From: Diphasiastrum complanatum
Lineage: Eukaryota > Streptophyta > Lycopodiopsida > Lycopodiales > Lycopodiaceae
DNA: 64,000 nt
Direction: 5' to 3'
Assembly: GCA_029204225.1 (NCBI GenBank)
Contig: CM055110.1
Location: 39,993,515 to 40,057,514, forward strand
The notes below the pieces were generated by a model. That model had not been told where the DNA came from. It did no database searches and worked only from the letters and a program-made list of their open reading frames with translations. Position numbers and translations under genes: made by a program. Positions 1 through 64,000 of this stretch are shown here, one piece after another (within the stretch, counting starts at the first letter, position 1; every line of letters starts with the position of its first letter).

Positions 1-625
1 CTCCCACTCAAACTCCTCCCCAACCTTCTCCTCTTCATACCCCTCCTCACTTTTCTCGTGATCGCCTTCAAACTCCTCTCCAAATTTCTCATGTTGTAGT
101 CAACTCCCCCACTCCTCTCGACACTCCCTTTTCCATCTCTCCATCAACTGATGTCTTGCCCTCCTATTACATAGATGCGGAGAAGCACATAGTGGAGGAT
201 GGTCACGGTGGTCGCGTCATCACTCGCATGAGGCAACTCACGCATGTGGTCTTCAACATGGACATTTTCAAGGACTGGCACAAACAAAGTGATGAGAAAA
301 AGAATTATATCCTTGACCAGTTGTATAGAAAATTTCTAGTCCCCTCCCATGATTTGGAATTTGACCAAATCTGGATGGGTTGACACATGGGAGGCATGAT
401 GAGCCACCGCAAATCGGAGATCCTAGATGCGATGAAAGTTGGCAAATCTAGGTCATACAACGTGCACAAGAACGATTGGAAGTTTGCATAGAACGAAATT
501 TGAGAAAATCTAGATTATTTCAAGCAACAAAGAGAGACAACTAAGAAGCGTATGGATACGGTAGTGCCCTCACACCAGATGGGTAGTGGTGGCTAAGGTT
601 CTTTTTATGCTCGAGTCAGATGGAG
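1..625 (+). pseudogene. Transposase_24-like fragment of a CACTA-type element
   Basis: A short open stretch (156-383) translates to a segment with RVITRMRQLTHVVF and IFKDW motifs. It is clearly the same family as the minus-strand pseudogene at 19,846-20,735, which has the same motifs in the same order. After a TGA at about 380, the homology resumes in another frame around 510-610 (KQQRETTKK, then a GSGG segment), so this copy is broken by a stop and at least one frameshift. The C-terminal pattern (KQQRE..KK followed by H/Q..GSGG..SF) resembles the end of plant Transposase_24 domains carried by CACTA elements. That family assignment is an inference from pattern, not a database match. The 5' part lies outside the window or is lost. 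Confidence 0.5.
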
Positions 626-718
626 TCCATTTTTAGGCCAGAATGGAGCTAGTTTATTTTGCCCTAAATTTCTTTTTGATTTTGTAATAATCCTCAACAT
701 AGGGTGCCATTTTGACAA

Positions 719-816
719 GGATATACCAAGGGATGCCCCTTGGTATATCCCTTGGAAGAGACATGCCACCAACAGTCTTTTTAGAGGGATATACCGATGG
801 ACCTCGGTATATCCCT
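719..816. repeat. Two consecutive short perfect stem-loops
   Basis: Stem 1 has perfect 14-bp arms at 719-732 and 737-750 (GGATATACCAAGGG and its reverse complement) with a 4-nt loop. Stem 2 has perfect 13-bp arms at 785-797 and 804-816 (AGGGATATACCGA and its reverse complement) with a 6-nt loop. Both contain the core GATATACC, so they look related. They sit just 3' of the Transposase_24-like fragment and could be its terminal/subterminal structure or a MITE remnant. Function unknown. Confidence 0.75.
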
Positions 817-1369
817 CGGTAACTCCATGCTACAAACATGCAAAAATGAGATGAAGAAGCCTTGATTACCGAGGTAATTATCGAGGATCTCATTTCGAGA
901 CTTACTTCATGGTGTATACCAAAGTTTATGATGTTTTTTCAAAAAAAAAATCTTCATAAAAGCCTCGGCAATAGGGTTGGAAATCCTCCAGAATGTTGTA
1001 GTGGTGTGAACTATATATTCAAAGAGAAGGAAATAGTACATTAGGACATCTACCTTTTGGAGATTTTACTGCATGGCAAAATGGACCTCGTTATGAGATA
1101 CATGTCCTGACTCATTAACTATAAATGCATGAGACTTGGCACTCATAGCCACTGCATAAACAAAATAAAATAAAAAATTGCTAAAGCCAAAAGCTCATGG
1201 TCAATACAACACTTACATAGTCTAATACAAACAACCATACCACACCTCTACAATGCAATAACACCAAACTTGCAAAAAAGAGTGAGCAAAAATGGGCTCG
1301 ATTGAACTAAAAATAAAAAATGAACAACCATTGGATTTTGATATGCACTAGTATTCATTAGAATCCAAA

Positions 1370-1760
1370 GTTTGCACCCAAGTATAGACATCCCATCAAA
1401 TTTGAATCGTATCAAATTATTGATGTGGACATCAGTTCCAATGGCCATGTTAGATGCCAAATTATTGCATTGCGGCATCTATCAATTTGTTGGATTACGA
1501 AGTCCATTTCAAAATTCGATAATGTAGTCCATTATAGATCCAATGTAATCCATGAATTAATTCCTCTATTAACATCACAATTGACATCCAAACCTGTGGA
1601 TAACTCAATGGTTACAAAGATATTAGTTATGAATTCAACTAAATGAATTCTATCCAAGAAATTAATATCTAGTATTAAGTGATTATTTACAAGGATTAAC
1701 AAAATCTTAACTGCGAAATACATTTCCCGATCACACTTACTACTTTTGATGTCCACTATT
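1370..1760. repeat. Dispersed repeat shared inverted with 18,600-18,810
   Basis: The stretch around 1,410-1,540 (GGCCATGTTAGATGCCAA followed by TTGTTGGATTACGAAGTCCA) reappears as its reverse complement near 18,670-18,800. In both places it lies downstream of a Transposase_24-like fragment read in that fragment's sense. It is therefore probably non-coding sequence of the same element family. The rest of 626-2,199 is AT-rich with no gene that I can support. Confidence 0.55.
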
Positions 1761-2199
1761 CTTCCCCCCTTAAAATTTTCAATCCCCTAAAAATCTTTCA
1801 GCTAAGGTACAACGAAGATATAAAGACATTAGTAAATGTAAAAAAATGAATTATTGTAAGAAAAAGTCTAAAACAATTTCATTTCTTTCCTATACCTGGG
1901 TTAAAATCATTGATATACAAAAAATCACCTACTAGTATGAAATGGTACTAGTCTGATGTTTTGCATATAATTCACCATAGGATTTAACTGGAAATGAAAT
2001 CAGTTTTTTTTTACTTTTGATCAGTTCCCAACAATTACAGATTTTCCAATGTAATTGGACTGTTTTTCTTTTTATTGACCGGTTTGACATTACTCCGTCA
2101 ATTGTAACAAAACTATGAAAACAAAATTACATGAATGGAAATCCTACCAATAGGATTTCAGTAACTCTTAAATTGATCCAAACAAGATTTCACTGCTCA

Positions 2200-2990
2200 G
2201 ATAAAGAGTACTTGTCATCACTCATTCTATGTAGTCATTTCATATTGTTTGATGGTTTCCAATTCAATTTTGACGAGTATCTTGCACTAATGATTAGCAT
2301 TAACTAGAAATATACCAAACAAGTAACCCATTCCAAATTTTAACCGAACTTGAAATTCAATTAAAAAGAAAAAAATTCAATTTTAAATTTCTAACTAATA
2401 AAAACACATGCTTCCAAAGTTTTTCAGTCACCATCAAGCATAGTACCAGAAAAATTATATTTTTCTGAACCGAGTACCATCTTGGAACCTTGAGAAACGA
2501 GTATCTTGTCGTCAATCCTTAATCTATGAACCAAAATGATAGACGATTACAAAAAGAAAAAGCCATAAGAATTTCCAAGAATTTTTATTCCAAAAAATCC
2601 CATTTGAAATCCATGAGTACAATTTAACTCCCTTTACCTGGGTTGGCCACTTCTTGAATAATCGGCATGCACCATAACAGTCACGTGTCACCATGAGGAT
2701 GTTGACTATCGAGAAGACCTTAAAAAAAATGGTAAAGGCCTACGCACCCTGATTTCAAATTTACGTAATTACTTGAAAATTTTACGTTAATAACTTAAAG
2801 CAAAAATTTTACGTAATTTAAAGGAAAAATTGCCAAAGGTTTTTAAAGTTAAGCACATTTATATCTTAATATTGACTATGACTTTTATTTCTATACGAGA
2901 CTTTGATATTTAGGTAATTACTCGAATTTGAAATGGTAGGCTACGCATGTCCCTTTAAGACTAAGGGAAAGAGGCCACAAAAACCCTAAA
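2200..2990. repeat. Dispersed repeat, second copy at 51,590-52,290
   Basis: This AT-rich non-coding block (starting near TCATTTCATATTGTTTGATG and running through AATCGGCATGCACCATAAC and GAGGATGTTGACTATCGAGA) is repeated in the same orientation at about 51,590-52,290 with small indels. It has no coding potential. It probably belongs to the non-coding part of a large element, because in the second copy it lies directly beside CACTA sequence. Confidence 0.8.
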
Positions 2991-3142
2991 GGGGTTGTGA
3001 GAGAAGAGGCCAGGACCTCCCAACAGTCTCTCAGCCGTCGTAATTGATGTTTGGGCTTGTAGCGGACAGGTGTCCCATTTTGATAGGCTCTGAACACAGA
3101 GCCATAGTGCTTTGTTGAAGGGCCAAAACTTTAATTATGCTC

Positions 3143-3270
3143 GGTAGTGGGCCGTGAGCAGGCCTGCTACACTCTGTAAAGGTAGCCTTCAACACACCTC
3201 GCCGCAGGACGGCTCGGTGCGTGAAGGTTGCCTGCTACACATTGTAGCGGGCCTGCTCACGCCCGCTACC
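3143..3270. repeat. 128-bp GC-rich imperfect palindrome (foldback/MITE-like)
   Basis: The outer arms are 3,143-3,171 and 3,243-3,270 (GGTAG.GGGC.GTGAGCAGG and its complement). The homology continues inward (GGTAGCCTTCAACACACC against GGTGCGTGAAGGTTGCC), so almost the whole segment folds on itself with scattered mismatches. It stands out as GC-rich within AT-rich DNA. A foldback element or a decayed MITE fits best; an inverted-repeat small-RNA source is possible. The surrounding 2,991-3,600 holds no supported gene. Confidence 0.65.
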
Positions 3271-3599
3271 TAGTCCATAACCACGTAGCAGGGTCACGCT
3301 TTGACTATGGCAGACAGCCCATTGTGCTATAGCTTTCAGCATGCAACCACCCACCACGATGCCTTGGACCTCCGTCAGTTCTACACCACAGCAGCCACCA
3401 ACAGCCAAGGAAAGCGTCAAATAATCAAGATTTCAACTGGAAAAGTTCTTTGGATTCCTGCGTGACTTAGCTGCGCCTTCTTCCATTGAATGATCATATC
3501 TTCAATGACCTCCATCCTCACTAAATTAGCCATCCCTCCTGTCACAGAGAATTTAGGTACTGGGTGCATGCATTCTTGGAACTGTTTTCAAATAATCAT

Positions 3600-4760
3600 G
3601 ATTTTATGTGGGGGTGTCGGGATAATTAGGTGTGACAGATGCAAGAGTCATAGTATCACGCTCCATCCGCATTGCTTTTCTACGACGAGGCCTGCTAGAT
3701 GCACGTGTGGGACTCGAGGTCGCATGAAGCACAACATCATCGGCATCACTGCCACCAATGATGTCCCCAACCATTTCAATGTCGTACGACAATGGGATGA
3801 CAGTTGGTGGTGATGTGGCCATGAGAGTGTCTATGGGAGTGGCCTTTGGTGTGGGAGATGTGGCCCTGGGAGTGTCTGCGAGGGTGGCATTAGGTATGGG
3901 AAATGCCTTGAATATGGAAGAATATTGATGATGTGGGGTGTACGTAGTGTACTGTAGGGGAGAATAGGCAAGGGGGGAGAACCGAGGGGAGAATAGCCAA
4001 TGGGGACGTTGAGATGGAAGAATAGTTGGGGGGGGGGGAGGGGGGGATTGGAAGTGAGTGGGATGAAAACCCCATGGTGAAATGTGACCTCACAGACTAT
4101 AGCCAAGAGGACAGAACTCAGTGGCAGTGGGTCCAGAGAGAGAGAAAATGTGAGTGGTGAAAGTGGATGTGCCGGATTTTTGAGGTGTGACAGATGCAGA
4201 AGTCATAGTATTGTGTGTCGTATGTGTCTCTCGAAGTAGAGACTCTCCACGATGAGATGTGCTACACGGACGTGCAGGACTCATGGCCACATCAGGGAGA
4301 TTCGGGTCATCGCCACATCCTCCACAATAGGAGACACCAAGGCGGCTCCTCCTCCTGTAGCGAGAGTGTCGGAAGGAAGCACCGGCAGTAGCACAATGGA
4401 TGGGGGTGCGACTCTCGTCGGAGTGACCCTAACAGGAAGGGAAAATATGTGACTGGTCTACACGAGGAGTGTACTGAATCTCCTTGGTTGATGATGTGTA
4501 CTCAACCAATCTGCTAGAGCTACGAGCCTCGCGTCGAGCCCTTAGTCGATCTAAGACCCTATCATGCTGCGAGGATGTCAAAGTATCAAGGTAGCTAATG
4601 AGATGAGTCTCACTCATAGAAGAAAGACGGGATGACCCGTGACTATGACTATGGCCTGACCTTTGGCTAGAGGATCCACCCTCTGACATAACGGGTGCAA
4701 CGGAAGAAGAGGGATAAATACTGCAAACAACCAATAAGAGTCTCAAAAATAGTAAAAAAA
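3600..4760 (-). pseudogene. N-terminal part of a CACTA-type accessory ORF, decayed
   Basis: Minus-strand segments here match the N-terminal half of the pseudogene at 19,846-20,735. Both contain a D.NDVVLHA / DADDVVLHA motif, a basic RPRRRK or RPHRRK patch, and DTMTLASVTP.YPDT. A second, weaker version of the last module (THNTMTSASVTPQKSGT) lies at about 4,180-4,290, so the ORF seems to contain an internally duplicated module. Further upstream (to about 4,690) is a serine-rich segment with ETHLISYLDTLTSSQHDRVL, then a (CT)n tract. Several frames are needed to follow it, so this is a pseudogene. The Ser/Pro-rich composition fits a disordered N-terminus. Function not established. Confidence 0.5.
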
Positions 4761-4766
4761 ATATCA

Positions 4767-4913
<147 letters not shown>

Positions 4914-4929
4914 CACCTTTTTGCTCTTG

Positions 4930-6425
4930 TGTTGCCCCCATGAATGACATGCTAGCATGCTGCTATTGTAGCTTTGAGATCCATCGTGCAACTGCTTTCG
5001 TCACAACTCATGCCTTTTCCATTGTTTTCTGAGTGGTACTTGAGACTCCACGTCCGCGTGGCTGATGCTCCATCACTGCTGCATCAAGTATTGATCAAGC
5101 ATTGCTCGTTGTCATCCACATTGCCAGCTACTTTGCAGAAGTTTTGCTAGAGAGGCTATGGCAAGAATAAGGAAGGAAATTATAGAACTCAAGCATGAAA
5201 TTACAACCATCAAATGTGCAGTTCCCTCCCATGTAGCTACTTCAACTACAATCCAAGACTTTGAAAGTAAAGTGGAGTAGATACAATGCAAAAGGCTCCT
5301 CTTCACAAAGAGAGAGTCTCTTAAATAAGCAAGAGAGCTCCTTAGGTGGCATCCTAGTGGAATTTCCACATTTCACAAATTACAACTGAAATGGTGGCTC
5401 ACTCTACTTTCTTTAAGAGGGGTCTACTTGCATTTATTACATTAGCCTAGAAATACTAGTTCCTACATGGTCATTCCATCTTCCGGGATTCACCATGAGG
5501 CTTACACAGTTCTTGCTTGTCGTTCCTAACTAGCATTTCTCGGCTCTCATGTTCGGCTCTCAGTCTTCGTTAGTCTCATCTTCTCAGAGACCTCGTCGGT
5601 CTAAGGTGAGAGGTGCTCTTGAGTTGCTATGTCCCATTATCTTGGGGATTTGTCAGAATCAGCCAACATCCATTGAGCTCCGTGATCATGCTTGTTTCTT
5701 GAGTGATGCATTCATGATCTTGCCCTTCCCTCCTTTGTGTGTGGTTGTGGATAGTAGAGTGGATTAGTTTTTCTGCTTTTCTAGAGTGGATTAGTTTTCC
5801 TTTCTTGCTTGTGGATTAATGTAGGATTCAACATTCAGGTAAACTAAATAGTCTGGGTTTGTGATGTAATTCTTGCATATCCCCTTACAACCTTATTCTT
5901 GATGTTCTTGGGATGTCCAATAATCAAAAGACTGGTTGGTTTCTTGATTCTTGGACTTCTTAAATGCTGCTAGAATAGTTTCTTGTTTCACTTCTGTGGA
6001 TTATTGCAAGTGTAGTATGTTTAGGATCTGATTATAACTCATTTTTGTAGTATTAGAGTAGGATTTCAGTCATTGTTCGACGGTTCTACATGCTGATTTT
6101 ATGGTTGAACATTTTGGCATGCATGCTTGATTGATTGTGGTCGTTAATGCATGTGCTTCAGTGCAAGAGTGACAAACCTGAGTGTCCTCTGACAGGTAGG
6201 ACAAATACTAAAACATTAATCAGTCTGTTTCTGTATGATCTAGGCATTGTAACAAACAAGAAAACATCTAATAAATGTCCAAATGAGTCTGGTAACAGAC
6301 AAAAACTGTTCAAAATTGTTCTAAAAGAACAAGAGGAAGCCGGTAGATCCTCTGCAACAGAGGACCTGTAAATAAATCTCATGCAACCTTTTAGAGGTAT
6401 TGAGTTTGAAGTAGTAGACACACTT
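4930..6425. other. No supported gene
   Basis: About 1.5 kb without recognisable coding homology. Short ORFs (for example 5,549-5,767 and 6,135-6,371) have no recognisable motif, no supporting splice structure and no paralog elsewhere in the window. I see nothing firmer here. Confidence 0.5.
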
Positions 6426-7118
6426 TTCTCAATTTAATGTGGTGAACCATGAGGTTTAAGAACGTCAACGACCTACACACCACTACCTCTTTGGTGTTGT
6501 CTAGGCGAAATATCCAATTGACACAGACAACTCAATCATAGAGCCAGTTAGACCCTTTTGCTTTCTCAATGGATTCGTGTCATCACTAATATTGTTAGGG
6601 TTATGGTTTGTGGTTAAGTATAGATGAAAAATTGATTTATATGTTGGTATCGCCCTCGTAGCTTTGACTCAATACCTACAAAATCTTGGACTATGATACG
6701 GGAACCACGCACACGCACACACATGAATAAATTAAGATCCTACAGATTAGAGTAGCATGAACTGGTAAGTATGAAATATAAATCAAGATACTACGAATTA
6801 GGGTAGCATGAATTAGTAAGCATGAAACATAAATGAATGGCATCATACTTACATGCACACACACACACACACACACACACACCCTAAACTGTAAACCCTA
6901 AACCCTGAACACACATGAAGAGAAAAAAAAAAAGAGAGCACAATAGAGTGCTAATCAAAACCCCTGAACCGTACAATTATATCCTATTCCATAATGTCAC
7001 CACATGCTCCCTCCCTGCGGCGTTTGGGCTTTCTTGTGGAAGTTATCGTCCAACAAGAAACATTTGAACTACACACCTTCCTAGAATTGGGAGTGTTGGT
7101 TACTTTCAACTCTTTCAT

Positions 7119-7120
<2 letters not shown>

Positions 7121-7205
<85 letters not shown>
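7121..7205. repeat. (CT)n(CA)n compound microsatellite
   Basis: A CT run to about 7,141 followed directly by a CA run to 7,205. It lies inside unit 1 of the composite array. Confidence 0.98.
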
Positions 7206-7206
<1 letters not shown>

Positions 7207-7647
7207 CATGAAACATAACTAATACACAACACATATATTAAGAACTTGCAAATTAAAGTAGCACAAATAAATTAAGATTCTACAAACCAAAGTAGCATGA
7301 ACTGGTAAGCATGAAACATAAATCATAGATACATATGATTTAGGGTAGCATGAACTAGTGATCGTGAAACATAAACGAATGGCATCATACTTACATGCAC
7401 CCTAGACCCTAAACCCTAAACACACACGAAGGAAAAAAAAAAGGAGAACATAGTAGATTGCTAAACAAAACTCATGAACCGTACGATTATTTCCTATTCC
7501 AGAATGTCACCACATGCTCCCTCCCTGCGGCATTTGGGCTTTCTTGTGGAACTTATCATCCAACAAGAAACATTTGAACCATGTCTTTAATGAAAGAAAA
7601 CATAGGCTACACACCTTCCTAGAATTGGGAGTGTGTTGGTTACCTTC

Positions 7648-7650
<3 letters not shown>

Positions 7651-7740
<90 letters not shown>
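7651..7740. repeat. (CT)n microsatellite
   Basis: A 90-bp CT run at the same position within the next unit of the composite array. Confidence 0.98.
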
Positions 7741-7745
<5 letters not shown>

Positions 7746-8217
7746 AAAACATAACACATAAATTAAGACCCTTCAAATTCAAGTAGCACGAATAAATTAA
7801 GATCTTACAAATTAAAGTAGCATGAACTGGTCAGGGTGAAACATAAATGAAGAGATTATGATTTAGGGTAGCATGAACTAGTGATCATGAAACATAAACG
7901 AATGGCATCATACTGACATGCACACATACACACGCACACACACAACCTAAACCCTAAACCCTAAATACACATTAAGAGAAAAAAAACAGAGAGAACATAG
8001 TAGAGTTCTAATCAAAACTCTCGAACCATACGATTATATCCTATTCCAAAATGTCACCACATGCTCCCTCCCTGCGACATTTGGGCTTTGTGGTGGAACT
8101 TATTGTTTGGGCGTTTGGGCTTTCTTGTGGAACTTATCATCCAACAAGAAACATTTGAACCATGCCTTTAATGGAAGAAAACAAGGGCTATGCACCTTCC
8201 TAGAATTGGGAGTTTTG

Positions 8218-8329
<112 letters not shown>

Positions 8330-8734
8330 CTTTGCATTCATTAGAGGACTTCTAAATAAAAAAAAGGGCCCTTTGTAAAGATTCTCTTTATATTTTTTCT
8401 CAAATTTTTCTTACAAATGGACCAATCAAAACACTCAAATTTGAAATCTACGTAACGTAACTTCTTGAGTCCACATTAAAGATGGCATAACTTTTTACTG
8501 GTAATTCCGATTTTAGTGGAGTTTGGTGCGTTGAAAAGCACTCGTGCGATTTCCAATGTATGTTACATGACATACTTCTGAGCAACAATAAAAAATTTAT
8601 GGTGAGTCAAAGCTATTAGTTGAAAATAGTGTATAATATTTTAATAATTCTTAAGGGATCTTTGCACGGGTTCATATTAGGGCCTTTTGGAGCTCAAAAC
8701 TCCCCTAATGTTGGATCCATTTGATGGTGGTTTT

Positions 8735-9240
8735 TATGTAATGTGCTAAAGTAGTTTTGATTAGCAAGGTCACTTCCTAGCTCTTGCTGGAGTAAGACTA
8801 ACCTTTATTGATGGATTTGTTGGACTCAACTTGTATGTATCTTCTAAAAAGCCAAGTATACTTGGTATTAAGCATGTTTCAAAACATTATTGAAACTTTT
8901 GTATAGCTCGGTTCAAACTTGTGTTTTGAAACCAAGTCACTTCAAATATATGTTGAGAAACTGTCTCAGCAAGACTATCAAGGCTCTAAAATCAGATAAT
9001 GGTTGACAATTATTGGTTAGTCTATACTTGAAGGAAAAACATGACTGGCTTGAGATTGGAAATCAATTGTTTTTTTTGGCCAACTATGGAGTTCGCTAGT
9101 AGGTTCAAAAAAAACATTTTCTAAGAAGTCCCTCGAATCAAGGACAAAGGTAACTAAGAAGAGATCAACAAGGTTTCCATGTGGTGAAAGATTATAAAGA
9201 ACGTATGAAATCTGCAGTATTGTAGTTTGTTAAGTTTATT
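8735..9240. repeat. Dispersed repeat, second copy at 42,955-43,450
   Basis: The non-coding block beginning TTTTTATGTAATGTGCTAAA and running through TTTCAAAACATTATTGAAAC to AAGAGATCAACAAGG is repeated in the same orientation at 42,955-43,450. In both places it follows a (CT)n-ending unit of the composite repeat, so the two probably belong to one larger repeat. The intervening 8,346-8,734 resembles (reverse complement) the sequence near 58,720-59,050 (a spaced GTATGT.A.ATGACATAC pattern). No gene. Confidence 0.8.
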
Positions 9241-9689
9241 ACCACAAAAAATAAGTATAACAAACTAATTTTACACAAAGAACAACAAAGATCCATATGG
9301 AATCCTATATAAGCACCAGAAAACTGGATATCCAGTTGATAAATAGAAGTTTTGGCATCAAAATAGCCATCGAAATAGGCACTAATTTAACAAATCCCAT
9401 AGATTCTCATATTTCGATAGGCATTTTGACCCTCTGTAAGTTTGGATCTACAATAAAAAAAAACTCTAGATCTACAATACGCTCAACTATGGATCAACTA
9501 TAGATCTACACACTCATAATAAACTTTGAAATAGCAAATCCTGCAGATCTGCCTATTCCAACTGCCTCTCCAACCTGCCTGTTACCTTAAAAAACTTTTG
9601 TGGATCCGTCGACTCCTTTGCATCAAAATAAACCTGCATAGAAAACGTGGAGTCAATAAAACCAAACTACAATCACATTCAGATGGATA

Positions 9690-10400
9690 CTATGATGTAA
9701 GAGAAAGAGAAAGTGAGAAAAATAGATAGAGAGAGAGATTACCTTGTATCCAACAATAAAATAACCTCCATTCTACACTTTTCTTTTTTTTCTTGAGCTC
9801 ACCACGTTTGATTTTGCAATGAGTAAGCAAAGAGTAAGGGTAGGAGGAACAAGAAAAAAGCAAGAGGAGGAAGCAAAGAGCAATAACAAGAGAAGCAAGA
9901 GCAAGAGGAGCATTCAAACATGAGGAGAATAAGGTGAATGAGGAGGATAAAGAGAGTGAGAAAGGATCAACAAACAAGGGAGAGGACAAAGGCAGCATGT
10001 ATGTCCCTTGCTACCATCACCCACTCCTCTTCCCTCTTCGAAAATGCCGCGACAATGGCCAATCTTTTCGAAATTTGCAAGAATATGTCTCACCCTCGGT
10101 ATACACCTCACATTAGTTTCAGTATTCGGAGGGCTGTTCCGAGGCCCTGATTAAATTAGATTCAATATTCCATGGTATCTTCCGAGAGGTGTATTTTGAC
10201 ACCTTCACTAAATGCTAAAATCAACTCAAAATTGTTGCATTCTGATACACAATTATCAAAGATTGTCGACCGTTATATTCCCAAGCCTTGTCAAAGAATA
10301 TGCAGTGCATTGAAAGACACAATTTTTTATCTGCTAAATTGTACTCATTTGGCAAACATCAACATATTTGGCATCCAATCACTATTCTTGGGCGTCCAAC
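9690..10400. repeat. Dispersed repeat, diverged second copy at 52,340-53,290
   Basis: A purine-rich block with AAGAGCAATAACAAGAG-like runs, then GGAGAGGACAAAGGCAGCATGTATGTCCC, and later TTGCATTCTGATACACAATTATCAAAGATTGTCGA. Its counterpart is at about 52,440-53,250 in the same order and orientation. The purine-rich part gives long but meaningless frames. The pair lies beside CACTA copies 1 and 2 respectively. Confidence 0.65.
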
Positions 10401-10779
10401 TACCAAAATTCTGAAATTTGACTTTTTTCAAAAGTAGTGATTTTGCAAAATAGTAATTTTCAAAGGATCCGTTTACATATGTCCGGACCTATTTCCAATA
10501 ATCTGAATAATCGTCAATATAGTATACTAATGGAACTGGTGAGAACTTTGATTATCATAAAGGCCTACATACCAAAAGCAAAAAAGAATTGATCAAAAAT
10601 ACCATATGAGCGTAACACTATTTTCCTGTTGTGAGATATCATGCCATACTTTGCCAATGACACATGGTGACTAGATGTCAACATGTGACCTCAGTGTAGA
10701 AAGAATCTTTAAGAATTTGGATGTTTAGGAATTTTGATCAAATACCTTGAACCCCTCAATTGGATACAGAGGTAGAATT

Positions 10780-11424
10780 GTATGCAAACCTTAGTTTTCA
10801 TTGGTTTAGAAAAACTGAAGAGCGATGCTAGCCATGTAATGATGCACATAGGCATGGTTCGCATATCTAGGCAAAATTCAATCCATGTCTATGTGCATCA
10901 TTACATGGCTGGCCTCGCTCTTCACATGATTGTAGTTGGCCCTGTCACAAACAATGAGGATGAATCACAAAATTTTAACTAGCCTTGTCACAAATATCAA
11001 TGAGTAGGGATTTAATAAGACCTATCTTAAAATTTGGTTTAATTTACCTTGTAGTGCTAAATTCGAGAGACTAGTTGCACATGATTCGCTCAAAATTAGT
11101 TATTATAAAGATGCCTTGTATTCGTCTCAATGCATTCAATTAGTTTGTTTTATGTATTGTTGATCATTTCTAATTTTTTGTTCCATCCATTGTCAACCGT
11201 CAAGGTGCACCGATGCAAATGGCAAGTTCACGTTTCTCATATTTAGATGATGAGGCAGGACCATCACATATTGGATCAAAGGCCTGGATACACCAGAGAA
11301 TACCATGCCCATGTACATGATGTAAGTATGCACTGCGATGAGAGCAACATACTACTAAATCACACGTTCACATGTATGAACAAATTGTGAGAGAGTAATT
11401 ATTTCTGCGGACGGAAGTTGGTTT
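10780..11424 (+). pseudogene. CACTA (En/Spm) transposase 5' part with Transpos_assoc-like remnant
   Basis: Around 11,215-11,420 the plus strand, read with stops, gives an IPCPCT.CKYALR segment, then SHV.MYEQI and FLRTEV. This follows the CPC..C / HL / GF...Y pattern of the Transpos_assoc region at the start of CACTA TNP2 transposases. A second copy lies at 50,640-50,820. The reading frame is interrupted by several stops. The segment is cut at 11,424 by the copia A element and resumes at 15,995. The family assignment is strengthened by the DUF4218-like ORF further along the same strand. Confidence 0.6.
10818..10922. repeat. 40-bp-arm stem-loop, conserved in the CACTA paralog
   Basis: The arms are 10,818-10,857 and 10,883-10,922 (AAGAGCGATGCTAGCCATGT against the complement of ACATGGCTGGCCTCGCTCTT), with a few mismatches and a 25-nt loop. 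The same hairpin occurs at 50,225-50,328 in the second CACTA copy. The shape is like a MITE or a small-RNA precursor hairpin. Confidence 0.8.
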
Positions 11425-12119
11425 TGTGAAAGTACTGTACTTTAGGACCATAAATGGATCTACAAAAGATCCACAAGAGTGATTGGATGCTTGCTTAACA
11501 ATCTATCAAAAAACTAGACACAAAAAAGTTGATCTAGATTGGCAATTTGACAAACAACAAGCATTAACAATCAAAAGCATTGATAAACATTGAAATCCGA
11601 GCCCACACGTGTGTAATACAGGCTGTAGTACGGCCTTCAACCTGAGAAACAAGTAGAAACTGATTTGGTTTCATTTGGATCACAAAAACTCAATGTACAT
11701 AGTGAACTAGCTTGAGATTGCCAATGAGCTCCAAAAATTTTCTATCTTCTCACTATGGAGAGAGGGAATACATAGCAAATTCGACTTCCTTCTTGAAGTT
11801 AGGTGGATTTACAGCATGTAATAAGGAAGTTAATCACTCTCCTTGACCTGAAACCCTAGTCTATTTCCTAGAGTTATGCTTGGTAGGTAGCTAGTTGGTC
11901 AAATTTTCACCTTAAACTTAGGTGTAGGTCCTATAAAGTAGGGATGACCACCAAATAGACATGACCAACTCTCTTGACTTGACCTAACCTACACTAGGAT
12001 GGGTTTCCCATGTGGAATCATGGCCTCACATGTGTGGGACCCACTTGTGTACACAATTTACACTATTCTACATGGTTTTTGATCAAGCTAGATTTGCCAA
12101 TTTTTGGCAATTCTTCACA
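11425..12119 (-). repeat. 3' LTR of copia A
   Basis: A 695-bp LTR with terminal TGTGAA...TTCACA inverted ends. It matches 15,294-15,994, 17,355-18,047 and 61,072-61,773. The polypurine tract lies immediately inside at 12,120-12,128. Confidence 0.95.
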
Positions 12120-12329
12120 CTCCTCCTCAAATTTAGCTTGATCTATTTACAACTCTCTTGATAGATGAATGAAAGCTTTTAGAAGTGTCTAAAAAATCGA
12201 GCTACAAACAAGGAACTTTTGAGACTCCAATAGAGAATGATGTCCATGAAGGATCTTTCACCACCTCTTAGAGAATCCCTTACAAGATGTTCCATAAATG
12301 TGTCTATATACATGTAGCACACTTCAAAA

Positions 12330-12707
12330 CTAAACATCATGCCAAGCCGTGGATTCCAAGGCATTTTGTGCACTTGAAGATACATCAATTAAAATATTAA
12401 GTGCATAAATAATGTTGCCAAAGACAACTTGCCTTGCTTGATCCATATGATTGAGCCTTGATGGCTCCATCTTGATACTCAAGATTCTTCTTGGAGTCCT
12501 CGGGTCTTGAGCTTGATCCTCCACTTGACTTGACTCCAAAACATCAATGAATTGAATAAGGTGTTGATCCAAAGGTGCTTCTTCAAGTTTACAAATCTTC
12601 CACTCTTGAAAGATCACATTTCCACCATTGACAAATTCTTTGGTTGAAAACAAGTAGATTCTACAATCTCTACTTGAAGAGCAAAACACTACCATTATTC
12701 CTATCAT
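12330..12707 (-). pseudogene. 3' continuation of the copia A polyprotein after a frameshift
   Basis: This frame continues the 12,670-14,511 ORF after a single-frame shift near 12,700. The homologous region in copia B (61,984-63,384) is one uninterrupted frame through the same point, which shows the shift is a lesion in this copy. The sequence includes a KEFVNGGNVIFQEWKICKLE segment and ends near WHDV. The last part (PSRLNHMDQARQVVFGN) is reminiscent of the segment before the RT in copia polyproteins, but no RT motif follows. Confidence 0.75.
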
Positions 12708-14511
12708 TGAAAATAGGATAATCTTTGGTCCTTACATTGGAATGATCATGCACAAAGCATGTGGACACAAAGATTTCCAAAGCAAATGATGTTTCATCTT
12801 TTATGACTCTATTCAAACTATTACAAAAATAGTTATCCAATGAAATTGCTTTATCAACAATAAATGTAGATTTCAAAGCATCCCATTTCATTGTCTTGTC
12901 ATACAAAGTAATAAACACCATGGATCTTAAAGGTAAGAAACAAGTCACCTCATGTCTACTACTACTTTCCAAAAAGTATTCAAAGATAGTAGACTCTCCA
13001 ATGCTCACCACCCTTGCAAGATGCACACTTGAATGGACAACTTGCATGCAATTTGATGACTCGGCCATTGTCATTGAGGACTCCCTTGGAACTCTCATGC
13101 TTTGAGGCTGATCCTCAAGATCTTCCTCCTTTTGATGCTCCTCCTCAATGCAAGCAAGATCACACTTTGCCAAGATCTCCTCTTGAGTGATCTCCTCCTT
13201 TGCCAAGCTCATTCTTTCAAAAGCAACACTAGCCTCCAACTTAAACAATCTTCCATGTTTAAATCCCTTTGCAATGCAAACATCATTCTTAAAGATGAAA
13301 CAAACACCATGCTTAAAGTGGACATCCAAACCACTTTCTAAGAGTAGACCAACACTAAGCATATTCCTGGTAATTGATGGTACATAAAGGACATTTTCTA
13401 GATCCATGCATTTTGAGGATTCTAGACACAAAGAGATGGTGCCAACACCATCTATCCTACACTCTTCATCATTTTCAATAAAGACAAATTTTTTAGCATC
13501 ATTGAAAGAGTGTAAGGTTGAGAAAAAGTCCTTTTCACAAGACATGTGGGAGCTAGCCCCACTATCGATCCACCAATTGTCTCTTGAATTGCTATTGCTT
13601 GTTGGTGAGGATATAGATGCCATCAAGAATACATGTACTTCATCCTCCTCCTCCTCGTTTGCAAGGTTTCCTTGTTTGTCCTCCTCCACTTGTGCTCTTA
13701 GCCTCTTGTAGCATTCAGATGCATAATGCCCCTTCTTTCCACAAAAGAAGCATTTTTGCTTTGACTTGTCCTTTGAGCTTGATGCATCATCCTCTTCTTT
13801 GGCCTCCTTTGGATGCTTCTTCTTTCCATTGGTCTTCTTTTTGCCCTTGAATGAGAAATTGGCTTTCTCATCACCATCCTGCAACGACAAGGAACTCATC
13901 CTAGATTTTGCATGGAGCATCCTACATTCTTCAGCCACGAATACACTGTGAAGTTTTTCTATAGTTGGCAAAGTGTCTTGGATGGCAAAACTTTGGACCA
14001 AATTTGCAAAGTCATCTCCTAGACCATTAAGGACAATTTGTACAAGCTCTCCATCATGAATCTTCTCTCCAATGGAAGCCAACTCCCTATTTAGAGACTT
14101 GATTCTGAGTACATAATCCTGTGCACTCTCCTCACTTCTCTTCATGCTTTGCAAAATCTGATTTCTAAGCATGAGTACTCTTGAAGTGTTACTAGATTCA
14201 TAGATTGATTTTAAAGATTCCCAGGCCTCTTTAGCACTAGTACATGCTGATACTTCTCTCAACAAATCATTGCTCACATTCATCTTCACACAATGAAGTG
14301 CAAGCCTAGATCTCTTCTTGTATCTAACTAACTCCTGTGCACCTAGAGGTTCATCTTCATCTTCAATCAAGAACTCATGAAGGTCTTGGAGCACCAAGAG
14401 TGACTCCATCCTAACCTTCCAAATAGCATAATTTGTAGAATTCAATCTCTCACTAGCTTCTAGAAGGTATGCTCCAGCAGATCCCATCTTACTAGTGACT
14501 TCTACAAACAA
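12670..14511 (-). CDS. Copia Gag-protease polyprotein with pol replaced by a non-canonical ORF
   Basis: 613 aa. The N-terminus has the DUF4219/UBN2 Gag pattern (LNSTNYAIWKVRMESLL at about 23-39; RNQILQSMK and LNGLGDDF further on). A CCHC zinc knuckle (CFFCGKKGHYASEC) lies near residue 255. The retropepsin motif NWWIDSGASSHM is near 313-324, followed by the usual LYVPSI..NMLSVG segment. Past about residue 425, where integrase should begin (GAG-pre-integrase HHCC, then D,D,E), there is instead about 190 aa of acidic, Ser-rich and then hydrophobic sequence with no integrase or RT motif. The same extension is kept open in copia B, so it predates both copies. The start Met is that of the longest frame; a slightly internal Met (MGSAGA) is equally plausible. 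Confidence 0.9.
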   Translation of the reverse strand: MFVEVTSKMGSAGAYLLEASERLNSTNYAIWKVRMESLLVLQDLHEFLIEDEDEPLGAQELVRYKKRSRLALHCVKMNVSNDLLREVSACTSAKEAWESLKSIYESSNTSRVLMLRNQILQSMKRSEESAQDYVLRIKSLNRELASIGEKIHDGELVQIVLNGLGDDFANLVQSFAIQDTLPTIEKLHSVFVAEECRMLHAKSRMSSLSLQDGDEKANFSFKGKKKTNGKKKHPKEAKEEDDASSSKDKSKQKCFFCGKKGHYASECYKRLRAQVEEDKQGNLANEEEEDEVHVFLMASISSPTSNSNSRDNWWIDSGASSHMSCEKDFFSTLHSFNDAKKFVFIENDEECRIDGVGTISLCLESSKCMDLENVLYVPSITRNMLSVGLLLESGLDVHFKHGVCFIFKNDVCIAKGFKHGRLFKLEASVAFERMSLAKEEITQEEILAKCDLACIEEEHQKEEDLEDQPQSMRVPRESSMTMAESSNCMQVVHSSVHLARVVSIGESTIFEYFLESSSRHEVTCFLPLRSMVFITLYDKTMKWDALKSTFIVDKAISLDNYFCNSLNRVIKDETSFALEIFVSTCFVHDHSNVRTKDYPIFNDRNNGSVLLFK

Positions 14512-14512
14512 G

Positions 14513-14870
14513 AAATAGATTTGATTGACTTGAAACTCACAAAGGTCTCACACTTGCAGTGTTTCACTCAAATTTGATTTCTAATCCAACAAATGGACTT
14601 ATAATCACAGCTCTATCACTCCCTCACAAAGCTGGAATGAAGATAAGATGAAGTGAAAACTAGTTTCAAACAAATCTTGCCAAGAAATGGATTTGATTGT
14701 CTCTAGAAACTCACTAAGGTCTCTCTCTTGTAGTTTTTCACTCAAATTAGATTTCTAGTCCAACAAATGGACTTATAATCTCAGTTCTAGCACTCCCTCA
14801 CAAAGTTGGAATGAAGATAAGATGATGTGAAATCTACTTACAATCAAATCTTGCCAAATTTGGCTATTTT
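14513..14870 (-). repeat. Tandem duplication of about 180 bp in the copia leader
   Basis: Two copies, about 14,513-14,690 and 14,691-14,870, each contain CACTCAAATT.GATTTCTA and CTCCCTCACAAAG.TGGAATG. Leader sequence of the same family at 60,840-61,071 also shows two versions of the unit, so the duplication is a family feature of the 5' untranslated leader. Confidence 0.8.
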
Positions 14871-15281
14871 TGGACAAAAAAAATGACTTAATCTCTTTCT
14901 TCCTTCTTGGTGTACTTTCAAGACCTGTTTTTAACCTTAATAGGACTTGAACTCAGCCTAGATTAATTAGATTCCATGAAACAAATTCAAATCTAATCAA
15001 TGGCAAATGATCTTGGTAGATTATCCTAGGATCTCCGCCAGAAATTACACCAATAGCTCACAAATTGAATTTTTTTGGATCAAATGAATACCATGCATTA
15101 TATGCAGGTTCAGAGGTGCCCACACATGTGGACAGTACGGATTTGGACCCCTACCAAGTTTGGGATCAAATCTCCTCACCAAAATCAAGATTCTAGCTTG
15201 CCCTCTCAATACTAGTTTTTAGCACCAAAACTTGCTAAAAATGGATTTGCATTAGATCAATGGCTTATGCTCTTGTACTTG

Positions 15282-15293
15282 GCTCTGATACCA
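15282..15293 (-). promoter_or_regulatory. Primer-binding site (initiator tRNA-Met) of copia A
   Basis: The minus strand reads TGGTATCAGAGC directly abutting the 5' LTR end at 15,294. This is the standard plant copia primer-binding site, complementary to the 3' end of initiator Met-tRNA. Confidence 0.95.
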
Positions 15294-15994
15294 TATGAAA
15301 GTACTGTACTTTAGGACCATAAATGGATCTACAAAAGATCCACAAGAGTGATTGGATGCTTGCTTAACAATCTATCAAAAAACTAGACACAAAAAAGTTG
15401 ATCTAGATTGGCAATTTGACAAACAACAAGCATTAACAATCAAAAGCATTGATAAACATTGAAATCCGAGCCCACACGTGTGTACTACAGGCTTTAGTAC
15501 GGCCTTCAACCTGAGAAACAAGTAGAAACTGATTTGGTTTCATTTGGATCACAAAAACTCAATGTACATAGTGAACTAGCTTGAGATTGCCAATGAGCTC
15601 CAAAAATTTTCTATCTTCTCACTATGGAGAGAGGGAATACATAGCAAATTCGACTTCCTTCTTGAAGTTAGGTGGATTTACAGCATGTAATAAGGAAGTT
15701 AACTCACTCTCCTTGACCTAAAATGAAACCCTAGTCTATTTCCTAGAGTTATGCTTGGTAGGTAGCTAGTTGGTCAAATTTTCACCTTAAACTTAGGTGT
15801 AGGTCCTATAAAGTAGGGATGACCACCAAATAGACATGACCAACTCTCTTGACTTGACCTAACCTACATTAGGATGGGTTTCCCATGTGGAATCATGGCC
15901 TCACATGTGTGGGACCCACTTGTGTACACAATTTACACTATTCTACATGGTTTTTGATCAAGCTAGATTTGCCTATTTTTGGCAATTCTTCACA
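15294..15994 (-). repeat. 5' LTR of copia A
   Basis: A 701-bp LTR, nearly identical to 11,425-12,119. The base pair at its internal end is mutated (TATGAAAG rather than TGTGAAAG on the plus strand). Confidence 0.95.
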
Positions 15995-16560
15995 GGTTCT
16001 TCGGTGAGTTCTAATTTGCAAAGCACTTTGTATTGCTAAAAAACATGATTGGACGTTCCCTTTCCATGTATGTTATTTGGCGGCCTTCACGATTGTAGGA
16101 ATATTTTGCTATTCTTGACTGTTGTTGCACTTGTATTGTGTAGGATGATGACTCACACTCACATGACTATCGGAGAATTCAACCAGATATTGCCATGCAA
16201 TCCGCAAGATTCAGACTTGCAAGCGCACCCACTTTCCTCACATACACCACCTGTGGACTTGCACGAAGATATGTCCTCAGGAGACACAGTACATGAGGAT
16301 TTGCCATTCACAGTGCAAGATCACGAGGGGGACATGGATGTATTCTTCATGAACCCACCCGAGGCCAAATTGACAAGGGAGGAAGAGATGATGTGTGGGT
16401 TGGCATCGACTCCTTTGTATGAGGGTGGACAAATGTGAAAGTTGTGAGCTTGTTTGTTAATCTTGAACTTGCAAACTAAGTACAGGTGGTCGGATGTGAG
16501 TGTCACAACATTCAAATGCATCTCATTGTGCACTTGGTAGATGAGGTGGCCATTGCAGGT
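15995..16560 (+). pseudogene. CACTA transposase region, continuation after copia A
   Basis: Resumes the CACTA copy interrupted at 11,424. The open stretch 16,049-16,438 (HMTIGEFNQILPCNPQDSD, acidic Asp-Gly-Asp-rich middle, LTREEEMMCGLASTPLY end) has a close partner at 50,880-51,295. It lies between the Transpos_assoc-like remnant and the DUF4218-like region, and I see no Transposase_21 (TNP2) catalytic region. Function of this segment unknown. Confidence 0.5.
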
Positions 16561-16630
16561 ACATCATATACTTGCGACATTTGACTATTCCTAGTCCATC
16601 CTAGACTATTGCTATTGTGGTAATTCCCAT

Positions 16631-17041
16631 GTGCTCTCACTAACATTGATCCATTTTTTCAATTCAGGCATTGTCCATAGCCGTTGGATGTTTTTCTTGG
16701 AACAATTCATGAAAATATTGAAAGACTTCTTAAGACAAAGAGCAAGGTGTGAGGCTAGCATGGCGGAAGGATGGCTAGTACAAGATTCCATGGTTTACAT
16801 CACTCATAGCAGTCCTTCTATTCCTCATCTTTGGGATAAGGAGGATGATGAGCGTGTTGTTGAGGAGGTTCCTCAAGGAAAAAAAGTGATCATGAGAATG
16901 AATGAGTCTTTCAAGGAGAAGGTAAATAAGTTTTGCATTCTTAATAGCGAGAAAATGCAAAAGTGGATTTCGCTATACGAAGTGGCCAAGGCTCATAGAC
17001 AAACTATTCGAGCAACTTTTAGGAGAGCGCATAGAAGATAG
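16631..17041 (+). pseudogene. CACTA transposase DUF4218-like region
   Basis: The 136-aa frame contains HSRWMFFLEQFMKILKDFLR, then RARCEASMAEGWLVQDSM. This follows the DUF4218 signature of plant CACTA TNP2 proteins (RWMYPFER..K.LK..VRN.A.PEGSIAEGY...E). The downstream NKFCILNSEKMQKWISLYE fits the continuation of that domain. The frame stops just before SYPPDLMLLPKDMTLDW and the (GA)n tract. The catalytic transposase domain is missing, so this is a remnant. The matching DUF4216 part is now at 59,080-60,500, separated by the inferred inversion. Confidence 0.8.
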
Positions 17042-17134
17042 TCATATCCACCTGACCTCATGCTTCTACCCAAGGACATGACGCTTGATTGGCTGCATGA
17101 GGCCCTTAGAGAAGCCTCAGCAAACAACCAGGAA

Positions 17135-17251
<117 letters not shown>

Positions 17252-17269
17252 CAAAGGGGTGCGATTTAC

Positions 17270-17271
17270 AT
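17270..17271. other. Inferred inversion breakpoint (left)
   Basis: CACTA sequence ends at ...GCGATTTACA and copia leader (reverse orientation) begins TACTAGTTTTTAGC. The uninterrupted CACTA order, seen at 59,660-59,690 on the minus strand, is TTTACATGTAAGC. The missing continuation, TGTAAGC..., is found at 60,501 reading leftwards. See the partner breakpoint at 60,500-60,501. Confidence 0.75.
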
Positions 17272-18047
17272 ACTAGTTTTTAGCACCAAAACTTGCTAAA
17301 AATGGATTTGCATTAGATCAATGGCATATGCTCTTGTACTTGGCTCTGAAACCATGTGAAAGTACTGTACTTTAGGACCATAAATGGATCTACAAAAGAT
17401 CAACAAGAGTGATTGGATGTTTTCTTAACAATCTATCAAAAAACTAGACACAAAAAAGTTGATCTAGATTGGCAATTTGACAAACAACAAGCATTAACAA
17501 TCAAAATCATTCATCAACATTGAAATCTGATCCCACACATGTGTACTACAGGCTTTAATATGGCCTTCAACCTGAGAAACAAGTAGAAATTAATTTGGTC
17601 TCATTTGGATCACAAAAACTCAATGTAAATAGCTTGAGATTGCCAATGAGCTCCAAAAATATTCTATCTTCTCACTATGGGAGCTTGGAATACATAGCAA
17701 ATTCGACTTCCTTCTTGAAGTAAGGTGGACTTCCAGCATGTATTAAGAAAGTTAACTCACTCTTATTGCCCTAAAATGAAACCCTAGCCTAGATCCTAGA
17801 GTTATGCTTGCTAGGTAGCTAGTTGGTCAAATTTTCACCTTAAACTTAGGTGTAGGTCCTATAAAGTAGGAATGACCACCAAATAGACATGACCAACTCT
17901 CTTGACTTGACCTAACCTACATTAGGAGTGGGTTGCCACATGGCATCTTGGCCTTACATGTGTGGAACCCAATTATACACAATATTTACAATGTTCTACA
18001 TGGTTTTTGATCAAGCTAGATTTGCCAATTTTTGGCAATTCTTCACA
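17271..18047 (-). mobile_element. Copia C fragment: LTR plus the first 84 bp of leader
   Basis: LTR at 17,355-18,047, same family as copia A but more diverged, with 17,271-17,354 being primer-binding site (one mismatch, TGGTTTCAGAGC) and leader start. The leader is cut at 17,271. Its continuation, missing about 5 bp, is at 60,501-61,071, consistent with an inversion separating the two. Confidence 0.85.
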
Positions 18048-18098
18048 TGCCACGCGTGGCACTGCCACGCCTTCATTTTGTTTTGCCACGCGTGGCAA
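18048..18098. repeat. Pair of perfect GCCACGCGTGGC palindromes
   Basis: TGCCACGCGTGGCA at 18,048-18,061 and TTGCCACGCGTGGCAA at 18,083-18,098, with a half-site TGCCACGC between them. They sit directly beside the outer end of the copia C LTR. They could be binding sites or coincidental. Nothing else is visible to 19,060 except the inverted match to 1,370-1,540 (at 18,660-18,800). Confidence 0.7.
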
Positions 18099-19073
18099 TA
18101 TTCCAAGGATAGTCAATTTTTTAAGTATTTTCATTTTTGTAGAAAGTGAATGAATTTGAAGTACCTAACTGTGTTAAATCCACAATTTTGATAAATATAG
18201 CATTTACTCATCCATTTTGCACCTAAAATAAACTTGAAATTGATCAATGAACTATAAAATCCAACCATCAAATACAATCATAAAATCTAATTAATAATCA
18301 ATCAAGAATTATTTCTTTCATGGCTGTAATAGAATATGTTTTACTATAACTACATTCCAGAACAAAACTTTTGATATGCTTTATGAAAAAATCCATGAAG
18401 AAAATAGGTTATTGACATTCAAATAAAAAAGATTTGAACCCAAAAAGTTTCGCAAAGCATGAAGAATAATCAAAGCCATAAAAAATTACATTATTTCGAC
18501 AAAATCTAATAGGAATTCCAAGAATGCATTCACAATAATATATAGCGGCATTTGTGATGCAGGTCTTTGAAGAATTTCATGAAATTTCATAATACAGTGC
18601 TATCTGATAAAATGTTTTCCGACGTCCATGCAAACATTTCAAAGCAAATCTCAAGCGGGTGGAAAACTATGGTGGAAATCGAATTTTTAAATGGACTTCG
18701 TAATCCAACAAATTTATAGATGTCGCAGTACAATTAATTGGCATCTAACATGGCCATTGGAACTTATGTCCACGTCAATAATTTGATATGATTCAGATCA
18801 TTTGTTCATAATCGTTAATAAAAAAATAGGCAAAATTAATTTGAGTTGCATTTTAAGCACTTAAAAATTGATGAAGGAAACTTAACTTCAACAAATATAT
18901 ATTCATACATAAATGGTCCAAGTACAGAAATATGTTACAAATTGGATTATTTAAATACCTAATTATAATTAGAACCATGTGAGTCATCGCAATTGGACTC
19001 ACATGATTGCGATGCATGGGATTGAGACCGTGATACCTACGTTCAATGAAGATGATCCAATTATCTGAGAAAT

Positions 19074-19403
19074 GTGATGAGAGTGAAACTTAGACCACAT
19101 GAATGTAGTGAAGTTAAAGTATATCTTGAAGCCATATATACCTCAGATCTAAAATATCCATCTGAATCAAAGCACAAGGAAGTCTTGAAGTTTGTGAAGA
19201 AAGGATTCCTCAAAAATCCAGATCGCGTCAAACAACAACGAGAGGCCGCTAAGAAGCTGCAGGAGACTTTAGAGACCTTCACACCTTGGGAGCGGTGGCC
19301 AAGGTTCTCCCATGGACATCATTATAACCCTATCAAATTGCTCCATTCTGTCCTAAAAATAGACTCCATACAATTGGAGATTCATGTAGAGGACTTAACT
19401 TAA
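19074..19403 (+). pseudogene. Transposase_24-like C-terminal fragment
   Basis: The 109-aa frame contains FLKNPDRVKQQREAAKKLQE, then ETFTPWERWPRFSHGHH. This parallels YPDRFKQQRETTKKHMETAV...GSGGQGSFYAH of the pseudogene at 19,846-20,735, which is on the other strand. The two are therefore head-on relatives of one family. The N-terminal part is lost. Confidence 0.45.
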
Positions 19404-19845
19404 ACAAAATATAGATATTGATGCATAAATATTTCAATTACAAATATATATCAGAATAAAATGGCTAATTATTAGATCCAGCTGAATCGTACCCATCCTA
19501 GCCATGGTCATCAGACTCATGTGACTGCGATGCATGAGACTGGGACTGCGATACTTGCATGCAATGAAGATGTGTAAATTTTGTAAATGATGTTGTTAGA
19601 GTGTCCGACCATATGAATGTGGTGAAGTCAGAATATATGTTGAAATCATAATACATACCTCAGAATATCTATCCCAATCAATTCCCACTCCTTGTCTCTC
19701 CAATAATTGATTGCATGTTGTTGGAATATGCATACTTGTACTCATCTTTTGTGGGAGACCGCTTTACGACAGATTTTTGCATGAACCGACAAATCGATGA
19801 TTGTAATTTAATTTTTTTCAAACAAATTCACAAATAAAATATGAA

Positions 19846-20735
19846 TTACAACAATATCAAATTCAACTTATGGGTGGGCAGACTTATGAAATGGGCATAA
19901 AAAGAACCTTGGCCACCACTGCCCAGGTGCAAGGGCACTGCCGTCTCCATATGCTTCTTAGTTGTCTCTCTTTGTTGCTTGAAACGATCTGGATATTCCA
20001 AATCAAGGGAGGGGATTGGAAATTCTCTATGCAATTGGTCAATGACATAATTTTTTTTCTCATTACTTTCTTTGCACCAGTCCTTGAAAATGTCCCTGTT
20101 GAAAACCACATGTGTGAGTTGCCTCATGCGAGTGATGACGCGATCACCATGGTCATCCTCCACTTTGTTCTTCTCGACATCTATGTCATAGGATGGCAAG
20201 ACGTCATCTGATGGAGATGTGACAAAGCGAGTGTCGAGAGGAGTGGGGGAGTTGAATACAACATGAGAAATTTGGGGAGGAGTTTGAAGGCGATCACAAG
20301 AAGAGTGGGGAGGGGTATGAAGAGGAGAAGGTTGGGGAGGAGTTTGAGCGGGAGTGTAATCAACAAGGGTTTGAATGAGAGAAAAAATGGGTGAAGTGGC
20401 CTGGCAAGAGGGATCACAGTGCCATGGAGACCCCATAGGGGGCGTGGGTACGAAGAAAGAAAAATGTGAGGAGAGAGTCTGGGGGTGTCGGGATAATCAG
20501 GTGTGACAGATGCAAGAGTCATAGTATCACGCACCATCCACATTACTTTCCTACGATGAGGCCTGCTAGATGGACGTGCGGGACTTGAGACCGCATGAAG
20601 CACTGCATGAAGTACGACATCATTGGCATCACCGCCACAACAAGAGCCGTCGTTGAGGTGACTCCTCCTATGATCTCTCTTTTTTCGGCCGGAGAACGAC
20701 GACCTACACACCGCATGTTTCTTTGGTGTCGTCAT
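19846..20735 (-). pseudogene. Transposase_24-like accessory protein of a CACTA-type element
   Basis: Two overlapping frames (20,735-20,181, then 20,436-19,846) together give the best copy of this family. In order: a Met start (MTTPKKHAV), a basic Arg/Lys-rich N-terminus, a DANDVVLHAV..SSPARPSSRP segment, DTMTLASVTPDYPDT, a Pro/Thr/Ser-rich low-complexity stretch, RVITRMRQLTHVVF, IFKDW, and the terminal KQQRETTKKHME..HLGSGGQGSFYAHF. The last part resembles Transposase_24. One frameshift around 20,200-20,430 separates the halves. Just upstream (20,740-20,950) is sequence shared with 6,430-6,700, leading into a composite repeat array, so element layout is conserved between copies. Confidence 0.6.
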
Positions 20736-21347
20736 TTCTAGGCGAAATACTCAACCAGCAAAGACAACTCGATTGTAGAGCCAGTTAGCCCCCTTTGCAT
20801 CGTCAATGGATTCATGTCATCATTAATATTGTTAGGGTTATGGTTTGTGGTGAATTATAGATGGAAAATTGTTTTATATGTTGGTATTGCCCTCGTAGAT
20901 TTGACTCAATACCTTCAAAAAACTCGGACTATGATATGGGAACCACGCACAACACACATGAATAAATTAAGATTCTACAAATTAGAGTAGCATGAAACAT
21001 AAATTAAGATACTACGAATTAGGGTAGCATGAACTAGTAAGCATGAAACGTAAACAAATGACATCATACTTACACGCACACACACACACGCACACACACA
21101 CACGCACACACACATCCTAAACCCTAAACACACATGAAGAGAAAAAAAAAAGAGAACATAGTAGAGTGCTAATCAAAACTTCCAAACCGTATGATTATAT
21201 CCTATTCCATAATGTCACCACATGCTCCCTCCCTATACCATTTGGGCTTTTTTGTGGAACTTATCATCCAACAAAAACATTTGAACCATGTCTTTAGTGG
21301 AAGAAAACAAGGGCTACACACCTTCCTAGAATTGGGAGTGTTGATTA

Positions 21348-21351
<4 letters not shown>

Positions 21352-21403
<52 letters not shown>
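21352..21403. repeat. (CT)n microsatellite
   Basis: A CT run of about 52 bp inside a composite repeat unit. Confidence 0.97.
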
Positions 21404-21405
<2 letters not shown>

Positions 21406-21706
21406 AGCATGAAACATAACTAGTACACAACACATAAATTAAGACCCTGCAAATTAAAGTAGCATAAATAAATTAAGATCCTACAAATTAGAGTAGCATG
21501 AGCTGGTAAGCATGAAATATAAATCAAGATACTATGAATTAGGGTAGCATGAACTAGTGATCATGAAAAATAAACGAATCGCATCATACTTACATGCACA
21601 CGCACACACGCATACACACACTCTAAACCCTAAACCCTAAACACACACAAAGAGAAAAAAAGAGAGAGGTTAACTTCTTAGAATTGAGAGTGTTGGTTAC
21701 CTTTAA

Positions 21707-21710
<4 letters not shown>

Positions 21711-21745
<35 letters not shown>
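21711..21745. repeat. (CT)n microsatellite
   Basis: A CT run of about 35 bp inside the next composite repeat unit. Confidence 0.97.
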
Positions 21746-21746
<1 letters not shown>

Positions 21747-22553
21747 GAATGAAACATAACTAATACACAACACAAAAACTAAGACCCTGCAAATTAAAGT
21801 AGCATGTATAGATTAAGATCATACAAATTCAAGTAGCATGAACTAGTAAGCATGAAACATAAATCAAGATACTATGAATTAGGGTAGCATAAACTAGTGA
21901 TCATGAAACATAAATGAATGGCATCATAATTACGTGCACACGCACACACACACCCTAAACCCTGAACCCTAAACCCTAAACACACACGCAGAGAAAAAAA
22001 AAATGAGAACATAGTAGAGTGCTAATCAAAACTCCCGAACTGTACAATTATATCCTATTCTAGAATGTTACCACATGCTCTCTCCCTGTCATTAGAGAAA
22101 TTCTCAATATCAAAAAGACCCTTTGTAAAGATACTTTTATTTTTTTTCTTTAGTTTCGACCATCACCAGGCCCAATCAAAATGCACAGATTTGAAATCTA
22201 CGTAACGTAGTTCAAATTAACTGAGAAATAAAAATGCAATATAGAAAACTTTAAAATTAGTATCTGGGCAGCATGGACGTATCCCATTGATTTCTTCTTC
22301 CTGCCCGACACGTGCTAATCTACCCGACGTCAATACCTCAAGTTAAATCTACTTGACTATGCTGGTTAGTATAATGAAATTTTCTAACTATACTAGTTAC
22401 AATTATAGAAATATAGTATGTACAGTTACATAAAATATGGTATACGGAGTAACTGTGACTATGTTGGCATTCACATTAGATTAAATGTGATACGAAAAAT
22501 TGAAATTAAGTATCATATCAGAGATTTTTGGCGCCCAAGCTTTGAAAATAGCA

Positions 22554-23926
22554 ATGGCAAGGAGACCCAATTCTACAATCGAGTCTGTGATTCTTTACAA
22601 TGAGAAAGACGAAGCTGATAACTGGAAGCCAACAAAATATATGAAGAATTCATGGGTATTGCTGCATCCATCATCAAAGGGCAATTTTCGACAAAAGAAA
22701 AGAGCAAAAATGACTTACAAATCTTATTGGAAAGCAAAAATTTTGGAGTTTAAGACTATCCCGGGAGGTCAATCGATATCAGAAGTCTTAGTACAACATG
22801 TATATATGCATTCAAAAATCAAAGTACATGATATCAATCCTCATGATCATCAAAAATATAATTATAAGTATATCAAAACATATGCATTCTACAGCAATCA
22901 TAGGTGATTTTCTTTATTGATGCTCTTCAGATTATGATTTAAATGCTTCAACATTGTTATTTTCTTTCAGATTTATATCCATCATGCATAAGTGAATGGG
23001 AGCCCGCAAAATCACTTGTAGGAATATTAGACGTGATTCACTCTGATGTTGGAAAGTTGTAATACAGAGGAAGAAGTCCAAAGGAACTTGCAGATTGTGG
23101 TATCTATTTTTATGAATCTTTATATACGCTACAAATAGTTGGAGGTTTTGGCAAGCTCGAAGCGATACCATTGCCTAGTTTTCAAAGTGATGAGTGGCCT
23201 ACTCCTGATAGCATTGTTTCTGAATCCTTGAGATGCAAGCTACTCATTGATATTAAAAATGCTATGAAGATAAGCACATGCTCGAAAATTGTTCACCTAA
23301 GTTGGTTTATCTCATTACATATATTTGTTGATTTTTTCTCAAGTGCTAATGTTCTTAGGACACCAACTTTATTTGTTTGCAAGGATTTATCATATGAGAC
23401 TTTGTCAGATTGCATGGATCAAGGCTGGGATAGTAAAACAAATAATGACATAGAATGCAGGATTAAAAAGTCCTCAATGATCTTTCGTTATCATATCAAA
23501 AAGCAAATGCTCAGTCTCACATTTAGCTACCAGAGATACAAGAAAATTGAAGGTACATGGCTACCACTGGATCAAGACTTTGAACTAAATGGTCACACAA
23601 ACCGAATGGAGATAAGCATTATTTACAATGAGGAATATTTGACTACGGTTGAGGTGGAAGAGCATTGGAAGCTTGACTTTATTAGAACAGAGCTCATGCT
23701 ATTACAAACCAATCTACCAACATATTTCAGATTTATCATCAACGGAAGACTCGTAAGTACTTTATGTTTATTTCCATTTCAAAATAGAACAAATAAATAG
23801 AAAATGTCATCATTTACAATTGCACATTCACTAATATTTGTCATGTCACAGATGCGAAAAAGACAGGAGCTGATAATGTGCTGCAAAGATCTACCTACAA
23901 CAATCACCATTGTGAGAGAACACTAG
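22554..23926 (+). pseudogene. Decayed multi-exon gene, weakly BAH-like N-terminal part
   Basis: Candidate start 22,554 (MARRPNSTIE). Exon 1 runs to about 22,903 with an AG|GTGATT donor. A good acceptor (TTTTCTTTCAG) ends at 22,970. A long exon reaches 23,752 with a perfect GTAAGT donor, the acceptor GTCACAG ends at 23,851, and the last exon ends at TAG 23,924-23,926. The 23,752/23,852 junction keeps frame (INGRL then MRKRQELIM). The first junction does not match phase, and an in-frame TAA lies at 23,060-23,062, so it is broken. Exon 1 has SYWKAKILEF, then EVLVQHVYMHS and YAFYSNH, a pattern reminiscent of BAH domains; this is weak. The C-terminus (LPTYFRFIINGRL, then RKRQE) suggests a small alpha/beta domain I cannot name. 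It is convergent with the H3-Ulp1 gene, with about 195 bp between stops. Confidence 0.55.
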
Positions 23927-24121
23927 TTTCAAATAAACTTTAGTAAAATTCTGTGTATACACTCTTTCATTCAATAAATGAAAGCCCAAGTTGGGCATCA
24001 GTACATGTATTTTGTGCTCCCAAATTCATAAAATGGAGCATTATTTGATATATCAATGTTTATTTATCTATGAATTCTATACATGTATTTTTGTTCTATG
24101 CTATCTGTATTTGTTCTGATC

Positions 24122-25880
24122 TTAATTTGGTATAACTACATCATCCTTTGCACCATTATCAATAACGGGAGGCTGAAGCCTTACCCTAGCTAGTATACTC
24201 AGGATAATTTCTTGTCTAAATCTGTACACCTGGCTTGATGTGTACTCAGAAAGTATAAACTGCAAGATAGAACATTCATGTATTAGTAATGGCTAAAAAC
24301 ATCAATAAAATAGAAAACTAATCATGATTCCAAAAATAAGAATAAACAGAATTTATTACCTTAGAAATATCAACATCTTCCTGAAGGTTGAACCACTCAA
24401 AAAATAACTTGGCATTGTATAATGTGTACCACCCACAACTGAATGAATCATTTTGCTGAGGTGACTGCAAAAAAAGTTAGCACACAAGAAATCAATTATG
24501 AAACATAATGAATTAGAATGAAACAAATACATTAGAATACTGATTTCAAAATACTATTAAGAAAGACAAAATTTACCTCCAAACTGACAATCTGCCAGTC
24601 CACTAAATGGGGAACATCTGTAGGAATATATTTACTTAAATATGTAAGGTAAATATCTACATCCTTATGCGTATTGCTCGTCGAATTCATCTTGACACAA
24701 AAACCTTTAATACTATTATCTATAGATCTCTAAATAGTAATCACGTTTAAACTCCAGTGGTCACTGCAAAATAAGATTGAAATTTCTTTAGCTGCAATTC
24801 TAAAAACTATTTCCATTGACAATGCCAATGTTAATGCATAAAACAAGAAGAAGCATTTAGTATATCTTACTTGGTATGATAAGGGATGAGCAAATATTTT
24901 GTTGTTTGTGTGAATCCACTAGTTAGACACTGTGACAATGTGTCATTATTCTCCTTGAAGGCCAGAAGCAAAAAATTACTCAGCACCAACAACTCATTGG
25001 ATGAATATCTTGCAATGTCATATTGCAACAGTGTAAGCCCGGACCCTATCACAGGATCACTGATAGAAGCTCGTCTGTCTTTGAGATCCAAACAATCAAG
25101 AACTCTATAATTTATACTAAAATCAAGTTCATCTAGTCTAAAACAAAAAGGAGTACCAATTGTATCTATAGCATCGGATATGTCCTTCTCAAATTTAAGA
25201 TAGTCATCGGAATCTATATATGTATAAATTATTGAGGGAGGAGGAGGAGGTGAATGTGTAGTATCTACAGGGATTGAAGGGGTATCCAAAATAGATGTAG
25301 CTATATTTACAACAGTATCAAGAGCAGCGTTATCTACAATTGATTTCGGGTTAGCGTTTAGGGTTTCTGTGGTGCCTACCCTCCTTACTTTCTTCGGAGC
25401 TCTCTTGGGTGTTGTCTGCTTCCTAGGTCTCTTGGTAGGAAGATCAGTCCTATCTAGAGGAGTTGGTCTGGGAGCAGCAGGCTGAGCTACATGCAATTTG
25501 CAAAACCTCTCCCTCATTCTCATCAGGAGTTGAAAATCCTTGGGCATTATGGTGACTCTCTTGGAATGGATCGCTAGCAAAAATGAATCTTCGAAAAACA
25601 GGCTTATGTAATCTTTAGCAGCCTCCTGAAGGCACTAAAGAGCACTAGGTGTGAATCTAATCAACTGTTTGAGATCATTTCTAGTTATGTTTTGGACAGC
25701 ACGGTAGAATGGAGCTCTTGGAATCAATAGAGCAATGGATCTCTGATACTTATGTATCTCAGAAAGCCACCTGCTGCGGTTGAACGTTCTAGGTCTGGCA
25801 GGAGGTGTAATGGCAACCGTAGAAGCTGAGGATGAGCCAACAGAGAAGGAGGCCCTCCTTGTCTGCTTTCTCCTATCCAT
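24122..25880 (-). pseudogene. CENH3-like histone H3 fold fused to Ulp1/SENP-type protease
   Basis: Four exons: 25,880-24,871; 24,763-24,577; 24,464-24,360; 24,259-24,122. All introns are GT-AG and all phases agree, giving about 479 codons. N-terminus MDRRKQTRRASFS recalls an H3 tail. RWLSEIHKYQRS, LLIPRAPFYRAV, RFTPSAL-stop-CLQEA and [16 protein letters not shown] follow the H3 fold; the LLIP.A.F wording is closest to CENH3. A basic linker ([18 protein letters not shown]) and a Pro/Thr-rich stretch follow. The C-terminus has [20 protein letters not shown] (catalytic His), an Asp in RSIDNS, and SPQQNDSFSCGWYTLY (Gln and catalytic Cys), the Ulp1 order, with a final LSILARVRLQPP helix. Two in-frame TAG codons (25,637-25,635 and 24,732-24,730) mean this copy is probably a pseudogene. 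A partial copy is at 63,379-64,000. The Ulp1 assignment is strong and the H3 assignment is strong; fusion into one transcript is inferred from a shared frame and splice phase. Confidence 0.8.
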
Positions 25881-26710
25881 GGATGTGTACTATGGGATAG
25901 TGGACTTGTGCGTGACGGCTAGGATGAGCAGGGAAAGATGATAAAGCACCCACAGAAGACCGATATGTACGGACAAAATGTACGGTATATCGGACCTATG
26001 CGAGCTGATTACAAGAGAGATAGATTAGTATTGAAGAAAGATGCACAAGTGCGATACAAGGAGACACGTAGGCAGATGTATCGGACCTGTGCGCATGGAA
26101 GGTGTTAGGAAGAATATCGATTGCGAAGGATGCGCAAAAGTGCGATATGTGGAGCAAAAAAAAAGTGAAAAAAATTCATCGAAGTTTGTGATTTTATATC
26201 GCAATTCGCACGTGCGAAAGAACGTCCTGTCACACGTGTGAGACTTGTACAGTCCAATGCAAAAGCGACACGTGTCACCCTGTCACTTTATACATGTGGG
26301 ATTTGTACGAACGAATGTGCGAGCGACATGTGTTGTCGAACAAATGAATGAACACGAGACACACGTACAGTTGTCATTTCACACGTGTCCAGGTGTCACC
26401 TCACACATGCCAGTTTCTGTAGTCCAATTGAAAGTAGACACGTGTCCTTTGACCGTTGCCACACATGCAAAAATTTAGTATAAAAGGCACGAAACCCAAT
26501 TAATTTTTTACTTTTGTCGTTCTCGAAATTTGTGGCATATCGGTCTTGTGCGCGCGCATTGTTGTCTGTTTGCTTCCAACGCTACCTACTTGCGCACAAG
26601 TGCGATATTCGGTATCAACCCGTCGTACATATCCCTCTTGTGCGCAATCTTGATAGTTAGTTTTGTTTCAGTTCTTCCTCATGCACAAGTGCGATATCTA
26701 CATTATTTCC
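25881..26710. promoter_or_regulatory. Divergent intergenic region with CACGTG palindromes and a repeated ~17-bp motif
   Basis: 830 bp between two divergent start codons. Five CACGTG cores, each in a longer palindrome: 26,205-26,218 (TTCGCACGTGCGAA), 26,231-26,240, 26,267-26,276, 26,381-26,388 and 26,437-26,446. CACGTG is the plant G-box/ABRE core. A motif GCGCACAAGTGCGATAT or close variant occurs directly at 26,043, 26,132, 26,592 and 26,683, and inverted (ATATCGG.C.TGTGCGC type) at 25,987, 26,079, 26,537 and 26,629. A TATA box (TATAAAAGG) at 26,479-26,487 faces the plus-strand gene. A shared bidirectional promoter is an inference. Confidence 0.6.
26479..26487 (+). promoter_or_regulatory. TATA box for the plus-strand gene
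   Basis: TATAAAAGG about 225 bp upstream of the ATG at 26,711, directly after the last CACGTG palindrome. Position and sequence fit a plant core promoter with a fairly long 5' UTR. Confidence 0.5.
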
Positions 26711-27064
26711 ATGGCCTCTTCATCAGGATCCTCACGAGATTCAGGCTTGAGTTCATTTCTTAGTGAATTTGGAATTACTGAAAATCTAGACTACTTCCAT
26801 AGCCTATTCAGGCCATATCTACATGTTTTCAGAACTGCACAACCAAATTCTGACGTATTTTATGAACATTATGTTAGATTCAAATATATGCTTAGTAAGT
26901 CTGTTTTCTCCATAGGTTCACTCCAATACATGTATTATACTGATCTTGTTCATTTCTTTCCAGCTTTCAAACATAGACTAGATAGAATGTTCACCAAATT
27001 GTTTGATCTTTTCAAAAGTAGTTCAACATGTCCTTATTGCAACAAGAAATGTCGATTGGTAGAA
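26711..27064 (+). pseudogene. 5' part of an unrecognised gene with a CPYC zinc-ribbon half-site, split by a gypsy element
   Basis: The ATG at 26,711 is in good context (CCATGGCC) and starts MASSSGSSRDSGLSSFLSEF. The frame runs open up to the gypsy insertion at 27,065. The sequence is rich in Phe/Tyr (YFHSLFRPYLHVF, YEHYVRFKYML, YYTDLVHFFPAFK) and then has STCPYCNKKCRLVE, a C-x2-C...C arrangement that could be half of a zinc ribbon. An upstream Met (26,663) is in frame but out of the better context. I do not recognise the family. Its continuation is at 37,252, past the element. The gypsy insertion alone would inactivate it. Confidence 0.6.
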
Positions 27065-27886
27065 TGTTGGGGGTATTCCCAACACAGTGTAAAAAAAATA
27101 AAATCATCCAATAAAATGTGTTGCGAGGGCATGGCATCCTGCGTGTATAAGCCCATGGCCCAATGAGCACGCAAGTAAAGTTGTAAATAAAATAAACTTG
27201 ACTTGGGCCTTGGAATTAAAAATAAAACTAGAGGCCCAAAGTCATTTTTAAACTTAGAGATTACTTTTTAGAGTTGGGTCCAAATTGGGACTCACATGAA
27301 TCTTGTGATCACCAATGTACTTTTTGTGGACCCTTGGATCAAGTTGGGTCCAAGATGAATGGATAGGATCATTGTGAATATTAGCCAATAGGATTGAGGG
27401 GCAAGGGCCTTTCCCATTTTATAAAAAGACACCATTTGTACACTATTTTCATGCTTAATGAGGAGGAGGAAACTCTACCAATTTTGGAAGAGAAACATCC
27501 TCATTTGCAATTCAATGCTTGCTATTGCTCTTGTTGTTTTCAATTGCTTTCAAGTTCATGCTTTTTTGGTTTCAATAGTTTATGTTTCTCCTTTAGCAAG
27601 TATAATGTGCATTTGAGCTAACCTCCACCCTCCCTCTATCTCTCTCTTCTATCTTCTTTTCCCTCCATCTTTTCTAATCATCCCCTTCCTTTCACCTACA
27701 ATCATGATGAATGTTAGTGTAGAGGAGTAGAGTTAAGGGAGAGTAGTGTTAGTGGTGAGTAGAGTTAAGGGAGAAAGTAGGAAACTAACTAGAAATAGCA
27801 TCTATGCATAGTTAGGTACCTATCCAATGATCTAACCCTTGTTGACAGACGGGAGGGCTATACTACGCAAGACCTTTGACCCTACA
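27065..27886 (+). repeat. 5' LTR of the gypsy element
   Basis: 822 bp, TG...CA. It contains a CCAAT box near 27,385 and a TATA box (TATAAAAAG) at 27,420-27,428. The 75-aa frame inside it also occurs in the other LTR and is not a gene. Confidence 0.95.
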
Positions 27887-27887
27887 G

Positions 27888-27905
27888 TGGCACTGTTGCC
27901 GGGGA
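27888..27905 (+). promoter_or_regulatory. Primer-binding site of the gypsy element
   Basis: TGGCACTGTTGCCGGGGA one base after the LTR end. Athila/Tat elements typically carry TGGCGCCGTTGCCGGGGA here; two bases differ. Confidence 0.85.
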
Positions 27906-28750
27906 TAGGTTTCCACTAACTAATTTAGCTGCATTTTAGCTATTTTCTTGCTTTTTAGGGTAGTTTTAGGTAGAGTTTTGGGTGTTTAGAGTTAGTTTTC
28001 TGTATTTTTTTGTGTTTGGAATGTTCACAGCCAGTGGAAGAGGTGTGAGAGGGTAGAGGAGGTCCTGAACAACCTCTAAGGGCTTGAAACCCAAAAAACA
28101 CACCAATCTGTATTTTGGAGAGAAAAAGAGCCTAAAATCTCATCAGATTTTTATATCTCAAGAATCAGTGAGAATTAACCCTTGCATGACAAGCAGCAGC
28201 TCCAGGGTACTGTCTCAGACCTACATAGAAGCCTGCAAGAGTTAGTTCCAAGCAGATTGTAAAAATCAGAGAAAAATCAAAAAAAATTCAAAAAACCCTT
28301 GAAAAAATTCAAATCTTCATAAGAATTCTCGCAAAGCCCTCTGAAGTTTTATCTCAGTGAGACCAGGACACAGAGAAGCTTGCGAGAGTTCCCAGTGAAA
28401 AAAAGATGGGAAAGTACAAGTGAACCCTCGCAGACAGCAAAATTTTCAGTTCTAGTGGTCAAGAACTCTCACAGAGGATTTTGAAGTTTCATCTCAGTGA
28501 GACAAGGACACAGAAGAGCTTGCAAGAATTAGTCTGATTCCAGTGAGCAGAAAATTGGATTTAAGTGTGAAAAAATCACTAAAAAGTGAAGATCCAACAA
28601 ATCCTTCCAGTAAGAACTCTCGTAGACCCTCTTAATCGATTCAGAATCGCACAAGAGAATCCTTGCAGACTAGATCAGTGGAAAGATCTGCATCAGATCC
28701 AGCTACTGTCAAAATCTCAGGTCAATTAGTGCAAGGAGTAAAAACAGTAG

Positions 28751-29035
28751 ATGGAGCAACTTACGGCACAGTTTGACCAAAAACTGAAAGTCTTACAAGG
28801 AGCTATAGCAGTAATGCCACATCAACCGGAACCAAACCAACTGCAGTATCCAAGATGGGAGAATGTATGGTGTTCAGTGTGCACGCAAAACCATACAACG
28901 AATGAGTGTCCAGTCCTAAAGCAAAATCTTAGACTGACACATAGATTATGCCATCTGTGCAATGCAACATCGCACGATATGACATTTTGCCCGTTCAATT
29001 TCCGGATTGTTCAACAGAAAAGAAGTCCTTATTAG
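28751..29035 (+). pseudogene. Gypsy Gag fragment with cysteine motifs
   Basis: A 94-aa frame starting MEQLTAQFDQKLKVLQGAI. It has WCSVC...H...C and LCHLC...H...C arrangements, i.e. two zinc-knuckle-like C-x2-C-x(n)-H-x(n)-C units. It lies after an approximately 850-bp leader (27,906-28,750) that shows no coding homology. It is probably the surviving nucleocapsid part of Gag, with the capsid region lost. Confidence 0.6.
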
Positions 29036-29239
29036 AATTCTTATCCTTACCATCAAGGGGCACCCAACACAACACCAAGGTACAGCGCACCAAATCAACC
29101 ATAGCGTAAGGCCTTACGTGCTCCACCAGGGCCAGCCAATCAACAAGTGGCCCATGTAAACCTGACAACAACGGAACCAGAGATGCAAATGCCACCTCAG
29201 CCTGAGTAGCAGCAATGGTACGGACCGGATGAACCATTT

Positions 29240-29527
29240 ATGGATCCTTCCATAAATGAATATATCGCGGCCTATGCAACTCAAACTCAGCGTCAAGGCG
29301 GAAGAAACTACGGCTGCTATGGATGCGGCGAAGGACACAGAATTGCAGAATGTCCCTACAAGGGACAATATACATCCTTCTGCCGAGAATACAGTTATGG
29401 ACATTGTTACAAGAATTGTCCATTTAAACCTGGAACTAGTGCACCTTTTAACTTCATTGCAATACAACAACCAACAGTTCTAGCAGGATGCCATCGGAAG
29501 GACGACAATTCCACGCTCATGTGTTAG
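29240..29527 (+). pseudogene. Gypsy Gag zinc-knuckle region
   Basis: A 95-aa frame with GCYGCGEGHRIAECPYKG (perfect CCHC knuckle) followed by a second cysteine cluster (FCREYSYGHCYKNCPFK). It continues the Gag reading after stops between 29,035 and 29,240. Confidence 0.65.
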
Positions 29528-29784
29528 CTGTTATGTGAGCGCAGAAGAGGAAGGAAGTGGCTCCCTCACCACCACCATCGGTCACTGACGACCATCCCTC
29601 AACTTCACTGCCATATTCGAATGTGAGGGAAGAAAGAAGACAGTACCAGAAAATAAGACACTGGGTATAGAAAGCACAAGCGGCGAAAAAAGAGCAAGAA
29701 AGAGATAATCCTACGGAACCTTCAGTTGGCGTCGAACGGGAACCGCAAATGGGCTCACCACTGTGAACTGATTAGAATGATCAG

Positions 29785-30780
29785 TTGCACGAACATGAAC
29801 CACCTTTTCACATGGTGGAGCCCGAGGAACCACGCACTGAAAGGCTTGCACTTTTACTGCCAAGTCGTGTTAGTTTACCACTCGGAGAACTACTACGAAT
29901 TGCACCACAAGTGAAAAGCCTTCTAGCTGAATGGGCCAAAGCGAATGAGGATCCAGTACCGCCTGAGCCCATATATTGTACAAGCTATGAAGAAACAAAT
30001 AATGTCCTTTACATTGGAGCAGCATGGGAAAGTGAGGAACACAACATCACTTTGCCAATCAAACACAAGAGATACGAGGACGAGGCGACAATGGTAGATG
30101 GAGAATCAGGTGTCAATTTGATCTCCACTACTTTGTATGAAAAATGGGATCTACAAGGATTGAAGCCAGCAAGATTCGCCATCAAACTAGCAGATCAATC
30201 TTGTGTGAAACCAAAAGGTGTAGTTGCCGATATCCCTATAAAGATAGCGGGCATGCAGTTTGTGATTACTTTTATAGTCATGGATATACCTAAATCCCCA
30301 TATGCATACCATGTTTTACTGGGAAGACCATGGTTGAGGACTGCGCAAGTAGTACACAACTGGGGTACGGGAAAACTCACCTTCGAGAATAGAGAGCAGG
30401 CTGTAAAGGTTTATCCAACCACATGGGTGGTGAAACCTATTGCACCCAAAGCTGATGACGAATCATCCACAACAGATCACACGATTGATCGCCCAAGGGC
30501 AGCCAAGGGGGGCCACTATCATTCAGAGACGAATGTCGTGATATGGATGGATGCATTAGCAACTATTGACTGCCAGGCATGTCAATATGAATCAAATCCA
30601 GAACCTAGTACATCTTCACCCAAGTTTTACACTATGGACACACCCATCACATTTGGGATGAATATGATAAACGTAGCATGGCTGTCAGTGGAACCTATTG
30701 AGAACCCAGTGGATGATGATTTGGTCCCTTGGCAACATGCTCTAACTTATAATAAAGAGATTGAACTGACTGATGAATAG
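29785..30780 (+). pseudogene. Gypsy retropepsin region
   Basis: A 331-aa frame. The catalytic loop reads VDGESGVNLIS where Athila/Tat proteases have VDGGAxxN/DSGAxxN, so the active-site turn looks altered. The flap and C-terminal Gly-containing segment (YHVLLGRPWLR near 190-200) is typical. The following TGKLTFENREQAVKVYPTTW fits the pre-RT region. The frame then runs into an acidic linker and stops at 30,780. A further linker frame (30,796-31,224, Lys/Ser-rich) precedes the integrase. No RT motif such as a YxDD box occurs. Confidence 0.75.
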
Positions 30781-31299
30781 GTCCTACTACACCACATGGA
30801 CCCAGATCGTTACGGAATCAGGAAAGTACCAGCTCAACCACCACAAAAGTCTACTATGGCGAAGGTCTCAAGGATCGATCCACCCAAGGCACCTGCGAAT
30901 AAGAAGAATCAGTTGCAGCAGCGCTACAACCAGGTGATCCATTGGAGTGATCTACCCGATGAGGCGATAGCTACAGTGGATGTGGATATTCACAACCATG
31001 AGGCGAATGTCACGACAGTCGTAATGAAGGACAACAAGGACGAATCCACCAAGATGACAAAAAAGAGCAAAAATAAAGTATTGGAATCCTTGAAGTCAAT
31101 CAAGTTGGACTCAGATATAGCGTCATCTTCTACACAGGTGACAGAAAATCAAAAAATGACCAGTCGGGCTAAGATATATGCTGAAAGAGGAATCTCGACG
31201 AGCGTCAATTCACGAGATGCCTAAGACTTTCAAGAACTGATGTGCGCAAAAGGGCAAGGAGACTAACGAGATTAAATTACGACTTACTACACCCAGTCT

Positions 31300-32174
31300 T
31301 AGCCCAAGCACCATTCAAAAAGTGGAGATTGGATGACATTGGTCCAATTCACCCTACAGCAAGGAGTTCCTAGGCTCGATACATAATCATAGCCACAGAC
31401 TACCTCACCAAATGGGTTGAAGCCAATGCAGTAAGAGTAGCTGATGCTAGGACCACTGCCAAGTTCCTTTATGAAAATATCATTATACGCTTCGGATGCT
31501 CGGTGGAACAAGGTAGCGATCGCGAAAGCCATTTCATCAACGAGACCATCAAGGTCCTGTTGGAGGAATTTCGTGATCCATAGAACCAGTACGCCTTATT
31601 ATCCTCCTGGTAATGGGCAAGCAGAATCATCCAATAAGATCATGTGTAGCGTGCTCACAAAAACAGTTGAAGCTAGCATATCAGATTGGGAACATAAGTT
31701 GCATGCTGTACTGTGGGCATTCAGGACAACATATAGAGGAAGAACTGATCAAACTCCCTTCCAATTGGTATATGGTCAGGATGCTGTAATGCCTTAGAGT
31801 TTTTAGTTTTTTCATTAAGGATTGCCACCACGCAACGTCTTAATGAGTCCAAATCTCTACAACTATGCCACGAAGCTCTGCATAAACTTTGTGAAACACG
31901 CTTACTAGTTGTGCACGCACTGGCAGCTCAAAAGGAAAGATGCAAGGCATGGCATGATCATAGGTTACAAAAGAAGGATCTTTGCTCCGGAGATCTGGTC
32001 CTAATGTATAAAACCAAGGCGATCAAGGAAAAGTTAAAATTCACAGGCGAAGGTGCTTATAGGATCAAGAAAATTCTTAATCATGGAGCCGTGAATTTGG
32101 AAAATCTAGATGGGACACCATTCGATACACCCATCAACGGTAGCCGGTTGCACAAATACTGGCCACCGCAGTAA
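31300..32174 (+). pseudogene. Gypsy integrase core and C-terminal domain, multiple frames
   Basis: Core motifs in order: KKWRLDDIGPIHP (first Asp), ATDYLTKWVEANAV, SDRESHFINE (second Asp) near 31,530, then in another frame PYYPPGNGQAESSNK (catalytic Glu) at about 31,610. It continues to FRTTYRGRTDQTPFQLVYGQ. A C-terminal part (31,911-32,174) has GDLVLMYKTKAIKEKL, then GAYRIKKILNHGAVNLENLDG, the GPY/F-like module of Athila/Tat integrases. Stops at about 31,372, 31,582 and 31,797 break it. The N-terminal HHCC zinc finger is missing. Confidence 0.8.
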
Positions 32175-33258
32175 GATAGATCTAGATTGGCGATGACACG
32201 TTACAAAAAGCTATTCTACTAAACCATCACCGCTAGATCTAAGAAGGTCAAGCCAAATCAAGCTAGATCCATCTAGATTCAGCCAGATCTGGCAAGATCG
32301 GAAAAATCCATCAGGATCCATATCCAGATAGGATCAAGAAGGAAACAGATCATCAGACTAACTGATGGATCTACTACCAAGTATCCATCAGAATTTCCAG
32401 AGAACCACCAACAGTCAGATCAAGCATGGATGAAGTTGATTACCAATTTACAAAAGTTAAAAATCAGAACATCTCGAGATCTCATCTAAAAACACTCTGA
32501 AAGAGCACTTTTTTCATGATTTTTTGGGATCCCCTGGGAGAGAGCTCTTGAAACTTGGACAGTCACCAGATTTGACCCAGATGCATCCATAAAAATCTCT
32601 GTGAGAGTTCTTGATGGAGGAATCATCATTTTTTAGTGTAAGCGAGAGTTCTCAAAAGCTAAATTTTTAGAACCCTCGCAAAGCCTCAAGATCATCTTAC
32701 CAACCCTCGCAATGTGTCTAAATGAAATCAGAGCAGTAAAATTAGTCTGCCTACATGGTTTGATCTTTAAAATCCAATCACAGGGACAAGTTGTGCAAGA
32801 GATCACTTCCTGCAAGAGTTGAACCCTTGCAGACAGCCTAAACCCTCGCAAAACCTTCGCATAACAGACAAATCACGTTAGGAACTCTCGCAAACTTCCC
32901 TAAGGTCTTAGAATTTTGTGAAGAAGGTGCCTGCCAAAATTTGGGTGGAACTAAACAAGGGAAAGTGGATTTCACCTAATACGCACTCTAAATTTCGCTA
33001 TATAAGGGCTGAATTTGAGTCATTTGTCACCTTTGCTAGCGAAGCTCTGCCGAAATTTATACTGAAATTACCAAGTTCTTTGTTTGCAACTAAACTTTCT
33101 ACCAGCTATCATCTGATCATACTGAACACCGATCTGCGCTCTGAACTACACTTCTTGTCATCCAACACTCGTTATTCACAGTTTTCTGCCGCTTCCACAC
33201 CCTTTTCCATTTTCCACCATTTTTTCTATTTTTCTGTCCTCTAATCATCACTGCTAAC

Positions 33259-36200
33259 ATGGCCTCCTCATCCTCTGAAGACTCTGGCGCCAAACAGGTG
33301 ATCCAACGTGACATCCTTGAGGCCACACAGATTTGGCCTCTACCCTCTGACGCTCTAATCCAACCATGGCTATAGACAGCCGGTCCACTTCTAGCGGCAA
33401 TGGATTTTTACCTGACGCTCTTCAATTCTGAGATTAACATGGGCCTCGCCCTTCACGCCTACGCCACCTAGGATGAGAAAAAGCCTCGTTTCCACTTTCT
33501 GTACCAAGGTACCACATACAAGGTCAGGATTAATGCTGACTCAATGGTTACCATTGGCATTATGTCCGGTGATCATCAGCCCTTCTCCCATCACAATGCC
33601 AAAACTCTGATCAAGCCTTTCGTCACCCAAACTGCACCAAAAATCCCATACAGACTAACAATGGTTACCTATAGAGGCTACCACAGAACCCGTCATTCAG
33701 ACGGCTGCGCATCTGTTGAATAACTTTCTGGTTATTTCAATATTTCGCAAGGACAGAATCCAATCTAAGCTGTTGAGTCAGATAGTGGAATCCTTTCTGG
33801 AATTTCCTAGCCTCTCCGTTGTGCCATACAACTGGCATAGCTTCCTCCTTCGAGAACTATCCAACTCCATCAAAACCCAACAACCATGAGCGAATCGTAG
33901 CAGGCCCCCTGTTGTGTAAATTTGCCTATGCACTTCTCGAGGCAAAGGTGCGCGGTTTTCAACGCTCATCCCTTTTGTCTACCCTCATTCCACACACTAA
34001 CCTTTATCTGCCATCTCAAGCATCCACCTCCTCCCAACCTGCAGTTATTAACACAACGGCCAGCAAACGAATGCGTGGAGCTGCCTCTACATCCACATCT
34101 CCACCTGCTACCCAAAGATGTCCCTCCACTACCGCACTAACCAATCCATCAACCACTGCCACGTCTTCTTCCGTGCAACCCCCCACTCCGATTTCTGTTG
34201 TCGCTACCTCTCTTTCTGTTCCATCCACATTTGTTTCTGTCTCCATCCCCATTTCTTCTGTTGATACCACTCCTATTTCTCTTCCAGTATCCACTAATCC
34301 ATCCATCACGATCGCATCTTCCATCACTCTTGCCGCCATCGTTGCTTCCATTCCATTCAATCCTTCTGATTCTCAATTGTCTCCCGACACTCTGGCGTGG
34401 ATGCAAGTCATCAAATTTTCACCCCCACGTCGGACACTTTTTGTTCCATCCTCACCATCTTCCATACTCCACACCACCCTCTAGTTCTCTTCTGTTCTTC
34501 CCATCATCTCGTTTAGACAAACTGTCCTCACCCTTGTTTCCACAGTTGTTTCTCAAACCCCACCTGCTTCGCCAACAAAGGTTGCCGAGGGCAACCAACC
34601 GTTGCTTGATGACACATTTGTCCAAACAATGTTTGTACCATTGCTAGATTGAGCTGATCCTACCGCCCCAGATGGCATCAGGTCCAATGAGAACCTGATA
34701 GAAGACAATGACGACGGTACTCTACAAGTCATCGGGGCCGATACAACACAAGCCCCTGCCAGTGCCAGTGTACCGGCTGCTCCTATAGATCTAACGACGA
34801 CGTACCAAACTCTGATAAAATACATCCTGGATATGGTAGCAGCCAAAGCCATTCTGAAAAGCAAGGTACTACATCTGACGAAGAGTAACACACATCTGCG
34901 AGCAGACCTCACCAAGCTGCAGCAAGAGCTGATTTTGGCTCAACAACACGAACAAGCAGGGCACCAGGAGATTGCCAAGCTACAGCAGAAGGAGAAGGGC
35001 CTCAACAACTATACCCAAAGCCTCTTCAAAGTGCTGACTGAGGCATCCATGAAGGTGCGAGAGCTTCAATCTGAAGCGTCTCAACGGCTTGCTCCCATCC
35101 AAGCACAACTAAGCCTTTTGGAAACAGAAAATACGCACTTGAGGACGGAGGTCAAAGCCCTACAAGAAGAAAAGCTCATCTGGTTAGCTCAATCTGCACC
35201 GGACTCAAGGCCACTTTCTCAATCAAAAATGAATCTTCTACGACGTCAGGTGCAGGTTTATAGCCAAACCTTAAACAACTACTAGGCAGAGTTCACTAAA
35301 TATCGGACAAGCACAACGCACGAGCTCGCCCAGGCCAAGCAAGCCCTCAAGGCCTGTCAGAAATTCATGGAAACGAAGGCCCAGCCCACCCCATGGTAAT
35401 TCCACTGCCACCTACTTTTGATTGTGCACAGGCCAGTACAAGCCAAGACCAGAGCTAGCAGGCAGCAGGAGGATTTCAACAAAATCAAGGGTCCGAAGGC
35501 CAGGACCAAGAGCAAACAGATACGGCTGCTGAGACGCGAGACCAGGGCCAAGTCGCAACTACCAGCCAAAGCCAAGCCACATCATTCATAGATTCGCGTA
35601 CGATATTTGCCAGCCGGGCCTTCCGTAAACCAAAGTCCGTGGAGGAGAAAATCAACGAATTTTTGTCAAAGTATTTCCACAAGTCATCAAGAGGCGGTTG
35701 TCAGATATCATTTTCTGCTTAGACAATAAAGGGCAACGAACTGCAAGTATTACCTGCCCTCCGACCACAACCAGAGTGGCGTCAGCAAATGTTCGAAAGA
35801 GACTCTGCGGCCATCAGGGCCTACGTGACAAGTCCACAACAATTACGGGTGAACGCGCACTTTCTGCCATGTCCACAAAGATCCAAATGGGCAGAATGCG
35901 GCATCCCTCTGGACAAGATCACACTACAGAATTTTAATTGGCTGGTAATACCATCAGAATATAGGTGGACCACGGATGTAGACGCCAGAAGGGATCTCAC
36001 CGCGTTCGCCAACCAATATATCAATTGTCCTGATCCAACAGTCCGCGTGACAACCACTTACGCCTGGGACTTGGAACATGTGATGGGGATCAAAACTAAA
36101 TGGGACAATTTTCTCCCATCCATATTTTTTGATGTTAATAAGGCGCTACCTTCAGACAAAATTGAAGATCAGCTACCAATAGCTCAGGTCTATTATTGAG

Positions 36201-36420
36201 CTGCGCTTCAAGGTGATCCATGGACACGCCGATTCCAAACATGGGTCGACCAAGATTGGCTGCGGGGGGCCTACAAGTCTCTTCACACGCCAAAGGACTT
36301 GAAGAAATTGGACTGCCTCAACTTTATGGAGGATGTCACCACCTACCTCATCCAGCAAAGGCAGGCGAAGAAAACGCTCTACTAAACCGACAGAGTGCTG
36401 AGGGACCGACACTACTTCAG
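33259..36420 (+). pseudogene. Gypsy 3' extra ORF (env-position), decayed, with coiled coil
   Basis: Starts at 33,259 (MASSSSEDSGAKQVIQRDIL). In sequence, across several frames: an N-terminal region; a Ser/Thr/Pro-rich stretch (33,970-34,480); a long coiled coil (34,833-35,285: heptad-like LTKSNTHLRADLTKLQQEL, LLETENTHLRTEVKALQEE); a low-complexity Gln/Arg region; and a C-terminal module (about 35,600-36,420) with LRPQPEWRQQMF, QRSKWAECG and QLPIAQVYY. No signal peptide or membrane segment is evident. The C-terminal module has a clear relative at 39,282-40,274 on the minus strand, so it belongs to a family of such ORFs. Function unknown. Between integrase and this ORF (32,175-33,258) I see only non-coding sequence. 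Confidence 0.6.
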
Positions 36421-36431
36421 GCCGTGGGTCA

Positions 36432-37251
36432 TGTTGGGGGTATTCCCAACAAAGTGTAAATAAATAAAATCATCCAATAAAATGTGTTGCGAGGGCATGG
36501 CATCTTGCGCGCATAAGCCCATGGCCCAATGAGCATGCAAGTAAAGTTGTAAATAAAATAAACTTGACTTGGGCCTTGGAATTAAAATAAAACTAGAGGC
36601 CCAAAGTCATTTTTAAACTTAGAGATTACTTTTTAGAGTTGGGTCCAAATTGGGACTCACATGAATCTTGTGATCACCAATGTACTTTTTGTGGACCCTT
36701 GGATCAAGTTGGGTCCAAGATGAATGGATAGGATCATTGTGAATATTAGCCAATAGGATTGAGGGGCAAAGGCCTTTCCCATTTTATAAAAAGACACCAT
36801 TTGTACACTATTTTCATGCTTAATGAGGAGGAGGAAACTCTACCAATTTTGGAAGAGAAGCATCCTCATTTGCAATTCAATGCTTGCTATTGCTCTTGTT
36901 GTTTTCAATTGCTTTCAAGTTCATGCTTTTTTGGTTTCAATAGTTTATGTTTCTCCTTTAGCAAGTATAATGTGCATTTGAGCTAACCTCCACCCTCCCT
37001 CTGTCTCTCTCTTCTATCTTCTTTTCCCTCCATCTTTTCTAATCATCCCCTTCCTTTCACCTACAATCATGATGAATGTTAGTGTAGAGGAGTAGAGTTA
37101 AGGGAGAGTAGTGTTAGTGGTGAGTAGAGTTAAGGGAGAAAGTAGGAAACTAACTAAAAATAGCATCTATGTATAGCTAGGTACCTATCCAGTGATCTAA
37201 CCCTTGTTGATAGGCGGGAGGGCTATATTACGCAAGATCTTCGACCGTACG
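36432..37251 (+). repeat. 3' LTR of the gypsy element
   Basis: 820 bp, nearly identical to 27,065-27,886. The terminal CA is mutated to CG just before the TAGAA duplication. Confidence 0.95.
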
Positions 37252-38322
37252 TAGAATATCAGAGTGGTTTCGTACTTTTCCTTTTACTTCAGATCCCAGA
37301 TGATGAGGAAGTATCTTTATTGATGTAAATACTGATGTTCTCCGGGATTCTTTTATCGGCCAAAATACATCTGCTAATGAATCGATCCCGATAGAGGAGT
37401 CTAAATGTCTTTTCAATTTGCCTATATATTATATTAATGACGATCTATATTTTATTACTGCTGATCTATGTAAAATTTTTTACTATCGTGAAGATGAGGT
37501 TCTATGTTTATTATCCAGCACAATTTCCGAATTTTCCGACTTTGTAGATTTTGAAACAGATGACCTTGTTGATGGTATTGATTTTGATGATGAGGAGGGA
37601 CTTATGACCAATGAAGAATGTTGACTAAGGCTTTATTAAATATTGCTGAGGATGGGCGAGGCAGACCATCCGATGAGAAATTCACGACATTTCAATCCCA
37701 GATGGGCTTCCCTCATTCATCATTAATGCATTTCACTGATGATTACACTTCAGTACGTGGTCATTATATTGATCATCCTGATTTGGTTGCTGCTGATGAT
37801 GAAAAATGTGTAAGTGTTTAAACTTCCTTGCATTACAATGTTTTTAATCACTGAATATGTTTTTGCTAACATATTTCCTATTGCAGGATGGTCTCATAAT
37901 TGATGATTTTGTTGCAAGACGAGGTGATTTCAGACAACACGCATTCTCGTTCCAGAGGGATAGTGGACTTGGCCACTATCTTAGGCATTTCCTGAAGAAT
38001 GAGATCTGTATTCCTCATTCCAAGTTGAGCCCAGTTGGGGAGAGTCTTATAATGACAGAAAGCTTTATCATTTTACCTAGGAGGACATAAATTTGTTAAG
38101 ACAAATAAGATCATTTTTGTCAAAAGATCTTATGTTTTGAACATTTTAGGTTTTACTAATGGGAATGTTCCTTTAAAGAGCTCTCATTATTCATTGTATT
38201 CCACTTATATTGAGCTTAGTGGAAATAAGGATAATGCACATCTATTGGATGCATACGCTAGCAGAGAATTTCTTCATGACAATACTGCCATAGAATCTGA
38301 CACACGATCTGATGATGAATAG
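37252..38322 (+). pseudogene. 3' part of the gene split by the gypsy element, decayed
   Basis: Continues from 27,064 directly after the TAGAA duplication. Pieces in several frames: about 37,324-37,623 (NLPIYYINDDLYFITADLCK, then acidic DFETDDLVDGIDFDDEEG); 37,618-37,809 (GRPSDEKFTTFQSQMGFPHS); an intron 37,810-37,886 with GTAAGT donor and TTGCAG acceptor that keeps frame; then DGLIIDDFVARRGDFRQHAF to 38,090. A one-base shift leads into HKFVKTNKIIFVKRSYVLNI and the end at 38,322 (SDTRSDDE). So at least three frameshifts/stops. Very acidic overall; family not recognised. The conserved intron shows it was a real spliced gene and not retrotransposon sequence. Confidence 0.55.
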
Positions 38323-38599
38323 TTGACACTTTGTATTTTGTTATAATACAATCAATACATTTACATTGAGTATTTCCCTTCTTTTGTTCAATGAATTTGC
38401 AAAGCAATTTTGAACATGTCATGGTTTGATGACAATGATGATCTTCTACTCAATAATCATCTAGTTTTCTCTTTCTGTATGAACTTGGATGCTTTTCTAA
38501 ACTTGTTGTATTGTGTGGACTTTGTTGGCTATTCGTATCCCTCAACTCTGGCTATGGCTCCAACTAACGAGTGCTATGGTGGACTCCCAACTAGAACAC

Positions 38600-39281
38600 G
38601 TTATGGCTCCGACTAGGCACTGTGGCTTTCCCAACCAATGGCTATGGCTTCCAACTAACCGAGAGGTTGAAGGATGAGAAGATCTACAGTGAGTGGGTGA
38701 GTATTTCGGCAAGATCCACTCTACTCTCGATTCTCTACTTAGGAACTGACTCAAATGACAGCTTAACCTAATTAAATGATGGCTTAACCTAAAATCTCCT
38801 CCTCTACGGCTTTCTCTGCTAGAGAATGGAGGGCCTAGATTAACTTAACCTGTTGCCAGATGAATAATATACAATACAATGTGAAGTAACACAGTATACG
38901 AAACCACACAAGGGAGAACACTTAGAGAGAAAGATAGGCATGTATTGCAAATGAGGTTCTTCCTCAAAATGGACTCTTCCACTCCTATATATACTTGGAG
39001 TAATGGTCACTTACAAGAAGGCACTATGGGACAAATAGGCCACATAGGCTTAACTTGGTACCATGGGACAAACCCCCAATGGACCATAAACAACTGAACT
39101 AACTTAAGTTGAACTTATTCAGACTAGTTTAAGTTTCAATCTTCTAGACTTAGGCTTAGAAGTAAACAACCTTAAGTCGTTATAACGTGGCGCAAAGGCC
39201 TAAACTTGACTGATCCAGTTCTAGGCTTAAGTCTGTATCTTTTTCAAGATGGCTCGAATATTCATAGATTATCAACCTACA
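38600..39281 (-). repeat. Possible LTR of a second gypsy-like element
   Basis: On the minus strand, a purine tract (CGGAGGGGATAA, 39,293-39,282) follows the stop of the 39,282-40,274 ORF. It is immediately followed by TGTAGGTTGAT, which is what a polypurine tract next to a 3' LTR start looks like. A TATATATA-type stretch occurs near 38,990. I could not find the other LTR or its outer end, so the left limit is approximate. Confidence 0.35.
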
Positions 39282-40274
39282 TTATCCCCTCCGTCAAAAT
39301 ATTGGCGGTCCCACGCCAATTGCCACTGCCTGTTGTCTTGTCTGGTCTTTCTTGCAGCTCTACATTGATGGCGACCCGGATTTTATGAACTTCTCTGGCA
39401 ATCTGTTCCATTCTCTCAAATCGAATTTTGCCCAAAAATGGTTGCGGCCGATAGTAATCAAGCATGTTCTGTAAAAATCCGTACACGTACCAAGATTCAA
39501 CCATGTCAATGTGAAGTTCGTTGGTGATCATTGTCCGATAGTAAAGCCTTGCCACATTGATGTGATCCATGGGTATGTTTAGGGGCTTATTTAGATCCAA
39601 AACTATTGGCGGCAAATCTCTATCCCAGAAACAATTTAAGGTAGAAAGGAATGATATTAGGCCGCAATGATCTGCAAAGTACCTAATGTGGCGGTCCGGA
39701 ATTATATGATGTCTCTGGTAGAAATAGTTACAATTGGCTAAAAAATCAGCCGCTGGGTCATCGGTCTGAACTTCTTTAGGTAGAATTGGCCAATATATTT
39801 TATTAAGAATCCTTTATGGTGCGAATACTTCTCTGCGCCTTATGGGATAATATGTTGGATTGACACGCATGTAAGTTGGTGCCGCGATATAGTGCTCAAA
39901 AGATGTGCATTTTTCAACATCATAGCACGTCGCCACTGAGGTTGCGGCTCCAATGCTAAAACTTTCTGCTTGTGAGATTTACATATCGTGAAATTGAAAA
40001 GAGTGTACCCGCCTCGGTCCTCCCAGTTTGGATATGCTTTATTAAACTCCTCTGACATTACCATCTATCGGCTAGGATTCTTCGGCATGATTCTGTGTCG
40101 TACCTCTGTAGTTGTGGTAAGTGTGGGTGGTGGAGGGTTTGGTATGGTTGTGAAAAGTTCACGGGGGAGGGTTGGGTATTTGCGGAGTAGATAAACAGTG
40201 GATGGTGAATGAGGTTGAGTGTCGAGGTGGTGAGGTGATTGTTCATGTGGTGGGGAGAGAGAGGGGTGTGTCAT
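39282..40274 (-). pseudogene. Relative of the gypsy 3' extra ORF
   Basis: Minus-strand frames 40,274-40,065 (Pro/Thr/His-rich), 40,064-39,840 and 39,615-39,277, plus intervening sequence, parallel the C-terminal module of the gypsy ORF. Matches are VLALEPQPQWRRAMM against VLPALRPQPEWRQQMF; a preceding RGGYTLFNFT against RGGCQISFS; and PMDHINVARLYYRT against DQLPIAQVYYRA. Order and spacing agree. It is thus the 3' ORF of a second, diverged element of this type, read on the opposite strand. Stops near 39,840 and 39,812 break it. The 40,275-41,020 stretch beyond it shows nothing I can name. Confidence 0.6.
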
Positions 40275-41027
40275 CGAGTGAGGGTGATGAGGCTTGATAG
40301 GTGGTATCAGGTTGAGTGGCAGTGGGGTTAGGCTCTTCAGCTGAGATGCCTCGTTCGTGGTTCATGGTAGTACCCCCTTGTGTGCTTTGAGGTTCCACCA
40401 TTGCTGAGTGATACCCTGGATTATCTCGTTGTTGTCCTATGTAGCGCGAAGGTCCATCCTGTTGTCTATGGTGCTTGGCGTGTGTTTCTTCATGCTTTGT
40501 GTGTAATGTTGGTAGCTACTGGCGTAATGCTTTGGTGTAATGTTTTTAGCTATCCTCAATCTGTGTGTTGAGCGCATTTTGATTTGCTAGAGTGGCCTAC
40601 TGCAACTGTTGTGCTTGCACCTGATTCGCCATCAGTACCTGAGTTAACTTCTGATAGGAAGCGAGAGGTATTCATATTTTCATTCTCGTGGAAGGAATGC
40701 ATATGTAAACATTTTGCAATTTTTCCTGATTCGAATTTGGGGATGGCGGTCATATTCTAGATCCAGTGAAAATATTGTCCTTTTCGTAACTAGAGGGAAT
40801 ATTTTTGAATTTAGTCAAGTTATACTACGAATTGTTTACAATTCTTTATTAGTGACTATAGACACTGTGGTTAGATCATTGGAAGTTGGGGAGGCCTCAG
40901 GAGTGGTGGGGGCAAGCAAATAAACAATATTGTTTTTTTTATTTTGATATTTTTCTATATCCTACATGGCATTCCCTAAAGGGTCTTTTTGATATTGAGA
41001 AATCCTCTAATGACCATTTGAGCTTTC

Positions 41028-41129
41028 TTGTGGAACTTATCATCCAACAAGAAACATTTGAACCATGCCTTTAGTGGAAGAAAACAAGGGCTATACACCT
41101 TCCTAGAATTGGGAGTGTTGGTTACCTTT

Positions 41130-41216
<87 letters not shown>

Positions 41217-41562
41217 AGCATAAAACATAACTGATACACAACACAAAAATTAAGACCCTGCAAATTAAAGTAGCACGCATAAATTAAGATCATACAAATT
41301 AAAGTAGCATGAATTGGTAAGCATGAAACATAAATCAAGATACTATGAATTAGAATAGCATGAACTAGTGATTATGAAACATAAACGAATGGCATCATAC
41401 TTACGTGCACATGCACACACGCGCACACACACGAAGAAAACAAAAAAGAGAGAACATAGTAGAGTGTTAATCAAAACTCCCGAACCGTACGATTATATCA
41501 TATTCCAAAATGCCACCACATCCTCCCTCCCTACGGCATTTGGGCTTTCTTGTGGAACTTAT
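41028..41562. repeat. Composite repeat, third locus (left part)
   Basis: Same family as arrays 1 and 2: CCTTCCTAGAATTGGGAGTG, (CT)n 41,132-41,215, GTAGCATGAA sub-repeats, (CA)n, and the TTTGGGCTTTCTTGTGGAAC block. The CCCTAAA motif is missing here. The unit is interrupted at 41,562 by an LTR-like insertion and resumes at 42,782. Confidence 0.85.
41132..41215. repeat. (CT)n microsatellite
   Basis: A CT run of about 84 bp inside the composite repeat. Confidence 0.97.
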
Positions 41563-42781
41563 TGTAGCGCAGGCATCCCAAAGGGAGCCGGGAACCACGA
41601 CTTAGCTTCCCAGCCTTCAACTCTTGCCATCCAAACCCACTCGACATACAAGCAGCCAACTCGCCAACAACGATCAGACTTAACCAACTTGAAGTTCCGA
41701 AAACCAACATTGAGATCCAACCTGGCGCCATGCCAGATCGGGAGTCCCGACGTGGGTGACTTTCCTCCAAGCAAGCCGCCCGACATACGTCAAACTTAAC
41801 CAACTCGAAGCTTCGTTACAAACGAGTAACATCCATTCCAAGCAAGCGGTCTGACTTACATCAGACTTAACCAACTGAAAGCTTCGTCACGAGCGCTGGA
41901 AGCCAACCTGGCGCCACGCCAGACTGGACAGCCATAAACAGGTAACATCCACCCAAGCAAGCCATCCAACTCAGCCGACAGGTTAGAGCCCGTTCTCTAA
42001 GAGCTTAACCCATTCACGTTCATGCAAGGAACACTCAGAACCACAAGCCGCGACAGATATGGAAACAACCAGTTCCTGGACCAAATGGTCCCGACAGCAT
42101 ACCGTTGGCGCCACGGACCGAATGGTCCCGACGGCATACCGCTGGCGTCCCGGGATACGACCCTCAGCTATGTGCCAAGTTAAAAATTTTGAAAGCGGCC
42201 TTACAACTGGCGCTTTTACCGAACACTGAAACCCAGAAGGTAATCAGAGTCAGTTTGAGGAAAATCCCACTTTATTAATAAATCTGAGAAGGTTACATTT
42301 CAAGTGTGTGACCGACCCTAGTCTCCGGGGCGCTAGCATGCCAAGGCGAGAGCCATGACAACATTCCAGCAAGGGAGGCTGAGACTTGGTTGGAGCTCGT
42401 CCTGAGTCGCAACCCGCACTCCCCTATAGTATTGGTGTGATTCGGCACCTCCCCTCATAGCAAGCACTCTACCTAAGCTGGTAAAGCACGTTTTTTCTCT
42501 CTCTAGGATTTTCTCTTTCTAGAAAGTCATTTTCTCTCTCTAGATTTTATTGATCCCCAGGCTTCCTTTAATCATGCCTAGATCGTGTGAGGTGATTGCA
42601 CATTGATCTGAGCTCTCTGGACTCCGCTAGAACCGATCAAAGATTTTCAGCCATAGGAACTTGGCGCCGGCTGGATTCTGGTCACAGTGGCGCCGGGAGC
42701 AGCAGGGGCACTGCTGGCGCCGGGGACATAGCTGGCGCCAATGGCGCCGAAAGTAAAGCTTGTAAAGGTAGCTTTACAACA
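41563..42781. mobile_element. Solo LTR or short LTR-type element with CTTAT target duplication
   Basis: A 1,219-bp insertion that begins TGTAGCGC and ends TTTACAACA (TG...CA). It is flanked by CTTAT at 41,558-41,562 and 42,782-42,786 and cuts a composite repeat unit whose two halves continue on either side. The content is GC-rich, with repeated ACCGAATGGTCCCGACGGCA-like units (42,080-42,160), internal direct repeats around 41,810-41,960, and many GGCGCC sites near the 3' end. TTGGCGCCGGC at about 42,662 resembles a primer-binding site. This could mean the unit is a miniature LTR element with its two LTRs not obvious to me, but a solo LTR is simpler. Confidence 0.7.
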
Positions 42782-42884
42782 CTTATCGTCCAACAAGAAA
42801 CATTTAAACCACGCCTTCAATGGAAGAAAACAAGGGCTACACACCTTCCTGGAATTGGGAGTTTTGGTTACCTTTAACTCTCTC

Positions 42885-42925
<41 letters not shown>
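42782..42925. repeat. Composite repeat, third locus (right part) with (CT)n
   Basis: Resumes CTTATCGTCCAACAAGAAAC..., then CCTTCCTGGAATTGGGAGT, then (CT)n to 42,925. Confidence 0.85.
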
Positions 42926-42928
<3 letters not shown>

Positions 42929-42954
42929 CTTTTTGCATTTGATTGTTTTTTGGA

Positions 42955-43450
42955 TCTATTTGATGGTGGTTTTTATGTAATGTGCTAAAGTAATTTTATT
43001 AGTAAGGTCACTTCCTAGGTCTTGCTGTTGTGAGACTAACCTTTATTGATGGATTTGTTGGACTCATCTTGTATGCATCTTCTAAAAAGCCAAGTATACT
43101 ACTACCAAGCCACTAAAATCAAATAATGTTGTTAAGCATGTTTCAAAACATTATTGAAACTTTTGTATAACGCGGTTCAAACTTGTGTTTTGAAACCAAC
43201 TCACTTCAAATATATGTTGAGAAACCATCTCAGCAAGACTATCAAGGCTCTAAAATCAGATAATGGTTGACAATTATTGATTAGTCTATACTTGAACGAC
43301 AAACATGATTGGCTTGAGATTGAAAATCAATTGTTTTCTTAGGCCAGTTTGCCAACATATTCTAAAAAAACATTTTCTAAGAAGTCAAGGAGAAAGGTAA
43401 TCAAGAAGAGATCAACAAGGCTTCAATGTGGTGAAAGATTATAAAATATG
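42955..43450. repeat. Dispersed repeat, copy of 8,735-9,240
   Basis: Same order and orientation as the block after array 1, with one extra ~35-bp stretch (ACTACCAAGCCACTAAAATC) near 43,100. Confidence 0.8.
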
Positions 43451-43534
43451 TTGTAGTATTGAGTCACATTTTGTTCATTTTGATCTATCAACTGGAGCAA
43501 AAATTTTGTAATCTTGATATATCAGCTGTGGTAA

Positions 43535-44225
43535 CAATCTAGCATTGTTCAGACAGAACTTGATAATTTACTAGAGATCTGTTTATAGAATGTAAAAGTG
43601 TATGAGCAGGGATCGGAATGCACCTTAGAATAAGAGATGGTATACTTCCTTAAACAAATCCACATATTCCGAGGTCTGTTCAGACATCCACTGATTCCCA
43701 TATATTATCAATAGATTCATTAATAAAAGTAGAGATTTATTTCTAAAATGTGTAGATTTATTTTTTAAAATCCTAAGGTAAAATAAAATTGAATGTAGTC
43801 CTACGCTACAAAACATGCATCTACAACAAAAAATAGGAGACAAACATTCAAGTAAAACTTTATGAGCAAAGGTATATAATCTAGCATTTATGAGATGGTA
43901 ATAATTTAACATTGTTCAGGCACAACTTGCTAATATGTATTAGAGATGTGTTTTTGAAATGTAAAAATTTATGTGCAGAGGTAGGAATGTACCTCGAAAT
44001 AAGTGATGGATGCTGTCTTAAACAGTATTTCGAGGTCTGTTCCAACCTCCACTGATTCCTAGCCCAGCTAATAGATCTACCCATTGTCAACAAATTTATT
44101 AATAAAAGTAGAGATTTGTTTCTAAAATGTGTAGATCTATTTTCATAAATCCTAATGTAAATAAAATTGAATGTAATCCTACACTACAAAATGTGGATGT
44201 ACAACAAAAAATAGGAGACAAACTG
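43535..44225. repeat. Tandem duplication, period about 370 bp
   Basis: Unit 1 (about 43,535-43,850) and unit 2 (about 43,905-44,222) share AGCATTGTTCAG/ACATTGTTCAG, TTTCGAGGTCTGTTC-like, CCACTGATTCC, TTAATAAAAGTAGAGATTT and CAACAAAAAATAGGAGACAA. No coding potential. Confidence 0.8.
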
Positions 44226-44371
44226 GTACAAAATTGTACAAGTACATGGATATGCTATTAATTGTGTTGGTCAGCTGCTTGGATGGTGTTTGAGCTAAAA
44301 ACTTGGCATACAAACCTACAAAACAATTTCATAATAAAAACTCATACAACTATTGCCTCATGGAGAAGTCA

Positions 44372-45007
44372 TGTGAAAGATTCAACTAGTTTCATCACAT
44401 TTTGCAATATTTCCATATTTGGCATGTTGAGGCCAAAACTTGTTTTAAACTTAGAGGTTGACTTTTCAAAGTTCATTAGTCTAAAATTCATTTGAATAAA
44501 CACTTTTTGAAAGTGTGGGAAAGATAGAATGCGAGTTTGAGTAGATTCAATTTGAATAAGTTGGGTACATTGAACCTAGACCCAAAATTGGTAGGGTTAG
44601 CATTTTGGTGGGAAAGCCAAGTGGCCAAATAGGGTTTGACCTGCTATAAAAGGATGTAACTCATGGAGAGAGTCATCTTCTCTCTTCTGTATCTCATTTC
44701 ATTCTTATACATGGTTCTCTTGGGTTCTACTATCCATTGGTGAATGCTTGCAATTCTATGTGTAGAATGATCTATATTTGCTATTTTTGGATCCACACGT
44801 GTGAAATACAGTAGCTTGCTGGTTTTGTATGGACAGCAACAGTACATAATCATTTCATTCAAGTTTGATCAAGTTCTATTAGTGTTTGCATCTCAAATTG
44901 TGTGTAGATGCTGATTTTTCTACATTGGTGAAATTGGTAGTGTATTTCTCTTTCTAACCAAAAATCATTCAAGTAGATTGGATCTTAAGGATCTGAAATC
45001 TTTCACA
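44372..45007 (+). repeat. 5' LTR of copia E
   Basis: 636 bp, TGTGAAAG...CTTTCACA. A TATA box (TATAAAAGG) lies at about 44,645-44,653. Confidence 0.95.
44645..44653 (+). promoter_or_regulatory. LTR TATA box
   Basis: TATAAAAGG followed about 40 bp later by a pyrimidine-rich stretch (CATCTTCTCTCTTCTG), a plausible start region. The same box occurs in the 3' LTR. Confidence 0.65.
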
Positions 45008-45019
45008 TGATATCAGAGC
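45008..45019 (+). promoter_or_regulatory. Primer-binding site of copia E
   Basis: TGATATCAGAGC directly after the LTR; TGGTATCAGAGC is standard. Confidence 0.9.
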
Positions 45020-45607
45020 TTGTGTTTCAAATTATGAAGGAGGAAATCAGATCTATCAATGATTTGGTGAAGATATCAAATCTAGAGCATGCTAGAGAGG
45101 ATTCTACACCAAAATCGGATTTTTTGCTTTTGTAGATTGGATTTTTTGTAGATCAAAACACTAAATAGGTCAATATACTTATTCAATTCCATTTTTTGAA
45201 TTCACATGCTGGATTTGGCTGATTTTTGGATCATTGGTTCAGCCTAAGTGGTGGCTTATAGATTGCATATCAAGTTTTCAGCATTTGCATGTAGATTTGG
45301 AATAGTCAATTTTTTGTGATTTTGTCAAAACCCTAATTTTGATTGGATTTTTAGATAGTGAGTTTGTTGGACTTCATTTGAGTGTGTTTCAATCTTAGGA
45401 AGTGGCAAAAGTCATTAGATTGAGGATAGATCATAGGTTGATCAAGATTCCATGATTCTATGTGTTGATTTGCTTGGATAAGTTCTAGAAGAGAATTTGT
45501 GAGATAGTTTCATATCTTGGTGATTTCTTTTGAAAGCATTTGTTGTTGTTCAAAGGAGTGCTTTGTGCATTGAAACAGGTTGAAAGAGAAGATCAGGTCA
45601 TTGCTAC

Positions 45608-46333
45608 ATGGCAACCTCAATTGGAGTCATGTTGGAAGCCAATGATAGGCTTACCTCAAGCAACTATCCATTATGGAAAGTGAGGATGGAGTCACTTCTT
45701 GAGATGAATGATGTTTTGGATATTGTTGTAAGTTTGGAGAAGAGACCAGCAACACAACAAGATCAATTGAGGTATGACAAGAGGGCCAAGAAGGCTCTAC
45801 ACATGATAAAGATGAATGTTACCAATGAACTTCTCAAGGAAGTTGGTAAGTGCACATCATCTTTGGAAGCTTGGAATTCATTGAAGAAGCTTTATAAATC
45901 CAAGTCTACTTCTAGAGTGTTGACTCTAAGAAGGCAAATCTTTTCTTGTTTGCAAAAGAATGAAGAAAGTCTAAGTACTTTTGTTTTGAGAATGAAAGCA
46001 TTGAATCATGAGTTAGCTTGCATAGATGAAAGCATTAAGGAAGGAGAGCTTATTCAAGTGATTCTTGATGGCTTGTTGGATGCTCATGCTAACATTGTTC
46101 AAAGTATTGTTATTCAAAAGACTTTGCCAAGTTTGATGGATCTTCAAGAGACCTTGATCAATGGGGAATATAGGCTTCAAGCAAGAGGTGGATCTACATC
46201 GACACTTCAAGAAGATGCTATGTTCACAAAGGGCAAATTCAAGGGCAAAACCAAAAGCAAGTGGTCTAAAGGGCAAGATCAAGTGGATGCTTCTTCAAGT
46301 GGCAAAAAGAAGGATAGATCAAAGCTCAAGTGA
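45608..46333 (+). pseudogene. Copia E Gag
   Basis: 241 aa to a TGA. DUF4219/UBN2-type Gag: LTSSNYPLWKVRMESLLEMN near 16-35, KMNVTNELLKEVGKCTSS, SRVLTLRRQIFSCLQ, and a Lys-rich C-terminus. The stop falls exactly on the first cysteine of the zinc knuckle: after KLK comes TGA, then FYCGIKGHFASECYKK, so a Cys codon has become TGA. The knuckle and protease frame continue downstream after a further frameshift. Confidence 0.9.
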
Positions 46334-46431
46334 TTTTATTGTGGCATCAAAGGACACTTTGCAAGTGAGTGCTACAAGAAGAAGAGAGATCAAGGAGACA
46401 AGCAAGGTAATCTTACTCGTGATGGGATGGT

Positions 46432-47403
46432 TTGGATGTGCAAGATGCAAATGATGATGCTTTTGTGATGTCTTCATGTATGCTTGCTAATGATGGAGAT
46501 CTAGATCCTTGGTGGATTGATAGTGGAGCAAGTTCGCACATGACCTTTCACAAAGAGTACTTCACTTCCTTGTTGGCATGTGGAGATGACAAGAGGGTGA
46601 TCTACACGGCCAATGATGGTGAGTGTGCAATCAAAGGGATTGGCACAATTCCTATTTCTCTCTCTACAAATAGAAATGTTCATTTGGAGGATGTCTTGTT
46701 TATTCCATCTATTACCAAGAATTTGCTTAGTGTGAGTCAAATGCTAAGTAAGGGCCTCAAGGTGGAGTTTGATGGAGATGCTTGTTTGATCAAAAGGAAG
46801 GATGTCTTGATTGGAAAAGGTAAAAGGCAAGAGAAGTTGTTCAAACTTGATGCTTGTGTTATTGCTAACCAAGTTGGATGTGTTGCAAGGGAGCAAATTT
46901 CTATTCAAGAGGTTTGGCACAAAAGGATGGGACACCTCAACTTCAAGTCATTGGAGGTAATGGCAGGGAAGAAGGTTGTGATTGGTCTTCCAAGTTCCTT
47001 AAGTAATGACAAGCATGTTTGTGAGTCTTGTGCTTTGTCTAAGTCACATAGACTACCTTTTACTAGATCTATTTCTAGATCTACAAAGCCTTTTCAACTT
47101 GTACATTCGGATATTCATGGATTTACTACAATTAGCAATAGTGGAGCTAAGATGTATGTAACATTCATTGATGATTTTAGTAGATTTTGTTGGATCTATC
47201 TACTAAAGAGCAAGGATGAAGTGTATGATGTCTTTGTCAAGTTCAAGAATGCAAGGGAGAACCAATTTTCCACAAAGATCAAGTGCTTGAGAGGTGACAA
47301 TGGTGGTGAGTACATATCTAACAAGTTCAAGGCCTTTTGTGATGAGCATGGTATCGAGGGAGTATACAACATCAAGGACCCCACAACAAAATGGAGTGGT
47401 TGA
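46432..47403 (+). pseudogene. Copia E protease and integrase N-terminal part
   Basis: 323 aa. Retropepsin PWWIDSGASSHMTFHKEYF near residue 26; pre-integrase zinc finger VWHKRMGHLNFKSLE...CESCALSKSHRLPF (HHCC); catalytic Asp in VHSDIHGF and in RGDNGGEY. The frame is lost just after DEHGIEG near 47,355 and the true continuation (TPQQNGVVERKN, with the catalytic Glu) is in another frame, so a one-frame lesion splits the integrase. Confidence 0.9.
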
Positions 47404-48997
47404 AAGGAAGAATAAAACTTTATGTGAAAGTTCTAAAGTTATGAGGTTAAGTGCTAATCTTGACAAACCATTTTGGGATCAAGCTTTGTTGTGTGCCAAT
47501 TTCTTGTGCAATAGGTGGCCGAGTGCTATTTTGGATGGAAGGACACCTTTTGAGATACTATTCAAGAGGAGGCCGAGTGTCAACTTTCTACGAACCTTTG
47601 GATGCACATGCTATGTCAACATTACTCTTGATGATAGGACCAAGGAGGATCCATCTTCAAGAAGAGGTATTTTTGTTGGATATAGTGAGGTGAGTAAAGC
47701 CTACAAGGTTTACATTCCTTCTACTAACAAAGTGATTGTTGGTAGAGATGTCATTTTTGATGAGAGAAACATTCCAAAGGTGTCTTCAAGCATGATTGAT
47801 GGTAAAGTAGATGGATCTAACATTCTTGATGTTCATGAGAAGGATCCTACTTTGGATGGTGGTGATGATGGACCTTCATCAAGTCAAAAGCCAAGGGGAA
47901 CATCAAGAGAAAGACAAGTACCTTCAAGGCTCACATATGATCAAAAGGGTAAGCAAGTAGTTTCTAGAAATTATGTTGCTTTCCTAACCTCTTTGGATGA
48001 GCCTACAAGTGTAGATCAAGCAAGGAAAGAAGAGGAGTGGATCCAAGCAATGGATCTTGAGTATCGATCTCTTATGAAGAGTGGAACATCTTTTGGTGGA
48101 TCTTCTTGTGTACATGGAGCTATGCAAGTGGATGGATGTTATCTTGCTGTAAAATCAAGTAATGGATCTGGAAAAAAAAGTTTGTTCAATGACTTTGATG
48201 ATCAATTTGAAGATCAAGAGGTTGATCTCAAAGCGCTTCAACTAGTCAAAAGGGAAGTTGGCAATTTGGAGCTAGTCAAGAGCATCAAAGGAGAGGTAAT
48301 TGGCAAAGGTGTCATGGATCTATTTTTAAAGCATATTGAAGAATCAAGTAAGGTCAAAGGAGCAGCAAGGAAGTGTTGTTCAAGTTTACTTTACTTGTTC
48401 TATCTCATGTTTGAGCAATTTCATGTAGATGTGTGCAAATTGTCAAGATTTGATAAAACTAGCTACATTGGTGAGCATTGTTTTGATGTTGGATTTGTAC
48501 TAGCATTCTTGGCTGATTTTGCTGATAGAAATGAAGCTATTGGAGGTTCATTATGTCACTCATTCATGGTCAAGTCATCAAGGTATGATGATATCTTGAG
48601 GCAAGATGAAGATGGAGGCTCATTCATGGAGTATCATGGTGGATACAAGGCAACAAAGGACAAAGGAGGAGAAGACATGCAAGCAAAAGTTGATCACTCA
48701 CATTTATTGTTTGTTTGCTGTATTTTTATAGAGAGTTCAGAGTTGAAAACATGGTGGAATCATCTCACTTACATTCTATTTGATTCTTCATGTTCTAGTC
48801 ACATTTTTACATGTAAAATTGATGTAAGAAATAGTGAAGCATCCCAAGTTGACACTATTCCCTATATCAATTATGGTTGTTTCTATTTTGAGCATTACAT
48901 GATCATTGAAAGGAGATCTATTCTTAGGAAGAAGATCATTCTTATGATGGATCAAAGTTCTATTGGCAAAAACTATGCTAGGAGCATTGGAAGCTAG
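47350..48997 (+). pseudogene. Copia E integrase C-terminal part plus foreign segment in place of RT
   Basis: The frame contains SRTPQQNGVVERKNKTLCE (integrase Glu), NFLRTFGCTCYVNI, and the integrase C-terminal SRRGIFVGYSEVSKAYKVY. It then has DEPTSVDQARKEEEWIQAMD and LEYRSLMKSGT, the usual start of a copia RT. At about 48,090 the RT stops: the expected WELV.LP and later YVDDM-type motifs are not present. Instead about 300 aa follow (FNDFDDQFEDQEVDLKALQL; LFVCCIFIESSELKTWWNHL; YINYGCFYFEHYMIIERRSI) that I do not recognise, kept open to a TAG at 48,995. RNase H resumes at 49,009. The frame being open over 900 bp suggests selection or recent capture. Confidence 0.8.
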
Positions 48998-49008
48998 GAA
49001 AGCGAGTT

Positions 49009-49569
49009 TTGAGGTACATCATTGGAACTCGAGATTTTGGCATGTTGTATGAGGGATCATCATCTAATCTTTTTGGATTTTCAGATTCGGACTATGCTGG
49101 AGATGTAATGGATAGGAAATCCATTAGTTCTTATTGTATTTTCATAGGTGATGGAGCTGTATCATGGATGTCAAAGAAACAAGCCACTATCTCATTGTCA
49201 TCTAGTGAGGCCGAGTACAAACCTCTTACACATTGCACAAAGGAGATGGTATGGATCAAAAGGATGATCAAGGACCTTCACTTGCTGGATTTTTTAGAGA
49301 GCCCAATCATCTTTTGTGACAATCAATCAGCCCAAAGAATGGCATCCAATCCTATCTTTCATGCTAGGAACAAGCATATTGAGATACAATATCATTTTGT
49401 GAGGGAGCGAGTCATTGCAAAGGAGGTGGAGCTTCAACATGTGTCTTCAAGGGAATGTGTAGCTGATATCTTCACCAAAGCATTGGGAAAATACTTGTTC
49501 ATGAAGCATAGGACTTCACTTGGAGTATTATCAAAGTCTATGCTAAAACTAGTTGAAGAGGGAGTGTGA
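49009..49569 (+). pseudogene. Copia E RNase H
   Basis: 186 aa starting within the normal linker (RYIIGTRDFGMLYEG). Copia RNase H landmarks: GFSDSDYAGDVMDRKSISSY (first Asp), SWMSKKQATISLSSSEAEYK (catalytic Glu), FCDNQSAQRMASNP (Asp), RNKHIEIQYHFVRE and VADIFTKALGK. Complete to the stop, which overlaps the LTR start. One frameshift separates it from the preceding frame. Confidence 0.9.
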
Positions 49570-50201
49570 AAGATTCAACTAGTTTCATCACATTTTGCAA
49601 TATTTCCATATTTGGCATATTGAGGCCAAAACTTGTTTTAGACTTAGAGGTTGACTTTTCAAAGTTCATTAGTCTAAATTTCATTTGAATAAACACTTTT
49701 TGAAAGTGTGGGAAAGATAGAATGCGAGTTTGAGTACATTCAATTTGAATAAGTTGGGTACATTGAATCTAGACCCAAAATTGGTAGGGTTAGCATTTTG
49801 GTGGGAAAGCCAAGTGGCCAAATATGGTTTGGACCTGCTATAAAAGGATGTAACTCGTGGAGAGAGTCATTTTCTCTCTTCTCTATCTCAGTTCATGCTT
49901 ATACATGGTTCTCTTGGGTTCTACTATCCATTGGTGATTGCTTGCAATTCTATGTGTAGAATGATCTATATTTGCTATTTTTGGATCCACACGTGTGAAA
50001 TATAGTAGCTTGCTGGTTTTGTATGGACAGCAACAGTACCTAATCATTTCATTCAAGTTTGATCAAGTTCTATTAGTGTTTGCATCTCAAATTGTGTGTA
50101 GATGCTGATTTTTCTACATTGGTGAAATTGGTAGTGTATTTCTCTTTCTAACCAAAGATCATTCAAGTAGATTGGATCTTAAGGATCTGAAATCTTTCAA
50201 A
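49565..50201 (+). repeat. 3' LTR of copia E
   Basis: 637 bp, nearly identical to the 5' LTR. Terminal CTTTCACA has become CTTTCAAA. Confidence 0.95.
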
Positions 50202-50206
50202 AGTCA

Positions 50207-51360
50207 TAGAACTAGGATAACTGAATAGCGATGCTGGCCATGTAATGATGCACATAGGCATGGTTCGCATATCCAGGTGAAATTTGATCCATGCCTATGT
50301 GCATTATTTCATGGCTAGCCTCGCTCTTCACATGATTGTAGTTGGCCTTGTCACAAACAATGAGCATGGATCACAAAATTGTAGTTGGCCTTGTCATAAA
50401 TATAAATGAGTATGGATTTAATTAGACCTATCTTAAAATTTGGTTTAATTTATCTTGTAGTGCTAAATTTGAGAGACTACTTGCACATGACTCGCTCAAA
50501 ATTAGTTATTATAAACATGTCTTGTATTTGTCTCAATGCATTCAATTAGTTTGTTCTATGTATAGTTGATCATTGCTAATTTTTTGTTCCATCCATTGTC
50601 AATCGTCAAGGTGCACCGATGCAAATGGCAAGTTCACGTTCCTCATCGTTAGATGATGAGGCATGACCATCACATATTGGATCAGAGGCCTAGCTACATT
50701 AGAGAATACCAAGCCCATGTACACGATGTAAGTAGGCATTGCGACGAGAGCAACATACTACTATATCACATGTTCGCATGTATGGGCAAATTGAGAGAGA
50801 GTCATTATTTCTGCAGATGGAAGTCAGTTCTTCGGTGAGTTCTAATTTGCAAAGCACTTTGTATTGCTAAAAAACATAATTGCACATTCCCTTTCCATGT
50901 ATGTTATTTGGCACCCTTCACGATTGCAAGAATATTCTGTTATTCTTGATTGTTGTTGCACTTGTATTGTTTAGAACGATAATACACACTCACATGACTA
51001 TCAGAGAATTCAACCAAAGGTTGCCATGCAATCCGCCAGATTTAGACGTACAAGCGCATGAGAGCCACCACTTTCCTTGCATACACCACCTGTGGACTTG
51101 CACGAAGATATGTCCCGAGGAGACACAATACACGAGGATGTGCCATTCACAGTGCATGATCACAAGGGGGACATGGATGACATGATGGATGCATTCTTTG
51201 CGAACCCACACAAGGCCACATTGACAAGGGAAGAAGAGATGATGTGTGGCTTGGCATCGACTCCTTTGTACAGGGTGGACAAATGTCAAAGTTAGGAGCT
51301 TGTTTGTTACTCTTGAACTTGCAAACTAAGTACGGGTGGTCGGATGCGAGCGTCATGGAG
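50207..51360 (+). pseudogene. CACTA copy 2 (uninterrupted version of 10,780-16,510)
   Basis: Matches 10,780-11,424 followed directly by 15,995-16,510, so it is the empty-site allele-like paralog for the copia A insertion. The open stretch 50,880-51,185/51,295 corresponds to 16,049-16,438. The Transpos_assoc-like part is at 50,640-50,820, with stops. Homology to copy 1 ends near 51,360, before the DUF4218 region. Confidence 0.6.
50225..50328. repeat. Stem-loop, counterpart of 10,818-10,922
   Basis: Arms 50,225-50,262 and 50,289-50,328, again with a short loop and a few mismatches. Pairing is largely kept although single bases differ from copy 1. Confidence 0.75.
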
Positions 51361-51589
51361 TTGTTTAGATAAGCTTGCGAGCTTCTTGTGTGTTATAGAC
51401 AAATTGCTCTCATCTCATTTTATTTTTTCATCCGTTGCGAGAAACTATATATACCTAAATACATAAACATACATTTTGTCACGGTTTGCTCAAAAAAATG
51501 TTGCCTCCAAATAACACCATGGCGGCATCTCGAATGCTATCCATGGTCGGCATGGATTACAAGAGTATTCATGCATGTCCCAATGATTG

Positions 51590-52290
51590 CATCTGGTCAT
51601 TTCATATTGTTTGATGGTTTTCAATTCAATTTTGACAAGTATCTTGCACAAATGTTAACTTGACCCATATCTAATGATTAGTATCAACTAGAAATATACC
51701 AGACAAGTAACCCATTCCAAATTTTAACTAGACTTGAAATTCAATAAAAAAGAAAAAACTTCAATTTTAAATTTCTAACTGGGAAGAACACATGTTTCCA
51801 AAAAATTTCAGTCACCATCAAGCACAGTACCAGAAAAATTAAATTTTTTTGAACCAGGTACCGTCTTGGAAAAGGTAACCCATGAGGAACGAGTATCTTG
51901 CTGTCAATTCTTAATATATAAACCAAAATGATAAACGATCACAAAAAGCAAAAGCCATAAGAATTTCCAAGAATTTTTATTCCCAAAAATCCCATTTGAA
52001 ATCCATGAATACAATTTAACTCCCTTCACCTGGGTTGGCCAATTCTTGAATAATCGGCATGCACCATAACAGTCACATGTCACACCATGAGGATGTTGAC
52101 TATCGAGAAGACCTTAAAAATATATGGTAAAGGCCTACACACCCTGATTTCAAATTTATGTAATTACTTGAAAATTTTACATTAATAACTCAAAATTAAG
52201 AAATGTTAATGAACGTTAACAACTATTAAATCTCAAAAAAATTTAAAACAAAAATTGCCAAAGTTTTTTAGAGTTTCAAGTACATTTATC
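51590..52290. repeat. Dispersed repeat, copy of 2,200-2,990
   Basis: Same orientation, with small indels. Confidence 0.8.
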
Positions 52291-52339
52291 CAACACTCAC
52301 AAAAGCTCCAACTTCCATCTTCGATCTTTCCTTTTGTCA

Positions 52340-53290
52340 CCTACACAAACATGCCAACACAATGGGATTAGTTAGAATCCAATGCCAAACAAAAAAAGAG
52401 TTTTGATATTCTTGAGAACACCATTTCTTACCATTTGATTTTACAAGAAGGAGAACAAAAGAACACAAGCAAGAGGAGAGGATCAATAACAAGAGGAGGA
52501 AGCAAGAAGTGCAAAAGCAAGAGCAAGAGCAAGAGCAACAATCAAGGGTGAGGGGAGGATAAAGAGGGAGAGGAGGGATGAAACAACCAAAGGAGTAGAC
52601 AAAGGCAATTATGTCCCTCGATACCATCAACAACTCCATTTCCATTTACGAAAAGACTGTGTAGGAAGGGAGAGAGATTTCAAAATTTGTGAGAATATGT
52701 CTGGGCGTTGGTATAATCCACAATTTAACTTCAGTATTCTGAGGTCTATCCAAGGTCTATTTTGAGGCCCTCACTAAATCCAAAAATCCCACATATCCCT
52801 CAGTTTCTCTTTGATATCCCACGTCTTTCAATGGATGTCGGCTTTTGAAAACTCATGCCTTCTAAAACCTTCAACTCAAAATAGTCAAGTTCAGTTTTTC
52901 AAATAAGTTATTATCAACAAACTCAGCTGAAGCCGGTTTTGCGCCAACTTCAAGCTCTTGTACTCACGTTTTGATAATTATAAGAGTGCAAGTTTTTGTC
53001 TACATTGTTGTTCTATTGCACATTTGGTATTCGATTACATCGTGAATGCATTGCTGGTAACTATTCGATTACATTGTGAATGCATTGTTGGTAACTGTTT
53101 TGATACCTCGACCACCTGCTCCACTTCCGCTGCACATCTCGATTTCTCTGATTTCCAACACCCCTTTCTAGTCTTCTCCCTTCTACACATTGTACAATAA
53201 TATGTTGCATTCTAAAATCATACAACTATCAAAGATTGTCGATTATTATAGTCCCTAGACTTGTTAAAGAACATGTACAGTGCATTAAAT
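52340..53290. repeat. Dispersed repeat, diverged copy of 9,690-10,400
   Basis: Purine-rich AAGCAAGAG-type runs (52,490-52,540), GAGTAGACAAAGGCAATTATGTCCC, and CTATCAAAGATTGTCGATTA near 53,230. A 34-bp exact-type duplication (TTCGATTACAT.GTGAATGCA) lies at 53,030-53,097. Confidence 0.65.
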
Positions 53291-53979
53291 GAAACTATTT
53301 TTTATCTACTAAATCATATTCATCATAATAAAAGAATTTAAAAGTTTTCAAACATCGAGGTTGGCATCCAACTACTTTTCTTGGGCATCAACCTAGCTCG
53401 CTCCAACAATAATTTCCATGGTATAATGTGATATAAGGTTAGAAATTAGACACATATCAATAGGTTTACAAATATAACTTGTATAATAAATTGCTCAAAA
53501 TGTCAAGTACCTGCAAGGTAGACCTTCCCAACAATTCCTAAAGACATGCATCGTATTTATTCATAAGCCAACAATTTAGAATCTACATATATTTGAGTAA
53601 TATACAATTTCACACAAAATCTTTAATGTTATCGATTTGTCAAAAGTCAACATCCTACATTATATCTTTTATGTCAGTTTTTTAAAAAAAAAAGTCGGTT
53701 CCATTCATAGATTATGTCGATTTTTCCAGGCTTTCTCGAACACTGTCTAGAGCCATTTCTAAAATTCGTGCCTTTCAAAAATAGTGAGTTTTCATACTCT
53801 CAAATTGCGAGGGTTATTTTGAGTCCCTCAGTAAATGCTGAAATCAAATGTGAGTTCTGGATGGATGAATACAAGATGGCATTAAAATTTTGGCTATGAG
53901 GTGGGAATCAATAGGAGGAAGTCAACTCTTTTCTTTATATGCCTAACAATAAACTATAATTGCAAAACACTAATCCCTT

Positions 53980-54056
53980 ACTCCAAACCCTAAACCCTAA
54001 ATCCTAAACCATAGACCTTGAACCTTGAACTCTAAATCCCAAACCCTGAACCTTGA
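53980..54056. repeat. Degenerate interstitial telomere-like repeats
   Basis: CCCTAAACCCTAAATCCTAAACC followed by increasingly altered CCTTGAACC/CCCAAACCCTGAACC units. Plant telomere type (CCCTAAA) but short and degenerate, so not a telomere. From 53,300 to here I see no gene. Confidence 0.8.
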
Positions 54057-54060
54057 AATT

Positions 54061-54360
54061 TTTTTTTTTTAGCTTTTTTTTCAAGCACCCCGGCATTAGC
54101 GCCGGCGCTAATGCCCGGGTGCCCAAGACAAAAATTTTGAATTTTTTTTAAAAAAAAAAAGGAGTCCGAAAAAAAAAGTTTCGAAATTTTTTTTTTAAAA
54201 AAATGTGCTCGAGAAAAAATAATTCGGAAAAGAAAATTTCAAAAAAAAAAATTTGAATTTTTTTTTTCGGGCGTCTGGGCATTACTGCTGGCGCTAATGC
54301 TCGGGTGCCTGAAAAAAATTTCGAAATTTTTTCGAAATTTTTTTTTTCCAGGGCAAATTT
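54061..54360. repeat. Homopolymer-flanked near-perfect palindrome and diverged second copy
   Basis: A 38-bp palindrome at 54,085-54,122 centred on GCGCC|GGCGC (arms GCACCCCGGCATTAGCGCC and complement, one mismatch) sits between T- and A-runs. A diverged version (GGGCATTACTGCTGGCGCTA) is at about 54,280-54,300. Intervening sequence is alternating poly-A/poly-T. The layout suggests a strongly foldable or transposon-end structure. Confidence 0.8.
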
Positions 54361-54394
54361 TTGACAAATTGACTCATAAGTGGCCTTTAATGAG

Positions 54395-54590
54395 TCTCAT
54401 GACACCTTGGCCGAAATACAAGAGGCTACCTCTCTTAGAAGCTCATTGATTACATTCATATTAATGCAACGTAGAGTAAGATTTGTCTTCTTCTTGTACC
54501 TTTGCAACTCTTGTCCACCTTGAGGCTCCTCCACCTTATCGAGGACAAGGCAAACAGGTCTTGGAGTATTAGCAATGACTCCATTTGAAA
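54395..54590 (-). pseudogene. Copia Gag fragment
   Basis: The minus strand translates, with frameshifts, to VEEPQGGQELQRYKKKTNLT and INMNVINELLREVASCISAK. This matches EPLGAQELVRYKKRSRLALH and VKMNVSNDLLREVSACTSAK of copia A Gag. A third, more diverged copia family member. Confidence 0.75.
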
Positions 54591-54599
54591 CTATTAGAG

Positions 54600-55535
54600 T
54601 TAATGTTTAGATTAGTATCCCTAATGTTGTAATTTATGATTAATTATGATTATTGGGCCATGCTTGCATGCATTTTATAGGGGCCTAAAAAGCCTAAAAA
54701 GCTATCTCCACACATGTGGAAGCTGTTTCCCCGTGGAAGAATAGGCCTAGATAATGGTCTCAAGCAATGTGGTAATGGTCTCAAGCCCCTGAGCATACAC
54801 AAAATCCTGAACGATAGATTATGTGCTTGCCAACTTGTCAACATTCAAATGAAAATCTATAACATCCAAACATAGTAGAATTGCTACCTTTGTAGTCTTG
54901 ATTATGTCATCAAAGCATAAAATGATACTTGAATAGGTATAAAGTGCAAAGATTGGGATGAAGGGTGAGCAAATGACTGGGATGAAGGGCGAGCGGGTGC
55001 TCAAGATGCTTGCCTTTGTCATGGAACTGCTCGCTGAGAAATGCTGACCAAAAATCATCCCCCCACAAATTGTGGTCATCATATTTCGGTGAACATAGTA
55101 TTCTGGAGGCTTATACCGAGGCCAAACGATGGACCCAACGCTCGAGCTTTCCGCTTCCCCTGCACGTCATTTTAAATTCTATCTTTGTTTGTCAAAATGG
55201 GGGCGTAAAGAAATATTGGGCCCTCTTTTTTCTCACTTTGAGTTAATTAAAATAAGTTTGAAGGTATTGAAGAGTGAAAGTCTTCATTGAATTGAAATTT
55301 TTTTGGCTACATTAAGATCATGTGTCCTTGATTTATTACACTAGGCTTAAGTGAAGCCTATTGAGGTGTGAGTTAACTGCCACATAGGACAATTAATGAA
55401 TGAATTAATCCTAATTAGCAAACACGTTTAGGCAAGGAAGAGGCCCTTTTTGAGTTTAAAAAGGGCCCTAATGGAATGGACCTCGGAATAGATGTTCATG
55501 TTCAAAACAATATATTTTTGTCTATTCCAATCTTT
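54600..55535. other. No supported gene
   Basis: Short ORFs only, with no motif, no splice structure and no paralog in the window. Confidence 0.5.
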
Positions 55536-55539
55536 GAAA

Positions 55540-56920
55540 TTTCTGTTGAGCTCACTAGATCCTTGAATTTCTTGATAGATCTATTTAGCTTTGGTGTTTT
55601 ATTATTGGATTTATTCTGAATGTTTGTTGTAGAGACTACACAAGGAATTAGTTACCTTGTTTGAATTGTGTAATGTGCCTCTCTTAAGTGTTTTAGCTCT
55701 AGTAAGAATATGCTCATGAAAATTGGAGATTGACCACTTCCAATTATGATCAGTAGATCTAGTCTTTTCCTTAAGTGAAAATATCTAGGAGGGGTTCAAA
55801 TGGGAGTCGGAATGGGCGGATCTAGTAGTAACATCACACCAGCTTCCATTTTGATAATTATTTTGATGATCTATAGTTTCATTTTTTGTGTACTTGCTAG
55901 ATCTATGAATTTTTTTGGTAGATCTATTTAACTCAGGTGGTTTTTCCAATTTGTCTCTAAATAAGCTTGTCCCTCAACATTAAAAATCTTTTAAGTGTTT
56001 TATCTCTAGTAAAAATATACTCACCACAATTATATATTGACAACCTCCAATTATGATAAGTAGATCTACTCTTAATCTTCAATGAACTAATGACTTGAAG
56101 AACATCTTGGAAGATTGGAATGGGAGGATTCGTTAATAACAGTATACCGGAAGCTATTCCGATGTCTCTACATCATAATTCTAGTTTGATTGTGTCTGAA
56201 ATTGCTAGATTGGTGGGGTTTTAAGAAGATCTGCTTAGTTCAGGTGTTTTTTTTTAAGATCTCAAAATCAAAGTGTTGATGAAAAATAACATAAAATTAA
56301 GCTGCACAAAATAAAAACAAACTATTGTGGAAAGATAGAGTTGCCAAAAGAATAAGCTATAAAACTGTAACAATGAGTAGTATATAAATACTAGATCTGT
56401 GAATTTTTAAGATAGATCTGTTTAGCTTAGGTGGTTTTTCCAATTTGTCTCTAAATAAGCTTGTCTCTCAACATTAAAACTCTTTTAATGTCTTACCTCT
56501 TGTAAAAATATACTCGTCACAATTGGATATTGACAACCTCCAATTATGATAAGTAGATATACTCTTAATCTTCAATGAATTGATGTGTGAAGAACACCCT
56601 GGAAGGTCGTAATGGGTGTCGGAATGGGAGGATCTTTTAGTAACAATATACCTGGGGGTATTTCGACGTCTCTACATTATAATTCTAGCCTGATTGTGTT
56701 TGAAGTTGCTAGATTTGTGGGGTTTTAAGAAAATCTACTTAGTTTAGGTCCTTTTTTTGTAGATCTCAAAATCAGAGTGTTGATGCAACATAACATAAAA
56801 TTCAGATGCACAAAATAAAAACAAACTATTGTGGAAAGGTAGAGTTGCCAAAACAATAAGCTGTAAAGTTGTAACAATGAGTATTATATAAATACTAGAT
56901 CAATCTAGCAATGCTTTAAG
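55540..56920. repeat. Tandem array, about 494-bp period, three units (first partial)
   Basis: Units contain CCAATTTGTCTCTAAATAAG (55,946 and 56,440), CTCCAATTATGATAAGTAGA, GGAATGGGAGGATC, and AACATAACATAAAATTCAG-like ends. Units 2 and 3 are about 55,900-56,390 and 56,391-56,920. A diverged first unit covers about 55,540-55,870. Non-coding. Confidence 0.8.
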
Positions 56921-57292
56921 AGAAATATATGTTATGTATCTATATATTTATATATTTTAGTATCATTCAAATCTCATTTTGTTTTCTTCTTTAAGTTAAA
57001 AAAAATTTGGTCAATTTTGTTGGCATGGCACTAAAAAGTGAGGTTAGATAGATATGGCCATATGCAAGCAACAGTGGAAATTCGCCTTACCCATGAATGG
57101 CTTTATTTTGTAAATCCTCTAATATGAGCACTAGATTTGTATAGGTCACCTCCATCTCAGTTTGCGACCACCCTCATTCCACAAAATAGCTAGTTTGGAA
57201 GCTGGCTTTAAACTTGATGAGCTCTAACATGTTGGCTTGAATTTGGTGACGCAAATCCTAACTATATGCGCAACAAGAATCCACTCCTCAAT

Positions 57293-57396
57293 GCCCCAAG
57301 AAGCTGAGAATATTTTTGAGACTAGTGCTTCCCTTGATCTCTTTGCCCCAAGGAGCTGAGAATATTTTTGAGACTAGTGCTTCCCTTGATCTCTTT
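57293..57396. repeat. 52-bp tandem duplication
   Basis: Two adjacent copies of GCCCCAAG.AGCTGAGAATA...GATCTCTTT with one base difference. Flanking 56,921-57,292 and 57,397-58,700 show no gene. Confidence 0.95.
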
Positions 57397-58721
57397 GCTC
57401 CTATAAAGAGCAAAGAGAAAGAAATCAAGAATGTGTGTTATATTCCCTTTGATAATATTTGCTACATAACAAAAAGTCTACCTATTTCTATTATTAGTCT
57501 ATTTCTACTACTTCTATTTCTACCATTGCAATCTAAATTTAATATGTACATTCATTAATTTTGAAAATAAGCAGGATATCATGGAAATATTCTTTTCATA
57601 GGTGAAATGTAGATTTAAGCAATAGTGTGAATTTTGGTCAAACAGTCTAAACTTTCAGCCTACATTTAGCCCTTAACCCTTGCTCACCCTATGTTGTAAC
57701 CCAAGATAAAAGTGCCACATAGGATTGATCAGCACTAAACTTATTGTGATTAACAAACTTGTTTACGCAAGGAAGAGGCCTTTTTTGAGTCAAAAAACAT
57801 GGTACAAGAAGTGCGTAGGTTGCTAAGACTATAAGTTGATAAAGTATCGGGGGACAAATCGTCCAAAGACAAAACCCTAAAACCCCTATTCAGATCCACA
57901 CTAAACAAAATTCATTTTTTAATCACTTCAAAGAATGGAGACAATGTATAAGACTACATGCCTTCACAAGCTTAATCAAAGAAATGATGCTATATTTGGT
58001 GACAATTTGATTGGATTTTCTACTAAAGACTCCATTGACAATTTTTTGTCATATGAGAATTCTATTTTTAGCTTAGCATCTCTTCTCCTATAGAAAATCT
58101 TCTTTTGCCTTAGCGCATTGTGTACACTTTTAAATATTTCTAGTAATTAAAGGTATGCTTATAGGATTTTCCCTACATGTTAGGGCCCCTTGAGTGCAAA
58201 ATCAATCCTCAAGTATGCTATTAGTGAAGAGTAAGATGTTAAAGCCCACTAAGTGTTAAGTCAACCTTCAAAGGTGTTATTATGGAGAGTGAGGGTGGTT
58301 GGGTGAACTACAAATAATGCTCATAACAAGAATTCATAGAAGAAAAACATTGATGGCTAGATACAAGTCAAAAAAGAAAAACAAAAAAATGTATTGTAGG
58401 ATACTCATCATAGGTTTATAATACATATTCCTTTCATTCATGAGCTGGCAACACCATTTTCTCCACAACATCTCTATGTTCAAAAATTCTTTTACTTCGA
58501 GGAGTAAATTGAATCACGTACCACCATCTGAGATCTGAACGATCGAGGTGAAAGACCTCCTGTAATTGATCGATGTTACCATAAATGTTGACTCGTAGTT
58601 AGTATCCATAGCTATGTTACAGTTGCATAGTTTGGTGGTACAACATGCACTTTCAAGGACACTATTTTTTTGGGTAGAAATGCACTATTGTATTGTAAGA
58701 CACTATTTTCAACTAATACCT

Positions 58722-59065
58722 TTGACTTGCAATAACTTTTTAAGTGTACCTTGAAAGTATGTCATTTAACATATCATTAAAAGTGCTCATCAAGTGCTTT
58801 CTAATGCACTAAACTCCGCTGAAAGTGGACTTACCACTAAAAGATTATGTCAGTTTTAATGTGGACTCAAAAAATTATGATTAATAAAATTCCCATACAT
58901 TTGACTTGCCATAACTTTCTAAACTGTAGCTCAAAAGTATGTCATGTAACATATAATTGGAAAGTGCTTGTCAAGCACTTTCTAACGCACCAAACTCCAC
59001 TGAAATTGGACTTATCACTAAAAAGTTTTGTCATTTTTAATGTGGACTCAAAACAATTATGAGTA
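58722..59065. repeat. 189-bp tandem duplication, related to 8,430-8,590 inverted
   Basis: Two units beginning TTGACTTGC.ATAACTTT and ending TTTTAATGTGGACTCAAAA. The same elements (GTATGTCAT.TAACATAT; CACTAAACTCC.CTGAAA) appear reverse-complemented near 8,430-8,590. Confidence 0.75.
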
Positions 59066-59079
59066 ATAAAATCTCCAAA

Positions 59080-59690
59080 AAGTGAAATGTACTACCAAAA
59101 GGTACAATGAAAAATGGGTAACCATGCTTTTAGCCTTTTGCAGTACACTGAAAATTGATTGATAGACAATAAAAGAGCATAGATATTTTGAAGAAATAGA
59201 AAAAATGTATTTGCTCACATTGTTGAGAAAAAAGAAATACATGATTTTGATCTGTCCAAAGCTTCGTAGAGTCAATGGCAAAATAACCACTCTCATCTTT
59301 CCTGACAGTTGCATTGGGACCATTGCAAATAACTTTGAACCATTTGACATCAAATATGAAAAAGCAAAATTGTCTAAATCCAACTTCAAGGATGTCATTG
59401 ATTGTCCCACAATAATCAAGTTGAGAAGAGAGTAGCTTGGTGTCCTCCGTGCTTGCTCGATTCTCTTGGGTAAAATTTGCCATGACTCCACAATCGTATG
59501 TATTTTTATTTTTTTCAATGCGCTCCATACGAAGGTGTCATCGATGTGTCCATAGTGGATTGTATTTTTTGTACTGAACAAAATGGAACTAAATGTGTTA
59601 GAGATGCAACAAACATGTACAAAATTGCATGTACAAATGTTTTAATTAACATGCGAATGATGATCATCATAGCTTACATGTAAAGTGCAC
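59080..59690 (-). pseudogene. CACTA transposase DUF4216-like region, copy B
   Basis: The minus strand reads YDCGVMANFTQENRAS, then QLDYCGTINDILEVGF, FFIFDVKWFKVICNG, DESGYFAIDSTKLW and FSQQCEQIHFFY. This is the DUF4216 pattern of plant CACTA TNP2 proteins (YYG.I..I.EL....F.CDWF......D..G......A.Q..QVFY). Two overlapping frames are needed at the upstream edge. It follows a (GA)n linker (59,708-59,786) in transposase order. Confidence 0.7.
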
Positions 59691-59705
59691 CCCCTTGCAT
59701 ATTCC

Positions 59706-59707
<2 letters not shown>

Positions 59708-59786
<79 letters not shown>
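59708..59786. repeat. (CT)n microsatellite (GA in CACTA sense)
   Basis: Homologous in position to 17,137-17,246: flanked by ALREASTNNQEV on one side and EYARGC on the other in CACTA sense. Confidence 0.97.
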
Positions 59787-59789
<3 letters not shown>

Positions 59790-59884
59790 TCTTGGTTGTT
59801 TGTCGAGGCTTCTCTAAGGGCCTCACACAACTAATCAAGCATCATGTCATTAGGTAGAAGCGCGAGGTCAGGTGGATATGGCTA

Positions 59885-60500
59885 AAAGTGAAATGTACTA
59901 CAAAAAGGTACAATGAAAAATGGATTCTTTTTTTGTACCACCAAACCATGTTTTTAGCCTTTTGCAGTACACTGAAAATCGATTGATTGACAAAAAAAGA
60001 GCATAGACATCTTGAAGACATAGAAGAAATGTACCTGCTCACCTTGTTGAGGAAAAAAAAATGCATCGCTTTGATCTGTCCAAAGCTTGGTAGAGTCAAT
60101 GGCAAAATAGCCACTCTCATCTTTCTTGACAGTTGCATTGGGACCATTGCAAATAGCTTTGAGCTATTTGACATCAAATATGAAAAAACTGAATTGTTTA
60201 AATCCAACTTCGAGGATGTCATTGATTGTCCCACAATAATCAAGTTGAGAAGAGAGTAAATTGGTGTCCGTAATACTTGCTCGACTCTCTTGGATAAAAT
60301 TTGCCATAAGTCCACAATCATATGTATTTCTATTTTTGTCAATGTGCCCATACGAAAGTGTCATCCATGCATCCACAGTGCATTGTATTTTTTGTACGGA
60401 ACAAAATGGAACTAAAGCTATTAGGGATACAACAAACATGTACAAAATTGCATGTACAAATGTTTTAATTAACATGTGAATGATGATCATCATAGCTTAC
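59885..60500 (-). pseudogene. CACTA transposase DUF4216-like region, copy A
   Basis: A near-duplicate of 59,080-59,690 (QLDYCGTINDILEVGFKQF, FFIFDVKWFKV or equivalent, DESGYFAIDSTKLW, QQGEQVHFFY). The two copies plus the linker with the (GA)n form a tandem duplication. Its upstream (right) edge at 60,500 is the inferred inversion breakpoint; in the restored order it follows the DUF4218 region now at 16,631-17,270. Confidence 0.7.
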
Positions 60501-60501
60501 A
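60500..60501. other. Inferred inversion breakpoint (right)
   Basis: Minus-strand CACTA sequence (TGTAAGCTATGATG) meets plus-strand copia leader (AGGACAAGCTAGAATC). The expected leader sequence before AGGGCAAGC is ACTAGTATTGAG, and ACTAGTA is what lies, inverted, at 17,271-17,277. Only about 5 bp (TTGAG) are missing. Confidence 0.75.
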
Positions 60502-61071
60502 GGACAAGCTAGAATCTTGATTTTGGTGAGGAGATTTGATCCCAAACTGGGTAGGGGTCCAAATCTGCACTGTCCACAGGTGTGGGCATCTCTGAACCTT
60601 CATTTAATGCATGGTATTCATTTCATCCAAAGAAATTCAATTCGTGAGCTTTTGATGTAATTTTTGGTGGAAATCTTAGGATAAGCTACCAAGATTGAGT
60701 GCCATTGATTAGATTTGACATAGGGTCATGAGATCTAATTAATCTAGACTAAAATTAGGTCCTCTAAATTTGTTTTGCAGGTCTTGAAAGTACATCAAAA
60801 AGTGTGAGGGAGATTTAGTCATGTTATTGTCCAAAAATAGCCAAAATTGACAAGATTTGATTGTAAGTAGATTTCACATCATCTTATCTTCATTCCAACT
60901 TTGTGAGGGAGTGCTAGAACTGAGATTATAAGTCCATTTGTTGGATTAGAAATCTAATTTGACTGAAAGACTACAAGAAAGAGACCTTAGTGAGTTTCTA
61001 GAGACAATCAAATCCATTTCTTGGCAAGATTCGTTTAAAAGTAGTTTTCACTTCATCTTATCTTCATTCCA
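60501..61071 (+). mobile_element. Copia C leader fragment, plus orientation
   Basis: Reverse complement of the 14,690-15,200 leader of copia A: CAAGCTAGAATCTTGATTTT, TTTAATGCATGGTATTCATT, then the duplicated CTCCCTCACAAAG unit in its sense orientation. It has no LTR of its own here; the matching 5' LTR is inferred to be 17,355-18,047. It ends where copia B is inserted. Confidence 0.85.
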
Positions 61072-61773
61072 TGTGAAAGTACTGTACTTTAGGACCATAA
61101 ATGGATCTACAAAAGATCCACAAGAGTGATTGGATGCTTGCTTAACAATCTATCAAAAAAACTAGACACAAAAAAATTGATCTAGATTGGCAATTTGACA
61201 AACAACAAGCATTAACAATCAAAAGCATTGATAAACATTGAAATCCGAGCCCACACGTGTGTACTACAGGCTTTAGTACGGACTTCAACCTGAGAAACAA
61301 GTAGAAATTGATTTGGTTTCATTTGGATCACAAAAACTCAATGTACATAGTGAACTAGCTTGAGATTGCCAATGAGCTCCAAAAATTTTCTATCTTCTTA
61401 CTATGGAGAGAGGGAATACATAGCAAATTCGACTTCCTTCTTGAAGTTAGGTGGATTTCCAGCATGTAATAAGGAAGTTAACTCACTCTCCTTGACCTAA
61501 AATGAAACCCTAGTCTACTTCCTAGAGTTATGCTTGGTAGGTAGCTAGTTGGTCAAATTTTCACCTTAAACTTAGGTGTAGGTCCTACAAAGTAGTGATG
61601 ACCACCAAATAGACATGACCAACTCTCTTGACTTGACCTAACCTACATTAGGATGGGTTTTCCATGTAGCATCATGGCCTCACATGTGTGGGACCCACTT
61701 GTGTACACAATTTACACTATTCTACATGGTTTTTGATCAAGCTAGATTTGCCGATTTTTGGCAATTCTTCACA
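61072..61773 (-). repeat. 3' LTR of copia B
   Basis: TGTGAAAG...TTCTTCACA; close to both copia A LTRs. Confidence 0.95.
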
Positions 61774-61983
61774 CTCCTCCTCAAATTTAGCTTGATCTAT
61801 TTACAACTCTCTTGATAGATCAATGAAAGCTTTTAGAAGTGTCTAAAAATCCCAGCTACAAAGAAGGAACTTTTGAGACTCCAATAGAGAATGATGTCCA
61901 TGAAGGATCTTTCACCACCTCTTAGAGGATCCCTTACAAGATGTTCCATAAATGTGTCTGTATACATGTAACACACTTCAAAA

Positions 61984-63378
61984 CTAAACATCATGCCAAG
62001 CCATGGATTCCAAGGCATTTTGTGCACTTGAAAATACATCAATGAAAATATTAAGTGCATAAATAATGTTGCCAAAGACAACTTGTCTTGCTTGATCCAT
62101 ATGATTGAGCCTAGATGGCTCCATCTTGGTACTCAAGATTCTTCTTGGAGTCCTCGGGTCTTGAGCTTGATCCTCCACTTGACTTGACTCCAAAACATCA
62201 ATGAATTGAATAATGTGTTGATCCAAAGGTGCTTCTTCAAGTTTACAAATCTTCCACTCTTGAAAGATCACATTTCCACCATTGACAAATTCTTTGGTTG
62301 AAAACAAGTAGATTCTACAATCTCTACTTGAAGAGCAAAACACTACCATTATTCCTATCATTGAAATAGGATAATCTGTGGTCCTTACATTGGAATGATC
62401 ATGCACAAAGCATGTGGACACAAAGATTTTCAAAGCAAATGATGTTTCATCTTTTATGACTCTATTCAGACTATTACAAAAATAGTTATCCAATGAAATT
62501 GCTTTATCAACAACAAATGTAGATTTCAAAGCATCCCATTTCATTGTCTTGTCATACAAAGTAATAAACACCATGGATCTTAAAGGTAAGAAACAAGTCA
62601 CCTCATGTCTACTTATACTTTCCAAAAAGTATTCAAAGATAGTAGACTCTCCAATGCTCACCACCCTTGCAAGATGCACACTTGAATGGACAATTTGCAT
62701 GCAATTTGATGACTCGGCCATTGTCATTGAGGACTCCCTTGGAACTCTCATGCTTTGAGGCTGATCCTCAATATCTTCCTCCTTTTGATGGTCCTCCTCA
62801 ATGCAAGCAAGATCACACTTTGTCAAGATCTCCTTTTGAGTGATCTCCTCATTTGCCAAGCTCATTCTTTCAAAAGCAACACTAGCTTCCAACTTAAACA
62901 ATCTTCCATTCTTAAATCCCTTTGCAATGCAAACACCATTCTTCAAGATGAAACAAACACCATGCTTAAAGTGGACATCCAAACCACTTTCTAAGAGTAA
63001 ACCAACACTAAGCATATTCTTGGTGATTGATGGTACATAAAGGACATTTTTTAGATCCATGCATTTTGAGGATTCTAGACACAAAGAGATGGTGCCAACA
63101 CCATCTATCCTACACTCTTCATCATTTGCAGTAAAGACAAACGTTTTAGCAGCATTGAAAGAGTGTAAGGTTGAGAAAAAGTCCTTTTCACAAGACATGT
63201 GAGAGCTAGCCCCACTGTCGATCCACCAATTGTCTCTTGAATTGCTATTGATTGTCGGTGAGGATGTAGATGCCATCAAGAATACATCTACTTCATCCTC
63301 CTCCTCCTCCTTTGCAAGGTTTCCTTGTTTGTCCTCCTCCACTTGTGCTCTTAGCCTCTTGTAGCATTCAGATGCATA
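61984..63378 (-). CDS. Copia B protease plus non-canonical pol segment, 5' truncated
   Basis: About 465 aa. It starts inside the zinc knuckle (ASECYKRL...) and has the retropepsin NWWIDSGASSHM near residue 53. The same protease-flanking segment (LYVPSITKNMLSVG) follows, and then the same non-integrase extension as copia A. Unlike copia A, the frame stays open to the shared end (WHDV) through the point where copia A is frameshifted. This shows the extension was maintained as coding sequence. No integrase, RT or RNase H. Confidence 0.85.
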   Translation of the reverse strand, partial: YASECYKRLRAQVEEDKQGNLAKEEEEDEVDVFLMASTSSPTINSNSRDNWWIDSGASSHMSCEKDFFSTLHSFNAAKTFVFTANDEECRIDGVGTISLCLESSKCMDLKNVLYVPSITKNMLSVGLLLESGLDVHFKHGVCFILKNGVCIAKGFKNGRLFKLEASVAFERMSLANEEITQKEILTKCDLACIEEDHQKEEDIEDQPQSMRVPRESSMTMAESSNCMQIVHSSVHLARVVSIGESTIFEYFLESISRHEVTCFLPLRSMVFITLYDKTMKWDALKSTFVVDKAISLDNYFCNSLNRVIKDETSFALKIFVSTCFVHDHSNVRTTDYPISMIGIMVVFCSSSRDCRIYLFSTKEFVNGGNVIFQEWKICKLEEAPLDQHIIQFIDVLESSQVEDQAQDPRTPRRILSTKMEPSRLNHMDQARQVVFGNIIYALNIFIDVFSSAQNALESMAWHDV

Positions 63379-64000
63379 TATCAATGTATATTTTTCTATG
63401 AATTATATACATGTGCAATCTATTTCTGTTCTATGCTATCTGTATTGTTCTAATCTTTATTTAGTATAATTACATCATCCTTTGCACCATCATCAACAAC
63501 GGGAGGCTGAAGCCTTGTCCTAGCTAGTATGCTCAGGATAATTTCTTGTCTAAATCTGTACACCTGGCTTGATGTGTACTCAGGAAGTGTAAACTGCAAG
63601 ATAGAACATTTATGTATTAGTAATGGCTAAAAACATCAATAAAATAGAAAAATAATCATTATTCCAAAAATAAGAATAAACAGAATTAATTACCTTAGAA
63701 ATATCAGCATCTTCTTGAAGGTTGAACCACTCAAATAATAACTTTGCATTATATAATGTGTACCACACACAGTTGAATGAAGCATTTTGCTGGGGTGACT
63801 GCAAAAAAATTCAGCACACAAGAAATCAATTATGAAACAGAATGAATTAGAATGAAACAAATACATTAGAATACTGATTTCAAAATGTTGTTAAGAAAGA
63901 CAGAATTTACCTCCAAACATGATCTGCCAGTCCACTGAATGGGGAACATCTGTTGGAATATATTTATTAAAATATGACAAGTATATATTTACATCCTTAT
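63379..64000 (-). pseudogene. Second, partial copy of the Ulp1 part of the H3-Ulp1 gene
   Basis: Matches 24,040-24,665. Last exon 63,593-63,450 (EYTSSQVYRFRQEIILSILA, ending NKD, 2 aa longer than the first copy). Exon 3 63,798-63,694 (SPQQNASFNCVWYTLYNAK). Part of exon 2 from the window edge to 63,911 (DVNIYLSYF..KYIPTDVPHS). All splice sites are kept. The catalytic Cys is present, but the adjacent Asp is Ala and the following Gly is Val relative to copy 1, and exon 2 has a 2-base deletion near 63,916, so this copy is probably inactive too. The histone part would lie beyond 64,000. Confidence 0.75.

Follow-up and report, generated by a model that had tools for sequence, protein, structure and literature searches.

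An H3 histone fold joined to a Ulp1-type protease domain in a gene of a lycophyte DNA transposon

A gene which joins an H3 histone fold to a Ulp1/C48-type protease domain is found in the lycophyte Diphasiastrum complanatum, where it is one of four genes in a DNA transposon of ~9 kb with 35-bp inverted repeats. It was read in a 64,000-nucleotide stretch of genomic DNA (the window), in which four exons on the minus strand, from 25880 to 24122, give in one frame the H3 fold and then the Ulp1/C48 domain. The gene is predicted to encode one protein consisting of the histone fold, a linker, and the Ulp1/C48-type domain, and this fusion is almost certainly a real protein of the mobile element. We propose that it is a transposon anti-silencing factor acting through nucleosomes, a reading to which we give a probability of roughly 45%. 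Enzymes and DNA-binding proteins that counter silencing are already known from transposons. If the proposal is true, the fusion would offer a selfish element a new route to chromatin, by way of the nucleosome itself.

All four exons of the window gene lie on the minus strand. Exon 1 (24871-25880) encodes what looks like the remnant of an H3 tail, the H3 fold, a basic/proline linker, and the N-half of Ulp1. Exon 2 (24577-24763) reads HWSL..., exon 3 (24360-24464) reads SPQQNDSFSCGWY..., and exon 4 (24122-24259) has TAA at its end. With stops written as X, the window protein matched the Pfam families PF00125 at residues 27-123 (84.8 bits, E 7.3e-24) and PF02902 at residues 327-450 (36.2 bits, E 7.3e-9), exceeding the curated cut-offs of 26.4 and 20.7 bits, respectively. 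The initial annotation, made from the sequence alone, had placed both domains in a single frame across three frame-keeping GT-AG introns. The Pfam check bears out the domains, and the introns are present in the window, with their layout kept in other copies. The continuity of the frame did not stand, since two in-frame TAG codons had been missed, one within the H3 fold (25635-25637, minus strand) and one directly after HWSLNVITI (24730-24732, minus strand). Therefore the window gene is a pseudogene copy, from which no such protein would be made in the standard code.

A PF00125 profile search of the 1.74 Gb genome (5,176 contigs) gave at least 153 matches; since 150 of 6,325 candidates were scored, genome counts from this search are lower bounds. 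Twenty of these loci, chosen for long open frames, were taken for comparison. Seven (L012, L013, L014, L015, L018, L025, and L027) are ~72-82% identical to the window in exon 1, and the remaining 13 are made up of L022, which holds two diverged relatives, and twelve loci of a separate sister family. The window exon borders were transferred to all of these close relatives except L015, six copies in total; L015 lacks the stretch that would hold exons 2-4. Intact copies elsewhere in the genome, which the initial annotation had suggested looking for, were found at L014 and L027, where the whole 470-aa frame is stop-free with the splice sites and exon joints of the window. These are the two of seven aligned copies in which the frame is open throughout. 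L012, L013, L018, and L025 are damaged by stops, frameshifts, or deletion, and splice sites were lost at one acceptor in L013 and one donor in L025. In L022, copy 2 has H3 and Ulp1 matches, and copy 1 begins with MARTESTAR and ends where Ulp1 would start. A genome search with PF02902 gave at least three matches (150 of 520 candidates scored), which are unusable as a count because the Ulp1 domain is exon-split and weak. The joint frame with its introns is kept in several subfamilies, and the copies show a gene constrained during the mobility of the element and decaying after insertion. The window also holds a second partial copy of the element on the minus strand (63376-64000), which runs from the end of Ulp1 exon 2 to the exon 4 region, is 87-88% identical, and continues past the window edge.

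Comparison of longer stretches revealed sharp common ends and a 35-bp inverted repeat, CATTAGAGGAGTTCTCAATATCAAAAAGACCCTTT (CATTAG...). With up to three mismatches this repeat occurs 2,378 times in the genome (1,154 + 1,224), a number which includes solo ends and short derivatives; the reversed control gave 0. Among the matches listed, three complete elements (L033, L034, and L035) were chosen on one criterion alone, a pair of repeats facing each other at a distance of under 10 kb. All three contain geneC, H3-Ulp1 sequence, geneB, and the transposase in a common order and orientation, in agreement with the earlier suggestion that the fusion is carried by a transposon. Within the fusion gene, L033 has no match to exons 2-3, and L034 and L035 read H*SL, with a stop right after the catalytic His.

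In the window, alignment to complete copies and the terminal repeats place the element, with its nested insertions, at 22090..41012 (minus strand, following the fusion orientation). The CATTAG-type terminal inverted repeats lie at 22090..22124 (plus strand) and, at the opposite end, at 40978..41012 (minus strand). GeneC, with at least two exons, has an approximate extent of 22554..23800 on the plus strand, based on open reading frames and on matches in L033-L035, and is convergent with the fusion gene. Between the fusion gene and geneB is a bidirectional intergenic region (25881..26710) with repeated CACGTGTC and GTGCGATA words. These words have 4-5 sites each in the window, while non-palindromic 8-mers reached at most three in 200 plain shuffles, and all four matches to GTGCGATA/TATCGCAC in the whole window are inside this region. 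GeneB, on the plus strand, starts with exon 1 (MASSSGSSRDSGL..., 26711..27064), is interrupted by a nested LTR retrotransposon (27065..37250, an extent deduced from direct repeats and from the point at which the element is broken), and continues at 37251..38526. No recognisable transposase was found in the window copy by blastn against the E014 and E025 elements, including the place which it occupies in other copies (38527..40671).

Bases common to the flanks of both ends number 0-3 bp in seven end pairs (the window, E014, E027, L033, L034, L035, and P4), being TCA in L034, one base in three pairs, and none in three. The pairs P5 and P6 (L038-L041) were left out of this count because their flanks are mutually inverted and so do not represent both ends of a single element, as were E013 and E025 because one end of each is not fixed. 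At position 21217 of the window, a related repeat resembles the empty site of the window copy, with no base gained or lost. From the flanks and the empty site, insertion without target-site duplication is likely. At L038-L041, the terminal repeats face each other and each outer flank (40 bases) repeats the other in inverted form, exactly or nearly so, which suggests either large inverted duplications or palindromes in the assembly. A 120-bp relic of an element end, 75-77% identical, is present in the window at 8339-8459 and could represent a short non-autonomous derivative.

Structure prediction for P0040, a homologue of the transposase, gives a RAG1/Transib-like fold (pLDDT 71, pTM 0.67). On this model, the element is a multi-gene cut-and-paste DNA transposon with a predicted RAG1/Transib-like transposase fold. 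P0040 also contains the CMCT motif, with Asp270 in GDLK, the C(2)C as CLYC at 290-293, and the H(3-4)H as HICTLH at 330-335; the last Glu is assumed. In the source for this motif, C(2)C and H(3-4)H are placed past the second Asp (PMC12730594). The element is similar to the CMCT clade (EnSpm/CACTA, Mirage, Chapaev, Transib, Plavaka, ESTA, and RAG1) in this motif and in the RAG1/Transib fold, but it differs in its CATTAG termini, in having no consistent target-site duplication, and in having no Pfam or PDB sequence match. The transposase gave no match of note among PDB sequences and none in Pfam, the MULE Pfam domain was absent from the transposase pieces and from 17 homologues, and in viral contigs ten stretches fitted a pattern but 0 were found by tblastn.

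Known classes differ in their duplications and termini. Mutator-like elements produce a 9-11 bp target-site duplication, Transib a 5-bp duplication with CACWRTG termini, and CACTA/EnSpm a 2-3 bp duplication with CACTA termini. Mutator/Kaonashi (KIU) was rejected on the absence of a 9-11 bp duplication, the seven end pairs sharing 0-3 bp; Transib proper was rejected on the absence of a 5-bp duplication and on the CATTAG termini, and CACTA/EnSpm on these termini and on the 3 bp shared in one of seven end pairs only. The comparison with Mutator-like Kaonashi elements in the initial annotation therefore fails as a matter of membership, given the RAG1/Transib-like fold, the absence of the MULE domain, and the lack of a consistent duplication. 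A RAG1/Transib-fold transposase carried by a plant is relevant to the evolutionary history of the RAG recombinase. Among the homologous proteins, the tail of P0074 (O6H91_19G041100, calmodulin-like, from Diphasiastrum complanatum) is a piece of the transposase of this element, 86% identical over 11% of the query, so that part of the element lies within a host gene or its gene model.

Codon analysis covered exon 1 in eight copies from three subfamilies, giving 28 pairs which are not independent. For the H3 fold, dN/dS was 0.07-0.15 in 17 of 17 between-subfamily pairs and 0.21-1.51 in 11 within-subfamily pairs, with values near 1.5 for L014-L027 and L014-L015 within one subfamily. The Ulp1 N-half gave 0.13-0.62 between subfamilies. 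Pooled over the 28 pairs, pN/pS was 0.18 for H3 (codon bootstrap 0.12-0.29), 0.37 for the Ulp1 N-half (0.26-0.57), and 0.53 for the tail (0.23-1.55). The H3 fold was thus strongly constrained between subfamilies, and such constraint together with looseness within them reads as the trace of a functional transposon protein. For the transposase, geneB, and geneC, defined dN/dS values against E014 were 0.21-0.70 in E013, E025, and L034, and 0.31-3.16 in L033 and L035. In the window they were 0.32 for geneB exon 1 and 0.74 and 0.22 for geneC (0.22 in its 3' part); the window transposase and geneB exon 3 values were misaligned and left out.

An anti-silencing role could be carried out as follows. 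The H3 fold would pair with host H4 or with H3-H4 chaperones, and through this pairing the fusion protein would be placed in or on nucleosomes along the DNA of the element itself. At these sites the Ulp1 domain would remove or bind SUMO on silencing proteins and, with their SUMO handled in this way, the element would remain transcribed. In this role the fusion would parallel the VANC/KIU anti-silencing proteins of VANDAL elements, with a histone as its basis. The Asn found at the catalytic Asp position, the damage in most copies, the lack of protein matches to the linker and Ulp1 half, and the H3-fold dN/dS values near 1.5 within one subfamily weigh against this reading. A 'nucleosome-targeted deSUMOylase' had already been inferred from the sequence in the initial annotation. 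In a bolder form, which we consider rather doubtful, a RAG1/Transib-fold superfamily in a lycophyte makes its own H3 variant, and in one branch this variant has been welded to a SUMO protease, with which the element assembles marked nucleosomes on its DNA and removes silencing from them. If true, this would be a selfish element with private chromatin. The fusion provides a testable case for SUMO and H3 variants in transposon control in an early line of vascular plants.

Alternatively, the fusion could be a transposition cofactor. Its H3 fold would anchor the transposase complex to nucleosomes for target choice or donor access, and the target of its Ulp1 domain would be SUMO on the transposase or on repair proteins. 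The RAG1/Transib-fold transposase adjoins the fusion gene in all three elements picked by their terminal repeats and in E014 and E027, and the RAG recombinase is itself linked to chromatin through the PHD finger of RAG2. However, no feature suggests contact with the transposase, and the pooled pN/pS of the linker is 0.77 (codon bootstrap 0.47-1.27, 28 pairs), at which constraint is not clear. A cofactor role seems unlikely.

The Ulp1 part retains its His, oxyanion Gln, and Cys (HWSL, PQQN, and SCGW) in both the window copy and L014. Elsewhere, the Cys region reads NCGW in L027, the Cys is lost in L012, and the region is deleted in L013. The initial annotation had also named an Asp alongside the His and Cys, and this residue did not hold up. 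The Asp position is Asn ('KMNS') in all eight readable copies of the window family (the window, L012, L013, L014, L018, L027, L034, and L035), where SENP2 'LDSM' stands opposite in an alignment that is not firm at that place. Moreover, the window Asp near HWSL (IDNS) is replaced in other copies, which read V-N-N or V-I-N. With Asn at the Asp position in this alignment, the full catalytic His/Asp/Gln/Cys set was not found, so that protease activity is unsure. The linker and Ulp1 half gave no protein match at E 0.01 (1,044 candidates; 5.8-billion protein set).

These residues bear on whether the fusion is a decoy, with H4, H3 chaperones, or SUMO being sequestered and the Ulp1 domain binding SUMO and not cutting it. 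The Asn in eight of eight readable copies would fit such a protein, as would the stronger constraint on the H3 fold than on the Ulp1 half. However, the Cys, His, and Gln are retained in the window copy and L014, and a viral Ulp1-like protease is known with an Asn in its triad. We regard a decoy as improbable and favour the anti-silencing reading.

The twelve sister loci carry an H3-fold gene which is 45-50% identical to that of the window over the fold. Within 9.9 kb at each locus, geneC was matched in 10 of 12 (~26-34% identity), geneB weakly in 10 of 12 (~30%), and the transposase in 7 of 12 (~26-45%, with the element query or P0040). The order geneC, H3, geneB, transposase is found in L011, L016, L017, and L021; L020 has all four genes with the transposase inverted. 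The H3 gene and geneB are convergent in the sister family and divergent in the window family, which counts against a simple common layout. The sister H3 gene stops straight after the fold in 11 of 12 loci, L028 being the one that continues, and no Ulp1 match was found in the 9.9 kb of any of the twelve; Ulp1 was seen in the window family and L022. Since the sister family has an H3-fold gene as well, the H3 gene is old in such elements. The sister terminus, CATTAGGGCCC..., has its first six bases in common with the window family. The sister H3 fold sits at the end of a long proline-rich protein (L021, L016, L009, and nine more). L009 has 417 codons open with MARTKQTAR, the exact start of an H3 tail, in the same frame, and in L016 MAWTKQTAR is separated from the remainder by a stop.

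Passive gene capture, in which the element merely carries pieces of host genes, would be the counterpart of the fungal hAT transposons with H3, the nearest described cases. Dothideomycete hAT transposons captured H3 coding sequence and reached hundreds of copies, the captured copies being RIP-inactivated in Pseudocercospora fijiensis, while the tens of amplified H3 copies in Pyrenophora tritici-repentis may be active (PMC6710886). What those elements carry is H3 proper, whereas the present transposon, of another type, has a divergent H3 fold fused to Ulp1. Against passive capture are the purifying selection between subfamilies, the kept introns, the fusion in three of three elements picked by their terminal repeats, and the presence of H3-fold genes in two families of elements with transposases only ~26-45% identical, all of which make it very unlikely. 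An artefact, namely a chance read-through of two unrelated adjoining pseudogenes, might be suspected from the two stops in the window copy and the need for predicted introns, but chance joining of H3 and Ulp1 is ruled out by the fully open copies L014 and L027 with their identical joints, unless the assembly is wrong.

A search of open PubMed Central, with few subscription papers or preprints, found no H3-Ulp1 fusion and no histone-encoding plant transposon; the remark in the initial annotation that no description of such a fusion was known to it is in line with this literature. Ginger DNA transposons carry an Ulp1 domain, and in this they are alike. A paper on them (PMC2836005) reportedly names Ulp1 21 times and describes an integrase-type transposase, which differs from the one here, and we know of no histone in these elements. 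KIU/Kaonashi elements and the VANC-bearing VANDAL elements are also multi-gene plant DNA transposons with an Ulp1 domain in one gene, but the present element differs from them in its RAG1/Transib-like transposase, its CATTAG inverted repeats, and the absence of a consistent target-site duplication. In a 2026 review, KIU carriers are tied to hypomethylation of related elements, and the word 'histone' has 0 occurrences (PMC13317346). Fungal TET/JBP-bearing and Phytophthora SET-bearing DNA transposons encode chromatin- or methylation-acting proteins (PMC12730594). Their products are enzymes acting on DNA or histones, whereas here the product is a histone.

The histone part had been called CENH3-like in the initial annotation, a description which the comparisons left unsupported. 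In a phmmer search of the PDB with the N-terminal part of L027, the best match (86.7 bits) was a chain named Histone H3.3C, and the best 60 of 176 matches were canonical H3s. Loop 1 exceeds that of H3 by one residue and is without the CENH3-type R-W stretch. In a 17-row tree, eight transposon H3 rows cluster together (72/84, 86% of 200 bootstrap trees, a weak figure which leaves out three ungrouped rows), apart from the CENH3/CENP-A rows. A CENH3 origin was set aside on the loop and on this weakly supported separate cluster. The transposon H3 rows have W-L and LIPRxxF in common, and their 'LLIP..PF' presumably resembles plant CENH3. CENH3/CENP-A are thus alike as H3 variants which specialise chromatin and in this motif, and differ in loop 1 and, weakly, in the tree. 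The H3 is likely to come from a single capture, although this is not proven because the tree support is weak. The first residues of the window family, MDRRKQTRR, resemble an H3 tail in decay. The exon-split histone matches read (L042 and L043) included no host CENH3; we take both to be intron-bearing H3 genes of the H3.3 type. P0001 and P0002 were ruled out as relatives, both being tandem canonical H3s. P0022 (391 aa) is H3-like, with an MARTKQT tail, LIPRAPF, and a long C-terminal extension; in the tree its branch is very long and falls with those of the two plant CENH3 rows, and it may be another mobile or odd H3.

Within the same genes, synonymous change between subfamilies is 0.5-0.8 in the H3 fold and 0.1-0.4 in the Ulp1 N-half. 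When E014 is compared with E025, E013, and L034, identity is 74-89% over the intergenic region, H3 fold, and linker, and 88-98% over the rest of the fusion gene and geneC. The first three thus make up a block whose divergence between subfamilies exceeds that of the remaining right half of the element. From the raised synonymous change in the H3 fold and this more diverged block, the module was probably swapped between element lineages, and the value of 0.5-0.8 would be due to this mosaic history between subfamilies.
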